Positions 1-64,000 of a stretch of DNA of 64,000 nucleotides are shown here, one piece after another. A program made the position numbers and the translations under genes. Numbering within the stretch: position 1 is the stretch's first letter; every line of letters begins with the position of its first letter. The notes beneath the pieces are model-generated. The model saw nothing but the letters and a program-made list of their open reading frames with translations. It was not told the DNA's origin and searched no databases. The stretch is taken from NCBI RefSeq assembly GCF_000337795.1, contig NZ_AOLP01000008.1, positions 124,001-188,000 of the forward strand, written 5' to 3'. Source of the DNA: Haloferax denitrificans ATCC 35960 (lineage in GTDB: Archaea; Halobacteriota; Halobacteria; Halobacteriales; Haloferacaceae).

Positions 1-2344
1 GAGCTACGTCGGACAGGACGAGGTTATCAGGACGGCGTGCGCGCCGAACTGCCGCGGGAAGTGTCCGCTCGAAGCGCACGTCCGCGACGGGCGCGTCAGG
101 AAAATCGAGCCGCAGATTCCGGCCGACGAGCGGTACAAGCGCGCCTGTACCCTCGGGCTGTCGCACACCCAGCGCATCTACAACGCCACGCGGCTCAAGT
201 ACCCGATGAAGCGCGTCGGCTGGGAGCCGGGCAGTCCGAACCCCGAGGGCCGCGGCGAAGACGCCGAGTTCGAGCGCGTCACGTGGGACGAGGCGCTCGA
301 CTACATCGCCGGCGAGATGGAGCGCGTCCGCGACGACTACGGCCCCGAGAGCGTCTACTTCGAGACGGGGTCGGGGAACAACGGCGTCAGCGGCACCATC
401 CAGAGCCGGCTGTCGTCGCTGTTCGGCGGGACCCAGAAGTCGTGGTCCATCGACATCAACGTCGGGCTCGGCTTCCGTCGGCTCGCCGGGGCCGGCTTCT
501 TCAACGTGCCGACCAACGAGGTCGTCGACTGGCGGAACGCGAACACGGTCATCGTCTGGGGGTCGGACATCTTCGCCAGCAACCTCCAACAGGACGCCTC
601 GAAGCTCCTCGACGCGGTCGAAAACGGCGCGAAGCTCGTCTGCGTGGACCCGGTGTTCACGAACACCGCCGCGAAGGCCGATCTCTGGCTCCCGATCAAG
701 CCGGGCAAGGACACGCTCCTGACCCTGTCGATGATTAAGACGGTCCTCGACGACGGGACCTACGACACCGAGTTCCTCCGGAAGCGGACGCTCGGGCCGG
801 CGCTCGTCCGCGACGACACGGGCGAACTGCTCGACGCGAGCGACGTGTTCGACGACGTGACCGAGGACCTGCCGGTCGCGGTCGACGAATCGACGGGCGA
901 GCCGGTCGCGCTCGAACCCGAGACGTACGGCGAGTACGCGCTGTTCGGCGAGTACACCGTCGCCGGCGTCGCCTGCCACACGGCGCTTTCGCTCCTCGAA
1001 GAGCACGTCGCCGACTACGACGCCGACGCCGTCGCGGCCGAGGTCGGCATCAACGCCGACAACATCCGCACCGCGGTGCGCTGGCTGGCGACGCGCGGCC
1101 CCGGCGGTATCGCCTCGGGCTACGGCGTCGACCGCTACAAGTACGGCCACACCTTCGGGCAGGCGTACGCCATCCTGCTCGGACTGACCGGCGACTTCGG
1201 TCGCCACGGGAGCATTCAGGGGAGCCACCCGCTCGGCGGGTCGTACGACAACGGCGGGTATGACGCGCCCGAGGACGGACCCGGAACGACCTCCCTCGCG
1301 CAGACGGACATCCTCACCGCGATGGAGTCCGGCGACCCCTACCAGCTGAAGGTGATGTACTCCCAGGAGTCGAACTTCATCGCCAATCAGATGCCGGACA
1401 GACAGCGGTGGCTGGAGGCGTCGAAGAGCCTCGACCTCATCGCCGTCGCCGACATGCACCACACGCCGTCGGTCCAGCACGCGGACATCATCCTGCCCGC
1501 GTCCCACTGGTTCGAACGCGAGGACGTCGTGGACACGTGGGGCGGCCACCCGCACATCATGTACCGCCAGCCGGCCCACGACCCGCTGTGGGAGTCGAAG
1601 TCCGACCACTGGATGCTGGTCAGGCTGGCCGAGCGCCTCGGCTTCGGCGACTACTTCAATCGCGACAAGTCGGCGACGCTTCGGGAACTGCTCGCCCACG
1701 ACGACGAGGTGGACTACGAGACGCTGAAAGAACAGGGGACGGTGAAGGTGAGCACGCCGGTCGTCAAGTTCACGGGGCCGTTCAACACCCCGTCGGGCCG
1801 GCTGGAACTGTACGACGAGGACGCACCGACCGAAGGCGGCATCACGCTAGAACTGCCGAAGCACATAGAGAGCCGGACGGCAGACGACTGGGACACGGCG
1901 GAGGACTATCCGCTGATGTTCATCCAGAAGCACTCGAAGTGGCGCATCCACTCGCAGTACGAGTACCAAAACTGGCTCCGCGAGATAAACAACGAACCGC
2001 AGTTGGACATCAACCCGAAGGACGCGGCCGCCCGCGGCATCGAAGACGGCGACTACGTCCGCGTCCACAACGACCGCGGCGAGATGGTCGTGAAGGCCAA
2101 GGTGAACGACGGCATGCAACCCGGGCTGGTGAACACCGACCAGGGCTGGTGGGGAAGCGACTACGTCCGCGGCCACCACAACGACCTGACGCACACCGAC
2201 GTGTGTGAGGTGACCGGGAACTTCGCGTTCTACGACACCAGAGTCGAGGTCGAACCGGCCCCGAGCGACGTCGACACGAGCAAGTACACGAGCAATCAGC
2301 CGACCGGTTCGGGCGCGACCAGCGCCGGGGCGGGAGGTGACTGA
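1..2344 (+). CDS. dmsA: DMSO/TMAO reductase catalytic subunit (molybdopterin, partial at 5' end)
   Basis: The gene enters from the left edge with its reading frame open from base 2, so the N-terminus and any Tat signal are missing; about 780 residues are visible. The first visible part carries a Cys-x3-Cys-x3-Cys-x27-Cys pattern (visible residues 13, 17, 21 and 49), the [4Fe-4S] site of the DMSO reductase family. It is followed by molybdopterin-guanine-dinucleotide binding stretches such as WGSDIFASN and HPLGGSYDNGG, and a C-terminal MopB-type domain. The stop is 2 nt before the iron-sulfur subunit, giving the order catalytic, electron-transfer, anchor, chaperone of a DmsABCD system. It should act outside the membrane as terminal reductase for DMSO or TMAO. 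The family also holds thiosulfate, polysulfide and chlorate-type enzymes, so the substrate is inferred from gene order. Confidence 0.9.
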   Translation, partial: SYVGQDEVIRTACAPNCRGKCPLEAHVRDGRVRKIEPQIPADERYKRACTLGLSHTQRIYNATRLKYPMKRVGWEPGSPNPEGRGEDAEFERVTWDEALDYIAGEMERVRDDYGPESVYFETGSGNNGVSGTIQSRLSSLFGGTQKSWSIDINVGLGFRRLAGAGFFNVPTNEVVDWRNANTVIVWGSDIFASNLQQDASKLLDAVENGAKLVCVDPVFTNTAAKADLWLPIKPGKDTLLTLSMIKTVLDDGTYDTEFLRKRTLGPALVRDDTGELLDASDVFDDVTEDLPVAVDESTGEPVALEPETYGEYALFGEYTVAGVACHTALSLLEEHVADYDADAVAAEVGINADNIRTAVRWLATRGPGGIASGYGVDRYKYGHTFGQAYAILLGLTGDFGRHGSIQGSHPLGGSYDNGGYDAPEDGPGTTSLAQTDILTAMESGDPYQLKVMYSQESNFIANQMPDRQRWLEASKSLDLIAVADMHHTPSVQHADIILPASHWFEREDVVDTWGGHPHIMYRQPAHDPLWESKSDHWMLVRLAERLGFGDYFNRDKSATLRELLAHDDEVDYETLKEQGTVKVSTPVVKFTGPFNTPSGRLELYDEDAPTEGGITLELPKHIESRTADDWDTAEDYPLMFIQKHSKWRIHSQYEYQNWLREINNEPQLDINPKDAAARGIEDGDYVRVHNDRGEMVVKAKVNDGMQPGLVNTDQGWWGSDYVRGHHNDLTHTDVCEVTGNFAFYDTRVEVEPAPSDVDTSKYTSNQPTGSGATSAGAGGD

Positions 2345-2346
2345 AC

Positions 2347-3168
2347 ATGACTAACTACGGCTTAGTAATCGACCAAGAGCGGTGTATCGGCTGTCACGCC
2401 TGCGCCGTGACGTGTAAACAGGAGAACAACGTCGGCCTCGGCCAGTACTGGAACCGCGTGCTCACCGAGGGCGGCGACAAGATGGACACGCCGGCCGGGA
2501 CGTACCCGGAGAACGGCGAGGACGGCACGCTGGAGATGTCCTACCAGCCGACGGCCTGCCAGCACTGCGAGAACGCGCCGTGCGTGAAGGTGTGTCCGGT
2601 CAACGCGACCTACACCCGCGAGGACGGCATCGTCGAAATCGACTACGACAAGTGTATCGGCTGTCGCTACTGCATGGCCGCCTGCCCGTACAACGCCCGC
2701 GTGTTCAACTGGGACGAACCGCAGACGGTCCCCGAAGACGGGACCGGCGACGTGCCGGCCCGCCCGCAGGGCGTCGTCGAGAAGTGTACGTTCTGTTCCC
2801 ACCGCGTCGAGGAGGGGCTCGACCCCGCCTGCGTCGTGAACTGCCCGGCGGACGCCCGCATCTTCGGCGACCTCGACAACGAGGAAAGCACCGTCTCGAA
2901 GTACATCAAGAAGTACCAGACGACGCGACTGCTCGAAGACCGCGGCACCGACCCGAAGACGTACTACATCCGCGGCGAGATGAGTCCGGGTCGCCCGCAG
3001 ACCTCCGACAAGATGGAGAGCGAACTCGACGACGTGTCGGTCTGGTCGGAGCCGAAGGACAACGGTCCGGTCGAGGAAAGCGGCGGAAGCGGCGGCGGCG
3101 GGTCGCACAGTTCGCTGTCGAACGACGCGCTTCCGCACGTGCCCGCGTTCGAGGGGGGTGACGACTGA
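2347..3168 (+). CDS. dmsB: DMSO reductase iron-sulfur subunit (four [4Fe-4S] clusters)
   Basis: 273 aa ferredoxin-like electron-transfer subunit. Four cysteine groups are visible: C13-x2-C-x2-C-x3-C23, C71-x2-C-x4-C-x3-C83, C103-x2-C-x2-C-x3-C113 and C147-x2-C150 with C162-x3-C166. This is the DmsB/NrfC/PsrB pattern carrying electrons from the membrane quinol site to the molybdenum subunit. No signal peptide is visible, as expected for a partner exported together with a Tat-targeted catalytic subunit. The C-terminus (about residues 235-260) is a Gly/Ser-rich linker. The start follows the dmsA stop by 2 nt and the stop overlaps the next ATG, so all four genes should be one transcript. Confidence 0.92.
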   Translation: MTNYGLVIDQERCIGCHACAVTCKQENNVGLGQYWNRVLTEGGDKMDTPAGTYPENGEDGTLEMSYQPTACQHCENAPCVKVCPVNATYTREDGIVEIDYDKCIGCRYCMAACPYNARVFNWDEPQTVPEDGTGDVPARPQGVVEKCTFCSHRVEEGLDPACVVNCPADARIFGDLDNEESTVSKYIKKYQTTRLLEDRGTDPKTYYIRGEMSPGRPQTSDKMESELDDVSVWSEPKDNGPVEESGGSGGGGSHSSLSNDALPHVPAFEGGDD

Positions 3169-4481
3169 TGTCGAGAGAGACCGCCTCCTCGCGGTTCGTC
3201 GTCCCCGAGTTCGGGAGCGCCGGGAAGCTCTGGGTGGGCTTTCTCGCCGCGCTCGTCGTAGTCGGCGTCGCCGCGTGGGCCTATCAGCTCACCACCGGCC
3301 TCGTCGTCACGGGGATGCGCAACGTGTTCTCGTGGGGGCTGTACATCATGATGTTCGTCCTGTTCGTCGGGCTGTCGGCCGGCGGGCTCATCATCTCCAG
3401 CGCGCCGAAGTTCTTCCACTCGCACCGCTACGAGGGGTTCGCCCGCCTCGGCGTGCTGGTGAGCCTCGCGTGTATCACCGTCGCCGGGCTCCTCATCCTG
3501 CCCGACATCGGCCGCCCCGAGCGCCTCTACCAGTTTTTCACCTCGCCGGACTTCCGGTCGCCGATGGTGTGGGACTTCGGTATCGTCATCCTCTACGGCG
3601 CGCTGAACCTCTGGTACCTCTGGCTCCTGACCCGCCGCGACCTCGCGGCCCGCGGGTCGCGGCTGGCGCTCGGCGTCGAGGACACGGAGGCCGGCCGCGA
3701 ACGCGACCGGACGCTCATGTTCTGGACCGCCGCCGTCGCACTGCCGACCGCGGTCGCGCTCCACTCGGTCACCGGGTGGATTTTCGCGACGCAAATCGGC
3801 CGCGGCGACTGGTTCAGCCCGCTGGTCGCGCCGGTGTTCATCGCCAAGGCGCTCGTCTCCGGCCTCGGCCTGCTGTTGGTCGTCTCCGTCCTCGTCTCGC
3901 GGTTCACCCGCTTCAGCGTCGACCGCGAGGAGCTCACGAGCCTCGGGAAGGTGCTCGGCATCTTCCTCGCGTTCCACGTCGTCTACCTGCTCGCCGCCGA
4001 GCGACTCCCGCACGCGTGGGCCGACCATTTCGGGTTCTGGGCCATCACCGGGAGCTTCCTCATCGGCGAGTCGGCGTACTTCTGGCTCTGGACGGTCGTC
4101 GGCGGGGCGGTCCCGCTGGTGATGCTCGCGCTCCCGTCGTTCCGCGAGCGCGTGTCGGTCATCTTCACCGCCAGCGCCCTCGCGGTGTTCGGGACGACGT
4201 TCGAGGGGGTCCGACTGGTCTTCACGGGCTACGACGCGGCCAACATCGACGCCGCGCCCGGCATCTCCGTCGGCGGCGAGTACGCCGGCGTGACGACCGA
4301 CATCTGGGCGAGCGCTGGGTCGTACACCCCCACGCTCGTCGAGCTGGCGGTCACCGCGGGCGTCATCGCCATCGGCGCGCTCATCGTCACCTTCGGACTC
4401 CGGTACATCCCGATTCAAGCTGAGAACGAATCGACAGCGGTGGCGACCGACGGCGGCGAAACCCGGGGGGAAGGCCGATGA
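3168..4481 (+). CDS. dmsC: NrfD/PsrC-type membrane anchor subunit of the DMSO reductase
   Basis: 437 aa, dominated by hydrophobic segments separated by short charged loops, in the NrfD/PsrC polytopic quinol-oxidising family. It would anchor DmsAB and deliver electrons from menaquinol. Its start codon overlaps the dmsB stop (TGATG) and its stop overlaps the chaperone start (ATGA), so translational coupling is likely. The symbol is given by position; the sequence looks closer to NrfD than to the shorter E. coli DmsC, and an annotator might simply call it an NrfD-like protein. Confidence 0.85.
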   Translation: MSRETASSRFVVPEFGSAGKLWVGFLAALVVVGVAAWAYQLTTGLVVTGMRNVFSWGLYIMMFVLFVGLSAGGLIISSAPKFFHSHRYEGFARLGVLVSLACITVAGLLILPDIGRPERLYQFFTSPDFRSPMVWDFGIVILYGALNLWYLWLLTRRDLAARGSRLALGVEDTEAGRERDRTLMFWTAAVALPTAVALHSVTGWIFATQIGRGDWFSPLVAPVFIAKALVSGLGLLLVVSVLVSRFTRFSVDREELTSLGKVLGIFLAFHVVYLLAAERLPHAWADHFGFWAITGSFLIGESAYFWLWTVVGGAVPLVMLALPSFRERVSVIFTASALAVFGTTFEGVRLVFTGYDAANIDAAPGISVGGEYAGVTTDIWASAGSYTPTLVELAVTAGVIAIGALIVTFGLRYIPIQAENESTAVATDGGETRGEGR

Positions 4482-5053
4482 GCGAACCCGCCGCGCGAAC
4501 CCCGACCGAGGGGAACGACGCGACCGGCGACGCCTTCGAGTCGGCCCGGACGGCGACGTACGCGGTCCTCGCGGCCTGCTGGCGCGAGCCGACCGAGCGG
4601 CTGGTCGAAGTCGCCAACGGCGGCGAACTGTCGGCGCTGTTCGGGCCGCTGGAGTCGCTCGAACTCCACGGGCTTCGGAGCGAGTACGCCCGGCTGTTCA
4701 TCGGCCCGGCCGGCCCGCCGTGTCCGCCCTACGAGAGCGTCTACCGCGACAGGGAGGACGACGACGAGTTCGGCGAGGTGCTGGGGCCGGCGACGATGGC
4801 CGTCGAGCGCTGGTATCAGGCGTTCGGCGTCGAGCACCGACCCGAACAGCGCGACCTGCCGGACCACGTGGCGACGGAACTGGAGTTCTGCGCGTACCTC
4901 GCCGAACACGGCCGCGACGACCGCCTCGACCAGTTCCGCGACGAACACCTCACGCGGTGGGTCGGCGACCTCTGCGACCGGGTCGAAGCCGAGACCCGGT
5001 CGCCGTTCTACGCGGCGCTCGCCCGGACGACGCGGGAGGTGGTCGCCGACTGA
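4478..5053 (+). CDS. dmsD: TorD/DmsD-family molybdoenzyme chaperone
   Basis: 191 aa cytoplasmic helical protein starting 4 nt inside the previous gene. It carries the family hallmarks: an early YAVLAACWREPTERL stretch, a central RLFIGPAGPPCPPYESVYRD loop, and ELEFCAYLAEHG further on. This family binds the Tat signal of the apo-catalytic subunit until the molybdenum cofactor is inserted. Length is normal for the family. Last gene of the overlapping dms operon. Confidence 0.88.
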   Translation: MSEPAARTPTEGNDATGDAFESARTATYAVLAACWREPTERLVEVANGGELSALFGPLESLELHGLRSEYARLFIGPAGPPCPPYESVYRDREDDDEFGEVLGPATMAVERWYQAFGVEHRPEQRDLPDHVATELEFCAYLAEHGRDDRLDQFRDEHLTRWVGDLCDRVEAETRSPFYAALARTTREVVAD

Positions 5054-5128
5054 CTCACAGCCGAGTTGAAACCGCCGAACCGAACACAACCGCCAGTTCG
5101 CTCCCGAACCGAGTCGACCCGACTTTTC

Positions 5129-5154
5129 CGGCCTCTTTAAAGGCCTTAATTATC
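5129..5154 (+). promoter_or_regulatory. Hairpin and TATA-like box between the dms operon and the next gene
   Basis: GGCCTCTTTAAAGGCC at 5130-5145 is an inverted repeat, followed immediately by TTAATTAT at 5147-5154, an archaeal TATA-like box about 55 bp before the next ATG at 5206. The hairpin could end dms transcription or be an operator over the promoter; the sequence alone does not decide. Confidence 0.4.
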
Positions 5155-5205
5155 AGAGGTTACATACACCGTCAGAGTCAACCAATATCGAACTAGTGAG
5201 TACGC

Positions 5206-5679
5206 ATGCACGCACACCACGACCGGTCGCGGCCGGCGACCCCCCTCTCCGAGTCGATTCTCGTCCGCGGCGACAGCAGAGTCTCGTTGTCCGGGGCGGA
5301 GCTACGTGGGTTGCCCGCCGAGGACCGAACGGTGACGGTCGCGTGCGCGTCGGGGACGCGGCACACCGCGACGTGGACCGGAGTTCCGGTCTTCGACCTC
5401 TTTGCCGACGCCGGCCTCGACGACGAGACGACGCACCTCGTAGTCGAGAGCGCCGACGGCTACCGGGTCTGTATCGACGTGTACGCCGCGTTCGACGCCG
5501 TCGTCGCCTACGCCCGCGACGGGACGCCCATCGGCGAGGAACACGACTACGAGACGCGCTTTATCGCGCCCGACGTCGACGGGTCGCGGACGGTGAAAGG
5601 CGTTCGCGCCGTCGAAGCGCGCGCGCTCGACCCCACCACCGACCCCGAATCGCTCGAAGACATCTTCAAGAAACCCTGA
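5206..5679 (+). CDS. Sulfite-oxidase-like molybdopterin-binding domain protein
   Basis: 157 aa protein matching the oxidoreductase molybdopterin-binding fold of the sulfite oxidase group: VTVACASGTRH places a cysteine where these enzymes have their Mo-ligand cysteine, followed by WTGVPVFDLFADAGL and the VESADGY strand. It is much shorter than sulfite oxidase and has no dimerisation domain and no visible signal. Its position between dms and mobA fits a molybdenum role. The redox partner and substrate are unknown, and it may be a cofactor-handling protein rather than an enzyme. Confidence 0.7.
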   Translation: MHAHHDRSRPATPLSESILVRGDSRVSLSGAELRGLPAEDRTVTVACASGTRHTATWTGVPVFDLFADAGLDDETTHLVVESADGYRVCIDVYAAFDAVVAYARDGTPIGEEHDYETRFIAPDVDGSRTVKGVRAVEARALDPTTDPESLEDIFKKP

Positions 5680-5683
5680 CCAG

Positions 5684-6469
5684 ATGACGCGAGAGAGACA
5701 GGACCGACCGAGCCGGACGGACCCGCCGACCGCGGCGAGTGTGTCGACCGTGTCGGACACGACGGACGCGTCGGACGCGCCGGATGCGACAGCCGTCGTC
5801 CTCGCCGGCGGCGAGAGCACCCGCTTCGGACACGGACACAAGGCCCTCGCGACGCTCGACGGGGAGCCGCTGATTCGGCGCGTCGTCGGGACGCTCCGAG
5901 CCGTGACGGGCCGCCCACCGATAGTCGCGGTTCGGACCGCAGACCAGCGCGAGCGCCTCGCCGCGGCGCTCCCAACGACGTGGGACGTTCGGTTCGTCCG
6001 CGACGACCCGAGTCTGTCGGGGCCGCTCGCCGGCGTCGCCGCGGCCGCCGACGCGGTCACCACTCCGTGGCTGTTCGTCGCCGGCTGTGATATGCCGCTT
6101 CTCGAACCGCACGCGGTGGCCGCGCTGTTCGAGCGCGCCGCCAGTCGAGACGGCGACCGCGGAGACGGCGAACACGCCCGTTCGGTCTCCTCGAACGACG
6201 ACCGTGGCCGTCTCAAACCGCCGGCCGTCGTCCCCGTCTCCGGGCACGGCCGCGAACCGCTTCACGCCCTGTATCGTCGTGCCGCGGTCCGAGAGAACGT
6301 CTCCGAACTCGCTCCCGACGACGGCCTCGGGGCGCTTTTGGACCGCCTCGACGGCGTCGAGCACGTCGGGTTCGACGCGCTTCCCGAGAGCGTCGACCGG
6401 TCGGTGACGAACGTGAACACGCGCACGGAGTTGGCGCGGGTCGCCGCCGGGTGCGAGGTGCGGCGATGA
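5684..6469 (+). CDS. mobA: Molybdenum cofactor guanylyltransferase
   Basis: 261 aa nucleotidyltransferase. VVLAGGESTRFGHGHKAL is the MobA GTP-binding signature (LAGGxSxRxG with a following Lys), and the later VAGCDMPLL is the metal-binding Asp region. It attaches GMP to molybdopterin, making the MGD form that DmsA-type enzymes need. The N-terminus before the signature is about 40 residues of Thr/Ser/Asp-rich sequence, so in-frame GTG codons at 5741 or 5750 are credible alternative starts. Starts 4 nt after the previous stop and overlaps the next gene by ATGA. Confidence 0.9.
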   Translation: MTRERQDRPSRTDPPTAASVSTVSDTTDASDAPDATAVVLAGGESTRFGHGHKALATLDGEPLIRRVVGTLRAVTGRPPIVAVRTADQRERLAAALPTTWDVRFVRDDPSLSGPLAGVAAAADAVTTPWLFVAGCDMPLLEPHAVAALFERAASRDGDRGDGEHARSVSSNDDRGRLKPPAVVPVSGHGREPLHALYRRAAVRENVSELAPDDGLGALLDRLDGVEHVGFDALPESVDRSVTNVNTRTELARVAAGCEVRR

Positions 6470-7383
6470 AACGCGGCGCGTCCGCAGGGCGGTCGAGCAG
6501 ACGAGCGTTCCTCGCGGGCGTCGGCGGAGTCGCGGCGACCGGCCTCGCCGCGACGGCGGGCTGTCTCGGTCGGGCGGGGTCGACACCGACCGTGTCGATT
6601 CTCGCCGCCGGAAGCCTCCAGCGGGCGCTCACCACCGAGTTCGAAGCGCCGGAAGGGACCCGCGTCGAGGTCGAGGCACACGGCTCCGCGCGCGTGGCTC
6701 GGATGGTCGCCGACGGCCAACGCGACCCCGACATCGTCGCGCTCGCGGACCCGACGCTGTTCGACGCGCCGCTTTCGGTCCCGTGGTACGCCACGTTCGC
6801 CAACAACGCGCTCGTCATCGCGTACAACCCGCAGACCGACGGCGGAACGCGAGTCGCCGAGGCCGCGTCGTGGCCCGACGCCCTCCTCGACGACGCGGTC
6901 AGCCTCGGCCGGACCGACCCCGACCTCGACCCGCTCGGCTACCGGACGCTGTTCGCGCTCTCGCTCGCGGCCGACCACTACGACCGACCGGCGCTCGCCG
7001 ACGACCTGCTCCGCCGCGACCAGATTTACCCCGAGACGCAACTGCTCGCGCAGTTCGACGCCGGCGGCGTCGACGCGGCGTTCGTCTACCGGAGCATGGC
7101 CGTCGAACGCGACTACCCGTACCTCGAACTCCCGGCCGCAATCAATCTGAGCGACCCCGAACACGCGTCTGCGTACGAGACGGCGTCCTACACGCTCCCG
7201 GACGGCGTCACCGTCCGCGGCGGCCCGATTCGGTACGCCGCGACGCGCCGCACCGACACGGCGGCGGCGAAGTCCGTGTTCGAGGCGCTCGTCGGGACCG
7301 CCGGCGACCTCCTCGAACCCTCAGGGTTCACGGTTCGCGAGAGCCACCCACACTACTTCGGAGATGTCCCACCGACAGCCTAA
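6466..7383 (+). CDS. Molybdate/tungstate-type ABC transporter binding lipoprotein
   Basis: 305 aa. The N-terminus has a twin-arginine signal (SSRRAFLAG) and a lipobox ending in AATAGC, so the mature protein is a lipid-anchored external receptor. The body starts with SILAAGSLQRAL and continues DPDIVALADPTLF, the WtpA/ModA oxyanion-binding pattern. The ATG at 6466 overlaps the mobA stop; a GTG five codons upstream is possible but less likely. With the next gene it forms an uptake system that would feed the cofactor enzymes just upstream. The choice between molybdate and tungstate cannot be read here. Confidence 0.85.
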   Translation: MKRGASAGRSSRRAFLAGVGGVAATGLAATAGCLGRAGSTPTVSILAAGSLQRALTTEFEAPEGTRVEVEAHGSARVARMVADGQRDPDIVALADPTLFDAPLSVPWYATFANNALVIAYNPQTDGGTRVAEAASWPDALLDDAVSLGRTDPDLDPLGYRTLFALSLAADHYDRPALADDLLRRDQIYPETQLLAQFDAGGVDAAFVYRSMAVERDYPYLELPAAINLSDPEHASAYETASYTLPDGVTVRGGPIRYAATRRTDTAAAKSVFEALVGTAGDLLEPSGFTVRESHPHYFGDVPPTA

Positions 7384-8173
7384 TCGCCGCGAGCGCGGCG
7401 TCACGCGACTCCTGCCCGAGACGTGGCGAGGCCTGACGCTGGTTCTCGCCGGGATGCTCCTCGTGTACTACCTGCTTCCCATCGGCGCGCTCGTCCTCGC
7501 GCAGTCGCCGGCGTCGCTGGCCGCCGACGTGACGAGCGAGGTCGTCCTGACCGCCGCGACCAACTCCGTCGTCGCGGCGGCGCTCAGCACGCTTGTCGCC
7601 GTCGCCTTCGGCGTCCCCTTGGCCTACTGGCTCTCGCGCACGTCGTTCCGCGGCCGGGACGTGATTCTGGCGCTGGTGATGCTCCCGCTCGTGCTCCCGC
7701 CGGTCGTCAGCGGGATGTTACTCCTCAGACTCGTCGGTCCCGCGGGGCTCGGCCAACTGACGAGCGTCCCGCTGACGCGCTCGCTCGCCGGGGTCGTCCT
7801 CGCGCAGACCTACGTCGCCTCGCCGTTTCTGGTCGTGACCGCGAAGACGGCCTTCGACGGCGTGGACAGGCAACTCGAAGCGGCGGCCCGCTCGCTCGGC
7901 GAGGACCGAATCGGAAGCGTCCGGCGCGTGACGCTCCCGCTGGCGAAACAGGGCATCCTCGCCGGCGTGACCCTGACGTTCGCGCGGGCGATGGGCGAGT
8001 TCGGCGCGACGCTCATGCTGGCGTACTACCCGCGGACGCTCCCGGTGCAAATCTGGGTGTCGTATCTCTCGACCGGTCTCGACGCCGCGTTCCCCGTCGC
8101 GCTCGTCCTCGTCGGCATCGCCGTCGGGGCGATTCTGCTGGTCCACGCGCTGGGGACGAACCCGTGGGAGTGA
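7364..8173 (+). CDS. Molybdate/tungstate-type ABC transporter permease
   Basis: 269 aa inner-membrane permease of the ModB/CysT/WtpB group. Several hydrophobic spans are visible, and the EAA-type loop reads DRQLEAAARSLGEDRIGSVRRVTLP. It overlaps the binding-protein gene by 20 nt, so the two are coupled. No ATPase gene follows: the next gene is a MaoC-like protein after a 75-nt gap. Confidence 0.87.
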   Translation: MSHRQPNRRERGVTRLLPETWRGLTLVLAGMLLVYYLLPIGALVLAQSPASLAADVTSEVVLTAATNSVVAAALSTLVAVAFGVPLAYWLSRTSFRGRDVILALVMLPLVLPPVVSGMLLLRLVGPAGLGQLTSVPLTRSLAGVVLAQTYVASPFLVVTAKTAFDGVDRQLEAAARSLGEDRIGSVRRVTLPLAKQGILAGVTLTFARAMGEFGATLMLAYYPRTLPVQIWVSYLSTGLDAAFPVALVLVGIAVGAILLVHALGTNPWE

Positions 8174-8248
8174 GGGCGGGCGAGACCGCGGCATTACAAA
8201 ACCGCGTCGCACCCGAGGATTGAGTTCGGCGGCCGCCGAAGCGACCGT

Positions 8249-8674
8249 ATGCCAGTCGCGACCGTCGGCGACCGCGCGGTATCGGAGCGCGCCGTGACCG
8301 AGGAGACTATCGACCGGTTCGCCGAGGTGTCGGGCGACGAGAACCCGATTCACCTCGACGCGGAGTACGCCGCCGAGACGACGTTCGGCGGGCGCATCGC
8401 CCACGGGATGCTCGCCGCGTCGGTCGTCAGCGCCGCGCTCGCGCGGCTTCCGGGCGACATCGTCTACCTCTCGCAGGACCTGTCTTTCGAGCGGCCGGTC
8501 CGGCCCGGTGACACGGTGGTCGCCGAGGTGGCCGTGGTCGAGGAGGTCCGCGGCGACCGACTCGCCGTCGAGACGACCGCGAGCGTCGGCGACGAGACGG
8601 TCGTCTCCGGCGAGGCCGTCGTGTTGTCGCTGGCGCACGACGGGACGGGAGAAACGGATGACTGCGGTGGGTAG
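8249..8674 (+). CDS. MaoC-like (R)-hydratase / hot-dog dehydratase
   Basis: 141 aa hot-dog fold protein. FAEVSGDENPIHLDAEYA followed by GRIAHGMLAAS holds the Asp and His of the MaoC/PhaJ hydratase signature (DxNPxHxD and AHGM). It would hydrate or dehydrate an enoyl/3-hydroxyacyl thioester; the physiological substrate is unknown. It has its own gap upstream and ends next to the convergent PIN gene. Confidence 0.85.
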   Translation: MPVATVGDRAVSERAVTEETIDRFAEVSGDENPIHLDAEYAAETTFGGRIAHGMLAASVVSAALARLPGDIVYLSQDLSFERPVRPGDTVVAEVAVVEEVRGDRLAVETTASVGDETVVSGEAVVLSLAHDGTGETDDCGG

Positions 8675-9247
8675 TTACGACTCCAAGGACCGCAACAACT
8701 GCGCGACGTAGGGGCTGTTCCCCCAGCTTCGGTGCGGGGAAATCGCCGTGAGAAGCGTCCGCGCCTCGGCGCGCGTCATGTGGCCGTTGCGGGCGTAGTC
8801 GCAGACGAGCCGCGGCGTCGGGACGATTCGCGGCCCGCGCAGGACGGCGTGAACGAGCGCGAAGTTCGTTCCCCCGAACTCGTCGGTGAGAAAGCCGTCG
8901 ACGGCGAGCGCGTTCGCGAGAACGATGCCGTCGGTCTCGCCGTCGTCGAGGCCGAACGTCGGGCGCTCGTCGGGCGTGTCCGCTCGTCCGTACGGATCTT
9001 CGACCGCGTAGTAGTCTCGCGCGGCCAGCACGTTCGTCGCCGCCGCACCGTGGATGTCACGGTACTGCGCGATGTCACGCAGTTCCGCGACCACTTCGGG
9101 CGGCACGGACACCTCACACGACGTGAGCACGTACTGAAGCGGGTCCGGAGCGGCGGAGCTGTCGTAGTCGGGGTCCGCACGGGGAACCGCGAGGCTCACG
9201 AGCGCGCTCGTGTCGGCGACCGCCGTCCGGAGACGTGGGCCGCTCAT
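8675..9247 (-). CDS. PIN-domain protein (VapC-like toxin candidate)
   Basis: 190 aa from the ATG at 9247, chosen because it overlaps the antitoxin stop by ATGA. The same frame stays open upstream to 9676, but that extension lies under the antitoxin gene and is not coding. Acidic residues of a PIN nuclease are visible: AVADTSALVSL near the start, PEVVAELRD, and DDGETDGIVLANAL with FLTDEFGG later. Probably a Mg-dependent RNase held inactive by the RHH protein upstream. Longer than typical VapC (about 130 aa). Confidence 0.78.
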   Translation of the reverse strand: MSGPRLRTAVADTSALVSLAVPRADPDYDSSAAPDPLQYVLTSCEVSVPPEVVAELRDIAQYRDIHGAAATNVLAARDYYAVEDPYGRADTPDERPTFGLDDGETDGIVLANALAVDGFLTDEFGGTNFALVHAVLRGPRIVPTPRLVCDYARNGHMTRAEARTLLTAISPHRSWGNSPYVAQLLRSLES

Positions 9248-9612
9248 CACTCGTCGGTATCGCTCGAATCGGCCGTCGTCGCCTCGCCGCCGTAGATATC
9301 GACGTTCTCGGGTGCGGCCAGGTCCAGCGGCTCGCCTTCGAGGTCCGCTTTGAGCAGTCGGAGCCGCTGGGCCGTCTCGGCTCCGACGAGCTGTTTGACC
9401 GTCTCGAAGTCGAGCTGGTCGTCGTAGTACTTCGTCGCGACCAACTCTTGGACGGCTTCGCTGTGGGCGGTGTCCTCGATGTAGTCGCGGATGGCCTCTA
9501 CGAGGAGGTCGGTCCGGTCCTTGTCGAAGAGGTCCGCGAGCGCGTCGAGACGCTCGACGAGGTACTCGGGCGACTGAAAGTGGACTCGACGGGGGTCGTC
9601 GCTCGCGCTCAT
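9247..9612 (-). CDS. Ribbon-helix-helix antitoxin paired with the PIN protein
   Basis: 121 aa from the internal ATG at 9612. The first residues RRVHFQSPEYLVERLDALAD continue into RTDLLVEAIRDYIED, the strand-helix-helix arrangement of an RHH DNA-binding dimer. The longer frame to 9747 would add a low-complexity N-terminus that overlaps a hairpin, so I do not use it. The last part (about 60 residues) should wrap the PIN toxin. The gene order, antitoxin then toxin with a 4-nt overlap, is that of an autoregulated addiction module. Confidence 0.72.
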   Translation of the reverse strand: MSASDDPRRVHFQSPEYLVERLDALADLFDKDRTDLLVEAIRDYIEDTAHSEAVQELVATKYYDDQLDFETVKQLVGAETAQRLRLLKADLEGEPLDLAAPENVDIYGGEATTADSSDTDE

Positions 9613-9743
9613 CTCGTGTGCAAGTTCTGCACACAGACGAATAACGGTTTCGTCGCGTTGCACACGGCTTGCACATGTGGTTCGGCGCGGAGGGGGCTCA
9701 GGGGACCCAGTCCCGTTCAAACAGAGAGACGCAAGGAGAAGGT

Positions 9744-9761
9744 CCACGACTTCAGTCGTGG
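9744..9761. repeat. Perfect hairpin resembling an IS200/IS605 right end
   Basis: CCACGAC-TTCA-GTCGTGG: 7-bp stem with a 4-nt loop. In haloarchaea this shape with a TTCA loop is familiar from the 3' end of TnpB-carrying IS200/IS605 elements. No transposase gene is attached. It also lies just downstream of the leftward aldehyde dehydrogenase, so it could be that gene's terminator. Confidence 0.4.
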
Positions 9762-9802
9762 GTCACCGACCGCGGTTCGCTCTCAGGCCGGCGTCGTCCG
9801 GC

Positions 9803-11293
9803 TCACAGCGGGTAGTCGCGGGGTTCGTGCTGGAGGGAAATCCATTTGTCCTCGGTGATTTCGTCGAGGAAGGCGTCGCTGTTGTAGGTGCCGACGCCGG
9901 AGGCTCCGATACCGCTGAACGGGACGTGCGCCTCGTCGTTGATGGGCTGGTCGTTGACGTGGACGTTGCCGGTCTCCATGCGGAGGGCGATTTCCTTGCC
10001 CGCGGCGAGGTCGCCGGCGTGGACCGACCCGGAGAGGCCGTACTCGGTCGCGTTGGCGAGTTCGACCGCCTCGTCGACGTCCGAGAACGGAATGACGGGC
10101 GCGATGGGACCGAAGTGCTCGTTGCAGGCCGCGGCCATGTCGTTCGTCACGCCCGAGAGGACGGTCGGTTCGACGACCAGCGAGTCGTCGACGCCGTCGA
10201 GGTCGGCCGTCGAGCCGCCGGTTTCCAGCGTCGCGCCGGCGTCGACCGTCTCCTCGACGTAGCCCAGCATCTCGTCGCGCTGGGACTCGTCGATGATGGG
10301 ACCGACGACCGTGTCGTCCTCGTGGGCGGAGCCGACGGGTAGCTCCGCGGCCCGCTCGGTCAGCTTCTCGACGTACTCGTCGTAGACCGACTCGTGGACG
10401 ATGTGGCGGTTGATGGAGATACAGACCTGCCCCTGGTGGACGAAGCTCCCGAAGACCGCGGCGTCGACCGCGCGGTCGACGTCCGCGTCCTCGGTCACGA
10501 TGTGGGCGTTGTTTCCGCCGAGCTCCATCGCGGGCACGGCGAGGTTCTCGCCGGCGATACCGGAGACGCGCTTGCCGACCTCGGTCGACCCGGTGAACGC
10601 CACCACGTCGCTCTCGGGGTGGCCGGCGACGCGGTCGCCGATTTCGGAGCCGCGGCCGGTGACGACGTTGACGACGCCCTCGGGGAGGTCGGTCTCCTCG
10701 AACAGCTTGGCGAACAGCAACCCGCCCGTGATTGGCGAGTTGGTCGACGGCTTCAGCACGACCGCGTTGCCCGCGGCGACCGCGGGCGCGACCGCCCGCA
10801 TCGACAGGTTCAGCGGGAAGTTCCACGGCGAGATGACCGTCACCACGCCCTTCGGGTTCTTCTGAACGATGTTTTCCTTCCCGGGGATGTTGGAGTCGAC
10901 GTACTCGCCCCGCATCCGACGGGGAAGCGTCGCGGCCTCGCTCGCGTGGTCGGTGGCAATCTGGATGGACGTCTCGCCCATGATGCGCGAGCCGCCGACC
11001 TCGTGTGCGAGGAGGTCGACAATCTCCTGTTCGTACTCGCGCAGTTTCTGGAGGAACTGCTCGACGACCTCCTGACGTCGCGCGGGCGGCGCTTCGGCCC
11101 ACGACTCCTGGGCTTCGGCGGCCGCCTCGTAGGCGGCGTCGACGTCGGCCTCCGTCCCGCGAGGGACGTGCGCAATCGTCTCGCGGGTCGACGGGTCTTC
11201 GACCGCGATGCTCTCACCGCTCTCACTGTCGGTCCACTCGCCGTCGATGTACAGCGCGTTCCAGTCGGCGTCGGTGGCGATGTCGTCGACCAT
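9803..11293 (-). CDS. NAD(P)-dependent aldehyde dehydrogenase
   Basis: 496 aa, full length for the ALDH superfamily. ISPWNFPLNL, AVVLKPSTNSP and the cofactor loop AFTGSTEVGKRV are visible, followed by the base glutamate in MELGGNNAHIV and the catalytic cysteine in HQGQVCISINRH. It oxidises an aldehyde to the acid; the overall look is of a benzaldehyde/semialdehyde-type enzyme, but the substrate cannot be read from sequence. Single gene, divergent from the small winged-helix gene at 11554, with three 23-bp repeats in between. Confidence 0.88.
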   Translation of the reverse strand: MVDDIATDADWNALYIDGEWTDSESGESIAVEDPSTRETIAHVPRGTEADVDAAYEAAAEAQESWAEAPPARRQEVVEQFLQKLREYEQEIVDLLAHEVGGSRIMGETSIQIATDHASEAATLPRRMRGEYVDSNIPGKENIVQKNPKGVVTVISPWNFPLNLSMRAVAPAVAAGNAVVLKPSTNSPITGGLLFAKLFEETDLPEGVVNVVTGRGSEIGDRVAGHPESDVVAFTGSTEVGKRVSGIAGENLAVPAMELGGNNAHIVTEDADVDRAVDAAVFGSFVHQGQVCISINRHIVHESVYDEYVEKLTERAAELPVGSAHEDDTVVGPIIDESQRDEMLGYVEETVDAGATLETGGSTADLDGVDDSLVVEPTVLSGVTNDMAAACNEHFGPIAPVIPFSDVDEAVELANATEYGLSGSVHAGDLAAGKEIALRMETGNVHVNDQPINDEAHVPFSGIGASGVGTYNSDAFLDEITEDKWISLQHEPRDYPL

Positions 11294-11416
11294 GTGCAGT
11301 CGTGCGTTGGTGACTGCGGGATAAATGGGGCCGTAATGGGGAGAAGGGCTTGGGTTGCAACAACCTCAAAAGCGTCTGTCCCTATGACGCCCGACCGACG
11401 GTGCGGGGTTCCACAG

Positions 11417-11485
11417 TAACAGCGTACGAAAAAGGCGGGTGACAGCGTACAAAAAAGGAGGATAACAGCGTACGAAAAAGGTGGG
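11417..11485. repeat. Three tandem 23-bp repeats in a divergent promoter region
   Basis: Units at 11417-11439, 11440-11462 and 11463-11485 share the pattern TRACAGCGTACRAAAAAGG followed by four variable bases. Units 1 and 3 contain the palindrome CGTACG. The period of 23 bp is close to two helical turns, so the sites face the same side of the DNA. They lie between the leftward aldehyde dehydrogenase and the rightward small winged-helix gene. Confidence 0.75.
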
Positions 11486-11553
11486 TAAACGAAACACCCG
11501 AACCGACACCACCTTCTTTACCGAGCGTTCCGTGGTCGCGAACAGAGGACTCG

Positions 11554-11769
11554 ATGACATCGAAACAGGGTGGACACACACCGCTTTCTCCTCGCGCGAC
11601 GCGAGCGTTCGAGCACCTTCGGCCCCTCGTCGCCGACCGCGACGCCGGGATGCCCGTGACCGACGCGCGCCGCCGGGTGCGCTCGGCGGGCGAAGACCCC
11701 GAGGCCGTCGACGAACTCCTGAACAAGGGGTATCTCTACGAAGTCGAAGGCGACGTGTACGTGACGTGA
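11554..11769 (+). CDS. Small winged-helix-like protein, function unknown
   Basis: 71 aa. Not a family I can name. The predicted pattern is three helices followed by NKGYLYEVEGDVYVT, which looks like the two-strand wing of a winged-helix DNA-binding domain. The reading frame shows normal haloarchaeal codon use with G/C at third positions. Its upstream region holds the 23-bp repeats, so autoregulation is a reasonable guess. The gene after it is 370 bp away. Confidence 0.6.
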   Translation: MTSKQGGHTPLSPRATRAFEHLRPLVADRDAGMPVTDARRRVRSAGEDPEAVDELLNKGYLYEVEGDVYVT

Positions 11770-12137
11770 CGGCCAGCGCACCGGCCTGACCGGAACCCGG
11801 CGGCGGGCCACCGAACCGGCCCGGACGCGAAGGAGTGCGAGCCCGACCGCCCCGTGACTCGATTACGGGGGGCGGATACCCTGCGACACGCGAGCATTTT
11901 CGACTATATAGCTCCCGTTCGACTCGTGAGACCCACGTATTCGGCATGAGAACCGCGGGGTGCCACGAGAGACGCGCACCGAGAGCGAGACCCGCGACGT
12001 GTATCGTGAAGAGCGACGAACTGGTCGCGCCAACCGCTGATTCGCACCAACGCTGACGGCGGAACGCGGGGCGAATCACCCCGGCTCACTTCCGGCTACC
12101 CAACGTTTTTGCGTCGATTCGGCGTATCTGTGCGGGC
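11770..12137. other. Intergenic region without a convincing gene
   Basis: 368 bp. A short rightward frame (73 codons from 11835) has no recognisable domain and poor codon structure. GACTATATAGC around 11901-11912 is a TATA-like box with no good gene behind it, possibly starting a non-coding transcript. Confidence 0.4.
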
Positions 12138-13148
12138 ATGACGACACTCGAAGACATCGACCTGGACTTCGTCCCGTTCGGGGAGACGGGCCTCCAGACG
12201 AGCGAACTCCAGTTAGGGACGTGGCGGTTCGGCAAGGAGACCGAACAGGGGAACGTCGAAATCGACGAGGAGCGCGCACACGAGCTCCTCGACGCCTACG
12301 AGGCGGCCGGCGGGCGCTTCATCGACACCGCCGACGTGTACGGCGGCGGCGCGAGCGAGCGCTGGATCGGCGACTGGCTCGAAGACCGAGACCGAGAGCG
12401 GTTCACCATCGCGTCCAAAATCTACTGGCAGATTCGAAGCGGCGACCCGAACAGCCGCGGGACGAACCGGAAGAACATCCGCCACCGCATCGACGCCCTG
12501 CTCGACCGCCTCGACACCGACTACGTGGACGTGCTCTACATCCACCGCTGGGACGACGAGACGCCCACGCGCGAGATGATGAAGACGCTCAACGGCCTCG
12601 TCGAGGACGGGAAGGTCCACTACCTCGGCGCGTCGACGCTCCGACCGAACGCGTGGAAGGTGGCGAAGGCGAACGAGATCGCCCGCGCCGAGGGCTGGGA
12701 GCCGTTCACCGTCGCACAGCCGCGGTACAACCTCGTCGACCGGGAAATCGAGGGAGACTACTTGGAGATGACCCGCTCGTACGGCATCGCGGTCTGTCCG
12801 TGGAGCCCGCTCGGACAGGGCTTTCTCACCGGGAAGTACACCCGCGAGGACGGCCTCACCGGCGAGTCTCGCGCCGCGGAGTCCAGTCGGTTCGAGGACT
12901 CCTACCTGACCGAGGAGAACTTCGACGTGCACGACGAACTCGACGCCGTCGCCGAAGAAGTCGACGCGACGCCCGCCCAGACGGCGCTCGCGTGGCTCAT
13001 GCACCGCGACGGCGTCACGGCCCCCATCGTCGGCGCGCGCACGGTGGAACAACTGACCGAGAACCTCGAAGCCGCCGCTATCGACCTCACCGACGAGCAG
13101 GTCGACCGCCTGACCGAAGCGAAGCCCGACCCCTACGCGGGGCTCTAA
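12138..13148 (+). CDS. Aldo/keto reductase
   Basis: 336 aa TIM-barrel oxidoreductase. The catalytic tetrad is visible: Asp and Tyr in FIDTADVYGGGASE, Lys in TIASKIYW, and His in DVLYIHRWDDE. The NADPH-binding C-terminus reads IVGARTVEQLTENL. Closest in look to YajO/Kv-beta-like AKRs that reduce small aldehydes. Single gene, convergent with the FemAB-like gene 19 bp downstream. Substrate unknown. Confidence 0.88.
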   Translation: MTTLEDIDLDFVPFGETGLQTSELQLGTWRFGKETEQGNVEIDEERAHELLDAYEAAGGRFIDTADVYGGGASERWIGDWLEDRDRERFTIASKIYWQIRSGDPNSRGTNRKNIRHRIDALLDRLDTDYVDVLYIHRWDDETPTREMMKTLNGLVEDGKVHYLGASTLRPNAWKVAKANEIARAEGWEPFTVAQPRYNLVDREIEGDYLEMTRSYGIAVCPWSPLGQGFLTGKYTREDGLTGESRAAESSRFEDSYLTEENFDVHDELDAVAEEVDATPAQTALAWLMHRDGVTAPIVGARTVEQLTENLEAAAIDLTDEQVDRLTEAKPDPYAGL

Positions 13149-13167
13149 CTCGGGGCTGGCTGGGTAG

Positions 13168-14187
13168 TCACACCCCCTCGCGAATCGCCTTGTAGAGGTG
13201 CGCGAGCGTCTTCATCCCCGCCGCGTTCCGTTCGAGGCTGTAGAAGGGGTGGAGCTCGGGGTTGAACTTCGCCTTGTATCGGTTGATGCGGCGGTTGTTC
13301 GCGCCGACGAGGTCGTAGGTCGTCCGCCCGCGGTCCATCGCGTCGCGCATGATGCGCCAGTCCAGCAGGTCGTTGATGGCGAGGTCGGAATCGACGTCCG
13401 TCCGGACGCCGCCTTGCCACCGCGAGACCGTCTCCTTGTAGTCGATGACGAGGATTCCGCCGGCGAACTCGCCGTCGATACGGAGGACGTAGGGGCGAAC
13501 CTGCCCCTCCGGGAGAGTGGTGTAAAGGTCCCTGACGAACTCCGATGTCGACCGATAGGAGATGCCTTGAGACTCGTAGCGCGAGGCGACCTGTTCGACG
13601 ATTTGCTCGATTTCTTCGAGTCCGCCCTCCTCGATGGTGTACGCGTCGTCGGGCGCGTTCCGGATGTTCGACCGGGCGTCACTGCTGAAGCTCATGAACA
13701 CGTCGTCGACGCCGGGCGAGAGGTCGACGTGGTAGGTGTACTGCGGCGTTATCGCGTAGTCGTTCCACGAGAACGCTCTGAGGTCGTCGTATCGGCCGTC
13801 GAGGCGGATGTGAGTGTAGCGCGGTCGAATCTCCTCGCGGACCCAGTCGAGACAGTCGTCGATGAACTCGTGGTGTCGGCCCTCGCGCTTTCGCTGTTTC
13901 ATGTGGTCCATGTTCAGGAGGACCGGACCGAGGTACGCGACTCGAAGCTCCGGCGGCGGTGAGAACACCGTCGCTATCGGTCCCTTGTTGATGCGAAACA
14001 GCGGGAACAGCCCGACGACTTCCTCGCCTTTTCGTCCGACGAGCGGAACCAACTCCGCGCCGGCGTGTGCCGCCTGAATCTCCAGCGCGTCGTACTGATG
14101 GAACGCGTTGCCATGCGGGGACTGTTCGACGAACGCGTCCCAGCCGTGGACGTCGTCTCCAGTCGCCCGCCGAACCTCGATACTCAT
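13168..14187 (-). CDS. FemAB/GNAT-fold acyl- or aminoacyl-transferase-like protein
   Basis: 339 aa from the ATG at 14187 (MSIEVRRATGDD); the longer frame upstream has no coding look. The protein shows the doubled GNAT arrangement of FemAB-like proteins: WDAFVEQSPHGNAFHQYD at the N-terminus, a YTYHVDLSPG strand at the centre, SDARSNIRNAP, then GGILVIDYKETVSRWQGG and DLVGANNRRINRYKAKFNPEL. Bacterial relatives add amino acids to peptidoglycan, which archaea lack, so here it probably modifies a cell-surface glycan, lipid or protein. No glycosylation genes are adjacent. Confidence 0.7.
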   Translation of the reverse strand: MSIEVRRATGDDVHGWDAFVEQSPHGNAFHQYDALEIQAAHAGAELVPLVGRKGEEVVGLFPLFRINKGPIATVFSPPPELRVAYLGPVLLNMDHMKQRKREGRHHEFIDDCLDWVREEIRPRYTHIRLDGRYDDLRAFSWNDYAITPQYTYHVDLSPGVDDVFMSFSSDARSNIRNAPDDAYTIEEGGLEEIEQIVEQVASRYESQGISYRSTSEFVRDLYTTLPEGQVRPYVLRIDGEFAGGILVIDYKETVSRWQGGVRTDVDSDLAINDLLDWRIMRDAMDRGRTTYDLVGANNRRINRYKAKFNPELHPFYSLERNAAGMKTLAHLYKAIREGV

Positions 14188-14383
14188 GAGTAAGGTGCCT
14201 GAACTGTCGCGTCTGACCGCTTTGTTATGCACCCATTATACGGGTGATTGCACCCGATTTGAACGCGTCACAACCGCGTCACGGCGGGCGTTAATGGAAT
14301 ATTTCTGATAAGAAAGCGAAGAAGGCGAGCGTTCACGAGTCGAGAGTCGGCGGGGCGGGAGGAAACCGTCGGAGCAGGGACTA

Positions 14384-14405
14384 CCCTCGCGTTTGTAAAT
14401 CTAGG
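14384..14405 (-). repeat. Isolated copy of a replication-origin repeat
   Basis: 22 nt identical to 19026-19047, an origin repeat of the orc locus, including the ATCTAGG extension that only that copy has. It lies 4.6 kb left of the origin and about 40 bp before the ATG of the FMN-binding protein gene. Confidence 0.75.
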
Positions 14406-14445
14406 TCGGAGCCACCGTTTTACCCCGAGAGAGCCATATCTAACC

Positions 14446-14838
14446 ATGACCGGCCTCTCCGAACGCGCCGCGGCGCTCGTCACGAGCGAACCGCTCATGG
14501 CGCACCTCGCGACCAGCGTCGACGACCGCCCTCACGTCGCCCCCGTCTGGTTCGACTACGCGGCCGACCGCGGGGTATTCGAGGTGCTCACTTCGGGTCG
14601 AAAGCTCGACAACGTCCGCGAGAACCCGCGCGTCGCGCTCTCCATACAGAAAGACAAGCGGGGACAGGCGCAATGGAAGGTGACGGTTCTCGGGACGGCC
14701 ACCGTCGTCGCCGACGACGACGCCGTGCGAGACGCCACGCGGCGAATCAACCGGAAGTACGGGGCCGAGGAGTCGGCGTGGCCCGAAAACGAGTTGGTCC
14801 GAATCTCGGTGGGGACCGCGACTGTCAGCGAGTACTGA
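14446..14838 (+). CDS. Pyridoxamine 5'-phosphate oxidase-like FMN-binding protein
   Basis: 130 aa split-barrel flavin-binding fold. MAHLATSVDDRPHVAPVWFDY and VFEVLTSGRKLDNVRENPRVALSI fit the FMN-binding and dimer strands of the PNPOx-like family. Small family members reduce or oxidise diverse cofactors (some use F420), so the reaction is open. TATA-like TTTTACC is about 25 bp before the ATG. Confidence 0.82.
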   Translation: MTGLSERAAALVTSEPLMAHLATSVDDRPHVAPVWFDYAADRGVFEVLTSGRKLDNVRENPRVALSIQKDKRGQAQWKVTVLGTATVVADDDAVRDATRRINRKYGAEESAWPENELVRISVGTATVSEY

Positions 14839-14890
14839 ACTCTTTCAGACGGACAGCCGGAAGGCACCGAGTCAGTCGGACGACGGTGTC

Positions 14891-16420
14891 TCAGTCGGAC
14901 GACGGCGCGTCGGTTCGGCCGTCGTCGAACCGCCGAATCTCCCGCGAGAGTCGATTGAGGTCGAACCCGGCGTCTGCGAGTCGGGCGGCGACGAGCGACG
15001 CCGCCGTCGACACCACGAACGCCCCGCCGAAGGAGGTGAGATACAGCGGGTCGGCCGCGGGGAGCAGGCCGCCGACGACCGGAATCGACGTGATGACGCC
15101 GCGGAGGTCGGGGAAGAACGCGAGGCCGACCGCGAGCCCGGTGAGACTGCTCGCGAGCGCGCCGAGCCCGGTGATTCGCGTCGAGTACAGCCCGTAGACG
15201 AGCGGGAAGGCGACGGCCGCGCCGAGCAGGTCGGCGAAGAAGAACAGCCGGAGGACGCTCTGAGCCCGGAGGCTGACGTAAATCGCGGCGACAGCGACGG
15301 CGATTGTGAGCGCCCGCGACCCGAACGCGAGACGGCGGTCGCTCGGTTCCGCGAGCAGGCGGGCGAGGTCCGCGGTCACGAGGCTCGAAAGCGCGTTGAA
15401 CAGCGTGTCGATGGAGCTCATCACGAGCAGGAGCGCGAGGAGGACCGCCGCGAGGACGAGCCACTCGGGGAACGCCTCGCCGAGGAGGACGAAGAAGGCG
15501 GCGTCGGCGTTGTAGCCCGCGCTCGCGGGGTCGGTGACGACGGCGGCGTTGCCGACCGCGACGACGCCGAAGAAGGCGGTGATGAACACGATGGCACCGT
15601 TGGCGAGCGCCGCGGTCCGGAAGCTCCGCCCGACCGTCTCCGAGGAGTCGGCCGCGTAGATGCGTTGCCACCACGTCTGGTTGATGAGTTCCGCGCCGAG
15701 AATTGCGAAGGCGAGCGCGAGCCCGAACTGCAGGCCGGCGACCGCACCGAGGTCGAGGAGCGCGGGGTTCGTCGCCGTGATGCCGTCGATGGTCGCGGCG
15801 GGACCGCCGAGCGCGACGAGCGCGCCGACGAACGCGAGCAAGAGGAGTGGAATGACGACGACCGCTTGGACCGCGTCGGTGGCGATGCTGGCTCGGAGGC
15901 CACCGTAACTCGTGTACAGCAGGACGAAGCCGCCGACGAGGAGCGCGGTCTGCCACTGCGGGACGCCGGCGACGAGCGAGAGCGCGCCCGCGATGCCGGT
16001 CAGTTCGGCGGCGAGGAAGATGAACATGTAGAGCGCGCTCACGAGGAGGACGAAGGCGTACATCGCGGTGCCGTAGCGGGCGTGGGCGTACTCGGTCAGC
16101 GAGTGGCCCTCGGGGATGAGGTCCCGAATTCGCGGGCCGAGGCGGGCGTAGACGAGCATCGGAACGGCCTCGCCGACCGCGTAGCCGACGACGGCGGCGA
16201 TACCGAAACTCGCGCCCGCTTCGGGGGCCGAAAACAGCACCCAGACGCCCATGACGGACGCGACGAGCGTCGCCGTCGTTCGCCGGCTCCCCGTGGAGTC
16301 GCGAGCGCTGATGAGGTCCTCGACGGAGCCGACGCGGCCGCGGGAGAACCACACGCCGACGCCCGTAAAGGCGACGAGCGTCGCGACGGTCAGCCCGAGC
16401 GCGACGGTCGAACTCACCAT
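14891..16420 (-). CDS. Sodium:solute symporter (SSS family), likely thiamine-precursor uptake
   Basis: 509 aa with about a dozen hydrophobic segments. SSS hallmarks are SRGRVGSVEDLISARDS at the first loop, ASFGIAAVVGYAVGEAVPML, and YTSYGGLRASIATDAVQ in the mid-protein. Its start overlaps the end of the second tenA gene, so it is in the same operon. An SSS member next to thiamine salvage genes (called ThiV in comparative genomics of thiamine metabolism) has been predicted to import hydroxymethylpyrimidine; I transfer that by context only. Confidence 0.8.
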   Translation of the reverse strand: MVSSTVALGLTVATLVAFTGVGVWFSRGRVGSVEDLISARDSTGSRRTTATLVASVMGVWVLFSAPEAGASFGIAAVVGYAVGEAVPMLVYARLGPRIRDLIPEGHSLTEYAHARYGTAMYAFVLLVSALYMFIFLAAELTGIAGALSLVAGVPQWQTALLVGGFVLLYTSYGGLRASIATDAVQAVVVIPLLLLAFVGALVALGGPAATIDGITATNPALLDLGAVAGLQFGLALAFAILGAELINQTWWQRIYAADSSETVGRSFRTAALANGAIVFITAFFGVVAVGNAAVVTDPASAGYNADAAFFVLLGEAFPEWLVLAAVLLALLLVMSSIDTLFNALSSLVTADLARLLAEPSDRRLAFGSRALTIAVAVAAIYVSLRAQSVLRLFFFADLLGAAVAFPLVYGLYSTRITGLGALASSLTGLAVGLAFFPDLRGVITSIPVVGGLLPAADPLYLTSFGGAFVVSTAASLVAARLADAGFDLNRLSREIRRFDDGRTDAPSSD

Positions 16421-17238
16421 CGGCCGTCACCCGGTCGCGAGGAACCGCGACCCAGTTCGTACGCCTCGTCGAAGAACGCGACCTCCAGTTCGACCGTGCG
16501 GCGGAACAGCTGTTCGAGCCGCCGTTGTCGGCGCGGCGAGGCGGCCGCACCCTCGCGGTCGAGTTCGGTCCGGAGCCACTCGACGAACGCCGCGAAGTCG
16601 TCGACGGCGTGGAGTTCGACCCACTCGGAGAGGTAGAACCGCGAGGGCGATTCGTCGGGGTGACTGCCGGCGTCGGCCGCGTCGGTCGCCCACGACAGGT
16701 AGACCCACTCGGCGGGGACGAGCACCGCCAGCGTCTCGGCGTACCCGCCCTGCCCCGCGGCGCGTTCGAGGAGGTCGATGAAGGCGCGCGTCGCGGGCGT
16801 GGTCTTCGGGTCCGAGTAGACGGACTCGGGCACGTCGAGCGCGTCGAACGCCCGCAGGAAGTAGTCGTCTTCGTCGTCGGCGAGGACGCCGAGGAACGAG
16901 ACGAGTTCCGACTTCGACTCCATGGTCGGCGCGGTGCCGACGGCGTGACCGAAGACGCCGACGAGCGTCTCCACGAAGGCGTAGTCCTGTACGAGATACT
17001 GCCTGAACACGTCGTCCGCGAGTTCGTCGGCGGCGAGTTCGCGCGTCAGTCGGTGTGCGGTCGCGTCGTCCCACGAGTCGCCCGCGCGCTCGCGGAGCCA
17101 GTCGGTAAAGCGCGGGTCCGACCGCGACGCGGCGAACTCGTCGTACGTCTCGGGGGCCGACGGGTCGGTGTCGGGTGAATCGGACGAGCCAGCCGAGTTG
17201 GGCAAACCAGTCGATTTGGGCGAATCCGCGCCGGTCAT
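16414..17238 (-). CDS. TenA-family protein, glutamate-type (TenA_E-like)
   Basis: 274 aa from the ATG at 17238, which overlaps the upstream tenA stop by ATGA. About 35 residues of low-complexity Ser/Pro/Asp sequence precede the all-helical TenA domain. Where classical TenA has its catalytic cysteine, this protein reads LVPAEWVYLSW, with Glu and no Cys, the mark of the TenA_E subgroup that acts on aminopyrimidine breakdown products of thiamine. HAVGTAPTMESKSEL corresponds to the substrate-pocket helix. Confidence 0.78.
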   Translation of the reverse strand: MTGADSPKSTGLPNSAGSSDSPDTDPSAPETYDEFAASRSDPRFTDWLRERAGDSWDDATAHRLTRELAADELADDVFRQYLVQDYAFVETLVGVFGHAVGTAPTMESKSELVSFLGVLADDEDDYFLRAFDALDVPESVYSDPKTTPATRAFIDLLERAAGQGGYAETLAVLVPAEWVYLSWATDAADAGSHPDESPSRFYLSEWVELHAVDDFAAFVEWLRTELDREGAAASPRRQRRLEQLFRRTVELEVAFFDEAYELGRGSSRPGDGRW

Positions 17239-17900
17239 AGCGGCCACTCCTCTCGCCGCCACGCGGCGTCCCAAAACAGGTACTCGTACTGCGCCGACGT
17301 GCGGAACAGGTCGCGGAAGCGCTCGCGGTCCGATTCGGTGGCGCTCGCGGCCACGTCGTCCATGAGCGACTTACACCAGTCGGTGAGTTCGGTGAACTCG
17401 TCACCGGCGTACATCTCGACCCACGCGGCGTACTGGTCGTGGTCCGGAACGCCCGCGTCGGCGAGTCGGCGGCCCGTCTCGTTGAACCCCCACATACAGG
17501 GGAGCAGGGCGGCGACGATATCGCCGAACGAGCCGAGCGTCGCGGTGCGAACGAGGAAGTCCGTGTAGGCGCGGGTCGTCGGCGACGGCGTCGTCGCTTC
17601 GAGGTCTGCGGTGTCGATGCCGAACTCGGCGGCGTAGCTCCGGTGGAGGTCCATCTCCTCGTTGACGGTCGATTCGAGGAGGCTCGCGAACGTCCCCATC
17701 GAGTCGAGCGTCGGGGCCTTCGCGGCACCGAGCGCGAAGAGGCGGCTGTACTCGACGAGGTAGACGTAGTCCTGCCGCACCCAGTAGCGGAACGGCTCCT
17801 CGCCGAGGCTCCCCTCCCCGAGTCGGGCGACCATCGGATGGTCGAAGATGGCCGACCAGAACCCGTCGGCCTCGTCGCGAATCGTGTCTGTGAACGCCAT
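17235..17900 (-). CDS. tenA: TenA-family thiaminase II / aminopyrimidine aminohydrolase (cysteine type)
   Basis: 221 aa, usual TenA length. ALLPCMWGFNETG puts the catalytic cysteine at residue 135, the same number as in Bacillus TenA, and VRQDYVYLVEYSRLFALG gives the pocket residues. It would hydrolyse aminomethyl-pyrimidine to HMP for thiamine salvage. First gene of a three-gene leftward operon (tenA, TenA_E-like, SSS symporter) whose members all overlap. Confidence 0.87.
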   Translation of the reverse strand: MAFTDTIRDEADGFWSAIFDHPMVARLGEGSLGEEPFRYWVRQDYVYLVEYSRLFALGAAKAPTLDSMGTFASLLESTVNEEMDLHRSYAAEFGIDTADLEATTPSPTTRAYTDFLVRTATLGSFGDIVAALLPCMWGFNETGRRLADAGVPDHDQYAAWVEMYAGDEFTELTDWCKSLMDDVAASATESDRERFRDLFRTSAQYEYLFWDAAWRREEWPL

Positions 17901-18077
17901 AGCGAGTAATCGGTGAAGACGCTGAAAAGAATTATGATGAGGTGGTATTCATTGGTTGTTCAGTGCGCAAGAAACCCGACTTCCCGGTTTTCGTATCGCG
18001 GGCCAGCCATCGACTTCGTCGTGCGTTTCGATTGTTTCGCAGTTGTCCGGTGAGTAACGCGGGTGAACGACCCTGGT

Positions 18078-18086
18078 AGTTTAACA
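18078..18086 (+). promoter_or_regulatory. TATA-like box of the TATA-binding protein gene
   Basis: AGTTTAACA is about 30 bp before the ATG at 18113, which puts the transcription start at or within a few bases of the start codon, as in leaderless haloarchaeal mRNAs. Confidence 0.55.
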
Positions 18087-18112
18087 CGACAGAGTGTCAA
18101 CGAGTTCACAAT

Positions 18113-18679
18113 ATGTCGCACGTGAACGCCGTCGGGTCAATCGAGATTCAGAACGTCGTCGCTTCGACGGAAGTGCCGCTCGAACTCGACCTCGAACGCC
18201 TCTCACTCGATATGGACGGAACCGACTACGACCCGGAGAACTTCCCCGGACTCGTGTACCGAACCCGTGACCCGAAGTCGGCGTGTCTCGTCTTCCGGTC
18301 GGGGAAAATCGTCTGTACCGGCGCGAACAGCGTGGGCGACGTGAGCACGGCCATCGAAACGCTGTTCGGCGAGTTCGCCGACCTCGGTGTTCCGATTCCC
18401 GACGAGCCGGATATCACGGTTCAAAACATCGTGTCGAGCGCCGACCTCGGGGCGGCGCTCAACCTGAACGCGTTAGCTATCGGTCTCGGTCTCGAAGCCG
18501 TCGAGTACGAACCCGAGCAGTTCCCGGGACTCGTCTACCGCCTCGACGAACCGAGCGTCGTCGTCCTGATGTTCGGAAGCGGGAAAATCGTGATTACGGG
18601 GGCGAAGCAGGTCGCCGACGCTGAAGCGGCCCTCGAAACCGTCGACGAGGACGTCCGCGAACTCGGACTACTCGGGTGA
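18113..18679 (+). CDS. tbp: TATA-box binding protein
   Basis: 188 aa made of two imperfect direct repeats: repeat 1 with IEIQNVVAST, YDPENFPGLVYR and SGKIVCTGA; repeat 2 with ITVQNIVSSA, YEPEQFPGLVYR and GSGKIVITGAK. This is the saddle-shaped TBP fold with no extra domains and only a short tail. It recruits TFB and RNA polymerase to archaeal promoters. Haloarchaea commonly keep extra tbp copies on large plasmids, and this one is next to the replication origin, so it is likely a replicon-borne paralogue of a chromosomal tbp. Confidence 0.93.
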   Translation: MSHVNAVGSIEIQNVVASTEVPLELDLERLSLDMDGTDYDPENFPGLVYRTRDPKSACLVFRSGKIVCTGANSVGDVSTAIETLFGEFADLGVPIPDEPDITVQNIVSSADLGAALNLNALAIGLGLEAVEYEPEQFPGLVYRLDEPSVVVLMFGSGKIVITGAKQVADAEAALETVDEDVRELGLLG

Positions 18680-18689
18680 GCGCTCGGCA

Positions 18690-18722
18690 GGCACTCGGTG
18701 GGTACTCGGTAGGTACTCGGGA
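18690..18722. repeat. Three 11-bp tandem repeats at the left edge of the origin
   Basis: Units GGCACTCGGTG, GGTACTCGGTA and GGTACTCGGGA follow each other without gaps. The unit is one helical turn. They begin 10 bp after the TBP stop codon. Confidence 0.7.
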
Positions 18723-18847
18723 GATGTTGCGGGACGGAGTGCCGTACTGACGTGGTGGCGTGGCTGGGTAGGTGGCGGTCTGGAACCCGGGAAACTAGTC
18801 TCTGATTCGTTGTTTGTTGTTGTGTTGTGTTGTGTTGAGTAGTAGAA

Positions 18848-18883
18848 CTAGTAGTCTAGCTACACTACTAGTCTAGCTACTAG
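18848..18883. repeat. CTAG-rich repeat cluster in the origin
   Basis: CTAG occurs at 18848, 18856, 18868, 18873 and 18880, within 36 bp, and the 12-mer TAGTCTAGCTAC is repeated at 18852 and 18869. Further CTAG sites are at 18795, 19005 and 19043. Confidence 0.8.
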
Positions 18884-18974
18884 TGATAGCTTGGTGTCGA
18901 GAACCATGGCTGTTCTTCGAGAGACGTGTATTCTCACGATTTGCCCGTCTGCGCTCGGGAGCACACACACACCC

Positions 18975-19040
18975 CCCTCGCGTTTGTAACGGCTACGCCA
19001 GTCCCTAGGGGAATTCGACACACCCCCCTCGCGTTTGTAA
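18975..19040 (-). repeat. Left origin repeats (two copies)
   Basis: CCCTCGCGTTTGTAA at 18975-18989 and 19026-19040, both preceded by a C-run that pairs with the GGTGG part of the consensus. The second continues into ATCTAGG. They face the six right-hand copies. Confidence 0.85.
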
Positions 19041-19102
19041 ATCTAGGGGCAAAATCAACCGACAATCCCCCGCTCTCCGACCTCCCCCCACACCGATTCG
19101 CG

Positions 19103-19397
19103 TTACATTCGCGAGGGTGGTGTGTCTGCACGGCCGCTTCCGTCGCTCAACGTTACAAACGCGACGGTACTCCCCCGCTCAATTACAAACGCGAGGGTGG
19201 TCTCTCGAAGACCGAGTTACAAACGCGAGTGTACCCCCACCCACCGCGTGTTCCTCGTGGCTGTCTCGCCCGTTACAAACGCGAGGGTGGTGTCTGACGG
19301 TCTTACTTGCGCGATACTACTCGTTGATCGTCGAATACAAAATCAGGACCGAAATACCGCTCAAACGCCCGTATTTGTCGCTGTTACAAACGCGAGT
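19103..19397 (+). repeat. Right origin repeats (six copies)
   Basis: Two full matches to TTACAAACGCGAGGGTGG at 19183-19200 and 19273-19290. Variants are at 19103 (TTACATTCGCGAGGGTGG), 19153 (…GCGACGGT), 19217 (…GCGAGTGT) and 19384 (…GCGAGTCC). The last copy ends 14 bp before the orc TATA box, so Orc binding there could also control its own gene. Confidence 0.85.
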
Positions 19398-19410
19398 CCA
19401 CCCCTTCACC

Positions 19411-19417
19411 TTTATTA
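19411..19417 (+). promoter_or_regulatory. TATA box of orc1/cdc6
   Basis: TTTATTA ends 27 bp before the ATG at 19444, giving a leaderless start. Confidence 0.6.
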
Positions 19418-19443
19418 GGGGTGAGTATGAATACCGAACTCAC

Positions 19444-20676
19444 ATGACATCGGACGAGAGCGAGGGTGGGACTCGCGACCCGCTGTTCCGGTACGACCAA
19501 CCCATCTTCGCGAACGAGGATATCCTCAAAATCTCTCATCTCCCCGGTCCCGACAAGATTGTCGGCCGCGACGAGCACATGTCGAAAGTCGCACAGGCGC
19601 TCAACCCCGCCATCTTCGGACGCGAACCGACCCACCTGTTCATCTTCGGGAAGACGGGGTCGGGAAAGACGCTCACCGCCCGCCTCGTAAGCGAGCGACT
19701 CCAACACGAGGCGGTCCGCGAGGACGTCGACGTCCGCATCGCCGTCATCGACTGCGGCGAACAGCACACCGAGGCGTCGGTCATCAAGACGCTCGCCTCG
19801 CAGGTCAACGACCCGTCGAAAAGCGGGATGACGATTCCCGAGCGCGGGCTGTCGACCGGCGACTACTACAACCGACTGTGGCAGGTGCTCGACACCTGCT
19901 CCGACGTGACCATCGTCATCCTCGACGAAATCGACATGCTCCGCGACGACGAGGTGCTTCGTAAACTCTCGCGCGCGGGCGAGAATCAAAAGATTGTGGA
20001 CTCGCGCATCGGCATCATCGGCATCTCGAACAAAATCGACTACCCCGAGGAACTCACGGAGCGCGTCAAATCGAGCTTCGCCCACGACGAACTCGTCTTC
20101 CCGTCGTACGACGCGAACCAACTCCGCGAAATCCTCGAAAACCGGAAGGACGCGTTCAAACCCGGCGTCCTCACCGACGACGTGATTCCCCTCGCCAGCG
20201 CGCTCGCCGCCCAGGAACACGGCGACGCCCGGAAGGCCATCGACATCCTCCGGAACGCCGGCCGCATCGCGCGCAACGAGAGCGCCGAGACCGTCACCGA
20301 CGACCACGTGCGGGCGGCCAAAGAGAAAAGCGAGGCCGACCGCTTCAGCGAACTCCTCGAAGGGACCGCCACGCAGTCGAAGGCCGTCCTCTACTCGCTG
20401 GTCCTCCAGACCGGCGGCCGAAAGACCGCCGAAATCACGACGAACAAGATTTACCGCCAGTATCTCACCGTCGCCGACGACCTCGACATGGACCAGCTCT
20501 CCGAGCGTCGCGTGCAGGAACTCCTGCAGGAACTCGACTTCCTCAACGTCATCCAGTCGGAGGTCCGGGGCCGCGGCCGCGGGCAGGGCGTCCACGGGAC
20601 CCACCGCCTCCTCGAAGACCCGGACATCGTCAAGCGAGTGCTCCTCCGGGACAGCCGTATCTCTACGCTCGAATAG
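19444..20676 (+). CDS. orc: Orc1/Cdc6 replication initiator ATPase
   Basis: 410 aa from the ATG at 19444; the frame is open further upstream but that part reads through the origin repeats. Walker A GKTGSGKT is at residues 69-76 and Walker B LDEID at 160-164, followed by a sensor-1 stretch GIIGISNKIDYP and the arginine-finger region. The C-terminal winged helix (about residues 310-400) includes AVLYSLVLQTGGRKTAEITT and should bind the origin repeats just upstream. It loads the MCM helicase. Its adjacency to the repeats makes this the cognate initiator of the replicon. Confidence 0.95.
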   Translation: MTSDESEGGTRDPLFRYDQPIFANEDILKISHLPGPDKIVGRDEHMSKVAQALNPAIFGREPTHLFIFGKTGSGKTLTARLVSERLQHEAVREDVDVRIAVIDCGEQHTEASVIKTLASQVNDPSKSGMTIPERGLSTGDYYNRLWQVLDTCSDVTIVILDEIDMLRDDEVLRKLSRAGENQKIVDSRIGIIGISNKIDYPEELTERVKSSFAHDELVFPSYDANQLREILENRKDAFKPGVLTDDVIPLASALAAQEHGDARKAIDILRNAGRIARNESAETVTDDHVRAAKEKSEADRFSELLEGTATQSKAVLYSLVLQTGGRKTAEITTNKIYRQYLTVADDLDMDQLSERRVQELLQELDFLNVIQSEVRGRGRGQGVHGTHRLLEDPDIVKRVLLRDSRISTLE

Positions 20677-20791
20677 CGACGCGCGACCCGCAGGTCCGCG
20701 CAGGCTCTCGGACGCTGTCGGCCGCGTCGGAAAAAAGCTACCGCACGAACCATTATCCCGCGCCCGTCTCTGTCGATAGACGACCGAAACC

Positions 20792-21949
20792 ATGGACGAG
20801 GAGTTACGCTCGTTGCTCACGAGTCTCGTCGAAATCGAGACGGAGAACCCGCCGGGAGACGAGGCGGCGGCGGCGAACTTCGTGTACGACTGGCTCGAAT
20901 CCCGAGGCGTCTCGGCGACGCTCGTCGAGGAACCGTATCCCGACCGACCGCAGGTCGCGGCGCGCGTCGGCGACGGCGAGCCCTCGGTCGTCCTCAACGG
21001 CCATCTCGACGTGGTCCCGGCGGGCGACCGTGACAAGTGGACGCACCCGCCGTACGAACCGACCGTCAGAGACGGCAGACTGTACGGCCGCGGAAGCGCG
21101 GACATGAAGTGCGGTGTCGCCCTCGCGATGCTCGCGACGGTCGAGTTCGCCGACGCGCTCGACGCAGGCGACCTCGACGGCTCGCTCGTGTTCCACGCCG
21201 CCGTCGGCGAGGAGACGGCCGAACCGGGGACGAAGACGCTCCTCGAACGCGGCTACGACGGCACCTACGGCGTCGTGCTCGAACCCACGTCGTTGCGGAC
21301 CGCCACGAGCGCGAAGGGCCTCGGTTGGTACGAAATCTCGGTCGGCGGGGACCCGTCGCACGCCAGCCGGCCGAACGAGGGTGACAACGCGATTGGGAAC
21401 GCCCGGCCCGTTCTCGACGCGCTCGAAGCGTACGACGAGGAGATTCGAGCGCGCTCCGACTCGCTCGTCGGTCACCCGACCGCGACGGTCACGCGGTTCG
21501 AGGCGGGGACGAAGGAGAACATCGTCCCGGAGAGCGCGACGATAACCGTCGACAGGCGGTTCGTCCCCGCGGAATCCGTCGAGGCGGTCGACGCCGAAAT
21601 CGACGCGCTACTCTCCGACGTCGCGGCCGAACACGACCTGCGCGTCGAGTGGACGCGAACGCGGGTCTACGAATCCGCGGCGGTTCCGACCGACAGCGAC
21701 ATCGCGGCGCGCTTTCGGGACGCGGCCGCCGAGCGGGCAGATATCGACCCCGAACCGTGGGGGATCCGGGCGGCGACCGACGTTCGAAACCTCGTCAACG
21801 ACGCCGGGATGGACGCGGTTACGTGGGGGCCGGGGTCGATGGCGCAGGCCCACGCCTACGACGAGTACATCGAACTGTCGGAAGTCGAAGCCGGCTACGA
21901 CATCCTCTGCACGGCGCTCCGCGAGCTGTTCGAAGACGGCGGAGACTGA
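20792..21949 (+). CDS. M20-family metallopeptidase (ArgE/DapE-like deacylase)
   Basis: 385 aa. Di-zinc site residues are visible: NGHLDVVPAG, GRGSADMKCG, AAVGEETAEPGT with the catalytic Glu, VVLEPT, and the late histidine in AQAHAYDEYIEL. A lid domain lies in the middle (SHASRPNEGDNAIGN). It would cleave an acyl or amide bond on an amino-acid derivative. Annotators would call it succinyl-diaminopimelate or acetylornithine deacetylase, but the family is too broad to choose. Single gene, 115 bp after orc. Confidence 0.85.
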   Translation: MDEELRSLLTSLVEIETENPPGDEAAAANFVYDWLESRGVSATLVEEPYPDRPQVAARVGDGEPSVVLNGHLDVVPAGDRDKWTHPPYEPTVRDGRLYGRGSADMKCGVALAMLATVEFADALDAGDLDGSLVFHAAVGEETAEPGTKTLLERGYDGTYGVVLEPTSLRTATSAKGLGWYEISVGGDPSHASRPNEGDNAIGNARPVLDALEAYDEEIRARSDSLVGHPTATVTRFEAGTKENIVPESATITVDRRFVPAESVEAVDAEIDALLSDVAAEHDLRVEWTRTRVYESAAVPTDSDIAARFRDAAAERADIDPEPWGIRAATDVRNLVNDAGMDAVTWGPGSMAQAHAYDEYIELSEVEAGYDILCTALRELFEDGGD

Positions 21950-21999
21950 TGCCGACTGTCGGTCGATGGGCTGAAAAAAGCGGCTGACGGCGACGCCGA

Positions 22000-22419
22000 C
22001 TATTCGATGAGTTCTTCGAACCGCTCGACTGCGGCGCTCGCGACCGCCATGTCTTCGGACACCTCGCCGCCGCTGACGCCGACGGTTCCGACGATTTCGC
22101 CGTCGACTTCGAGGGGATAGCCGCCGCCGAAGACGACGAGTCGGTTCTCGTCTGTCGTCTGGAGGCCCCAGAGCGATTCGCCGGGGGTGGTCGGCTCCGC
22201 GAGTTCGTGCGTGGGCGTCTGGAGCGCGGCCGCCGTGTACGCCTTGTTCCGAGAGATATCGACGCTCGCGAGCCACGCATCGTCCATTCGGTGCTGTGCG
22301 ATGAGGTTACCCTCCGGGTTCGCGACCGTAATCACCATTCGCAGTCCCATCGACTCGGCCTCCGCCTCGGCCGCCTCGATGAGTACCTTCGCAGTCTCGA
22401 GATTGATTGCATCGGACAT
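22000..22419 (-). CDS. GlcG/HbpS-family (DUF336) protein
   Basis: 139 aa. AKVLIEAAEAEAESMGL, ANPEGNLIAQHRMDDAWLAS, RNKAYTAAALQTPT and VVFGGGYPLEVDGEIVGTVGVSGG are typical of the GlcG/HbpS family, small oligomeric proteins that bind haem or cobalamin-like ligands in some members. The function here is unknown. Single gene, convergent with the M20 gene. Confidence 0.8.
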   Translation of the reverse strand: MSDAINLETAKVLIEAAEAEAESMGLRMVITVANPEGNLIAQHRMDDAWLASVDISRNKAYTAAALQTPTHELAEPTTPGESLWGLQTTDENRLVVFGGGYPLEVDGEIVGTVGVSGGEVSEDMAVASAAVERFEELIE

Positions 22420-22642
22420 ATCGCTTCGTCGAAACCGGTCTCGACGACCCTACTTATACGTGCGCCGCGGGTCCCGGACTCGGCGACCGAATCCGCTTCT
22501 ATCCGACGATTTCGGGCGTCTGAGGCTTCTCGAACGTATCTCCCCGGCAAAACAATAGTGTTCTGAATTGTGATATTTCGTGTCGGCGACGACGGGAGCG
22601 ACCCGGGGACCTGTCGCGTCGAGGTGAGTCGCTTGGACCGAC

Positions 22643-23890
22643 TCAGTCGTACAGCGGGTACTCCTCGGTCAGTTCGTCGACCTTCTCGTCGACGAATCCC
22701 TTGACCGACTCGTCGTGCGGCGCCTCGACGACCTCGTAGATGAGGTCCGCGACGGTCCGGCAGGCCTCCTCGTCGAAGCCGCGGGTCGTCAGCGCGGGCG
22801 TGCCGGCGCGAATCCCGCTGGGGTTGAACGCCGAGCGACTCTCGCCGGGGACCGTGTTGGCGTTGAGGACGATGCCGACCTCTTCGAGCGCCGCTTCCAC
22901 GTCCTTGCCGGTCGTGTCCGGATGCGACGGGCGGAGGTCGACAAGGACTAAGTGCGTGTCAGTTCCGCCGGAGACGAGTTCGAGACCGCGCTCCTGTAGC
23001 CGCTCGCCGAGGGCCGCGGCGTTATCGACGACCTGCGAGGCGTACTCCTCGAACTCGGGGGAAAGCGCCTCGCCGAAGCCGACAGCCTTGCCGGCGACGT
23101 TGTGCAGTATCGGCCCGCCTTGGAGGCCGGGGAAGACCGCGGAATCGACGTCGTCGGCGTGTTCCTCGTCGCACATGATGATGCCGCCGCGACCCGACCG
23201 AATCGTCTTGTGGGTCGAACCGGTGACGAAGTCCGCGATACCGACGGGAGACGAGTGTTCGCCCGCGGCGACGAGCCCCGTGATGTGGGCGATGTCGGCA
23301 AGGTGGTAGGCGTCGACCGCCTCGGCCGCGGCCTGCACGCGCTCCCACTCGACCTCCCGCGGGTACGCGGAGTACCCCGAGATGATGATGTCCGGGTCGA
23401 ACGCCTCGGCTTTCTCGGCGAGTTGCTCGTAGTCGACGTAGCCGGTCTCGGCGTCGACCTCGTACTGCTCGACCTCGTACGTCTTCCCCGCGACGTTCAC
23501 CGGGTGGCCGTGGCTCAGGTGGCCGCCGTGGGTCAAATCGAGCGAGAGAATCTTGTCGCCGGGGTCGAGCACGGCGAGGAACACGCCCATGTTCGCCTGC
23601 GACCCCGAGTGCGGTTGCACGTTGACGTGGTCGGCACCCCAGAGTTCCTTGGCGCGGTCGATGGCGAGCTGTTCGACCTCGTCGGCGTACGCACAGCCGC
23701 CGTAGTACCGGCTCCCCGGGTAGCCCTCGGCGTAGTTGTTCGTCAGCTCCGAGCTCTGGGCCTCCATGACCGCCTCGCTGACGTGGTTCTCGCTCGCTAT
23801 CATGGCGAGCGTGTCGTTCTGTCGCTCGCGTTCGCCCGTCAGCGCGTCGGCGACGGCCGGGTCGGTCTCTCGAACGGTGTCGTAAGGCAT
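22643..23890 (-). CDS. glyA: Serine hydroxymethyltransferase
   Basis: 415 aa from the ATG at 23890; the longer frame upstream lacks coding character. SHMT signatures: MIASENHVSEAV, NNYAEGYPGSRYYGG, NVQPHSGSQANMGVF, and the PLP lysine in VTGSTHKTIRSGRGG. It interconverts glycine and serine with a folate or tetrahydromethanopterin-type C1 carrier. Placed 3.7 kb from a Rieske/sarcosine/dimethylglycine cluster that would produce glycine and C1 units, so it may serve that catabolism in addition to biosynthesis. Confidence 0.95.
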   Translation of the reverse strand: MPYDTVRETDPAVADALTGERERQNDTLAMIASENHVSEAVMEAQSSELTNNYAEGYPGSRYYGGCAYADEVEQLAIDRAKELWGADHVNVQPHSGSQANMGVFLAVLDPGDKILSLDLTHGGHLSHGHPVNVAGKTYEVEQYEVDAETGYVDYEQLAEKAEAFDPDIIISGYSAYPREVEWERVQAAAEAVDAYHLADIAHITGLVAAGEHSSPVGIADFVTGSTHKTIRSGRGGIIMCDEEHADDVDSAVFPGLQGGPILHNVAGKAVGFGEALSPEFEEYASQVVDNAAALGERLQERGLELVSGGTDTHLVLVDLRPSHPDTTGKDVEAALEEVGIVLNANTVPGESRSAFNPSGIRAGTPALTTRGFDEEACRTVADLIYEVVEAPHDESVKGFVDEKVDELTEEYPLYD

Positions 23891-24268
23891 CGTGGATGCA
23901 TCTCGACTCTGCGGTATAACGCTTCGCCGACCCCCGGGACGAGTGGGAACCGACCGAACGGAATCACAACGTGACAGAATCAATACCATCTGTGGTCGGG
24001 TGCCACGGGCGCGGTGGTGGCTCCTCTCACCTGACGTCGAACTGTCCGAATCGGGTTTCTAACGGGTCAAAGCGGTTGATTCGGCACACAGGTCATATCG
24101 GACTCTTCGCCGACCGTCGATAGCTCTATATTGGAACTTCGTCACGTCTCTCACACACCGTGCTAAGAACTATCACAGTCTGCGAGCAGTCCCGAACCCG
24201 AGGCGACGCGCGCGTGCCGTCCCGTCCGTCCCGTCGCGCCGGTCGGCCGACCGCCGAGGTGAGCGCCG
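23891..24268. other. Divergent intergenic region between glyA and the dehydratase
   Basis: 378 bp without a credible gene. CTCTATATTGG (about 24125-24135) is a TATA-like box roughly 135 bp before the dehydratase ATG, which would leave a long leader. GCGTTATACCG around 23910-23922 is a TATA candidate for leftward glyA. Confidence 0.4.
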
Positions 24269-25510
24269 ATGAGTGAGTCAGAATCCCTGCCGGTCTCGTA
24301 CGCCGACATCGAGCGCGCGCGCGAGCGACTCGAAAACGACCGCGTCGTCAAGCGGACGCCGATAGAGCAGAGCACCTCGCTCGGCGACCTCGTCGGCGCG
24401 GACGTCTACCTGAAGATGGAGCACCTCCAGTGGACGGGGTCGTTCAAGACGCGGGGCGCGTACAACAAGATTCGACAGGACGCCGACCGCGGAATCGACG
24501 AGTTCGTGGCCGCGAGCGCCGGCAACCACGCGCAGGGGGTCGCGCTCGCGGCGACCGAGTGCGGGGCCGACTCCACGGTTGCGATGCCGGAGAACGCCCC
24601 GCAGACGAAAATCGACGCGACGCGCGACTACGGTGCGTCGGTCGAACTCGTCGGCGAGGACTTCCAGGAGACGATGGCGTACGCCCAGTCGCTCGCCGAG
24701 GAATCGGACGCCGAGTTCGTCCACGCCTACGACGACCGCGACATCGTCGCCGGACAGGGGACCCTCGGCGTCGAGATGTACCGCGACCTCCCCGAGATGG
24801 ACACCGTGGTCGTCCCCATCGGCGGGGGCGGGCTCATCTCGGGCATCGCCACCGCCATCAAGCACCACGACCCCGAGATTCGCGTCGTCGGCGTGCAGGC
24901 CGCGGGCGCGGAGACGGTCCACGAGAGCCTCGACAAGGGCGTCCCCGTGACGCTCGACGACACAAACACCATCGCGGACGGCATCGCCACCGGCGGCATC
25001 TCCGAGCTGACGCTCCGAACCATCGAGGAACGCGTCGACGAGGTCGTCACGGTCTCGGACGGGGAAATCGCGGAGGCGATTCTCCTGTTGCTCGAACGCG
25101 CCAAGCAGGTTGTCGAAGGGGCCGGTGCCGCCTCCGTCGCCGCCGTGCTGAGCGACGACCTCGACGTCGAGGGCGAGACCGTCATGCCGCTTCTCTGCGG
25201 GGGGAACCTCGACATGACGATGCTCCAGACGGTGCTCGTCCACGCGCTCACGGGCCGTCGCCAGACGCTCCGACTGCGCGTCCGAATCCGGGACGAACCC
25301 GGCGAGATGGCGCGGCTCTCCCGGCTCATCGCCGACCGCGACGCGAACATCCACGACGTTCGCCACGTCCGCGCCGTCGACGCCCTCGACGTCGGCGAGG
25401 CGCACCTCCTGTTCCGTATCGAGACCAAGGGGGCCGAACACGCGGCGGCAATCGTGGACACCATCGAAGACGCGGGCTACGCGGTCGACGACGTCTCCGC
25501 GGAACGCTGA
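24269..25510 (+). CDS. ilvA: Threonine/serine ammonia-lyase with C-terminal ACT domain
   Basis: 413 aa PLP enzyme of fold type II. The PLP lysine is in LQWTGSFKTRGAYNK, the substrate loop is AASAGNHAQGVAL, and the phosphate-binding Gly loop is PIGGGGLISGIA. Residues about 325-405 form an ACT-like regulatory domain (RVRIRDEPGEMARLSRL). It deaminates threonine to 2-oxobutyrate or serine to pyruvate. Its catabolic use together with glyA (glycine to serine to pyruvate) is suggested by position. The length fits the single-ACT form. Confidence 0.9.
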   Translation: MSESESLPVSYADIERARERLENDRVVKRTPIEQSTSLGDLVGADVYLKMEHLQWTGSFKTRGAYNKIRQDADRGIDEFVAASAGNHAQGVALAATECGADSTVAMPENAPQTKIDATRDYGASVELVGEDFQETMAYAQSLAEESDAEFVHAYDDRDIVAGQGTLGVEMYRDLPEMDTVVVPIGGGGLISGIATAIKHHDPEIRVVGVQAAGAETVHESLDKGVPVTLDDTNTIADGIATGGISELTLRTIEERVDEVVTVSDGEIAEAILLLLERAKQVVEGAGAASVAAVLSDDLDVEGETVMPLLCGGNLDMTMLQTVLVHALTGRRQTLRLRVRIRDEPGEMARLSRLIADRDANIHDVRHVRAVDALDVGEAHLLFRIETKGAEHAAAIVDTIEDAGYAVDDVSAER

Positions 25511-25576
25511 TTCCGGCCGCTTTCACGTCTCGGTCGTTGCCGGTCGTCGTCGCCGCGGCGGGGGAAACCAGCGCCG

Positions 25577-26446
25577 CTAGTTCTCGCCGGCCGACTGTCT
25601 GATTCGCGCGACGACGTCGTCACGACCCACGTCGGGGTCGTCGTCGGTCGTGAGGCGTCCCATCACGAACTCCAGCAAGTCGAGGGTCTGGAGCAGTTCG
25701 AGCGCCTCGGTTCGGTCGAGGTCGATGGCTTTCCCGAACTCGCGAATCGTCTTCGCGTCGTTGGCGGCGTCGGCGAGTCGGTCTATCGTCACGGACTCGG
25801 GCAGGCCGATTCCGTCGGCGAGCGCCTCGGGCGACCCGCCTGTGTCGTCCGCGGCCGCCGGTCCCGGAGTTTCCACCGGCGACTCGTCGGCGAGCGACGT
25901 CTCGTAGGAGTCCGGTTCGTGGACTCCCTGTGCGATCATGTACCTGCGGACCGTCTCGTCCGACACGTCCATCTCGAACGCTTCGGCCATCCGTTCGAAC
26001 GTCTCGTACTTGGCGTACACCGCTTCGAGGTACGGCGTGTCCTCGAACGCCGGCACGTTCGGACTCCGCACGCTTTCGAGCGATTCGGCGTCGTCGCCCC
26101 CGGTGGAACCCCCCGTCGGGGACGCGTCCGTCGCGACCGTCACGACGACCGTCGGCTCGGCGTCGAGCGAGAGGTCCGCGGCGTCGACGTCGACGTGTTC
26201 GTGGTCGCTCGGAACGACGTCGTCGATTTCGACCGTGAGCCCGATGGTCCCGTCGGACTCGATTGCGGGTCTCCGGGTCCGCACGGGCGACCCGACTCCG
26301 TCGCTCGACGAGAGTGCGAACTCGACGTCCGCCGATACCCTCGTCTCCGTGACCGCCACGGACGAGTCCCGGACGCTCGCGGCTCCCGTCCGTTCGCACT
26401 CTTCGAGGAATTCCCCCAGTCGCCGAAGCGATGTGCCCACGCTCAT
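25577..26446 (-). CDS. Putative HTH regulator of unknown family
   Basis: 289 aa, not a family I recognise. The N-terminal 130 residues are strand-rich and acidic and could be a ligand-sensing domain. About residues 135-170 carry a homeodomain-like helix-turn-helix (YETFERMAEAFEMDVSDETV followed by RRYMIAQGV). A Gly/Ser/Asp linker leads to a C-terminal helical part with TIREFGKAIDLDRTEALELL, possibly a second winged helix. Divergent from the Bat-type regulator at 26689, so the two may control each other or the neighbouring amino-acid genes. Confidence 0.55.
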   Translation of the reverse strand: MSVGTSLRRLGEFLEECERTGAASVRDSSVAVTETRVSADVEFALSSSDGVGSPVRTRRPAIESDGTIGLTVEIDDVVPSDHEHVDVDAADLSLDAEPTVVVTVATDASPTGGSTGGDDAESLESVRSPNVPAFEDTPYLEAVYAKYETFERMAEAFEMDVSDETVRRYMIAQGVHEPDSYETSLADESPVETPGPAAADDTGGSPEALADGIGLPESVTIDRLADAANDAKTIREFGKAIDLDRTEALELLQTLDLLEFVMGRLTTDDDPDVGRDDVVARIRQSAGEN

Positions 26447-26688
26447 TGTACGGTTCTGCAGACGTCCTGAAGGCCCCTGTAAAGGGGTGTGGAATACTGA
26501 GTCGGTTTATATAGTCCCACAGAATATGCGGCGAAAATTATAAACGAGAATCTGCCATTTCGATTACTGTAATGCGCCATCGGAAATCGATTCTTTTACA
26601 AAGACCACGCTCGCCGCGAGTGACCCGACCGAACCGCTCGACCGGACTGTCGGCAGTCGAATCTCCCCGAGACTGAGGTGTACGTACG
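26447..26688. promoter_or_regulatory. Divergent promoter region between two regulators
   Basis: 242 bp. A hairpin CCCCT-GTAA-AGGGG lies near 26474-26487, and TTTATATA is at 26506-26513. The stretch 26505-26600 is AT-rich compared with the flanking genes. The TATA box is 175 bp before the rightward ATG, so it may serve a leader or a small RNA. Confidence 0.4.
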
Positions 26689-27339
26689 ATGAGCCTGATA
26701 ACCGTCGCCGACATCGCTCACGACGACCTCGCACTGACGCCGACGATTCAGTCGGAGGCCGCGGGGGAAATCGATGTCGTCTCTCAGTCCGGGACCGACC
26801 CCGAAACGGGCCAGTTCTTCTTCGCCGTGAAGAACGCGAACGTCGCCGCGTTCGAAGAGGCGTTGGAGGCCGACCACACGGTCCGCGACTGGTGGCTCGT
26901 CTCCGAACGGGAGGACTCCGTCGTCTATCGCATCGGCCACACGAACGACGCGATACTGCTGTCGCCGATGGTCACGGAACTCGGCGGACTCATGCTCGAC
27001 GCGTGCAGTAACGAGACGTCCGGGTGGCGGGTCCGTCTCCAGTTGTCGGACCGCGAGGCGCTGTCGGAGCTCTGGGAGTACTGCGAGGCGAACGACATCT
27101 CCTTCGACCTGAATCGGATGTTCCAGCAGGACGGCTGGATGAACGGCGAGCCGAGTAAGCTGACCGACGCACAGCGCGACGCGCTCGTGGCCGCCTACGA
27201 GCACGGCTACTTCGAGGAGCCGCGAGAGGCGGCGCTAGACGACCTCTCGGACGTGCTGGGCATCTCGCCGACGGCGGTCAGCGGGCGTATCAGGAGGGGG
27301 ACCTCGGAGCTGGTCGAATCGATTCTCGTCGAGGAGTGA
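26689..27339 (+). CDS. Bat-type (HTH_10) transcriptional regulator
   Basis: 216 aa. The C-terminal 55 residues (KLTDAQRDALVAAYEHGYFEEP followed by LSDVLGISPTAVSGRIRRG) are the HTH_10 domain typical of haloarchaeal Bat-like activators. The N-terminal 150 residues are the GAF/PAS-like module seen in short members of the family, with no PAS heme motif visible. A second regulator of the same class is at 39205. Probably controls the adjacent amino-acid/betaine genes. Confidence 0.82.
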   Translation: MSLITVADIAHDDLALTPTIQSEAAGEIDVVSQSGTDPETGQFFFAVKNANVAAFEEALEADHTVRDWWLVSEREDSVVYRIGHTNDAILLSPMVTELGGLMLDACSNETSGWRVRLQLSDREALSELWEYCEANDISFDLNRMFQQDGWMNGEPSKLTDAQRDALVAAYEHGYFEEPREAALDDLSDVLGISPTAVSGRIRRGTSELVESILVEE

Positions 27340-27360
27340 CCGCCAAAAGGGGTACGGGAG

Positions 27361-27735
27361 TCAGACCGCGAGCACGTGGTCGTCCCGCGGTTCGTAGATT
27401 TCGCCGCTCATCCGCAGGTCGCGGACGGCGTCGAGCGTGTCGCCGATGGCGACGCCGGCGTCCGCGAGCGCCGCGGCGAGTCGGCCGAGTTCGACCCCGT
27501 CGGGGTGGTTCTCGCCGAGTTCGACGAGGGCCTGTTTCACGTCGTCGGTCTCGACGTCGGCGTCGAACGCGACGCGCTCCCACTCGACGTCGTGGCCGGT
27601 GACGTTCGCGTGTCGCCGGTACAGTTCGACGGCGTCGTTCGGCTCTGCGACCGCGACGTGGAGGTCGCACGACGGGCAGGTGACGACCCCGGCGCGGGGC
27701 TTTTCCGCCAGTTCGGCGTCCCCGTCGTCAGGCAT
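27361..27735 (-). CDS. Small C2H2-zinc-finger protein co-transcribed with the Rieske oxygenase
   Basis: 124 aa. The N-terminus has CPSC, then 18 residues, then H-x5-H (RRHANVTGHD), a zinc-finger pattern common in haloarchaeal small proteins. The rest is helical with a possible wing (SGEIYEPRDDHVLAV). Its start overlaps the Rieske gene stop by 8 nt, so the two must be one transcript. It occupies the place where a ferredoxin-reductase partner would be expected. The function is unknown: local regulator or assembly factor are both possible. Confidence 0.7.
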   Translation of the reverse strand: MPDDGDAELAEKPRAGVVTCPSCDLHVAVAEPNDAVELYRRHANVTGHDVEWERVAFDADVETDDVKQALVELGENHPDGVELGRLAAALADAGVAIGDTLDAVRDLRMSGEIYEPRDDHVLAV

Positions 27736-28870
27736 TGTAGGCGTCCTGCGCGAGCCGGTGGAGCTTGTGGACGGTGTGTTCGTTCGGCCCGAGCTGTGCC
27801 TGCCCGAGCGCGCCGGATTTGAGTCCCTCGTACTGTCGTTCGACGAGTTCGAAGTCCTCCTCCTGAAGCTGTCGGCTCGTCTGGACGAAGTTCTCTTCTT
27901 CGTCCGACAGGTCGGCGTCGCGGAAGTAGTAGTCCGCGATGAGCTGGAAGCGCCCCTCGTCGATGGGGTCGATGATGTACGTGCCGTAGCCGTCGGCGGT
28001 GCCGTACATGTTGACCGTGAAGTTCGGCCAGAAGTAGTAGAACTTGGCCTCGTGTTCGGGGTGGATGCGCATCTCGTCGTCGACGTCCTCTCTGTGCTTG
28101 TAGTGGAGCACCCAGTGGTAGTCGTTGACTTCGAGTTCGGACTCCATGAGTTCGAGCCCCCGCACCCAGTCTTGGTGGTTCGCCTGACAGTGGTCGCACT
28201 CCGAGTAGTTCCCGCTGAACGTCTTCCAGTTGCACTCGACCTCGGAGACGTAGCGCCGGGCGTGTTCGTACTCGCCGAGCGGCAGGTCTTCGAGTTCCGT
28301 CTTCATCGACCCGGCCTGCTCGGCAAGCGAGAGGCTCGGTTCGTCCTCGAAGTTGACGAACACGAGCGGCCCGATGGCGTCGGTGTTGACTTCCATGAGG
28401 CCGTTTTCCTCGGGGTCGAGTTCGCTGACGGCGTCGTCGTCGAGGTCGGGGTTCAGACTCGCCTCCTCGAAGCTCTTCGGAGTGCTCTGGAGCGACCCGT
28501 CGAGTTCGTACGCCCAGAGGTGGTACGGGCAGGTGATTCGACTGAGGCTTCCGGGGTCGGTCATCGGCGTCTCGTCGAGCATCTTCGACCCGCGGTGGGC
28601 ACAGACGTTGTAGAACGCCCGCACGTCGCCGTCGCCGTCGCGGGTGACGATAATCTGCTTGTCCCCGATGGTCCGCGTGAAGTAGTCGCCCGCGTCCGGG
28701 ATGTGGGTCTCGTGACCCGCGTAGACCCAGTACTGACCGAACACTTTCTCCTTTTCCATCTCGTGGACTTCGGGGTCCGTGAAGTACTTCGCCGGTAACG
28801 CGTTCGTTTCCGCGGTGATGTCGGCACTTACCGCACCGATTTCGTCACGACCGTTGTTCCACCGTGTCAT
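27728..28870 (-). CDS. Rieske non-heme iron oxygenase (glycine betaine monooxygenase GbcA-like)
   Basis: 380 aa from the ATG at 28870. The Rieske [2Fe-2S] site is C90-x-H92 and C114-x2-H117. The mononuclear iron site has H227 and H232 in NYSECDHCQANHQDW plus an acid in the late QEEDFELVERQ segment. The ENYxECxHCxxNH-type motif and the length fit the GbcA/stachydrine/carnitine group acting on quaternary amines, not the aromatic dioxygenases. The flanking sarcosine-oxidase-like, BCCT and dimethylglycine-dehydrogenase-like genes point to glycine betaine. No reductase gene is nearby. Confidence 0.82.
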   Translation of the reverse strand: MTRWNNGRDEIGAVSADITAETNALPAKYFTDPEVHEMEKEKVFGQYWVYAGHETHIPDAGDYFTRTIGDKQIIVTRDGDGDVRAFYNVCAHRGSKMLDETPMTDPGSLSRITCPYHLWAYELDGSLQSTPKSFEEASLNPDLDDDAVSELDPEENGLMEVNTDAIGPLVFVNFEDEPSLSLAEQAGSMKTELEDLPLGEYEHARRYVSEVECNWKTFSGNYSECDHCQANHQDWVRGLELMESELEVNDYHWVLHYKHREDVDDEMRIHPEHEAKFYYFWPNFTVNMYGTADGYGTYIIDPIDEGRFQLIADYYFRDADLSDEEENFVQTSRQLQEEDFELVERQYEGLKSGALGQAQLGPNEHTVHKLHRLAQDAYNA

Positions 28871-28912
28871 GGGAGGAAGAAACACACATCCGAGGAAAAG
28901 GATTCGTCGGAA

Positions 28913-28924
28913 ATAGTGGACCCG
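28913..28924. promoter_or_regulatory. Shared 12-bp promoter motif (Rieske copy)
   Basis: ATAGTGGACCCG, also found at 32608-32619 before the dimethylglycine-dehydrogenase-like gene. Here it lies 43-54 bp before the Rieske ATG and abuts the TATA-like CTTATACGG read on the minus strand. Confidence 0.55.
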
Positions 28925-29069
28925 TATAAGTGGCAGTGGATAGTCGGCCGCGAGGACGACAGCCGCCCGTGACCGCCGCTGTCGGCCGAACGGGAGCCGT
29001 CTCCCTGAAAAAGGGGCTCCGTGATACAGGTCAAGAGTGAAGGGGGGACGTTCCGAACCGCCGGACACC

Positions 29070-30212
29070 ATGAGTGTCCGTGACAACCGATACGACGTCG
29101 CCGTCGTCGGGGTCGGCGGGATGGGAAGCGCGACCGCGTACCACCTCGCCGACCGCGGCCTCGACGTCGTCGGTCTCGAACGCTACGACATCCCTCACTC
29201 GCAGGGGTCGTCCCACGGTATCACGCGCATCATCCGTCGCGCGTACTACGAACACCCCTCGTACGTCCCGCTCATCGAGCGGGCGTACGACCTCTGGGAC
29301 GACCTCGCCGACGAGACCGGCCGCGAGGTCATCCACCGAACCGGCTCTATCGACGCCGGCCCGGAGGACAACGACGTGTTCGCCGGCTCGAAACGCTCCT
29401 GTGAGGAACACGACATCCCCCACGAGGTGCTGACCGGGGCGGAGGTCAACGGGCGGTTCCCCGGCTACGAACTCCCCGAGGACTACCGCGCGGTCTACCA
29501 GGAAGACGGCGGGTTCGTCGTCCCCGAGCAGGCCATCATCGCCCACACCGAGGCCGCACAGGCCCGGGGTGCCGAGATTCGCGCGCGCGAGCGGGTCGAA
29601 GACTGGGCGGAGACGAACGACGGCGGCGTGCGCGTCCGCACCGACCGGGGCGTGTACGTCGCGGACGCGCTCGTGCTCGCCGCGGGCGCGTGGAACTACA
29701 AGCTCGCCGACGCGCTGGACGGCCTCGCGGTCCCCGAGCGACAGGCGCTCGCGTGGTTCCAGCCCGAGTCGCCGGCGACGTTCGCGCCCGAGGAGTTCCC
29801 CGTCTGGAACCTCAGCGTCCCCGAGGGGCGGTTCTACGGGTTCCCGGTCCACGACGTGCCGGGGTTCAAACTCGGCAAGTACCACCACCGCGACGAGGAG
29901 GTCGACCCCGACGACTTCGACCGCGAGCCGAACCGCGCCGACGAGGCGATACTCCGGGACGTCACGGAGAAGTACTTCCCGGAGGCCGCGGGGCCGACGA
30001 TGTCGCTTTCGACGTGTATGTTCACGAACTCGCCGGACGAGCATTTCATCCTCGACACGCTCCCCGACCACCCGCAAGTCGCCGTGGGTGCCGGCTTCTC
30101 GGGACACGGCTTCAAGTTCGCAAGCGTCATCGGCGAAATCCTCGCCGACCTCGCCGTCGACGGCGACAGCGACCTGCCGCTCGACATGTTCTCGCTCGAC
30201 CGGTTCGAGTGA
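29070..30212 (+). CDS. Monomeric sarcosine oxidase-like flavoprotein
   Basis: 380 aa from the ATG at 29070. The FAD-binding VVGVGGMGSATAYHLADRG is at the N-terminus, followed by HSQGSSHGITRIIRRAYYEH, the MSOX/MTOX-specific loop. Cys316 in STCMFTNSPDEHF is where this family attaches FAD covalently. It should oxidise N-methyl amino acids, most plausibly sarcosine to glycine, formaldehyde and H2O2. Divergent from the Rieske gene across a 199-bp region. N-methyltryptophan or pipecolate oxidation are family alternatives. Confidence 0.87.
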   Translation: MSVRDNRYDVAVVGVGGMGSATAYHLADRGLDVVGLERYDIPHSQGSSHGITRIIRRAYYEHPSYVPLIERAYDLWDDLADETGREVIHRTGSIDAGPEDNDVFAGSKRSCEEHDIPHEVLTGAEVNGRFPGYELPEDYRAVYQEDGGFVVPEQAIIAHTEAAQARGAEIRARERVEDWAETNDGGVRVRTDRGVYVADALVLAAGAWNYKLADALDGLAVPERQALAWFQPESPATFAPEEFPVWNLSVPEGRFYGFPVHDVPGFKLGKYHHRDEEVDPDDFDREPNRADEAILRDVTEKYFPEAAGPTMSLSTCMFTNSPDEHFILDTLPDHPQVAVGAGFSGHGFKFASVIGEILADLAVDGDSDLPLDMFSLDRFE

Positions 30213-30501
30213 CGACGGGCGGTCGAGCTTGTCGCTCGTCAACTGATTCGGCGATTTAACCTTCGTAACTTTTCTTCATTTGCGTATAAATGCCACTATT
30301 ATCGAAGACCACTCGTTAAGATGTGTAATCCCAATGGGTTGGTTGAATCGTGAGGGGTGTGGACTCGTGTCACGGGACGGGTGGCCGCGTCGAAGTCGAC
30401 ATCGGCCGTCCTCGGCGGTGACGACGGGTGGCCCCGAAGCGGGGACAACGACATGAACGTACACGAACTGCAGTGGCGGTCATCCACGGAGGGTGTATCG
30501 T

Positions 30502-32256
30502 ATGGCGAATAGCAACGACTCGGCCGACCAATCGACGAGCGACCTACAGGCGGACGTGTTCTACCCCGAGACGGAGCGCGAACCCGGCGACGGGAACATC
30601 CAGCGGTGGGGGTTCGACATCCATCCCGTCGTCTTCCCGGTCGCGCTCTTGATAATCGGCGTCTTCGTCGCGGCGACGCTCGTTCTCGGCGAGCAGGCGG
30701 CGAGCGTCTACTCGGCCGTCAGGGGCTTTTTCGAGGGCAACTTCGGGTGGTTCTATCTCCTGTCGGTGAACCTCTTTATCGTCGTCTTGGCGTACTTCGC
30801 GCTGAGTAAGTTCGGCGAGATAACCCTCGGCGGCGTCGAGGCCGAAACGGAGTTCAGCGACTTCTCGTGGATGGCGATGCTGTTCAGCGCGGGCATGGGC
30901 ATCGGGCTCATGTTCTACAGCGTCTCGGAGCCGCTGTACTACTTCACTAACGTCCCCGGCTTCTTCGACGCCGAGGCCGGGACCGGTGGCGCGGGCATCG
31001 CCGCGATGACGCAGACGTTCTTCCACTGGGGGTTCCACCCGTGGGCCATCTACGGCCTCGTCGGACTGGGGCTCGCGTTCTTCTCGTTCAACAGGGGGCT
31101 CCCGCTCACGTTCCGGTCGATTTTCTGGCCGCTCCTCGGCGAGCGAATCTACGGCTGGCCGGGCCACCTCATCGACCTCGTGTCGGTGTTCGCGACGCTG
31201 TTCGGCCTCGCCACGTCGCTCGGCCTCGGCGTCGCACAGATAAACACGGGCCTGTCGTACATCCTCGGCGAGAGCATGCTCGGTCTCGTGAGCGTTCCGA
31301 ACAACACCGGGATGCAAATCGCGCTCATCGCCGCGATTACCCTCATCGCCACCGCCTCCGTCGCGGCCGGCCTCGAAGACGGTATCCGGCGTCTGAGCAC
31401 GGTGAACGTCAGTTTGATGTTCCTCCTGTTGGCGTTCGTGCTCGTCGCCGGCTCGACGATGAGCATCTTCGGCGCGTGGGTGCAGGGCCTCGGGAACTAC
31501 TTCAGCGACTTCCTCTCGCTCGCGTTCTTCACCGGGACGCTCGGCGACGGCGCGTCCACGGTCAACGGCTGGACGGTGTTCTACTGGGCGTGGTGGATCG
31601 CCTGGTCGCCGTTCGTCGGTATGTTCGTCGCGCGCATCTCGAAGGGGCGGACGGTCCGCGAGTTCGTCCTCGGCGTGTTCGTCCTTCCGTCGCTGTTCTC
31701 GACGCTCTGGCTCTCGGCGTTCGGCGGGAGCGCGCTGTTCAACTCGCTTCAGGGTAACGGCGCGGTCCTCGCCACCTACGGCGAGGCCGGACAGACGGTG
31801 GCGATGTTCGCGCTTCTCCAACAGTTCCCGTTCAGCGCCGTCTCGGGACTGCTCGCCGTGACGCTCGTGGTGACGTTCTTCGTGACCTCCTCCGATTCGG
31901 GGTCGCTCGTCGTCGACCACCTCACGTCGGGCGGCAAGCACAACGTGCCGCGGACTCAACGCATCTTCTGGGCGGTCACCGAGGGCCTCGTCGCGTCGCT
32001 TCTCCTCTACGGCGGCGGCCTCGGCGCGCTCCAGACGGCGGCCATCGCCACGGGGTTCCCGTTCGCCGTCGTCCTCGTCGTCATGTGCTACACGGTGTAT
32101 CTCGGTCTCGACAAGGAGTACGAACTCCTGCAGTCCGAGGAGTTCGCCGAGCGAATCGAGGACTTGGCGGACGAGGACATCGACATCGACGTCGGTCGCT
32201 CTCGGACGTCGGTCGTGACGAACGTCCGGGAGAACCCCGGCGCGTCGGACGATTGA
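30502..32256 (+). CDS. BCCT-family betaine/choline/carnitine transporter
   Basis: 584 aa from the ATG at 30502, preceded by GGAGG 10 nt upstream; a GTG three codons earlier is less likely. Twelve-span pattern, with the BCCT hallmarks GMGIGLMFYSVSEPLYYF and the Trp-rich stretch YWAWWIAWSPFVGMFVAR followed by ISKGRTVREF. The GMGIG form points to sodium coupling. The C-terminus is short and acidic, without the long osmosensing tail of BetP, which fits a nutrient-uptake role. It supplies the substrate for the neighbouring demethylation genes. Confidence 0.92.
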   Translation: MANSNDSADQSTSDLQADVFYPETEREPGDGNIQRWGFDIHPVVFPVALLIIGVFVAATLVLGEQAASVYSAVRGFFEGNFGWFYLLSVNLFIVVLAYFALSKFGEITLGGVEAETEFSDFSWMAMLFSAGMGIGLMFYSVSEPLYYFTNVPGFFDAEAGTGGAGIAAMTQTFFHWGFHPWAIYGLVGLGLAFFSFNRGLPLTFRSIFWPLLGERIYGWPGHLIDLVSVFATLFGLATSLGLGVAQINTGLSYILGESMLGLVSVPNNTGMQIALIAAITLIATASVAAGLEDGIRRLSTVNVSLMFLLLAFVLVAGSTMSIFGAWVQGLGNYFSDFLSLAFFTGTLGDGASTVNGWTVFYWAWWIAWSPFVGMFVARISKGRTVREFVLGVFVLPSLFSTLWLSAFGGSALFNSLQGNGAVLATYGEAGQTVAMFALLQQFPFSAVSGLLAVTLVVTFFVTSSDSGSLVVDHLTSGGKHNVPRTQRIFWAVTEGLVASLLLYGGGLGALQTAAIATGFPFAVVLVVMCYTVYLGLDKEYELLQSEEFAERIEDLADEDIDIDVGRSRTSVVTNVRENPGASDD

Positions 32257-32291
32257 CGACCGAATCACCGAACGATGACTCGACGCTCTCG

Positions 32292-32450
32292 ATGAACGCG
32301 CTCGCTGTCGGTTCGGCGGCGTTCGCGGTCTCTCTTTTCGTCGTTGCGCTGTTTGCGATGACCGTCGGTGAGCTACGGGGCGCGGGGCTCGCGTTCCTGA
32401 GCGCCAGCCTCGTCATCTACCTCAGAGAGAAGTACCTCGTCGGCGACTGA
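32292..32450 (+). CDS. Small membrane protein downstream of the BCCT transporter
   Basis: 52 aa from the ATG at 32292, or 65 aa if a TTG at 32253 overlapping the BCCT stop is used. Two hydrophobic spans (GSAAFAVSLFVVALFAMTV and GAGLAFLSASLVIYL) with the basic end REKYLVGD. Too short for family assignment. The 35-nt spacing suggests co-transcription with the transporter and a possible accessory role. Confidence 0.6.
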   Translation: MNALAVGSAAFAVSLFVVALFAMTVGELRGAGLAFLSASLVIYLREKYLVGD

Positions 32451-32483
32451 CGCGCGCCGGCGAACGCGACTCGTCGTCACGCG

Positions 32484-32534
32484 ATTCTCACCGGCGCACA
32501 ATTCTCGCTGGCGCACCATTCTCACCGGCGCACA
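32484..32534. repeat. Three 17-bp tandem repeats before the dimethylglycine-dehydrogenase-like gene
   Basis: ATTCTCACCGGCGCACA, ATTCTCGCTGGCGCACC and ATTCTCACCGGCGCACA follow each other directly; units 1 and 3 are identical. A decayed partial copy (ACTCTTGCCG) follows. Confidence 0.75.
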
Positions 32535-32607
32535 ACTCTTGCCGAGACCGGCGTTCGTCCGCGACGAGACCCGGCTCTCGTCACCCCCCGGTACGTATAC
32601 ACCTCAG

Positions 32608-32633
32608 ATAGTGGACCCGGAGAGATATCCGGG
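32608..32633. promoter_or_regulatory. Shared 12-bp motif and inverted repeat in the DMGDH-like promoter
   Basis: ATAGTGGACCCG at 32608-32619 matches the Rieske promoter copy exactly. It runs into the inverted repeat CCCGGA-GAGATA-TCCGGG at 32616-32633. GTATAC at 32595-32600 is a TATA candidate upstream, and the ATG is at 32659. Confidence 0.5.
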
Positions 32634-32658
32634 GGCCGCAGTCACTACTGTTTGGTAC

Positions 32659-35172
32659 ATGAACACATGGTCTACGTTTCCCGAACGCGCCGGAACGGTC
32701 GTCGTCGGGGCCGGCTGTGTCGGCTGTAGCGCGGCGTATCACCTCGCCGAGTCGGGCCGCGAAGACGTCGTCGTCCTCGACCGCGGACCGCTGTTCGAGA
32801 CGGGGGGTTCGACGTCTCACGCTCCCGGACTCGTGTTCCAGACGGCCGGGAACAAGCTGATGACGGAGATGGCGTCGTACACGCGCGACCTCTACGACGG
32901 GTTCGGCGACTTCCGGACGTGCGGCGGCATCGAAGTCGCCTACTCCGAAGCGCGCTGGGACTTCCTCAAGCGCAAGCGCGAGTGGGGACAGTCCTACGGC
33001 ATCGACGAGGGCGAACTCCTCACGCCCGAGGAGGTCGAAGCGCGCGTCCCGCAGATAAACCCCGACGTCATCTACGGCGGGTACTACGTCCCCTCGGACG
33101 GGAAGGCTGACGCCGTCAGCGCCGCCGAGTCGATGGCGGAGGAGGCGCGCGAGGCCGGCGTCGAGTTCTACGGCCACACCGAGGTCACGGACATCGACGT
33201 CACCGACGGCAGTATCGACGCCGTCGACACCGAACACGGCCGCATCGAGGCCGACGAGGTGCTCGTCGCCACGAACATCTGGGGGCCGCTGTTCGGCGAG
33301 ATGGTCGGCACGGACATCCCGCTCGTTCCCTGCGCGCACCAGTATCTCGTCTCCGACGAACTGGACGAACTCGACGGCGCAGAGCGCGAAATCGAACAGC
33401 CGCTCCTCCGGCATCAGGACCACTCGCTGTACTACCGCCAGCACGGCGAGCGCTACGGTATCGGCTCGTACAACCACGAGTCGCTTCTCGTCGACCCGGC
33501 GGACATCTACGGTCCCGACAAGCTCGACGACCTCGGACTCGAATACCCGTCGCTCCGGGAGTTCACGGAGGAGCACTTCTACGAGAACACCCACCCGGAC
33601 CACGACCGGTCGGCGTTCGACGCCGCGAGCGAACTCGTCCCCGGCTTCGAGGACTGCGAGTGGACCTCCGCCATCAACGGGATGTTCTCGTTCACGCCCG
33701 ACGGCATGCCCATCCTCGGACCGGACGAGGACACCGAGGGACTCTGGTGGGCGCTCGCCATTTGGGTCACGCAGTCCGGCGGCGCGGGCGACATCGTCGC
33801 CAGCTGGATGGAAGACGGGACGCCGCGGCTCGACGGCTCCCGCGTCAACGCTTCCGGCGCGCACGTCTCTCGGTTCCAGTCGCACACGGGCAGTCGAGAG
33901 TACACCTACGGGCGCGGCGCACAGCAGTACCGCGAGGTGTACCAGCTCATCCACCCGCGCGAGCAACCGAGCGGACAGCGCGCCCTCCGCCGGAGCCCGT
34001 TTTACGACCGGCAGGCCGACCTCGGTGCGGAGTTCTACGACAGCGACGGCTGGGAGGTCCCGCAGTGGTACGAGTCCAACGAGACGCTCCTCGAAACGTA
34101 CGACGTGCCGGACCGCCCCGACTGGCTCTCGCAGAACTGGTCGAAGGTCCAGGGCGCGGAACACCAGCATCTCCGCGAGAAGGTCGGCATGGTCGACATG
34201 ACGACGTTCACGCCCATCGAAGTGACGGGGCCGGGCGCGCTTGAGTTCCTGCAAGGGCTCCTGACGAACGATATGGACGTCACGCCGGGCCGGATGCGCT
34301 ACTCCGCGATGCTCAACGAGGACGGCGGCGTGCTCGCCGACCTGACCGTCGCCCGCCTCGGCGACGACCGGTTCGTGCTGTTCACCGGCGGCGGAAGCTC
34401 GGCGACGCTCCACTCGCGGTGGGTCACGGAGCACGCGCCCGACGACGGCTCCGTCGACGTGACCGCACACGTCTCCAGTCGGACCGGTATCGGCGTCTTC
34501 GGACCCGACTCCCGGAAGGTGCTTTCCGACCTCGTCGAGGCCGACCTCTCGAACGACGAGTTCCCGTTCTACTCCGCACAGGAGACCTACCTCGGAAGCA
34601 TCCCCGTGACGATGCTTCGACTCTCGTACGCCGGCGAACTCGGCTGGGAAATCTACGCCCCGACCGAGTACGGAAGCCAGCTCTGGGACGCGATTCGAGA
34701 GGCCGGCGAGGAGTACGACATCGCGCCGGTCGGCTGGGCCGCGCTCGACTCGACGAGCATGGAGAAGGGATTCCGACTCTGGGGGACGGACCTCACGCCC
34801 GAGCACAATCCGTACGAGGCCGGCATCGGCTTCGCGGTCGACCTCGACACCGACTTCGTCGGGAAGGCGGCGCTGGTGGAGGACAAGGAGGGCGACGGTC
34901 CGAGCGACCGAATCGTCCCGATAACGCTCGACGAGGAGGAGACCGTCGTCGACGCGGGCCATCCGGTGGTCGCCGACGGCGACGTCGTCGGCTACTGCTG
35001 TCGGGCGGACTACGGCTACACCATCGACGCCGGAATCGCGTACGCGTACCTCCCCGAGCAGTACGCCAGTTCGGGGCAGGACATCGAAATCCGGTACGAG
35101 GGCGACGCCCACCCCGCGACGGTCCGGTCCGGGCCGCTTTTCGACCCCGACCGAGACAAGATGATTCGGTGA
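32659..35172 (+). CDS. Dimethylglycine/sarcosine dehydrogenase-like FAD + GcvT fusion
   Basis: 837 aa from the ATG at 32659. Residues 13-32 are the FAD-binding VVVGAGCVGCSAAYHLAES. GGSTSHAPGL places His54 where mitochondrial DMGDH carries covalently bound FAD. The C-terminal half (from about 510) is an aminomethyltransferase GcvT-like folate domain (FTPIEVTGPGALEFLQGLLTN; LSYAGELGWEIYAPTEYGSQ). This fusion oxidises dimethylglycine or sarcosine and passes the methyl group to the C1 carrier. Dimethylglycine is the better guess since a monomeric sarcosine oxidase is next door. Confidence 0.88.
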   Translation: MNTWSTFPERAGTVVVGAGCVGCSAAYHLAESGREDVVVLDRGPLFETGGSTSHAPGLVFQTAGNKLMTEMASYTRDLYDGFGDFRTCGGIEVAYSEARWDFLKRKREWGQSYGIDEGELLTPEEVEARVPQINPDVIYGGYYVPSDGKADAVSAAESMAEEAREAGVEFYGHTEVTDIDVTDGSIDAVDTEHGRIEADEVLVATNIWGPLFGEMVGTDIPLVPCAHQYLVSDELDELDGAEREIEQPLLRHQDHSLYYRQHGERYGIGSYNHESLLVDPADIYGPDKLDDLGLEYPSLREFTEEHFYENTHPDHDRSAFDAASELVPGFEDCEWTSAINGMFSFTPDGMPILGPDEDTEGLWWALAIWVTQSGGAGDIVASWMEDGTPRLDGSRVNASGAHVSRFQSHTGSREYTYGRGAQQYREVYQLIHPREQPSGQRALRRSPFYDRQADLGAEFYDSDGWEVPQWYESNETLLETYDVPDRPDWLSQNWSKVQGAEHQHLREKVGMVDMTTFTPIEVTGPGALEFLQGLLTNDMDVTPGRMRYSAMLNEDGGVLADLTVARLGDDRFVLFTGGGSSATLHSRWVTEHAPDDGSVDVTAHVSSRTGIGVFGPDSRKVLSDLVEADLSNDEFPFYSAQETYLGSIPVTMLRLSYAGELGWEIYAPTEYGSQLWDAIREAGEEYDIAPVGWAALDSTSMEKGFRLWGTDLTPEHNPYEAGIGFAVDLDTDFVGKAALVEDKEGDGPSDRIVPITLDEEETVVDAGHPVVADGDVVGYCCRADYGYTIDAGIAYAYLPEQYASSGQDIEIRYEGDAHPATVRSGPLFDPDRDKMIR

Positions 35173-35335
35173 CTGCCGGATTTCGACGCGTCACCGCCTC
35201 CGTCTCCGCCTCTGCCTCCGCCTCAGTTTATCGGCGGTGTCGAACCGCAGTCGCTGATAGTCTGCCGAGACCGTGCTGAACTCGGCAGATCTGTTGGGAA
35301 TCAGGACTGTCTGAAGAATAACTGCCCTACCGCTG

Positions 35336-35710
35336 TCACTCGTCTTCGACGGCCTTCAGGTCGAGCCGCGGGGCAAACGACTCGTACGTCTCGTCGCTCG
35401 ACACGATAGTGTCGCCATCGGACTCGACGAGATGGAGCGCGTCGAAGGGCGTGAACCCGTGGTCTTCCACGTAGGTCGCGGCCGTGAGAACCGTGTCCAC
35501 GTCCCCGCGCACTTCCAACAGCGCGGCGACGTTCGCGACGACCCGCTCCGTGTCCCGCTCTTCTCGATACGCGACCATGAGGAGTTCGATGAGCGTGAAC
35601 TGCGACGTCCACAGCTCGTCTCGGTGGTTTCGGTAGACCGCCTCTGCGGCGTCGCCGAGCCAGTCCTCGTCCTTGATGAGCGCCAGCAGGAAGTCCGTCT
35701 CGGCGTACAT
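35336..35710 (-). CDS. vapC: VapC-type PIN toxin
   Basis: 124 aa, standard VapC size. Asp6 in YAETDFLLALIK, the acidic centre LIELLMVAYRE and DALHLVESDGDTIVSSD give the PIN active site. The start is one base after the antitoxin stop. Likely a site-specific RNase. Confidence 0.85.
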   Translation of the reverse strand: MYAETDFLLALIKDEDWLGDAAEAVYRNHRDELWTSQFTLIELLMVAYREERDTERVVANVAALLEVRGDVDTVLTAATYVEDHGFTPFDALHLVESDGDTIVSSDETYESFAPRLDLKAVEDE

Positions 35711-35941
35711 TCAGCGCCCGGCCTCGTCTATCGCCGCGTTCCGGGCTCCGTGGCGGAGTTCTTCGGCCGTCTTCTCGACGTCCGCGAACTCGGTGCGGAG
35801 CGCATCGAGCGGGTCGTCCTCGATTGGTATCAGCTTGATACCGTCGTGCAGTTGGACGATGCGGTAGTGTTCGCCGTACCGCTCTCTGACCTCTTTGGGG
35901 AGCGTGAGGCGTCCGCGACCGTCCAGCGTCGCTTCGGACAT
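35711..35941 (-). CDS. vapB: AbrB/SpoVT-type VapB antitoxin
   Basis: 76 aa from the ATG at 35941. SEATLDGRGRLTLPKEVRERYG is the swapped-hairpin AbrB DNA-binding motif; the acidic helical C-terminus would neutralise VapC. A start 9 codons upstream is possible but adds no motif. Confidence 0.85.
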   Translation of the reverse strand: MSEATLDGRGRLTLPKEVRERYGEHYRIVQLHDGIKLIPIEDDPLDALRTEFADVEKTAEELRHGARNAAIDEAGR

Positions 35942-36096
35942 ACGTTCTACTATGATGGGTAGAAACAAGAGTTTTCCCCATATCTCGATTCACGACCCAC
36001 TCGGATAGAACCCTCCCGCTCCCGAACGCTCCCGCTGTCGGTGTCACTCGGCTTCTGTCCGGCGCTCCGAGTTTTGACGGAGGCAGATTATCCGAA

Positions 36097-36519
36097 TTAT
36101 TCGGTGTCCTCGTCGTCGACGCCGCGCTGTTCGAGGACGCGTTCGACGATTTCTTCGGGGTGTTCGGTCGCCACGGCGAGCGCGGCGTTGTGGAGTTCGC
36201 TCTTCGTGACGCCCTTGAGTCCGTGGTCGCGGGTCAGTTCGCGCTCCACGTCGTAGGTGATGATGTCGTCGAACTCGTCGGCGACCGCTTCGAGCACGTA
36301 CAGCGCTTTGTGGACGGTCTCGTCGAACTCGAAGGCGGGGCGCTCGCGGGGGTCGAGCGGCTCTGTGGACGCCGATTCCGACGCTGACTCGGCTTCCGAT
36401 TCGACCGCGTCGTCGGGCTCGGCGTCTTCGGGTTCCGGTTCGGGTTCCGGCGCTGGCTCGGAGGCGGCCTCCCCGCTTCCCATCGCGGCGTCGAGGTCGC
36501 CGAAGGGGTCTTCGCTCAT
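36097..36519 (-). CDS. Acidic partner protein of ParA (ParB-like role)
   Basis: 140 aa from the ATG at 36519, which overlaps the parA stop by ATGA. The first 60 residues are an extremely acidic Pro/Glu/Ala/Ser linker. The last 75 (FDETVHKALYVLEAVADEF; VTKSELHNAALAVATEHPEEI) are helical and could be a DNA-binding or dimerisation domain. There is no ParB nuclease motif. Haloarchaeal plasmids commonly have such a small gene after parA, so I infer a centromere-binding or adaptor role. Confidence 0.6.
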   Translation of the reverse strand: MSEDPFGDLDAAMGSGEAASEPAPEPEPEPEDAEPDDAVESEAESASESASTEPLDPRERPAFEFDETVHKALYVLEAVADEFDDIITYDVERELTRDHGLKGVTKSELHNAALAVATEHPEEIVERVLEQRGVDDEDTE

Positions 36520-37379
36520 CGGGCCACCTCGCCTGCTTCGACGATTTGGGCGAGTTCGTCGTAGCACGCCAACTGGTCGCAGGTGCTGTCGTAGTCCCGC
36601 AGGGGCATGTGCTCGCGAATCGACGCGTCGATGGCCGACCGGTGCCGAATCCCCGGCTTCGGCAGGTCGCCGTCCCACTCGCCGTCGTCGATGGCCTCGA
36701 ACACGTCCGGGTCGGTGTACGCGAAGTTCGGGAGCTTCGAGGCGATGTTCGGCTTCGAGACGAGCGCCTCCACGAGGCGTCTCGTCGGGCGGTCGTGGTC
36801 GATTCGGTCCCGGAGGTCGGTCGGCACGACCGCGAGGATTTCGAGGTCGAAGTGTTCGCGCGCGGGCGTGATGAGTCGTTTGACGGTCTTTTCGAGTCCC
36901 GAGAGCGCCCCCGACTCGGGGCGCATCGGCAAGACGAGGTTCTGCGTGGCGTACAGCGCGTTGTCGTTGAGCTTCCCGCGCGCCGCGGGGCAGTCCACGA
37001 CGACGTAGTCGTAGTCGTCGCCGAGGAGCGGATCGATGACGCGCTGTTTGAGGCGCGCCGACCCCATCATCACGCCGCCGAGGTCGGACTCGACCTGTTC
37101 GATGCGGTCGTTCGACGGGAGGAGGTCGATTTCGAAGTCGGTCTCCAAGATGAGCTCACGCGGCTCCAACTCGGCGTCGTCGAGGAGCACGTCGCCGAGG
37201 TGCGCTTCCGAGTAGAACTCCTCGCCGAACCCGAGGCCCGTCGTGGTGTGTCCGTTCGGGTCGAGGTCCACGAGCAGGACGTCGCTTCCCCGGTGTGCGA
37301 GTTCGCGGGCGAGGTTGATGGAGGTCGTCGACTTGCCGATACCGCCTTTGAGGAGACAGACGCTGACTGCACGTGACAT
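36516..37379 (-). CDS. parA: ParA-family partition ATPase
   Basis: 287 aa from the ATG at 37379. Deviant Walker A KGGIGKSTTSINLA, with DLDPNGHTTTGLG (A') and VVVDCPAARGKLND (Walker B), are those of ParA/Soj proteins. Pairs with the overlapping small acidic protein to segregate the replicon. Its promoter side is an AT-rich 126-bp region shared with the SLC13-like gene. Confidence 0.9.
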   Translation of the reverse strand: MSRAVSVCLLKGGIGKSTTSINLARELAHRGSDVLLVDLDPNGHTTTGLGFGEEFYSEAHLGDVLLDDAELEPRELILETDFEIDLLPSNDRIEQVESDLGGVMMGSARLKQRVIDPLLGDDYDYVVVDCPAARGKLNDNALYATQNLVLPMRPESGALSGLEKTVKRLITPAREHFDLEILAVVPTDLRDRIDHDRPTRRLVEALVSKPNIASKLPNFAYTDPDVFEAIDDGEWDGDLPKPGIRHRSAIDASIREHMPLRDYDSTCDQLACYDELAQIVEAGEVAR

Positions 37380-37505
37380 GATGGGGATATCCGTGCTAGC
37401 GAGATTCTCGGCACAGTTGAAATAATTATGGTTACCTCCGCTCTTTGGGAAACCCACCTATTCTAAATAATTCGAGCAATCCAAATAATCTACAGTCGGC
37501 GAGCT
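37380..37505. promoter_or_regulatory. AT-rich divergent region before parA (possible centromere)
   Basis: AAATAAT is repeated at 37420, 37465 and 37483. CGAGATTCTCG at 37400-37410 is a short dyad. TATA-like ATAATTATTT (minus strand) is about 40 bp before the parA ATG. The position and AT content suit a parS-type site or simply two promoters. Confidence 0.45.
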
Positions 37506-39026
37506 GTGTCGACTCGGTTCGCTCTCGCCCGACTGGCGGCCCGAATTGTCGCCGGCAGTAGCTATTTGGGGCCGTTGTGTGCAGGTAAATTCGTGACAGA
37601 TTGGTTGCCCGACCGGGGTCTGCGCACCCCCGAACTCTCGTCGCAGACGGTGACGCTCGCGGCCGCCGCCGCCCTGCTCCTCGCGGTCGTCGGCCTCCAC
37701 CCCGTCTCCGTTCTTCCGGTTCGGTCGCAGTACGCGCTTTCGGTTTTCGTCGTCGCGCTCCTGCTTTGGCTGACGAAGCCGGTTCCGTACGCGATTTCGA
37801 GTCTGGCCTGCGTCTCGCTGTTGTACGCCCTCGGCGTCGTGGACTCCTTCGAGGCCGCGGTCAGCGGCTTCACCTCCTCGCTCGTGTACTTCCTCCTCGT
37901 GTTGTTACTCCTCGGCAACGCGGTCCGGTCGGTGGGGCTGGACACCCGGTTAGCGAACCGACTGCTGTCCCCGGACAGCACGCCTCGCGGGACGTTTCGC
38001 TCCATCGCGCGGAACGTCCTCGTGCTGGCGCTGTTCATGCCGTCGGCGATGGCCCGTGCGGTCGCGTTCATCCCCATCGTCGAGGAGGTGACGGCGGAGT
38101 TCGACCTCCCGGCGGGAAGCGGGTTCGAGCGCGCGACGTACCTCCTCTTGGGCCACGTCAACCCCATCGCGTCGATGGCGCTCATGACCGGCGGCGGGAT
38201 GGCGCTCGTCACCTCGGGCATCCTCGCGACGAGCGTTCGACCGCTCTCGTGGGTCGAGTGGGCGGTCTTGATGGTCCCGCCGACGGTGGCGCTCTACGCG
38301 CTGGCCGCCGCGGCCGCCGGTCTCCTCAACGCCGTCGATGGCGACTCGACCATCGACTCCGGAGGGTCGGAAATCGCGGACTCGTCCCCCGCCGGGAGCG
38401 GTGAGTTGACCCGCGAGCAGGGACTCGTCGCGGCGGTGATGGCTGGGACCGTCCTCGCGTGGGTCGTCGGGTCGTTCGTCGGGCTTCCCGAGATTCTCCC
38501 GGCGGTCGCCGCGGTCACCGTCCTCGCGCTTCCGGGCGTCGACGTCATCGACGCCGACGACGTCAAGGGACTCAGTTGGGGCGTCCTCTTTCTCATCGGC
38601 GCGACGCTGTCGATTCTGGACGCGCTCGAAGCGACCCGAACCATCGCGCTCGTCGTCGACCTCCTCGCGCGGTTCGTCCCGTTCGAGGCGTTCAGCCACT
38701 GGCAACTCGTCGGACTGCTCCTCGGGTTCGCGGTCGCCGTTCGCGTGCTCTTTTCGACCGGGTCGGCCGCCATCGTGGTGATTCTCCCCATCGTGCTCCG
38801 GTTCGCGGAGACGTTCGGCGTGACGCGGCTCTACCTCGGACTCGCGGTCCTCCTCGTTGTCGGGTCGACGACGATTCTCCCGTTCAACACGACCGCCGTC
38901 CTCGTCTCGCTGGACCGCGGCCCGCTGACGAACCGGGACGTGACGCTGTTCGGACTCGTGACGATGGGCCTGTCGCTCGTCGTCGTGACCCTCTCGTGGC
39001 TCTTCTACTGGCCGCTCGTCGCCTGA
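37506..39026 (+). CDS. SLC13/DASS-type anion transporter
   Basis: 506 aa with many hydrophobic spans. FVVALLLWLTKPVPYAISSLACVSLL and the later FLIGATLSILDALEAT with TTILPFNTTAVLV fit sodium-coupled dicarboxylate/sulfate (DASS) or ArsB-like permeases. The start is a GTG at 37506, the only plausible one before the first hydrophobic segment. Single gene; substrate unknown (dicarboxylate, sulfate or similar anion). Confidence 0.75.
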   Translation: MSTRFALARLAARIVAGSSYLGPLCAGKFVTDWLPDRGLRTPELSSQTVTLAAAAALLLAVVGLHPVSVLPVRSQYALSVFVVALLLWLTKPVPYAISSLACVSLLYALGVVDSFEAAVSGFTSSLVYFLLVLLLLGNAVRSVGLDTRLANRLLSPDSTPRGTFRSIARNVLVLALFMPSAMARAVAFIPIVEEVTAEFDLPAGSGFERATYLLLGHVNPIASMALMTGGGMALVTSGILATSVRPLSWVEWAVLMVPPTVALYALAAAAAGLLNAVDGDSTIDSGGSEIADSSPAGSGELTREQGLVAAVMAGTVLAWVVGSFVGLPEILPAVAAVTVLALPGVDVIDADDVKGLSWGVLFLIGATLSILDALEATRTIALVVDLLARFVPFEAFSHWQLVGLLLGFAVAVRVLFSTGSAAIVVILPIVLRFAETFGVTRLYLGLAVLLVVGSTTILPFNTTAVLVSLDRGPLTNRDVTLFGLVTMGLSLVVVTLSWLFYWPLVA

Positions 39027-39044
39027 ACCGGCGACCGGTCTCTC

Positions 39045-39069
39045 GTCCCGTCCCGTCCCGTCCCGTCCC
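39045..39069. repeat. Five tandem GTCCC units
   Basis: (GTCCC)5 in the gap between the SLC13-like gene and the next regulator. A simple-sequence run, possibly slippage-prone. Confidence 0.7.
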
Positions 39070-39204
39070 ATCCGGGCGACCTCGGCTTTCGGTGTCGCCG
39101 CCCGTTGCGACAACCACCGGGCTATTTGTAGGTGAACGGTATCTGCCCGGTACGGGTGAGTTCGCATCTTACGGGTTGAGTTCACGACGGCCCCGACCGG
39201 CGTC

Positions 39205-39858
39205 ATGTCGAAGATAGACCGCCGTCTGCGAGACGCCCGGAGCATCGAGTTGGACAACGCGTTTTACGTCGAAGACGGGACGTGGATCGAGTCGCTCACC
39301 ATCGCCTCGAACGGCCCCTTCGACGTGGAGTCCCTTCTCGCCGATATCTCGGGCGTGACCGTCTTCTACGACGAGGAGATTCCGACCGCCTCGACCGACG
39401 TGCAGATACGCCGAGTGACGATTCTCGCCAACGAGTCGTACCCGTTCATCCTCGGACTGGTGCTCAGACAGGAGACGATTCCGAACCGCATCGTGCTCCA
39501 AGACGGCGTCTTCGAGGTCGTCGCCACCGCGCAGGACTGGGACCACTTCAGGGAACTCGCCGACGAGATTCAAGAGACGCTCGGGGAGTTCGAACTCCGC
39601 TCGGTCACGCAGGACGAAGCCCCCGGCGAACCGCTCGACAGCGGCCGGTTAAAGGAGGTGTTAATCTCCAAACTGACCGACGACCAACTCGCGGTCCTGG
39701 AGACGGCGTTCAATCACGGCTACTTCCACATCCCGCGGGAGACGTCGGAGACCGAACTCGCCGACGAACTGGGCATCGCCCAGTCCACGCTGAGCGAACG
39801 ACTCCGGACCGCGGAGCGAAATCTGCTCGAACTCATCTACGGCCCGCGACAGGAGTAG
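39205..39858 (+). CDS. Bat-type (HTH_10) transcriptional regulator
   Basis: 217 aa. The C-terminus KLTDDQLAVLETAFNHGYFHIP followed by LADELGIAQSTLSERLRTAE is the HTH_10 domain; the N-terminal 150 residues resemble the short sensor module of the 26689 protein. It precedes the peptide-type ABC operon by 117 bp in the same direction and is its likely regulator. Confidence 0.83.
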   Translation: MSKIDRRLRDARSIELDNAFYVEDGTWIESLTIASNGPFDVESLLADISGVTVFYDEEIPTASTDVQIRRVTILANESYPFILGLVLRQETIPNRIVLQDGVFEVVATAQDWDHFRELADEIQETLGEFELRSVTQDEAPGEPLDSGRLKEVLISKLTDDQLAVLETAFNHGYFHIPRETSETELADELGIAQSTLSERLRTAERNLLELIYGPRQE

Positions 39859-39899
39859 CAGTACACCCGCTGGAGAATGTTGCCGCTTTTCGACGACCG

Positions 39900-39909
39900 A
39901 GTATATAAA
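39900..39909 (+). promoter_or_regulatory. TATA box before the peptide-type ABC operon
   Basis: AGTATATAAA is about 70 bp before the binding-protein ATG at 39976, leaving a leader of around 45 nt. Confidence 0.5.
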
Positions 39910-39975
39910 GAACGATAGATATCGGGCCGTATCGGGAACAGCACCATGGAAGATACTCCATAACAAGCGGTCGCA

Positions 39976-41910
39976 ATGTCGGAGAAAAATCGTGATAGTT
40001 CGGGTGTCGAACGTGGAACTGGCCTTACGCGACGCGACTACGTGGCGGCGACGGCGACCGCCCTCGGCGTGACCGGACTCGCGGGGTGTTCCGGTGGCGG
40101 CGGCAACGGGAGCGGCGGGAGCGACGGCGGGTCGAGTCTCACTCCCGACGTTCCGTCCGGGACCCCGGAGACGGTCGAGACGAAGTACTGGCGCGAGTGG
40201 GAGACCATCGACGCCGACGAACCGCCGCTCGACTACAGCGCGACCGCGGGTGCGGTGTTGGACCCCGTCCCGCTCGAATTTTCGAGCGAGGACGACCCGT
40301 GGATGCGGGAACACGCGCTCATGGTCCAACGCGGGCTGGACGCGCTCGGTATCGAGACGCAACTCAACGACCGACCGCTGAACCAACTGTACGCCCAGAG
40401 CTGGGAGACGAAGGGGCTCGAAGCCATCCTCTCGATGAGCACCCACGGCCCGGACCCGCAACGCGGGCTGGACCCGAACCCGCTTTTGATGCGGCGGAGC
40501 GAGACGAGTCTCTCGAACTACGACAACTACTACCACCCCGACCTGCAGGAGGTGCTGACCGAACAGAGTCGGACGACCGACCGAACCGAGCGCGAGGAGC
40601 TCGTCGCCGAGGCCCAGCGCATCTTCAGCGAGGACGTGGGCGCGCTCATCACGCTGTTCCCCGACGTCATCACCGCGGTCAACACGGAGCGCTGGAGCGG
40701 CTACGTCCAGACGCCGGGTAACGGGCCGACGAAGGACTCGTTCGTCTGGTCGGAGGTGAACCTCCAACCCCAGACCGACGACCGCACCTACATCAAGGGC
40801 GTGACGACCTCGATGAACTCGCTGAACCTCCCGTGGGCCGCCGGGGGCGCGGAGGCGAAGCGACTGACGTTCATCTACGACGGCCTCTTCGACGCCACGC
40901 CGGACCTCGAAGTCGTCCCCGCGCTGGCGACCGGCGGCGGGTTCGTCGACGACACCACCGTCGAACTCACCCTCCGCGAGGGCGTCGAGTGGCACGACGG
41001 CGAGCCGTTCACCGCCGAGGACGTGAAGTTCACCGTCGAACTGTACAAGGAACACTCCTCGACCAGCCAGACGCCGTTCTACGAGCCGATCGAGTCGGTC
41101 GAGGTGCTCGGCGACCACGAGGTCCGGTTCAATCTGACCGGCCCCGACGCGGCGTTCATGACACAGCGCGTCGTTCGCAGTGTCATCATCCCCAAACACA
41201 AGTGGGAGGACGTGGAGAACCCGTCCCAACACAACCCCGAGTCGCCCGTCGGCACCGGGCCGTTCGCGTACGAAAACTGGGAGCAGGGGACCCGCTTCGA
41301 AGTGTCCAAAAACGAGGGCCACTGGATGTTCGACGACGACTGGCGGGCCGACGTGCTCGGCGATCAGGCCACGACCGGCGAGGGCGTCGACCGCGTCATC
41401 TGGATCAACGTCGGCAACATCGACTCGATGATCGGCTCGCTACAGGGCGGCGAAATCGACGCTATCGGGACGACGCTCTCGAACTCGCAGGCCGACCGCG
41501 CCGCGAGCACCGCCGGCGTCGAGAAGATGACCTCGGGCAACTTCGCGCCGCTCGACACGAAGCTGATGTTCTCCTGTCCGCTCGTTCGCGACAAGGAGTT
41601 CCGCGTCGCCCTCGCGAAGTCGGTCGACACCGAGAGCTTCGCCGCCGACGTGTTACAGGACCGCGCGACCGTCCCGAGCGGGGAGAACCCGATTTCGGAC
41701 CTCACGCCGTGGCACACGTCGGACACGACTAACTACGAGTTCGATATCGACGGGGCGAAATCGAGCCTCGAACGGGCCGGCTACACGTGGGACGACGACG
41801 GGAATCTCCGGTTCCCCAACGGGGACGCGTGGGCCGCCTTCGTCGAGCGCATCCAGCCCGGGAACATGCACCAACGCCGCGACGAACTCGGACAGGCGGA
41901 CTTCTCATAA
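39976..41910 (+). CDS. Peptide/opine-type ABC transporter substrate-binding lipoprotein
   Basis: 644 aa. Twin-arginine signal (LTRRDYVAATATALG), a lipobox ending in TGLAGC and a Gly/Ser linker come first. The body is an SBP_bac_5 two-lobe receptor (REGVEWHDGEPFTAEDVKF is the family signature; VGTGPFAYENWEQG follows). The first of four genes encoding a complete Dpp/Opp-type system. Such receptors bind peptides, nickel or sugars, including plant oligosaccharides; the nearby MDR/SDR and pentose genes make a carbohydrate ligand plausible but unproven. Confidence 0.87.
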   Translation: MSEKNRDSSGVERGTGLTRRDYVAATATALGVTGLAGCSGGGGNGSGGSDGGSSLTPDVPSGTPETVETKYWREWETIDADEPPLDYSATAGAVLDPVPLEFSSEDDPWMREHALMVQRGLDALGIETQLNDRPLNQLYAQSWETKGLEAILSMSTHGPDPQRGLDPNPLLMRRSETSLSNYDNYYHPDLQEVLTEQSRTTDRTEREELVAEAQRIFSEDVGALITLFPDVITAVNTERWSGYVQTPGNGPTKDSFVWSEVNLQPQTDDRTYIKGVTTSMNSLNLPWAAGGAEAKRLTFIYDGLFDATPDLEVVPALATGGGFVDDTTVELTLREGVEWHDGEPFTAEDVKFTVELYKEHSSTSQTPFYEPIESVEVLGDHEVRFNLTGPDAAFMTQRVVRSVIIPKHKWEDVENPSQHNPESPVGTGPFAYENWEQGTRFEVSKNEGHWMFDDDWRADVLGDQATTGEGVDRVIWINVGNIDSMIGSLQGGEIDAIGTTLSNSQADRAASTAGVEKMTSGNFAPLDTKLMFSCPLVRDKEFRVALAKSVDTESFAADVLQDRATVPSGENPISDLTPWHTSDTTNYEFDIDGAKSSLERAGYTWDDDGNLRFPNGDAWAAFVERIQPGNMHQRRDELGQADFS

Positions 41911-41961
41911 GGTGACGAACATGTCGAACACTACCCACTCGCGCCGTCGGGGGGCCCGACC

Positions 41962-42957
41962 ATGAGCGAGTTCCAGCGCTTCCTCGCGAAGCGGCTCGCC
42001 ATCTCTATCGGGCTCACTCTCGTGGCCGTCTCGGTCATCTTCGTCGTCCTGCGGTTGCTTCCCGGGAGCCCGTTCGAGTCGCTCGTCACCGCGGGCAACC
42101 TGAGCCAACAGCAAATCGCCGAGATTCGGGCGATGTACGGCCTCGACCAGCCGATGTGGCGGCAGTACCTCAGCTACCTCCAGAGCATCCTGCTGTTCCA
42201 GTTCGGCTACTCCATCCTGCGGAGCCAGCCCGTCTGGGGTGTGTTGGCCCCGCGGCTCGTCAACACGCTCATCCTGCTCGTCCCCGCGTTAGTGACGACG
42301 GCGGTTCTGAGCTCCCTGCTCGGGATGTACGTCGGTTGGAACCGCGGGAGCAAACTGGAGAAGCTCAGCATCATCGCCACGACGTTCCTCCGGTCGACGC
42401 CGGTGTTCATCACGGGCATCCTGTTCGTCATCGTCTTCGCGTACAACCTCGAACTGGTGCCCGCCTTCGGGATGCGCTCTATCAGCGCCTCGCCGGAGGG
42501 CTACGTCGAGACGTTCGCCTCGCTCGACTTCCTGCACCACTACGTCCTGCCGTTTACCGTGTCGGTGCTGTACTACAGCGGCGACTTCCTGCTGTTGGCG
42601 CGCAACGGCGTCGTCGAAAAGCGGGGCTCGGAGTTCCTCAAGCTCCACCGCGCCAAGGGGCTCTCCGAGATGCAACAGCTCGCGCGGGCGGGTCGGAACT
42701 CCATGCTTCCGATTCTGACCTACTTCGCGCTCCGTCTCGGGATGATATTCCAGGGGCTCATCCTGCTCGAAGTCGTCTTCGGCTGGCCCGGCATCGGCCG
42801 CGAACTCGTGCTCGCCATCCAACAGCAGGACTACCCGCTGGTGCAGGCGGCCGTGTTCATCATGGCGCTCGCGGTCATCGTGGCGAACCTCGTCGCCGAC
42901 GTGCTGTACGCCTACTTCGACCCGACCGTCTCGACCAGCGGAGGTGGTGCCGCGTGA
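41962..42957 (+). CDS. Dpp/Opp-type ABC permease 1
   Basis: 331 aa. The N-terminal LRLLPGSPFESLV and the EAA-like loop GSEFLKLHRAKGLSEMQQLARAG mark a DppB-type permease with about six spans. It begins 51 nt after the receptor and overlaps the next permease (GTGA). Confidence 0.9.
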   Translation: MSEFQRFLAKRLAISIGLTLVAVSVIFVVLRLLPGSPFESLVTAGNLSQQQIAEIRAMYGLDQPMWRQYLSYLQSILLFQFGYSILRSQPVWGVLAPRLVNTLILLVPALVTTAVLSSLLGMYVGWNRGSKLEKLSIIATTFLRSTPVFITGILFVIVFAYNLELVPAFGMRSISASPEGYVETFASLDFLHHYVLPFTVSVLYYSGDFLLLARNGVVEKRGSEFLKLHRAKGLSEMQQLARAGRNSMLPILTYFALRLGMIFQGLILLEVVFGWPGIGRELVLAIQQQDYPLVQAAVFIMALAVIVANLVADVLYAYFDPTVSTSGGGAA

Positions 42958-43874
42958 GCACCGAGACGAAGCCCGAGGCCGAACTGAAAAAGCGCGTCGA
43001 GGGTGTCGCGGAGACGCTCCGCGACCAGTTCACGTTCCTGCGGCGCGACCGCCTCGCGTTCGCCGGCGTCGTCATCGTCGCCGCGTTCGTCTTCCTCGGC
43101 CTCCTCGGGCCCGCGCTCGCTCCGCACGACCCGATAGAGTACACCGTCCGCGACGACGCCGGGTCGATGCTACGGCTGTCCGAACCGACCGGTGCGGCCC
43201 CGTTCGGGACGACCGCGTACGGGAAAGACGTCCTGAGTCAGTTCCTCGCCGGCGCGCAACCGACGTTCATCGTCGGCCTGTTCGGCGGCATCGGGACCGG
43301 CGCGCTCGGCTTTCTCGTGGGGCTCGTCAGCGGCTACTACGGCGGCTGGGTCGACGAGGTCCTCATGCGCCTCACGGACCTCACGTTCTCCCTGCCGTTC
43401 ACGCCGATGGCGCTGTTGCTCCTGACGTTCGTGACGCCGAGCGTCTGGCTCATGACGGGCATCATCGTCGCGTTCCTCTGGAAGATGCCCGCGCGCGTCG
43501 TCCGCTCCGAGGTCCTCTCCGTCAGGGAGCGCACCTTCGTGAAGTCGGCGCGCGCGAGCGGCGCGAGCGACCTGCGGACGATGCTCTACCACGTCGCGCC
43601 GAACGTGCTCCCCATCGGCTTTCTCTACACGGCCTACGGCATCGCGTGGGCCATCGCCGCGCAGGCCAGCCTGGCGTTCCTCGGGTTCGGCGACCCGACC
43701 GTCACGAGCTGGGGCCGGATGCTCCGACAGGTGTTCGAATCGGGCAACATGCGCGTCGCCTGGTGGTGGGTGCTCCCGCCCGCGCTCGGCATCGCGGCCA
43801 TCACCACCTCGGTGTTCCTCATCGGCCGCGCCTACGAAGAAGTCATCAACCCGGAAATCCAGACCGAACAATGA
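42954..43874 (+). CDS. Dpp/Opp-type ABC permease 2
   Basis: 306 aa with a GTG start at 42954 that overlaps the previous stop; no ATG gives a better fit. DppC hallmarks are HDPIEYTV, PFGTTAYGKDVLSQFLAGAQPTF and the EAA loop RTFVKSARASGASDLRTML. Overlaps the ATPase start by ATGA. Confidence 0.9.
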   Translation: MSTETKPEAELKKRVEGVAETLRDQFTFLRRDRLAFAGVVIVAAFVFLGLLGPALAPHDPIEYTVRDDAGSMLRLSEPTGAAPFGTTAYGKDVLSQFLAGAQPTFIVGLFGGIGTGALGFLVGLVSGYYGGWVDEVLMRLTDLTFSLPFTPMALLLLTFVTPSVWLMTGIIVAFLWKMPARVVRSEVLSVRERTFVKSARASGASDLRTMLYHVAPNVLPIGFLYTAYGIAWAIAAQASLAFLGFGDPTVTSWGRMLRQVFESGNMRVAWWWVLPPALGIAAITTSVFLIGRAYEEVINPEIQTEQ

Positions 43875-45988
43875 GCCTCCTCGACATCACAGACCTCACG
43901 GTCACCTACTCGACCGACAGCGGAACCGTCCACGCCGTCAACGACGTGTCGTTCAGCATCGACGAGGGCGTCAACTACGGCCTCGCCGGCGAGTCCGGCT
44001 CGGGGAAATCGACGCTGGCCGAGGCGGTTCTCGGTCTCCTCCCGGGCAACGGCTCCGTCGAATCCGGTAGCATCGAATTCAACGGCCGCGACCTGACGGC
44101 CCTCAGCGAGCGCGAGCGCCGCGACGTGCTCTGGGAGGACATCGCGTACATCCCCCAGAGCGCGATGGACTCGCTCGACCCGGTGATGTCCACCGGCGCG
44201 CAGATTCGGCAGGCGATTCAGACCCATCGGAACGTCACCGACGACAAGGCCCGCGCGCGGGTCCGAGAGCTGTTCGAAATCGTCGGGCTCGACCCCGACC
44301 GCATCGACGACTACCCCCACGAGTTCTCCGGGGGGATGCGCCAGCGCGTGACCATCGCCATGGCGCTCGCGCTCGAACCCGACCTCATCATCGCCGACGA
44401 GCCGACCACGGGGCTCGACGTCATCGTCCAGGACAAGATTATCGACAAGATTCTGGAGATACAGGACCGGATGGACAGCTCGTTGCTTCTCATCACCCAC
44501 GAAATCGGCGTCATCGCCGAGACGTGCGACGAGCTTTCGATACTCTACGGCGGGAAAGCCATGGAGCAGGGAAGCGTCGACAACGTCCTCGTGAACCCCA
44601 CGAACCCGTACACGATGGGGCTGAAGAACTCCTTCCCCGAGATAGAGGAGGGCGACCAGGACCCCGTCTCGATTCCGGGGTCGCCGCCGAACCTGAGCGA
44701 GGCACCCAGCGCCTGCGTCTTCAAGGACCGGTGTCCGTTCGCGACCGAGGAATGCGAGGCGTCCCATCCGGACCTCGTCGACCTGCCGAACCGCAACCAC
44801 CGCTCGGCGTGCCACCACGTCACCAAAGCCGCCCAGATGCGGCGCGACGCCACCGACCCGGAGACGTGGGGCATCCCCGACAGCCACGACGAATCGGGCC
44901 GCGGCGAGGTGCTCCTCGAAACCGACGGCCTCGAGAAGTACTACGAGCAGAGCCAGCCGCTCTTGGAGAAACTCAGGGGCAACGACCCGAACTACGTCCG
45001 CGCCGTCGACGGCGTCTCCCTGCGCGTCAGGCGGTCCGAAATCCTCGGCATCGCCGGGGAGTCGGGCTGTGGGAAGTCGACGCTCGGCGAGACCATCGCG
45101 CTCCTCAAACAGCCGACCGGCGGCGAGTTCGTCTTCGACGGCGAGCCCTACGAGCACTACGCGGACGGGAACATGCGCGAGTTCCGCCGGAAAGTCCAGA
45201 TAATCTTCCAAGACCCCTTCGACTCGCTCAACCCGAGACAGACGGTGCGGCAGTTGGTCGGCGAACCGCTGACCATCCACGACTACCGGACCGAGGAGGG
45301 CGAACGGGCCGTCGTCGAGACGCTGGAGAAAGTCGGGCTCACGCCCGCCCGGAAGTTCCTCGACCAGTACCCACACCAGCTCTCGGGGGGCCAACGCCAG
45401 CGCGTCGCGGTGGCGAAGGCGCTCGTTCTCGACCCCGACTTCCTCATCTGCGACGAGCCGGCGTCGATGCTCGACGTGTCGCTGAAGGTGAACCTGCTGA
45501 ACCTCCTGCGAGAGCTCGCGGACACCGAGGACATCGGCATCGTCTACATCTCTCACGACCTCGCCAGTCTGGTGCAGGTGTCGGACCGCCTCGCGATTAT
45601 GTACCTCGGGCGGGTCATCGAGGAGGGCGACGTCGAGTCCATCGCGGCCGAGCCGAAACACCCGTACACGACTTCGCTCCTCGCGGCCGCCCCCGAGAAG
45701 GACCCGACGGTCGACCGCGACCGCGTCCTGCTCGACGGTGAACCTCCGGACCCGGTGAATCTCCCGTCCGGGTGCGTCTTCGCCCCCCGGTGTCCGAAAG
45801 CCGAAGACGAGTGCCGGGAGAGCGAACCCGGACTCGACACCGTCCGTGACGGCGAGCACCGCGCGGCGTGTTACTTCCCGGACGGCGAAACTCCCGGCGC
45901 GGACGGCCTCGCCGACGACCGCTCGGACTCTACGTACGGAGACCCCGAGTTCTCGTCGCCGGCCAGCGGCGATTCGGCCAGCGACTGA
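43871..45988 (+). CDS. Fused Dpp/Opp-type ABC ATPase (two nucleotide-binding domains)
   Basis: 705 aa. Domain 1 (about 1-320): Walker A GESGSGKST, signature FSGGMRQRV, Walker B LIIADEPTTGLD, then the cysteine motif CVFKDRCPFATEEC typical of DppD. Domain 2 (about 350-680): Walker A GESGCGKST, signature LSGGQRQRV, Walker B FLICDEPASMLD, then CVFAPRCPKAEDEC. So DppD and DppF are joined in one chain, with a 40-residue linker. The last gene of the overlapping operon. Confidence 0.92.
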   Translation: MSLLDITDLTVTYSTDSGTVHAVNDVSFSIDEGVNYGLAGESGSGKSTLAEAVLGLLPGNGSVESGSIEFNGRDLTALSERERRDVLWEDIAYIPQSAMDSLDPVMSTGAQIRQAIQTHRNVTDDKARARVRELFEIVGLDPDRIDDYPHEFSGGMRQRVTIAMALALEPDLIIADEPTTGLDVIVQDKIIDKILEIQDRMDSSLLLITHEIGVIAETCDELSILYGGKAMEQGSVDNVLVNPTNPYTMGLKNSFPEIEEGDQDPVSIPGSPPNLSEAPSACVFKDRCPFATEECEASHPDLVDLPNRNHRSACHHVTKAAQMRRDATDPETWGIPDSHDESGRGEVLLETDGLEKYYEQSQPLLEKLRGNDPNYVRAVDGVSLRVRRSEILGIAGESGCGKSTLGETIALLKQPTGGEFVFDGEPYEHYADGNMREFRRKVQIIFQDPFDSLNPRQTVRQLVGEPLTIHDYRTEEGERAVVETLEKVGLTPARKFLDQYPHQLSGGQRQRVAVAKALVLDPDFLICDEPASMLDVSLKVNLLNLLRELADTEDIGIVYISHDLASLVQVSDRLAIMYLGRVIEEGDVESIAAEPKHPYTTSLLAAAPEKDPTVDRDRVLLDGEPPDPVNLPSGCVFAPRCPKAEDECRESEPGLDTVRDGEHRAACYFPDGETPGADGLADDRSDSTYGDPEFSSPASGDSASD

Positions 45989-46371
45989 CGCCGCCCTTCG
46001 ACTCTCCTCGCTTCGTCTCTTCGGCGACCTCCCGGTAGCGCCGCGTCCCGATTCGGATTCGAGGTTCGACTCGACGCATTAGTATTGTCTGAAATAGTAA
46101 CTTCTACTGAGTAAAATCCTCGAACAGTTTTTGAATTATTGGGTTGATCTCCTATATATGCTCTTATTGCAAGCTTTCAAACTCGGGAAACTGCTATTAA
46201 TTCGTAGAATATGGGGGATATCTGCTTTCTACTCTCTAAGAATGGGTTCAAATGCGTATTATGTGGCGTAGACGTTGGTTACTGGTTGAATCGACGTCTT
46301 CGCCTGTCCACAGTATTGCTTTAAATTTGATTTACTACTGCGGGTTGAACTGCTCTCGTCCGAACCTCCCC
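45989..46371. other. AT-rich gap without a gene
   Basis: 383 bp; 46081-46345 is clearly AT-rich against the surroundings, with CTATATATGC near 46151 and TTTAAATTTGATTTA near 46320. No reading frame with coding character was found. It may be a decayed insertion or a regulatory region. Confidence 0.5.
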
Positions 46372-47412
46372 TTACGCCAACTCCGAGATATCGAACACCG
46401 GCTTGCACGTCCCGCCCTCGATGAACGTCTCGAAGGCCTCGTCGGCCTCGAACAGCGAAAACCGGGTGTCGACGAACGTCTCGCAGTCCACGTCGCCGTC
46501 GCGAATCAGCCGGAACGAGCGCTCGAAGTCCTCGTACATCGAGGCGTACGAACACTGCAGGTCGATTTCGGCCCGGACGAGCGGGGAGTACGGCATCGTA
46601 GTCTCGCCGGTCTGGCCGACGAGGACGATTTGGCCGCCCTTGCGGACCTCGTCGACGGCCGTCGTGAGCCCCGAGGGGTGGCCGGTCGTGTCGAACACCA
46701 CGTCGTAGCCGACGCCGCCGGTGTGGCGCTCGCGGCGTGCCTCGGTGTCGTCGTCGGCGACGTTGACCGTCTCGAAGCCGAGTTCCTCCGCGAGCGGGAG
46801 CCGGTAGTCGGCGTCCTGTCCCACGCCGGAGACGACGACGGTGCCGCCCTGCGCGGCCGCGATTTGGGCCGTGAGCAGGCCGATGGGGCCGGGCCCCTCG
46901 ACCAGCACGCGGTCGCCCGCGCCGACCCGGGAGTTCTCGATGACGGCGCGCGCGGCGATACTCGTCGGCTCCGCGACAGCGGCGTGCCGCTGTTCCACGT
47001 CGTCGGGAATCGGGTGGAGGGCGCGCTCCGGGACGGCGATGAACCGCTCGTAAGCGCCGTCGTGGTCCACGCCGGTGATGACCGCGTCCTGGCAGACGTT
47101 CTCCTCGCCGATGCGACACTGGTAACACTCGCCGCAACCCCGAATCGGGCGCTCGACCACGCGGTCGCCGACGCCGAACTCGGTCACGCCGTCGCCGACT
47201 TCGACCACCCGACCGGCGTACTCGTGGCCGATGACCGTCGGAAGCTCCATCCGCTCGAAGGCGGATTCGAACTCGTAGATTCCCGCGTCGCTCCCGCAGA
47301 GACCGGCGTAGTCGACCTCCACCAGCACCTCTCCCGCGCCCGGCTCCGGTTTCGGTCGCTCGACGAACTCCATAGCGCCGGAGCTACGCTCCACTTTGGC
47401 AAGTCCTCGCAT
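46372..47412 (-). CDS. Zinc-dependent alcohol/polyol dehydrogenase (MDR family)
   Basis: 346 aa from the ATG at 47412. DYAGLCGSDAGIY and GHEYAGRVVEVG hold the catalytic zinc ligands (Cys, His-Glu). The structural zinc site is RGCGECYQCRIGEENVC. The Rossmann loop is LVEGPGPIGLL. It looks like threonine/sorbitol/galactonate-type dehydrogenases. Divergent from an SDR 98 bp away and next to the pentose island, so a sugar or sugar-acid substrate is likely. Confidence 0.87.
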   Translation of the reverse strand: MRGLAKVERSSGAMEFVERPKPEPGAGEVLVEVDYAGLCGSDAGIYEFESAFERMELPTVIGHEYAGRVVEVGDGVTEFGVGDRVVERPIRGCGECYQCRIGEENVCQDAVITGVDHDGAYERFIAVPERALHPIPDDVEQRHAAVAEPTSIAARAVIENSRVGAGDRVLVEGPGPIGLLTAQIAAAQGGTVVVSGVGQDADYRLPLAEELGFETVNVADDDTEARRERHTGGVGYDVVFDTTGHPSGLTTAVDEVRKGGQIVLVGQTGETTMPYSPLVRAEIDLQCSYASMYEDFERSFRLIRDGDVDCETFVDTRFSLFEADEAFETFIEGGTCKPVFDISELA

Positions 47413-47510
47413 GACAGCACATGTGAGACGGGCCCGTAAAAACGTACTGCATGCGGCACTTCCATCGCGCGTTCCGCAACTATCATGTCGGTACCGTGTG
47501 GACTCCAACC

Positions 47511-48284
47511 ATGGTCGCATACGAGCACACGCCAGTCTCCGTCAGTGACAAGCGCGTCGTCGTCGTCGGCGGGACGAGCGGTATCGGACAGGCAATCGCC
47601 CTCGGATTCGCCAGCGAGGGCGCGGACGTCCTCGCAACCAGCCGACGCGAGTCGGCGGTCGACGAGACGGCCGACGCAATCGAGGAACTGGGAGCGAACG
47701 CGGTTCGGGTGACCTGCGACGTGACCGACCCGGCCTCGCTCGAACGCGTCCGCGAGCGCGCCGTCGAGGAGTTCGGCGGCGTCGACGTGGTCGTCGCCTC
47801 GCAGGGCGCGATTTCGCGCGAGTCGGTCCTCGGCATCGACGACGACGCGTGGAACCACGTCACCGACATCGCGCTCGGGGGCGTCCGGCGCGTGACGCAG
47901 GAGTTGGCACCGGCCGTCGCCGACGGCGGGTCGATTATCAACATCTCCTCTTTGGCCGCGCGGCTCTCGATGGCGAACCTCCCCGCCTACTCGGCGGCGA
48001 AGGGCGGCGTCGAGGCGTTCACCCGCGCGTCCGCGAAGGAACTCGCGCCCGAGATACGCGTCAACGCCATCGCTCCGGGCTTCGTCATCACGCCGCAGAA
48101 CGCCGACACCTACGCCGAGGGGACCGAAAAGCGCGAGCGAATCGACGAGCGAACGCCGCTCGGCCGGGTCGCGGAGCGAGAGGAAATCGTCGGCGCGGCG
48201 GTCTTCCTCGCGAGCGACGCCGCCTCGTTCGTGACGGGCGAGGTCGTCACCGTCGACGGAGGGTTCGCGGACAGCGCGTTCTAA
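47511..48284 (+). CDS. Short-chain dehydrogenase/reductase
   Basis: 257 aa from the ATG at 47511. NAD-binding VVVGGTSGIGQAIALGFA, then NISSLAARLS, active-site YSAAKGG and the C-terminal NAIAPGFV are classical SDR. Its substrate is unknown; its place between the MDR gene and xacE suggests a sugar-related oxidoreductase of the same regulon. Confidence 0.88.
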   Translation: MVAYEHTPVSVSDKRVVVVGGTSGIGQAIALGFASEGADVLATSRRESAVDETADAIEELGANAVRVTCDVTDPASLERVRERAVEEFGGVDVVVASQGAISRESVLGIDDDAWNHVTDIALGGVRRVTQELAPAVADGGSIINISSLAARLSMANLPAYSAAKGGVEAFTRASAKELAPEIRVNAIAPGFVITPQNADTYAEGTEKRERIDERTPLGRVAEREEIVGAAVFLASDAASFVTGEVVTVDGGFADSAF

Positions 48285-48417
48285 CCCGGCACCACCGAGC
48301 GACGATTCTGTAATAGGGAACGAAACTCCGGGGACCGAACTCTCGACCACCTGTCTCCGTTCTTCGTCCCGAGAACTCGGCAGTCTCGCCCCTATCACTC
48401 GGTGTTGGCCATTCTGA

Positions 48418-48439
48418 ATTACAAGCGTACGCGTGTAAT
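48418..48439. promoter_or_regulatory. 22-bp dyad ATTACA-N10-TGTAAT (left of the pentose island)
   Basis: The spacer AGCGTACGCG extends the symmetry: only one base pair of the 22-bp dyad is mismatched. A second dyad with the same arms and spacing is at 63866. Confidence 0.65.
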
Positions 48440-48947
48440 ACAGCGTCGAATCGCCACGAATCGAGCGAGCCGTCGCCGTGCTCGTCCTTCGATATCTGCC
48501 CGACTCCGTTCTGTAATAGAAAATACAATCGGTTGATAAACGTCTGGACTCGGCTGTTCCCGAACGTCGCCGGAGGGGCGTCAAAGCTGTCGAACTGTCT
48601 TCTACTTGGCGGGTCGATATCGACGAACCCGTGCGTCCGTTCTCGTTGAAATACGCTGAATCCACCGCATCCCCGTCGCTCGTTCGATTCGACTCGCCGA
48701 CTCGAAGTGTTCTGTTACTCAGAATGTCTATGTCGTCCTCCAGCACGGTGGTTCCGTGTTACGTCGACGGTACCGTCCACGCCCCGTCCGTGCCGCGCCT
48801 GCGATCCGGCACCGCTGTCTCGCGACCGTCGGGGTTCGTTCGCCGGTCGACGGCTGACTTCCCCCGCTCGGCGGTTTGAGGTCGACCCCGCCGCAGTCTC
48901 GCGGTTTTGTGTCTCACCCCGCGGCACCCCGTTCGGGTCGGGACGTA

Positions 48948-48966
48948 CTTTTATAACAATCGATGG
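48948..48966. promoter_or_regulatory. xacE promoter with shared motif
   Basis: TATA box CTTTTATAA (48948-48956) about 29 bp before the ATG, followed directly by ACAATCGATGG (48956-48966). The same 11-mer lies inverted at 53833-53843 before the arabinose-dehydrogenase gene. Confidence 0.55.
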
Positions 48967-48981
48967 TAATGAGAATACTGA

Positions 48982-49851
48982 ATGCATTACCACCAGCTTG
49001 AGGTGTCGGGAGAGCGCCGCCTCACGGTGAGGCACGACTCCACGACCTACGACCTGACGAGCGCCGACGCGGACCTTCGGACCTTCGGCGACTTGGCTCG
49101 GGTGGCCAGTATCGCCCGGACTTCTATCGACCGACTCGCGTCGGAGCTGACTGAGGACGCCGACGTGGTCGACGACGCCCTCGTCGACCAGCACGCGACC
49201 GTCCCCGTCGACGCCGAGGAGGTCTGGGCCGCCGGCGTCACCTACCAAATCAGCGAGCAGGCCCGCGAGGAGGAGAGTTCGATGCCGGACATGTATTTCG
49301 ACGTCTACGACGCCGACCGGCCGGAAATCTTCTTCAAGGCCACGCCCTCGCGGACCGTCGAACCGGGCGACGCCATCGGTGTCAGAGACGACTCCGAGTG
49401 GGACGTGCCCGAGCCCGAACTCGGTATCGTCCTCCGTCGCGGCGAAATCGTCGGCTACACCGTCGGCAACGACGTGAGCAGTCGGTCGATAGAGGGCGAA
49501 AACCCGCTGTACCTCCCGCAGGCGAAAGTGTACGACCGCTGTTGTTCTATCGGCCCGTGCGTGGTCACGCCCGAAGACGTCGATGACCCCCACGAGTTAG
49601 AGATGCGCATGACCATCGAACGCGACGGCGAGGTCGTCTACGACGACGCCACGAACACCAGCGAGATGGTTCGCAGTTGCGACGAACTCGTGTCGTACTT
49701 CACGCGCCATAACACAGTGCCCGAACTGGCGGTCATCCTCACGGGCACCTCGCTCGTGCCCGACCACCCGTTCGACCTTCAAGCGGGCGACCGCGTCGAC
49801 ATCACCATCGAGGGAATCGGCACCCTCTCGAACTCCGTCACCACCGTATGA
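48982..49851 (+). CDS. xacE: 2-dehydro-3-deoxy-pentonate dehydratase (FAH family)
   Basis: 289 aa fumarylacetoacetate-hydrolase fold: [27 protein letters not shown] and the metal-site stretch [26 protein letters not shown] are visible. In Haloferax volcanii the enzyme at this position removes water from 2-keto-3-deoxy-xylonate or -arabinonate, giving 2-oxoglutarate semialdehyde. Leaderless, first gene of an operon with the xylose dehydrogenase, which overlaps it by ATGA. Confidence 0.88.
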
Positions 49852-50972
49852 GTTCCACACCCACCGACGTCGTCGAAGACTTCACGCGCCGCGACTGGCA
49901 GGGTGACGACGTGGCGGGCACCGTCAGGGTCGCCATGATCGGCCTCGGCTGGTGGACCCGCGACGAGGCGATTCCCGCCGTCGAGGCGTCCGAGTTCTGC
50001 GAGACCACGGTCGTCGTCAGCAGTTCGAAGGAGAAAGCCGAGGGCGCGACGGCGTTGGCCGACTCGATAACCCACGGGCTCACCTACGACGAGTTCCACG
50101 AGGGGGTCGCCGCCGACGCCTACGACGCGGTGTACGTCGTCACGCCGAACGGGTTACATCTCCCGTACGTCGAGACCGCGGCCGAGTTGGGGAAGGCGGT
50201 TCTCTGCGAGAAACCGCTGGAGGCGTCGGTCGAGCGGGCCGAGAAGCTCGTCGCCGCCTGCGACCGCGCCGACGTGCCCCTGATGGTCGCCTATCGGATG
50301 CAGACCGAGCCGGCCGTCCGGCGCGCCCGCGAACTCGTCGAAGCCGGCGTCATCGGTGACCCGGTGTTCGTCCACGGCCACATGTCCCAGCGCCTGCTCG
50401 ACGAGGTCGTCCCCGACCCCGACCAGTGGCGGCTCGATCCCGAACTCTCCGGCGGCGCGACCGTCATGGACATCGGACTCTACCCGCTGAACACCGCGCG
50501 GTTCGTCCTCGACGCCGACCCCGTCCGCGTCAGGGCGACCGCCCGCGTCGACGACGAGGCGTTCGCGGCCGTCGGCGACGAGCACGTCAGTTTCGGCGTC
50601 GATTTCGACGACGGCACGCTCGCGGTCTGCACCGCCAGCCAGTCGGCCTACCAGTCGAGCCACCTCCGGGTGACCGGCACCGAGGGCGAACTCGAAATCG
50701 AGCCCGCGTTCTACAACCGCCAGAAGCGGGGCTTCCGGCTGTCGTGGGGAGACCAGTCCGCCGACTACGACTTCGAGCAGGTGAATCAGATGACAGAGGA
50801 GTTCGACTACTTCGCGTCCCGGCTCCTGACGGGGACCGACCCCGCGCCCGACGGCCAGCACGCGCTCGTGGACATGCGCGCGATGGACGCGATTTACGCC
50901 GCGGCGGAGCGCGGCACCGACGTCGCTGTTGACGTCGACGCCGGCACCGACGCCGACGCCGACGGGACGTAG
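49848..50972 (+). CDS. xacA: D-xylose 1-dehydrogenase (Gfo/Idh/MocA family)
   Basis: 374 aa. [18 protein letters not shown] and [23 protein letters not shown] followed by LCEKPLEA are the Gfo/Idh NADP domain with the Lys-Pro motif; [19 protein letters not shown] is in the C-terminal sheet domain. From memory it closely resembles the haloarchaeal xylose dehydrogenase of Haloarcula, which oxidises xylose to xylono-lactone. The C-terminal tail ([14 protein letters not shown]) is a low-complexity acidic extension. Confidence 0.88.
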
Positions 50973-51032
50973 GAACCGATTCGGCGCACCGTCGCCCGCA
51001 GTTTTATTTGCCGGGTCGCCGCAGTTCCCCGT

Positions 51033-52010
51033 ATGAAGTTCGGTATCCTCAGTACGGCAGGCATCGGCGTCAAATCGGTCATCCCCGCGGTGCAGGCGAG
51101 CGAGCACACGGCGGCCGCCATCGCGTCCCGCGACGAGGCGCGGGCGAGCGCGGTCGCCGACGAGCTCGGCATCCCCACCGCCTACGGCAGTTACGAGGCG
51201 CTTTTGGCCGACGACTCTCTCGACGCGGTCTACATCCCGCTCCCCAACGGCCTCCACGCCGACTGGGCTCGGGCGGCCGCCGACCGCGGTCTCCACGTGC
51301 TCTGTGAGAAGCCGCTGACCGCCAGCGCCGACGAGACCGCCGCCCTCTTCGACTACTGCGAGGACGCGGGCGTCACGCTGATGGAGGCGTTCATGTACCG
51401 CTTCCACCCGCGGACGGAGCGGGCCGCTGAACTCGTCGCGTCGGAGCTCGGCGAGGTCGTCTCGGTCACGTCGCACTTCTCGTTCCGCCTGCCCGACGGG
51501 GCCGAGGACATCCGCATCGACCCCGACCTCGCCGGCGGGAGCGTCATGGACGTGGGCTGTTACGCCGTCAGCGCGGCGCGGCTCTTCCTCGGGACGCCCG
51601 ACCGGGTGTACGCGACCACGACCGACACGCGCGACTGCGGCGTCGACACGCGGATGTCGGGCGTCTTGGAGTACGACTCCGGCGCGACCGCCCGCGTCGA
51701 ATCGTCGTTCGACACGCCCGAGACGCAGTACTACCGCGTCCAGACCACCGACGGCTGGCTGGAGGCGACGCCCGCGTTCAACGTCGGGTCGACGGCCTCG
51801 GCCGAACTCACCTACGCCACCGACGGCCGCGTCGTCACGGAGACGTTCGACCCGACCGACAGCTACCGCCGCGAGGTCGAGGCGTTCGCCCGCGCCGTCG
51901 AGACCGGCGAGACGCCGCGCGTCGACCGCGAGGAATCCGTGGCGGTCATGCGGACTATCGACGCGATTTACGAGAGCGCCGACACCGGGCGCGCGGTCGA
52001 GTTGAACTGA
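51033..52010 (+). CDS. Second Gfo/Idh/MocA-family sugar dehydrogenase
   Basis: 325 aa. MKFGILSTAGIGVKSVIPAV, YIPLPNGLHADWARAA and VLCEKPLTA give the dinucleotide domain and Lys; MEAFMYRFHPRTERAAELV and VMDVGCYAVSAARLFLG follow. A different subfamily from the xacA gene 60 bp upstream (dihydrodiol/xylose dehydrogenase-like). Another aldose may be its substrate; this is not known. Same direction as xacEA and probably co-transcribed. Confidence 0.85.
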   Translation: MKFGILSTAGIGVKSVIPAVQASEHTAAAIASRDEARASAVADELGIPTAYGSYEALLADDSLDAVYIPLPNGLHADWARAAADRGLHVLCEKPLTASADETAALFDYCEDAGVTLMEAFMYRFHPRTERAAELVASELGEVVSVTSHFSFRLPDGAEDIRIDPDLAGGSVMDVGCYAVSAARLFLGTPDRVYATTTDTRDCGVDTRMSGVLEYDSGATARVESSFDTPETQYYRVQTTDGWLEATPAFNVGSTASAELTYATDGRVVTETFDPTDSYRREVEAFARAVETGETPRVDREESVAVMRTIDAIYESADTGRAVELN

Positions 52011-52053
52011 CTGCGCGCTGAACTGGCCGCGCGCGGCCGCTGTCCGTCCCGAT

Positions 52054-52914
52054 TCAGTACAACCGAACGTCCGAGCGGAACTCGGGCCGCCCGGTCGCCG
52101 CCACGTCGAGGCGGAACAGCGCGCCCGCATCGTCGTCTGCTCCGCCGTCCCCGTCCTCGTCGCCGCCGGCGGTCGTCACGTAGAGCGAATCGAGGTCAGG
52201 CCCGCCGAAGGCGACGCTCGTCACTTTCTCCGTCGGCACGTCGAACCGGTCGAGTTCGGTTCCGTCGGCGTCGTACTTGACCACGCGGCCCCCCTCCCAG
52301 CGGGCCGACCAGATGTGACCCGCCGAATCGACCGTCATCCCGTCCGGCAGTCCCGGCGTCTCCGGCGATTCGACGAACCGCTCGCGGTCCGAGACGGCTC
52401 CCGTCTTCTCCTCGTAGGCGTACCGATAGATGGTGTGCGCCTCGGTCTCCGTGAAGTAGAACCGCTCGCGGTCGCGGGTGAACCCCATCCCGTTCGGGAT
52501 TCCGACGCCGGTCTCGACCGTCGTCACCGTCCCGTCCGTGTCGAGGCGGAACAGCCGCCCGCCCGCGGATTCGGCGGGCATCGTCCCGCAGAACACCCGC
52601 CCGGCGGGGTCGGCGATGACGTCGTTGAACCGGGTCGGCGAGTCGACGATTTCGGTCACTCCTGTGAGTTCGCCGTCGACGACGCGCCCGACGCGGCCGC
52701 GGTCCATGAACGCCAGGAGCGACCCGTCGCGCTGAATCGTCACCCCGGCGATGACCGACGTTTCGACCGGACAGTCGTGCGCCCCCGTCTCGGGGTCGTA
52801 GCGATGGAGTCGCCCGGATTCGATGTCTACCCAGTACAGCCGCTTTTCGTCGGGGTGCCAGACCGGCCCCTCGCCGAGTCGGCACGACGTGTCGACCACT
52901 CTCGTGACGGTCAT
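52054..52914 (-). CDS. xacC: Pentonolactonase (SMP-30/regucalcin family)
   Basis: 286 aa six-bladed propeller. CRLGEGPVWHPDEKRLYWVD holds the metal Glu, TRFNDVIADPAGRVFCGTM the Asn, and LPDGMTVDSAGHIWSARW the Asp. It opens xylono- and arabino-lactones to the acids. It follows the SDR on the minus strand by 74 bp, so those two are likely co-transcribed. Confidence 0.88.
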   Translation of the reverse strand: MTVTRVVDTSCRLGEGPVWHPDEKRLYWVDIESGRLHRYDPETGAHDCPVETSVIAGVTIQRDGSLLAFMDRGRVGRVVDGELTGVTEIVDSPTRFNDVIADPAGRVFCGTMPAESAGGRLFRLDTDGTVTTVETGVGIPNGMGFTRDRERFYFTETEAHTIYRYAYEEKTGAVSDRERFVESPETPGLPDGMTVDSAGHIWSARWEGGRVVKYDADGTELDRFDVPTEKVTSVAFGGPDLDSLYVTTAGGDEDGDGGADDDAGALFRLDVAATGRPEFRSDVRLY

Positions 52915-52987
52915 GGGCGTCCGTTCGGAACCGACCGCAAAATACGCTTCCCTCGATTGTTGGCAGTACCGTCGCGCCCGCGGCCGC

Positions 52988-53728
52988 TCAGAAGTGCGAG
53001 AGCTTGTCGCGCCGGTAGAGGTCGAGCGACAGCACCGTGTTCGGCGACCGCTGGCGGACCGCGTAGGCGATGGCGTCGGCGACCTCTATCGCCTCCGTCA
53101 CTTCGCCCTCCTCGAACGACTCTTCGAGCGTCTCGCCGCTCTCGGAGCCGAACTCGGTCCGAACCTCGGTCGGGTTGACGCAGGTCACGCCGACGTTCTC
53201 CTCGCCGATGGACCCCTGCAGGCTCGACGCGAACCCGCGGACCCACCACTTCGTCGCGGCGTACACCGGGTTGTGCGGTCGCGGGTGGTTCCCGGACATG
53301 CTCCCGAGGAAGACGAGGTTCCCCTCGGACTCCACGAGATGCGGAATCGACTCTCTGGCCGTGTAGAACATCCCGTCGACGTTGACGCCGGTCATCAGGC
53401 GGTACTCCTCGTCGGTCAACTCCGCGACCGACTTGTCGATGCCGAGGCCGGCGTTGCAGACGACGATATCGAGCGAGCCGAACCGCTCGACGGTCGCGTC
53501 GACGAGCGCCCGGACCGCGTCGGAGTCGGTCACGTCCGTCGGCACGACGCTCACGACGGCGTCCGTCGCCTCGCGAATCTCGTCAGCGAGCGATTCCAGT
53601 CGTTCGACTCTGCGGGCGGCGAGACAGACGTCCGCGCCGTCCTCGGCGAGCACGCGCGCCGTCGCCGCGCCGATTCCCGAACTCGCACCCGTGACGAGCG
53701 CCGTGCGTCCGTCGAGTGGGTCTTCCAT
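52988..53728 (-). CDS. Short-chain dehydrogenase/reductase
   Basis: 246 aa from the ATG at 53728 (MEDPLDGRTALVTGASSGIG); an ATG seven codons upstream is the alternative. The rest is classical SDR, ending in VLSLDLYRRDKLSHF: NAGLGIDKSVAEL, FLGSMSGNHPRPHNPVYAATK with the Tyr-x3-Lys pair. Similar to clavulanate-type SDRs. A role in pentose metabolism is suggested only by position. Confidence 0.85.
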   Translation of the reverse strand: MEDPLDGRTALVTGASSGIGAATARVLAEDGADVCLAARRVERLESLADEIREATDAVVSVVPTDVTDSDAVRALVDATVERFGSLDIVVCNAGLGIDKSVAELTDEEYRLMTGVNVDGMFYTARESIPHLVESEGNLVFLGSMSGNHPRPHNPVYAATKWWVRGFASSLQGSIGEENVGVTCVNPTEVRTEFGSESGETLEESFEEGEVTEAIEVADAIAYAVRQRSPNTVLSLDLYRRDKLSHF

Positions 53729-53820
53729 GGCGGTTGGTCGGTCGACCATACGCCGTGATTGTGACCCTGTTTCATACGTGTTTTCCCCGTGGCAATCCGG
53801 CGGCGGGCGCTTGGAACACG

Positions 53821-53843
53821 TTTATTAGACTCCCATCGATTGT
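53821..53843. promoter_or_regulatory. xacB promoter with shared motif
   Basis: TATA-like TTTATTA (53821-53827) is about 26 bp before the ATG at 53850. CCATCGATTGT at 53833-53843 is the reverse complement of the xacE motif and lies between the TATA box and the expected transcription start. Confidence 0.55.
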
Positions 53844-53849
53844 CATCGT

Positions 53850-54614
53850 ATGGCACGCATTGCGGTCACCGGAGCGGCTGGCAACGTCGGGAGAGTCACG
53901 GTCGAAGCGCTGGCTTCGGACCACGACGTGACGCCCATCACGCACCGCGAGCGCGAGGGACTCGACAGCGTCATCCTCGACGTGCGCGACGAAGACGCGC
54001 TGACGGAGGCGTTCGAGGGCCACGACATCGTCGTCCATCTCGCGGCCAACCCGAACCCCGACGCGGCGTGGGACAGCGTCTACGAGGTCAACATCGGCGG
54101 CACGTACAACGTCTACGAGGCGGCGTTGGCGGCCGATATCGACCGACTCGTCTTCGCCAGCACGAACCACGTCCACCAGATGTACAACATCGCGGACGCG
54201 ACCCGGCCGGAGACGCTGGCCGCCGACGCCGAGGCGGTTCGGGTGTCTGACCCGCCGCGCCCCGACTCGTACTACGGCGTGAGCAAGGTGTTCGGCGAGG
54301 CGCTGGGCAACTACTACGCGGACCGACACGGGTTGGAAGTGCTCAATCTCCGCATCGGGTGGCTCCTGTCGGCCGACGAGGTCCGCGAGAAGATGGACGA
54401 AGAGGAGTCCGTCGCGCGCTACGTCCGCGCGATGTGGCTTAGTCCCCGCGACTGCGAGCAGGGGATGCGGCGGGCCGTCGAAGCGCCGCTTCCCGACTCA
54501 CCGCTCGCTGTCAACCTCGTCTCGGCGAACGACGACCGGTATCTCTCGCTCACAGAGACGATGCGAACCATCGGCTATCGCCCGCGAGACAACTCGGCGA
54601 CCGTCGTGGAGTGA
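53850..54614 (+). CDS. xacB: L-arabinose 1-dehydrogenase (extended SDR family)
   Basis: 254 aa. IAVTGAAGNVGRVTVEAL is the NAD-binding motif, HLAANPNPDAAWDSVYEVNIGG follows, and the active-site Tyr-x3-Lys is in DSYYGVSKVFGEAL. An epimerase-like SDR of this kind at this locus was found to be the L-arabinose dehydrogenase in Haloferax volcanii. It delivers arabino-lactone to the SMP-30 lactonase. Symbol from memory. Confidence 0.85.
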   Translation: MARIAVTGAAGNVGRVTVEALASDHDVTPITHREREGLDSVILDVRDEDALTEAFEGHDIVVHLAANPNPDAAWDSVYEVNIGGTYNVYEAALAADIDRLVFASTNHVHQMYNIADATRPETLAADAEAVRVSDPPRPDSYYGVSKVFGEALGNYYADRHGLEVLNLRIGWLLSADEVREKMDEEESVARYVRAMWLSPRDCEQGMRRAVEAPLPDSPLAVNLVSANDDRYLSLTETMRTIGYRPRDNSATVVE

Positions 54615-54892
54615 GCGGCAGAGTTGGCTGAGGACGGGGTCGTTGGCTGAGCGACTGTGGGGTGACGCCCGGCGATACCGACGTACTGCGACTGCGAGAC
54701 GGACGGTGTCGCGGGCGACGACGAGCGACCTCGCGCGGCGTCTAGTTCGACTCTCGAAAGTGCGTCCAGATGCTCGCTCGGTGGTTCTCGGGGCGAAACC
54801 CTCGCGAAACGTGTTGACGAGACCCCGTCCACTTTTATATCATCATCTAGCATCCACAACTTATATATGCGGGTATATAACATGGGTAATAC
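54615..54892. promoter_or_regulatory. Promoter region of the sugar ABC operon
   Basis: 278 bp. ACTTTTATATC near 54831, ACTTATATATGC near 54859 and GGTATATAAC near 54872 are three TATA-like boxes before the ATG at 54893. The 11-bp motif of the xacE and xacB promoters is not seen here. Confidence 0.5.
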
Positions 54893-56272
54893 ATGGTCGA
54901 GCATGATAGTAGCGATGAACGTGTGAATCGTCGAAAATACCTGAAGGCCCTGACCGTGGGTGCGGCCGCTGGCATCGCGGGGTGTACCGGCGGTGGCGGA
55001 GCCGAGACGGAGGGCACCGAGAGCGGAAGCGGGGACAGTTCTGGCAGTTCCGGCGACGACACCGAGACCGGCGGGAGCAGTTCGGGCAGTACGTGGGACT
55101 CGCAACTCGAAGTGCTTCACGGCTGGGCCGGCGGCGACGGCGAGGCGGCGGTCACCGCGCTCATCGAGGCGTTCGAGGAGGAGTATCCCGAGATGGATAC
55201 GAACTTCCAGGCGGTCGGCGCGAGCGCGAACGTGAACCTCAACGCGACGATTCTCCGGCGACTCGCGAACAACAACCCGATGAGTTCGTTCGCCAACTGG
55301 CCGGGGAAGAACCTCGAACGGTACTCGGGCGCGCTGATGGACCTCGAAGCGGACGTGTGGGACGCCGAAGGGTTCAAAGACACCATGCAGTCCCGCGCGG
55401 TCGAACTGTGTAAGTTCAACGACAAGATGCCGGCGGTCCCAATCGGCTCTCACCGGATGAACAACCTGTTTTACAACACCGCGGTGTTCGAGGAGGCCGG
55501 CATCGACGCGTCGAGCCTCGACAGCGTCGACGCGCTCCTCGACGCGCTCGAAGCCATCGACCAGAACACGGACGTGACGCCGATGGCGCAGGCGATGGTC
55601 GCGCCGTGGACGAACCTCCAACTCTGGGCGCAGATTCTGACGAGCCAGAGCGGTGTCGAGGCGTACACGAACTTCATCGAGGGCAACCCCGACAGGGCGG
55701 CCGTCGTCGAGGCGCTCGAAGCGCTGAAGACCATCAACGAGAACTACATCACCGCCGACGCCTCGTCCATCAGCTTCACGACGGCGGGGCAGAAGGTCAT
55801 CTCGGGCAACGCGGCGACCATCCATCAGGGGAACTGGGTGTACGGGATGTTCCGCGCCGACGACAGCTTCAACTACAAAGAGCAGTGGGACTGGATACCG
55901 TTCCCGGGCACGGAAGGCATCTACTTCTACCACGTTGACTCCATCGTCGCGCCGAGCAACAACCCGAGCCGCGAGGAGACCATCGCGTGGCAGAAGTTCG
56001 TCGGCACGAAGAAGGCCCAAATCGCCTTCAACAACCCCAAGGGGTCGGTCCCGCTTCGCACCGACATCGACCCGAGCGAACTGACCGACTTCCTCGCGAT
56101 GACCTACGAGGACCTCACCGACTCGGAGGCGTACCCGCCGACCATCGCCCACGGTCTCGCCGTCACGCCCAAGACGATGGGCGCGTGTAAGACCGCCTTC
56201 GGCGATAACTTCATGGGGCCGTTCAAGGTCGAAGCCACCGCCGACGCGCTCGTCGAAGCGGTCTCCGAGTAA
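54893..56272 (+). CDS. xacG: Pentose ABC transporter substrate-binding lipoprotein
   Basis: 459 aa. NRRKYLKAL with a lipobox ending in GIAGC and an acidic Ser/Gly linker (about residues 33-70) are a Tat lipoprotein signal. The body is a family 1 sugar receptor (VLHGWAGGDGEAAVTALIEAF; FANWPGKNLERYSG; FSGNAATIHQGNW-type region). In Haloferax volcanii the transporter at this locus imports xylose and arabinose. First of five genes. Confidence 0.9.
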   Translation: MVEHDSSDERVNRRKYLKALTVGAAAGIAGCTGGGGAETEGTESGSGDSSGSSGDDTETGGSSSGSTWDSQLEVLHGWAGGDGEAAVTALIEAFEEEYPEMDTNFQAVGASANVNLNATILRRLANNNPMSSFANWPGKNLERYSGALMDLEADVWDAEGFKDTMQSRAVELCKFNDKMPAVPIGSHRMNNLFYNTAVFEEAGIDASSLDSVDALLDALEAIDQNTDVTPMAQAMVAPWTNLQLWAQILTSQSGVEAYTNFIEGNPDRAAVVEALEALKTINENYITADASSISFTTAGQKVISGNAATIHQGNWVYGMFRADDSFNYKEQWDWIPFPGTEGIYFYHVDSIVAPSNNPSREETIAWQKFVGTKKAQIAFNNPKGSVPLRTDIDPSELTDFLAMTYEDLTDSEAYPPTIAHGLAVTPKTMGACKTAFGDNFMGPFKVEATADALVEAVSE

Positions 56273-56326
56273 CGCTTCGGTCGAAACTACACCTTTATCA
56301 TACACAAATAAAATATAGGTATATCG

Positions 56327-57280
56327 ATGGCTACACACGATAACACGGAGCAGGTCACCGACACGACCGACGAGGCGGTCGGGTGGGAGTCGAAGCTCCG
56401 GTATTTCCTCAACAGCGACTTCGTTCGCTCCGCGCCGTACTGGGGAATCCCGTTCGTCCTCATGAGCATCGCCGTCTACGGTGGCATCGGCTACAACTTC
56501 GCCATCTCGTTTACGGACTACGAGGGCCTCGGGACCCCCGATTACTCCACGCTCGACTTGGAGATGTACACACAGGCGCTGTCGAGCGACGCGTTCATCT
56601 CCGCCGCGCAGAACAATCTGGTTCTCCTCGTCGGCTTCACGACTATCTGTCTGGTACTCGGCCTGTTCCTCGCGGTCCTGTTGGACCACGGCATCCGGTT
56701 TTCCGAGAAGTTCCAGACGGTCTATCTCCTCCCGATGAGCCTCTCGTTCGTCGTCACCGCGCAACTGTGGCTCTGGATGTTCAACGTCGAAAGCGGCATC
56801 CTCAACCTCGTCGTGACGACCCTCGGGTTCAACCCGGTAGACTGGCTCGGGAACCCATCCATCGCGCTCGGCGCGGTGATATTCGCCCTCATCTGGCAGT
56901 TCAGCGGGTACACGATGGTCGTCTACCTCGCGGGGCTCCAGTCGATTCCCGACGACCAGTTCGAGGCCGCCCGCGTCGACGGCGCGAGCATCATCCGGAC
57001 CTACCTCCGCATCATCGTCCCGCAACTCAAGGAAGCGTCCGTCAGCGCGGCCGTCGTGCTGATGGTGTTCGCGCTGAAGGCGTTCACGTTCCTGTATGCG
57101 CTCGTCGGCCGGTACCGCCCGCCGAACGGGACGGACATCCTGGCGACGCTCATGGTGCGCCGCGCGTTCAAGTTCGGTGAGTGGGCCTACTCGGCCGCCA
57201 TCGCCACCATGCTTCTCATCATGGCGCTCGGCGTCATCGGACCGTACCTCTACTACCAGTACAAACAGGGGAGTCTCTGA
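56327..57280 (+). CDS. xacH: Pentose ABC transporter permease 1
   Basis: 317 aa, MalF-like: GYNFAISFTDYEGLG, a long set of hydrophobic spans, and the EAA loop FEAARVDGASIIRTYLRIIVPQLKEA. Two nt separate it from the next permease. TATATCG just before the start is part of an AT-rich 54-bp spacer. Confidence 0.92.
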   Translation: MATHDNTEQVTDTTDEAVGWESKLRYFLNSDFVRSAPYWGIPFVLMSIAVYGGIGYNFAISFTDYEGLGTPDYSTLDLEMYTQALSSDAFISAAQNNLVLLVGFTTICLVLGLFLAVLLDHGIRFSEKFQTVYLLPMSLSFVVTAQLWLWMFNVESGILNLVVTTLGFNPVDWLGNPSIALGAVIFALIWQFSGYTMVVYLAGLQSIPDDQFEAARVDGASIIRTYLRIIVPQLKEASVSAAVVLMVFALKAFTFLYALVGRYRPPNGTDILATLMVRRAFKFGEWAYSAAIATMLLIMALGVIGPYLYYQYKQGSL

Positions 57281-57282
57281 CC

Positions 57283-58212
57283 ATGTCACAGCCGTCATCC
57301 ACAGGCAGTTTCGACGTCGCATCGCTCGTCGAGGACGTGAACCTCCGGCGCGTCGCCCAGTACGCGCTCGTCGTGTTCTTCCTCGGCTTTTTCCTCGTCC
57401 CGCTGGAGACGGGAATCATGACCGCCATCAAGACGAACGAGTCGGTCGCGCGCTCGCTCCCCTTCGCGCCGCCGGTCGGCGAGGGCTTCACCCTCGGGAA
57501 CATCCAGTTCGCCCTCGAACAGCTCTCGGGGTCGTTCTTCAACTCGCTCATCATGTCGATTCCGGCGACCATCGGGAGCGTCCTGTTCGGGAGTATGGCC
57601 GCCTACGGCCTCACGATGGTCAACTGGCGGGCGCAGATGGGCATGCTGATGCTGTTCGTCGTCGGCGTCTTCGTCCCCTACCAGGCCGTGTTGGTCCCGC
57701 TCGCGCGCTTCTGGAACAACATCTTCCCGCTCGCGCGGATGCTAGAGCCGATGGTGGCGTCGATACCCTTCTTCCAGGGGTACCACGCCGAACTCGTGCC
57801 GCTCGTCATCACCCACATCGCCTACGGGATTCCCATCTGTACGATACTGTTCCGGTCGTACTACCAGAGCCTCCCGAACTCGCTCGTTGAGGCCGGGAAA
57901 ATCGACGGCGCGAGCATCACGAAGATTTACCGGCGCGTCATCCTGCCCATCTCGAAGCCGATGTTCGGCGTCGTGTTCATCTACCAGTTCACGCAGATTT
58001 ACAACGAGTTCCTCTTCGCGTTCACGCTCGTCACCGGGTCCGACGCGCCGGCGGCACCGGTCACGCTGGTGCTTCCCGCAATCGGGGCGTCGACCTCCGG
58101 CATCGACTTCGGTATCAGGATGTCCGCGGCGTTCCTCGCGGCGGTTCCGACGCTCATCCTGTACGTCGCGTTCGCCGAGCAGTTCGCGAAGGGACTTCGC
58201 ACGGAGGCCTAA
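57283..58212 (+). CDS. xacI: Pentose ABC transporter permease 2
   Basis: 309 aa MalG-like from the ATG at 57283; the EAA loop is LVEAGKIDGASITKIYRRVILPISKP. Partner of xacH in the membrane channel. Confidence 0.92.
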   Translation: MSQPSSTGSFDVASLVEDVNLRRVAQYALVVFFLGFFLVPLETGIMTAIKTNESVARSLPFAPPVGEGFTLGNIQFALEQLSGSFFNSLIMSIPATIGSVLFGSMAAYGLTMVNWRAQMGMLMLFVVGVFVPYQAVLVPLARFWNNIFPLARMLEPMVASIPFFQGYHAELVPLVITHIAYGIPICTILFRSYYQSLPNSLVEAGKIDGASITKIYRRVILPISKPMFGVVFIYQFTQIYNEFLFAFTLVTGSDAPAAPVTLVLPAIGASTSGIDFGIRMSAAFLAAVPTLILYVAFAEQFAKGLRTEA

Positions 58213-58215
58213 CCC

Positions 58216-59382
58216 ATGGGACAGATTCAACTCACCGGCCTGACGAAGCGCTTCGGCGACACGGTCGCCGTCGACGACCTCTCGCTCGACATCGACGACG
58301 AGGAGTTCCTCGTGCTCGTCGGTCCCTCGGGGTGCGGCAAATCGACGACGCTCCGGATGCTCGCCGGCTTGGAGACCCCGACCAGCGGGGACATCTACAT
58401 CGGCGGGGACCACATGAACTACCGCGTCCCGCAGAACCGCGACATCGCGATGGTGTTCCAGGACTACGCGCTGTACCCCCACATGACCGTCCGGCAGAAC
58501 ATCCGGTTCGGACTCGAAGAAGAGGAGGGATACACGTCTGCGGAGCGCGACGAGCGCGTCGTCGAAGTCGCCGAGACGCTCGGCATCGCCGACCTGCTCG
58601 ACCGCAAGCCCGACGAACTCTCCGGCGGCCAGCAACAGCGGGTCGCCCTCGGGCGTGCTATCGTGCGCGACCCCGAGGTGTTCCTGATGGACGAGCCGCT
58701 GTCCAACCTGGACGCCAAACTCCGGGCGGAGATGCGGACCGAACTCCAGAACCTGCAGGACCAGCTCGCGGTCACGACCGTCTACGTCACCCACAACCAG
58801 ACCGAGGCGATGACGATGGCGGACCGCATCGCCGTCATGGACGGCGGCGAACTCCAGCAGGTGGCCTCACCCTTCGAGTGCTACCACGAGCCGAACAACC
58901 TGTTCGTCGCGGAGTTCATCGGCGAGCCGATGATAAACCTCGTCCGCGGGACGCGCTCGGAGACGGCGTTCGTCGGCGAGCACTTCTCGTACCCGCTCGA
59001 CGCGGACGTGATGGAGTCCGTCGGCGACCGCGAGGACCTCGTCTTGGGGATTCGCCCCGAAGACATCGCGGTCGTCGACGCGACGACCGACGACACTCCC
59101 GCCGACGACGCCGCACTCGGCGACCACGAACTCCGGATGGACGTGACCGTCGTGGAGCCCCACGGCGACCAGAACGTCCTCCACCTCTCGCACCCGGACC
59201 AACCCTCTGCCGACGACGCATTGCAGGCTGTCACGGAGGGGATGCACCTCGTCACGCGGGGCGACCGCGTCACGGTGACGATTCCGCCGGACAAGATTCA
59301 CGTGTTCGACGCGGAGACCGGAACCGCGGTACACAACCGCCGCCACGACCAGGAAGCCGACCGCACGCAACTCGAACAGTAG
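58216..59382 (+). CDS. xacJ: Sugar ABC transporter ATPase 1 (MalK/MsmK type)
   Basis: 388 aa. Walker A GPSGCGKST (about residues 36-44), Q-loop VFQDYALYPHM, signature LSGGQQQRVALGRA, Walker B VFLMDEPLSNLDAKL, and a C-terminal TOBE domain. It is paired with a second, very similar ATPase, so the transporter may use a heterodimer. Confidence 0.92.
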   Translation: MGQIQLTGLTKRFGDTVAVDDLSLDIDDEEFLVLVGPSGCGKSTTLRMLAGLETPTSGDIYIGGDHMNYRVPQNRDIAMVFQDYALYPHMTVRQNIRFGLEEEEGYTSAERDERVVEVAETLGIADLLDRKPDELSGGQQQRVALGRAIVRDPEVFLMDEPLSNLDAKLRAEMRTELQNLQDQLAVTTVYVTHNQTEAMTMADRIAVMDGGELQQVASPFECYHEPNNLFVAEFIGEPMINLVRGTRSETAFVGEHFSYPLDADVMESVGDREDLVLGIRPEDIAVVDATTDDTPADDAALGDHELRMDVTVVEPHGDQNVLHLSHPDQPSADDALQAVTEGMHLVTRGDRVTVTIPPDKIHVFDAETGTAVHNRRHDQEADRTQLEQ

Positions 59383-59384
59383 CC

Positions 59385-60536
59385 ATGGCACGATTGACAC
59401 TCGACGACGTAACGAAGGTGTACACCGACGACGGCGGCGACGACATCGTCGCCGTCGAAGAGATATCGCTCGACATCGACGACGGGGAGTTCCTCGTGCT
59501 CGTCGGTCCCTCGGGGTGTGGCAAATCGACGACGCTCCGGATGATGGCGGGGCTCGAAACCGTCACCGAGGGCGAACTCCGACTCGAAGAGCGCGTCCTC
59601 AACGACGTGTCCGCGCAGGACCGGGACATCGCGATGGTGTTCCAGTCGTACGCGCTGTACCCGCACAAGAGCGTCCGCGGGAACATGTCGTTCGGGCTCG
59701 AAGAATCGACCGACTTGCCGGACGACGAGATACGCCAGCAGGTCGAAACGACGACCGACATGCTCGGTATCTCCGACCTGCTCGACCGCAAGCCCGGACA
59801 GCTTTCGGGCGGCCAGCAACAGCGGGTCGCCCTCGGGCGCGCAATCGTGCGCGACCCCGAGGTGTTCCTGATGGACGAGCCGCTGTCCAACTTGGACGCC
59901 AAGCTCCGGGCGGAGATGCGCACCGAACTCCAGCGACTGCAGGAGGAACTCGGCGTCACGACCGTCTACGTCACCCACGACCAGACGGAGGCGATGACGA
60001 TGGGCGACCGCGTCGCCGTCCTCGACGACGGCGAACTCCAGCAGGTCGGCACGCCGCTTGACTGCTACCACCGGCCGAGCAACCTGTTCGTCGCCGGCTT
60101 CATCGGCGAGCCGTCGATGAACTTCTTCCCCGGGTCGCTTTCGGGCGACACCTTCAGCGGCGACGGCTTCGACTACCCGCTTTCGGGCGCGACCAGAGAC
60201 CAACTCGGCGACGCGGGCGGCCTCACGCTCGGCATCCGACCCGAGGACGTCGCGGTCGGCGAGCGGCGCTCCGGCGAGCGGACCTTCGACGCCGAGGTCG
60301 TCGTCGTCGAGCCGCAGGGGAACGAGAACACCGTCCACCTGCGGTTCGCCGACGGGGACGAGGGGCCCCAGTTCACCGCCACCACCACCGGGCGGTCGAG
60401 AGTCGAAGCGGGCGACCGGACGACCGTCACGTTCCCCGAAGACGCGATTCACCTGTTCGACGGGGAGACCGGCGACGCGCTGAAGAACCGAGAGCTCCCG
60501 TCGAACCGCGCCATCGACGCGTTCGTCTCGAACTGA
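59385..60536 (+). CDS. xacK: Sugar ABC transporter ATPase 2 (MalK/MsmK type)
   Basis: 383 aa from the ATG at 59385. Same motif set as the previous gene (GPSGCGKST, FQSYALYPHK, LSGGQQQRVALGRA, DEPLSNLDAKL) and a TOBE domain with changed loops (SLSGDTFSGDGFDYPLSG). The two ATPases are close paralogues at the ATPase core and diverge at the C-terminus. Confidence 0.92.
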   Translation: MARLTLDDVTKVYTDDGGDDIVAVEEISLDIDDGEFLVLVGPSGCGKSTTLRMMAGLETVTEGELRLEERVLNDVSAQDRDIAMVFQSYALYPHKSVRGNMSFGLEESTDLPDDEIRQQVETTTDMLGISDLLDRKPGQLSGGQQQRVALGRAIVRDPEVFLMDEPLSNLDAKLRAEMRTELQRLQEELGVTTVYVTHDQTEAMTMGDRVAVLDDGELQQVGTPLDCYHRPSNLFVAGFIGEPSMNFFPGSLSGDTFSGDGFDYPLSGATRDQLGDAGGLTLGIRPEDVAVGERRSGERTFDAEVVVVEPQGNENTVHLRFADGDEGPQFTATTTGRSRVEAGDRTTVTFPEDAIHLFDGETGDALKNRELPSNRAIDAFVSN

Positions 60537-60793
60537 CCGGTCACTGCTTTCTGCTTTTCGTCCGCGGTTCGCGCGCCGCTCTCAGCCGTCGAGCTATCTG
60601 TGTCAGCGTAGCGACTGCGTCCGCGAGTCGCGTCGCTCCGGTATCGAACTTCAGCGAGTGAAAAAGCGGCCGCGGGGGACGCGCCGCGTGCCGAGAGACG
60701 TTCGCGTTTCTCGCTCGCGGTGGTGCGTCCGGGTTATGGGTGCATGTCAGGCGGTCGCGGCCGCTGTGGGACAGTCTCGCTCTCGGTGGCGGG

Positions 60794-62032
60794 TTACTCC
60801 TCGTCGAAGAGCGTCTCCCCTTCGACCATGTGTTCTCCGACGGCGTCGAGGTCGAGCGTCAGCCCGAGGCCGGGTTTTTCGGGAATCTCCATGCGACCGT
60901 TCTGAATCAGGTCGTCCTCCTCGACGAGGTCCTCCCACCAGCCGAGCTGGTAGGAGTGGTATTCGAGGGCAAGCGAGTTCGGGATGGCCGCGGCGACCTG
61001 CGCGGACGCCATCGTCCCGATGGGCGACGAGACGTTGTGCATCGCCACGGGGATGTAGTACATGTCCGCGAGGTCGGCAATCTTCCGCGTCTCGCGCATG
61101 CCGCCGACGCGGGGCAGGTCGGGCGCGATGATGTCCACCGCCTGCGGTTCGAGCAGGGTCCGCTGGCCGAACTTCCGGTAGACGTTCTCGCCGACCGCGA
61201 TGGGCGTCGTCGTGGACTGGGTCACGAGCTTCTGCACGTCGTGGTTCTCCGGCGGGACGGGGTCTTCGAGCCACCACACGTCGTAGTCTTCCAACTCGGC
61301 GGCGAGGCGCTTTGCGCTCCCGCCGGTAAAGGACCAGTGGCAGTCGAACGCCACGTCCGCGCGGTCGCCGACGGCCTCGGTGACCGCCTCGACGATTTCG
61401 ACCTTGTGGTCGATTTCGGGGTTGCGGAGGTGGCGGTTCGCGCGGTCCTTCTCGTGGCCCGAGGGCACGTCGAGGTCGAACTTGATGGCGTCGTAGCCGA
61501 GCTCCTCGACCACGCGGACGCCCTCCTCGGCGCAGGCCTGCGGATTGGCCTCGTCTTCGGTGTGGAGGTCGCAGTAGACGCGCACCTCGTCGCGGTACTT
61601 CCCGCCGACGAGCTGATAGGCGGGCACGTCGAGGAGCTTCCCGGCCGCGTCGTGAAGCGCGATTTCGATGCCCGAGATGGCGGAGATGACCTTGCCCGAA
61701 ACCGAGCCCTCGCCGGACATCTTCTGGACGAGGTGCTCGTACAGGCGGTCGATGTCGAGGGGGTTCTCGCCGACGAGGAACGGTTTCATCCGCTCGATGA
61801 TGGCGGTGTCACCGCCGCCCCAGTAGGCCTCGCCGGTGCCGACGACGCCCGCGTCGGTGTAGACGCGGACGAGAATCCACGGGTAGTTCCCGTCGACCAT
61901 CGTCGTCTGTACGTCCGTGATTTCGGCGTCGCGGACGCCGCCTCGCGGATTCGTGATATCCATCGTCTCCGCGGACAGGTCGCGCATCGTGTACTCCGCG
62001 TTCGGGTCGCTAAGCTTCGCTTGCTCAACCAT
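60794..62032 (-). CDS. xacD: D-xylonate/L-arabinonate dehydratase (enolase superfamily)
   Basis: 412 aa, mandelate-racemase type: SISGIEIALHDAAGK-type cap region, KFDLDV strand with Lys, metal ligands in AFDCHWS, WLEDPVPPEN and PIAVGENVY, and the catalytic His in AMHNVSSPIG. It removes water from xylonate or arabinonate to give the 2-keto-3-deoxy acid. Convergent with xacK and divergent from xacF. Confidence 0.9.
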   Translation of the reverse strand: MVEQAKLSDPNAEYTMRDLSAETMDITNPRGGVRDAEITDVQTTMVDGNYPWILVRVYTDAGVVGTGEAYWGGGDTAIIERMKPFLVGENPLDIDRLYEHLVQKMSGEGSVSGKVISAISGIEIALHDAAGKLLDVPAYQLVGGKYRDEVRVYCDLHTEDEANPQACAEEGVRVVEELGYDAIKFDLDVPSGHEKDRANRHLRNPEIDHKVEIVEAVTEAVGDRADVAFDCHWSFTGGSAKRLAAELEDYDVWWLEDPVPPENHDVQKLVTQSTTTPIAVGENVYRKFGQRTLLEPQAVDIIAPDLPRVGGMRETRKIADLADMYYIPVAMHNVSSPIGTMASAQVAAAIPNSLALEYHSYQLGWWEDLVEEDDLIQNGRMEIPEKPGLGLTLDLDAVGEHMVEGETLFDEE

Positions 62033-62189
62033 TGCGCACGTATATCTCGAAAGCCACTACAAAAGTGTGTGGGTCGGTAGTTCGTCGCTCACCCCGATGC
62101 ACGCTCCCGAACTCCCCCCCGTCGACGACAGCCAACAAATGGTGACAACTTCGCAAGAATTGTATGTCGGAAGAGAGAACACACGACCG
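62033..62189. promoter_or_regulatory. Divergent promoter region between xacD and xacF
   Basis: 157 bp. An imperfect dyad ACAACTTCGCAAGAATTGT lies at 62145-62163, roughly 30-45 bp before the xacF ATG. Leftward CTTTTGTAG (read on the minus strand, near 62058-62066) is a TATA candidate for xacD. Confidence 0.45.
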
Positions 62190-63638
62190 ATGACGGAACC
62201 CAGTAAAAACTATGTCAACGGCGAGTGGGTGACCTCGGAGACCGGCGAGACGGCCGAGGTGACGAACCCCGCGAACCCGAGCGAGGTGGTCGCGACGTAT
62301 CAGCACTCCAATGAGAACGACGCCGCCGCGGCCGTCGACGCCGCCGTCGCGGCCGAAGACGAGTGGCGAAACACGCCCGGTCCCGAGCGCGGACGCATCC
62401 TCCGCGAGGCGGGGACGCTCCTCGCCCAGCGCAAGGACGAACTGACGGAGATTCTCATCGCCGAGGAGGGGAAGGCGCGGCCCGAAGCGGCGGGCGAGGT
62501 ACAGCGCGCAATCGACATCTTCCACTACTTCTCGACGAAGGCCGCCGACCTCGGCGGCGCGAGGAAGGGCGCGAGCGGGCCGAACACGAACCTCTACACG
62601 CGGCAGGAGCCGGTGGGCGTCGCGGCGCTCATCACGCCGTGGAACTACCCCATCGCCATCCCGGCGTGGAAGCTCGCTCCGGCGCTCGCCGCCGGCAACA
62701 CCGTCGTCCTCAAGCCCGCCTCCATCGCGCCCGGCGTCGTCGTCGAAATCGCCCGCGCGCTCGACGAGGCCGGCCTCCCCGACGGCGTCCTCAACGTCGT
62801 CACCGGCCCCGGTAGCTCGGTCGGTAGCGAGTTCATCGCCAACGAGGGCACGGACCTCGTCTCCTTCACCGGGAGCAGTCAGGTCGGCGAGATGGTGTAC
62901 GAGCAGGCCACAGACGCCGGCAAGCGCGTCCAGACCGAACTCGGCGGGAAGAACCCGACGCTCGTCGCCGACTCCGCGGACCCCGCCGAAGCCGCCGACA
63001 TCGTCGCCAACGGCGGGTTCGGAACCACCGGCCAGTCGTGTACGGCCTGCTCCCGCGCCATCGTCCACGAGGACGTGTACGACGACTTCGTCGCCGAGCT
63101 CGTCGACCGCGCTGAGTCCCTCGACGTCGGTCCCGGCACCGACCACGAGATGGGCCCGCAGGTCAGCGAGTCCGAACTCGCCTCGACGCTCGAATACATC
63201 GACATCGCCGAGGGCGAGGGCGCGACGCTCGAAGCCGGCGGCGGCGTCCCCGAGGGCGAGGCAGTCGAAACGGGTCACTTCGTGGAGCCGACGGTGTTCA
63301 CCGACGTCGACCCCGACATGCGCATCGCACAGGAGGAGGTCTTCGGCCCGGTCATCGCCGTCATCGAAGTGAGCGACTTCGACGAGGGGCTTGCGGTCGC
63401 GAACGGCGTCGACTACGGCCTGTCGGCCAGCGTCGTCACCGACGACCACACCGAGGCGAACCGCTTCGTCGACGAGGTCGAAGCCGGCGTGGTGAAGGTC
63501 AACGACAAGACGACCGGCCTCGAACTCCACGTCCCCTTCGGCGGGTTCAAGCGTTCCTCGTCGGAGACGTGGCGCGAACAGGGCGACGCCGGCCTCGACT
63601 TCTACACCATCGAGAAGACCGTCTACGACAACTACTGA
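62190..63638 (+). CDS. xacF: 2-oxoglutarate semialdehyde dehydrogenase
   Basis: 482 aa from the ATG at 62190; the longer frame upstream is non-coding promoter DNA. VAALITPWNYPIAIP, TVVLKPASIAP, SFTGSSQVGE, the base Glu in TELGGKNPTLV and catalytic Cys in TTGQSCTACSR are all present. It makes 2-oxoglutarate, the last step of the pentose route. The C-terminus (WREQGDAGLDFYTIEKTVYDNY-type) is usual for the succinate/oxoglutarate-semialdehyde group. Confidence 0.9.
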   Translation: MTEPSKNYVNGEWVTSETGETAEVTNPANPSEVVATYQHSNENDAAAAVDAAVAAEDEWRNTPGPERGRILREAGTLLAQRKDELTEILIAEEGKARPEAAGEVQRAIDIFHYFSTKAADLGGARKGASGPNTNLYTRQEPVGVAALITPWNYPIAIPAWKLAPALAAGNTVVLKPASIAPGVVVEIARALDEAGLPDGVLNVVTGPGSSVGSEFIANEGTDLVSFTGSSQVGEMVYEQATDAGKRVQTELGGKNPTLVADSADPAEAADIVANGGFGTTGQSCTACSRAIVHEDVYDDFVAELVDRAESLDVGPGTDHEMGPQVSESELASTLEYIDIAEGEGATLEAGGGVPEGEAVETGHFVEPTVFTDVDPDMRIAQEEVFGPVIAVIEVSDFDEGLAVANGVDYGLSASVVTDDHTEANRFVDEVEAGVVKVNDKTTGLELHVPFGGFKRSSSETWREQGDAGLDFYTIEKTVYDNY

Positions 63639-63690
63639 GCCTCCCACCCGGTCGCCGACGGCGACCGTCTGCCATCGTCTCGTTCTTTTC

Positions 63691-63735
63691 TCTCCTCTCC
63701 TCTCCTCTCCTCTCCTCTCCTCTCCTCTCCTCTCC
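63691..63735. repeat. Nine tandem TCTCC units
   Basis: A 45-bp pure pyrimidine run of the 5-bp unit TCTCC. It lies 53 bp past the xacF stop in a convergent gap. Confidence 0.9.
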
Positions 63736-63865
63736 TCATCTGCCTCCCGTCACCATCACCTATCACCCGTCACCCGCGCTCTCACCCTGTCGATACTGTC
63801 GTCTCAGCCCATCCAAACCCAATTCTCTATAACAGAACGACATTCCGCGGACGACCGCAATCGAG

Positions 63866-63887
63866 ATTACACCCGTAGCTGTGTAAT
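63866..63887. promoter_or_regulatory. 22-bp dyad ATTACA-N10-TGTAAT (right of the pentose island)
   Basis: The symmetry reaches 7 bp per arm (ATTACAC/GTGTAAT). Arms and spacing match the dyad at 48418-48439. Confidence 0.65.
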
Positions 63888-63984
63888 GTACGGCGGCGGT
63901 CACACGACGAGAGCTCTGTTAACACGGCTCCGAATCGAGAATCTGAGGGGCTCGCGCCCCGTTCCGAGATAGCGAACGAGCGCG

Positions 63985-64000
63985 TTAGTAGTTGATGTTG
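63985..64000 (-). CDS. C-terminal tip of a leftward gene (possibly the IclR-type xacR)
   Basis: The last 16 bases on the minus strand read Asn-Ile-Asn-Tyr followed by a TAA stop. Haloarchaeal IclR regulators often end in such a tail, and the pentose regulator gene is known to sit next to this dehydrogenase in Haloferax volcanii. Only five codons are visible, so this is a guess. Confidence 0.3.

Follow-up and report, generated by a model that had tools for sequence, protein, structure and literature searches.

Hypersaline waters commonly contain glycine betaine as an organic solute, and the usual view of haloarchaea is that they either import or ignore it. A gene block in Haloferax denitrificans ATCC 35960 raises the question of whether some haloarchaea can also degrade it. 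The window, i.e., the whole stretch of DNA analyzed here, comprises 64,000 nt (contig NZ_AOLP01000008.1, positions 124,001-188,000 of the forward strand; assembly GCF_000337795.1). The initial annotation interpreted the block (Table 1) as a candidate complete route from betaine via dimethylglycine (DMG), sarcosine, glycine and serine to pyruvate, starting with a GbcA-like oxygenase. We consider betaine catabolism the best reading of the block, with a probability of roughly 60%, the substrates being assigned from gene context. In such a plasmid-like haloarchaeal module, the BCCT carrier would import glycine betaine, and the Rieske oxygenase would oxidize one N-methyl group, releasing dimethylglycine and formaldehyde. 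The fusion protein resembling dimethylglycine oxidase (DMGO) would then convert dimethylglycine to sarcosine and pass the methylene group to tetrahydrofolate (THF), the enzyme resembling monomeric sarcosine oxidase (MSOX) would yield glycine, and GlyA and the ammonia-lyase would lead through serine to pyruvate.

Table 1. Genes of the block, with positions in the window and supporting matches
Feature	Position	Strand	Evidence
glyA, serine hydroxymethyltransferase	22643..23890	-	SHMT Pfam 489.6 bits; PRK00011 575 over 335
IlvA-type threonine/serine ammonia-lyase	24269..25510	+	TIGR01127 446.7 over 378.75
BAT/HTH_10 regulator	26689..27339	+	PF04967, PF15915
HVO_B0008-family small protein	27361..27735	-	PF25214/PF25215
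Rieske [2Fe-2S] non-haem iron oxygenase, group V type, proposed betaine demethylase	27728..28870	-	Rieske 64.0, Ring_hydroxyl_A 67.9 bits, both above Pfam cut-offs
Monomeric sarcosine oxidase-like FAD enzyme, proposed sarcosine -> glycine	29070..30212	+	7exs 310 bits
BCCT transporter, BetP-like signature, proposed betaine uptake	30502..32256	+	PF02028 587 bits
DMGO-like DAO+FAO_M+GCV_T+GCV_T_C fusion, proposed DMG -> sarcosine with methylene-THF	32659..35172	+	1pj5 593 bits

All members of the block are intact open reading frames (ORFs) with high GC3; the glyA frame opens upstream at 23989, and its likely start is 23890. The gene set and tight linkage described initially were borne out for six intact genes, with family matches by profile search. 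The initial list missed the small-protein gene, which has 8 bases in common with the end of the Rieske gene and should be included in the block. Calling the block complete was too strong, because no reductase adjoins the oxygenase.

The GbcA-like label could not be maintained, failing on the NCBIfam score, the residue at position 203, the tree and the AU test. GbcA orthology was rejected with a score of 130.8 bits on NF058607, over residues 21-240 only, against an equivalog cut-off of 670; a control protein from Halomonas reaches 850.5 bits. At CntA position 203, Tyr is aligned in the window protein and 26 of the 29 haloarchaeal rows (the remaining three have lost the iron site), whereas GbcA, Stc2 and four other Vb rows have Asn. 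According to the available text of Quareshy et al. 2020, Tyr at this position goes with clade Va (carnitine, choline, benzalkonium) and not with betaine or stachydrine demethylases. Of the 91 haloarchaeal copies, 27 went into the tree, together with the window protein and 17 references (one haloarchaeal), none of them a plant-type choline monooxygenase; CntA, YeaW and Stc2 represent assayed families by name or neighboring annotation only, and most other references are unassayed. In this tree the haloarchaeal proteins form their own clade, the Vb clade of GbcA and Stc2 has a support of 100/99, and the AU test rejects a union of the two (p=0.000141). The phylogeny against GbcA, CntA and Stc2, for which firm placement with a different substrate group had been named in advance as the adverse outcome, went partly that way: the protein lies outside GbcA/Stc2, yet not inside the carnitine group. 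Judged by its sequence, the window oxygenase is not a GbcA but a separate haloarchaeal lineage nearer to CntA.

The window protein keeps the Rieske CxH/CPYH, ECDHCQANH and Asp ligands and has the features of group V, namely CxH..CxxH, the His-His-Asp iron site, the bridging Glu and the adjoining Cys-X-X-Cys, which are given as quaternary-ammonium hallmarks in the accessible parts of PMC7948474 and PMC10952381. E205, C206 and C209 are conserved together with these ligands in the haloarchaeal alignment, which covers 27 of 43 loci, including four iron-only copies, after removal of six Rieske-matching ORFs shorter than 250 aa. The nearest solved relative is CntA (6y8j; 138.6 bits), a group Va enzyme of ~25-28% identity, with which the window protein shares Y203, E205, C206, H208, C209, H213, N270 and D323. 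The structure model, only fair in quality (mean pLDDT 64.7), also matches CntA best, with a Z score of 28.8, just 1.7 above Stc2. However, of the carnitine pocket residues Y203, Y225, F258, N270, Y295, Y315 and F319, only Y203 and N270 are kept (F319 aligns to a gap, where the alignment is uncertain), which leaves the protein outside the carnitine enzymes. The failed GbcA cut-off, the position outside GbcA/Stc2, Tyr203 and the difference in most CntA pocket residues are points against the betaine reading.

Tyr203, the position on the CntA side of the tree and the slight lead of CntA in the fold comparison would fit an enzyme that acts like CntA on another bond or compound (carnitine, gamma-butyrobetaine, or betaine split into trimethylamine and glyoxylate), with the two oxidases belonging to a neighboring but separate DMG/sarcosine route. 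A malate synthase near one H. turkmenica copy and the trimethylamine transporter TmaT as top solved match of the BCCT protein point in the same direction. We nevertheless regard this explanation as unlikely. The neighbors of CntA, CntB and a semialdehyde dehydrogenase, are missing from the haloarchaeal block: CntB was not matched in 78 loci and the window, and an aldehyde dehydrogenase was matched in no more than 6 of these loci; the window has such matches only at 9839-11254 and 62211-63614. In addition, Y225, F258, Y295 and Y315 are not conserved, and most Rieske genes have a DMGO-type gene nearby (see below). The two aldehyde dehydrogenase matches in the window, at least 16 kb away, would also suit a choline monooxygenase that turns choline into betaine aldehyde and feeds the block after a dehydrogenase, and choline monooxygenases share the aromatic position 203 (Quareshy et al. 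2020, in the text available). This role appears very improbable, since aldehyde dehydrogenase genes lie outside the conserved block and the Asp seen in the solved high-affinity choline transporter is missing from the BCCT protein.

At that place the BCCT protein has the GMGIGLMFY and HPWAIY stretches of BetP. It scores 515.8 bits on the glycine betaine BCCT family NF047988, below the cut-off of 650, and passes the general TIGR00842 (464.3 over 407.55); its solved relatives are, best first, TmaT, then choline and betaine BCCTs. The DMGO-like fusion belongs to the DMGO family by its DAO-FAO_M-GCV_T-GCV_T_C architecture and full-length homology, matching the Arthrobacter-type N,N-dimethylglycine oxidase 1pj5 over query residues 13-833 and keeping a conserved Asp that is Ala in 3gsi. 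The MSOX-like enzyme stays below the TIGR01377 cut-off (322.1 against 479.65 bits) and passes PRK11259, labeled N-methyl-L-tryptophan oxidase (507.9 over 257). By direct comparison it is closer to solved sarcosine oxidases (the bacterial 7exs, Table 1; MSOX, 296 bits) than to N-methyltryptophan oxidase (206 bits). FolD is present in the genome, and a formate-THF ligase query that does match relatives gave no match in the source genome.

To assess conservation of the block, 391 genomes were searched. The Rieske gene was found in 72, of which 68 were counted as the main family; the four copies with 41-44% identity (tblastn; L080-L083) were dropped with their genomes. Loci were labeled with 29 query proteins, partial and low-identity matches counting as present (BCCT down to ~26% identity), some stretches lay off-center from the Rieske gene, and FolE labels are void because the FolE query was in the wrong frame (five stops). 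Within the ~20 kb read, a DMGO-type gene was found in 60 of the 68 genomes and none in 8, and 56 have a pair of oxidases, one of the DMGO/DMGO2 type and the other of the MSOX or DMGO1 type. BCCT-family (52/68), IlvA (47/68), HTH_10 regulator (38/68), GlyA (24/68) and folate/C1 (24/68) matches were less frequent. DMGO is linked to the Rieske gene in 19 of the 21 genera with this Rieske family, in varied gene order; the grouping is therefore not due to chance. Rieske and DMGO genes also co-occur at the genome level (46/22/18/305; Fisher p=2e-28, shared ancestry ignored), in a DMGO class search that undercounts because only two candidates per genome were scored (E<=1e-200). On the plasmid pNG700 of Haloarcula marismortui, the block is surrounded by DHFR, GcvT, MTHFR, folP, formate-THF ligase and folE genes.

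The linkage across 19 genera makes the route from betaine to pyruvate the most economical reading, although its GbcA-like first step did not stand. It is unlikely that the block consumes only dimethylglycine and sarcosine, with the Rieske enzyme acting on an unrelated methylated compound and betaine merely imported. Eighteen genomes with DMGO and without the Rieske gene, and the 8 Rieske genomes without DMGO nearby, would agree with this, but the two kinds of genes stay together in those genera despite rearrangement. Moreover, DMGO loci fetched from 12 of the 18 Rieske-lacking genomes retain BCCT (7), IlvA (8) or folate/C1 genes (10), as would be expected if a DMG core had gained the Rieske enzyme as its entry step. 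The betaine reading is also favored by DMGO co-occurrence, the folate/C1 genes on pNG700, group V ligands, BetP-like stretches, FolD and a Priestia plasmid described below; besides the two sets of exceptions just given, the lack of an adjacent reductase and the unmatched formate-THF ligase count against it.

Regarding electron supply, none of the tblastn queries CntB, Stc4, a ferredoxin and the 214-aa FAD_binding_6 protein of the genome itself had a match in the 78 loci or the window, and a Priestia reductase query matched only once, weakly, where L069 ends. A dedicated reductase of the GbcB/CntB type beside the oxygenase was thus rejected, with the caveat that bacterial queries may miss distant archaeal reductases. 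The genome encodes one FAD_binding_6 protein, next to an open frame that by eye resembles a 2-oxoacid:ferredoxin oxidoreductase alpha subunit, and has seven Fer2 places, none on the window's contig. Since no reductase is adjacent, the electrons for the oxygenase probably come from cellular [2Fe-2S] ferredoxins.

The HVO_B0008-family small protein is a conserved oxygenase partner: in 72 of 74 cases its gene comes immediately after a Rieske gene on the same strand, with a median gap of 15 bp. It has an N-terminal CxxC/HxxxxxH stretch, and its C-terminus is modeled as a winged helix (best match Z 7.6 over 60 residues); the fold matches listed barely cover the N-terminal half. A role as electron carrier was rejected, as Haloarcula-type copies lack the second Cys (alignment of 26 of 39 ORFs) and the C-terminus is modeled as a winged helix; the protein may instead assist the oxygenase. 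A literature search on HVO_B0007-9 found no paper. The HTH_10 protein is likely a local regulator.

Beyond the window, a paralogue without Rieske ligands is present in 16 of the 72 Rieske-positive genomes and in one further genome, and in six genomes of one genus its tandem partner keeps the Rieske site and has lost the iron site; Rieske-only and iron-only proteins of this kind occur in Natronococcus. Gene decay was rejected, as 14 of 17 paralogues are exactly 336 aa long and have open frames, and the five measured show a dN/dS of 0.02-0.15 in the catalytic domain. Domain-wise selection agrees with the split in the five genomes measured, by simple pairwise estimates on five sequences per class, one pair having few synonymous changes; values below 1 in degenerate domains indicate relaxed, not absent, constraint. 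It is plausible, although somewhat less likely than not, that the block encodes a second betaine N-demethylase of separate origin, which receives electrons from general ferredoxin and is aided by the winged-helix partner, and whose relatives have split into duplicated complementary iron-only and Rieske-only subunits, each active site needing both. The apparent split enzyme is the greatest novelty among these results. As each gene keeps one of two metal sites, these paralogues offer a natural test of inter-subunit electron transfer in Rieske oxygenases.

The Rieske/DMGO block occurs in 19 of 86 sampled haloarchaeal genera, and Haloferax volcanii, a genetic model, has control matches for the oxygenase domain and the small-partner family, which makes betaine consumption by haloarchaea directly testable. 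The initial claim that no archaeal pathway had been described needs correction, as the idea was partly published: in the portion available, Anderson et al. 2011 (PMC3102087) proposed, on the basis of DMGO beside BCCT genes, that betaine, DMG and sarcosine are used by H. marismortui, H. walsbyi, H. volcanii and H. turkmenica; their proposal included no Rieske enzyme. The same portion records betaine negatives for H. walsbyi and H. utahensis; possession of this Rieske gene has been established in neither, and the negatives are a further point against the betaine reading.

Comparison with known systems shows both common and distinct features. The bacterial aerobic pathway proceeds from GbcAB/BmoAB through dimethylglycine dehydrogenase, sarcosine oxidase, SHMT and serine dehydratase. 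The haloarchaeal block follows the same chain in outline (a Rieske enzyme at the start, FAD enzymes in the middle, GlyA and the dehydratase at the end), but with a non-GbcA Rieske protein, no GbcB-like reductase beside it, and single-chain DMGO and MSOX-type oxidases. The Arthrobacter DMGO/sarcosine gene group (Meskys 2001, as cited by Anderson et al. 2011) resembles it through the 593-bit DMGO match to the solved dimethylglycine oxidase, whereas the haloarchaeal block also contains a Rieske lineage of its own and the HVO_B0008-family partner. A plasmid block of Priestia megaterium H2 (L087) has the same four genes adjoining (DMGO-type oxidase, solA, Rieske and BCCT), but its Rieske protein carries F203 and is placed with an actinomycete protein, apart from the haloarchaeal ones. 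Finally, in caffeine demethylation by NdmC/NdmD, as described in the accessible text of PMC10380055, the catalytic subunit has no Rieske cluster, like the haloarchaeal 336-aa paralogue; there the Rieske domain resides on the reductase NdmD, whereas the haloarchaeal system would place it on a paralogous oxygenase lacking the iron site.

The block of genes around the Rieske oxygenase is real and widespread in haloarchaea. The initial annotation had proposed a complete glycine-betaine catabolism block in the window, and its gene calls hold across the whole interval (see table). The Rieske gene and the gene of the oxidase resembling monomeric sarcosine oxidase (MSOX) are divergent and separated by 199 bp. 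The nearby ParA, Orc/Cdc6 and TBP genes suggest that the replicon carrying the block is plasmid-like. The PIN-domain protein and its MazE-like partner likely form a toxin-antitoxin pair adjoining the block.

Features of the window and of Rieske loci (L numbers) in other genomes
Feature	Location	Remark
glyA; IlvA-type ammonia-lyase; BAT/HTH_10 regulator; small HVO_B0008-family protein; Rieske oxygenase; MSOX-like oxidase; BCCT transporter; fusion resembling dimethylglycine oxidase (DMGO)	window, 22643-35172	the block
Small HVO_B0008-family winged-helix protein	window, 27361-27735	near-constant downstream neighbor of the Rieske oxygenase
TBP, Orc/Cdc6, ParA genes	window, 18113-20676 and 36516-37457	on both sides of the block, in haloarchaeal-megaplasmid style
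PIN-domain protein	window, 35336-35968	weak MazE-like partner upstream
Oligopeptide-type ABC transporter genes	window, 39976-45988	
Long open frame in the ABC transporter genes	window, from 42944	apparent start in a shadow frame ahead of the ATPase part
TnpB gene	L007 (Halarchaeum), 13542-14795	between divergent MSOX-like and Rieske genes
~400-aa proteins near the Rieske gene	L009, 9616-10815; L010, 13173-14402	recurrent in relatives, no Pfam match
Split pairs	L074-L078, L150	one copy without Rieske site, partner without iron site
Other duplicated Rieske genes	L056, L059, L061, L062, L064, L066-L069, L079	one copy without Rieske site

A Rieske match at E<=1e-30 was found in 72 of 391 haloarchaeal genomes (22 of 86 genera), and the window protein is 96-99% identical to the copies in six Haloferax records. 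After exclusion of four genomes with a distant Rieske copy, stretches of ~20 kb were read in 68 genomes from 21 genera. Within these stretches, the small HVO_B0008-family protein is matched in 67 genomes, a DMGO-type gene in 60 (19 genera; not found in the stretch read in the other 8) and two oxidases in 56, along with BCCT-family (52), IlvA (47), MSOX (39), HTH_10 (38), GlyA (24) and folate/C1 (24) matches. The Haloarcula marismortui version of the block is set among folate genes, and that of Haloterrigena turkmenica has FolD, pabA and pabB close by. Twelve DMGO loci from genomes picked for being without a Rieske gene contain BCCT (7), IlvA (8) and folate/C1 (10) genes. The oxygenase would be an optional entry step onto a dimethylglycine core, which fits these Rieske-free loci.

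Haloarchaeal use of betaine, dimethylglycine or sarcosine was proposed from DMGO and BCCT genes by Anderson et al. 2011, the text of which contains neither 'Rieske' nor 'ring-hydroxyl'; among the papers outside subscription that were consulted, no other makes such a proposal. In a metagenome study of a salt lake, the features listed for betaine metabolism, 7% assigned to Euryarchaeota, include GbcA, GbcB and sarcosine oxidase.

The Rieske oxygenase possesses both metal sites (CAHR..CPYH; ECDHCQANH and the Asp ligand) and the group V features, a bridging Glu and Cys-X-X-Cys. According to Quareshy et al. 2020 (PMC7948474), clade Va has an aromatic residue at position 203 and covers carnitine, choline and benzalkonium, and clade Vb has Asn there and includes GbcA, BmoA and Stc2. 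The window protein has Tyr at this position. In a 45-row tree, GbcA, Stc2 and their kin form a single clade (100/99), and the haloarchaeal proteins form a separate one (100/100) on the side of the carnitine monooxygenase CntA (100/98) but outside CntA, with long branches. Union of the haloarchaeal clade with GbcA/Stc2 was rejected (p=0.000141). Assignment to GbcA itself is ruled out by a score of 130.8 against a cut-off of 670 (850.5 for a Halomonas protein). The GbcA label originally given to the oxygenase fails on score, residue 203, tree and rejected union, and the enzyme forms a branch of its own within group V. The modelled fold is closest to CntA (Z 28.8), but this match cannot decide affinity, because Stc2 follows at 27.1, with several aromatic oxygenases ranking between the two. 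On a plasmid of the hypersaline-lake bacterium Priestia megaterium H2, genes for a DMGO-type oxidase, solA, a Rieske protein and BCCT are consecutive; this Rieske protein lies on a different branch from the haloarchaeal ones.

Searches of 78 loci and the window with CntB, Stc4, a ferredoxin and the FAD_binding_6 protein of this genome gave no match, and no CntB/Stc4-like reductase is annotated at the loci of four named relatives. A single FAD_binding_6 protein is present in the genome, and Fer2 occurs at seven places; we infer that a ferredoxin feeds the oxygenase directly. Of 74 copies of the small-protein gene, a set that includes duplicate records, 72 start -17 to 311 bp (median 15) past a same-strand Rieske gene. 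Its product is modelled with a C-terminal winged helix (mean pLDDT 88.8; best Z 7.6). PF25214 matches occur without a Rieske match in seven genomes (two barely above the family cut-off) and are absent from four Rieske genomes. Our guess is that this partner is an assembly factor or a local regulator.

Two stretches of BetP, GMGIGLMFY and HPWAIY, are present in the BCCT protein. In the high-affinity choline transporter of solved structure, the first of these contains Asp and the second is not preceded by Trp. Overall, the BCCT protein matches the trimethylamine transporter TmaT best. An Asp that is replaced by Ala in 3gsi, a point mutant of DMGO, is retained in the DMGO-like protein. The MSOX-like protein scores 310 and 296 bits against solved sarcosine oxidases versus 206 for N-methyltryptophan oxidase, the enzyme named by the NCBIfam model that it passes. 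Betaine is our best guess for the substrate of the block.

A paralogue with an intact iron-site motif but without Rieske ligands occurs in 16 of the 72 genomes and in one more from a genus search; CxH is gone, the CPYH stretch is deleted, and 14 of 17 classified copies are 336 aa long. All 17 genomes have a Rieske-bearing partner by match (G164 by match alone; broken over contig ends in G191, irregular in G356). In five of the 16 and in the extra genome, a tandem partner has the Rieske motif but not the iron-site motif. Among nine genomes searched from the genus of the split pairs (Natronococcus for four of six), the split pair is present in six and an intact gene in two, and the remaining genome gave no match. 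When compared with the intact gene of H. turkmenica, Rieske-only genes reach 82-87% identity over the Rieske part and 43-50% over the catalytic part. For iron-only genes, identity is 87-97% over the catalytic part and 51-62% elsewhere; the exceptions are two irregular copies at locus L073, one of which resembles a broken intact gene. The dN/dS values (ten pairs each) are 0.04-0.28 (Rieske) and 0.36-0.79 (catalytic) for Rieske-only genes, 0.02-0.15 (catalytic) and 0.18-0.50 (Rieske remnant) for iron-only genes, and 0.00-0.12 (catalytic) and 0.08-0.20 (Rieske) for intact controls. Domain-wise selection agrees with the split in the five pairs measured. This is the pattern expected of two complementary subunits of one enzyme, which the two genes may encode. 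A full-text search outside subscription papers found no relevant report of heteromeric Rieske-lacking oxygenases. NdmC of caffeine demethylation, Rieske-less according to PMC10380055, is a precedent for half of the apparent haloarchaeal split, the Rieske-less subunit.
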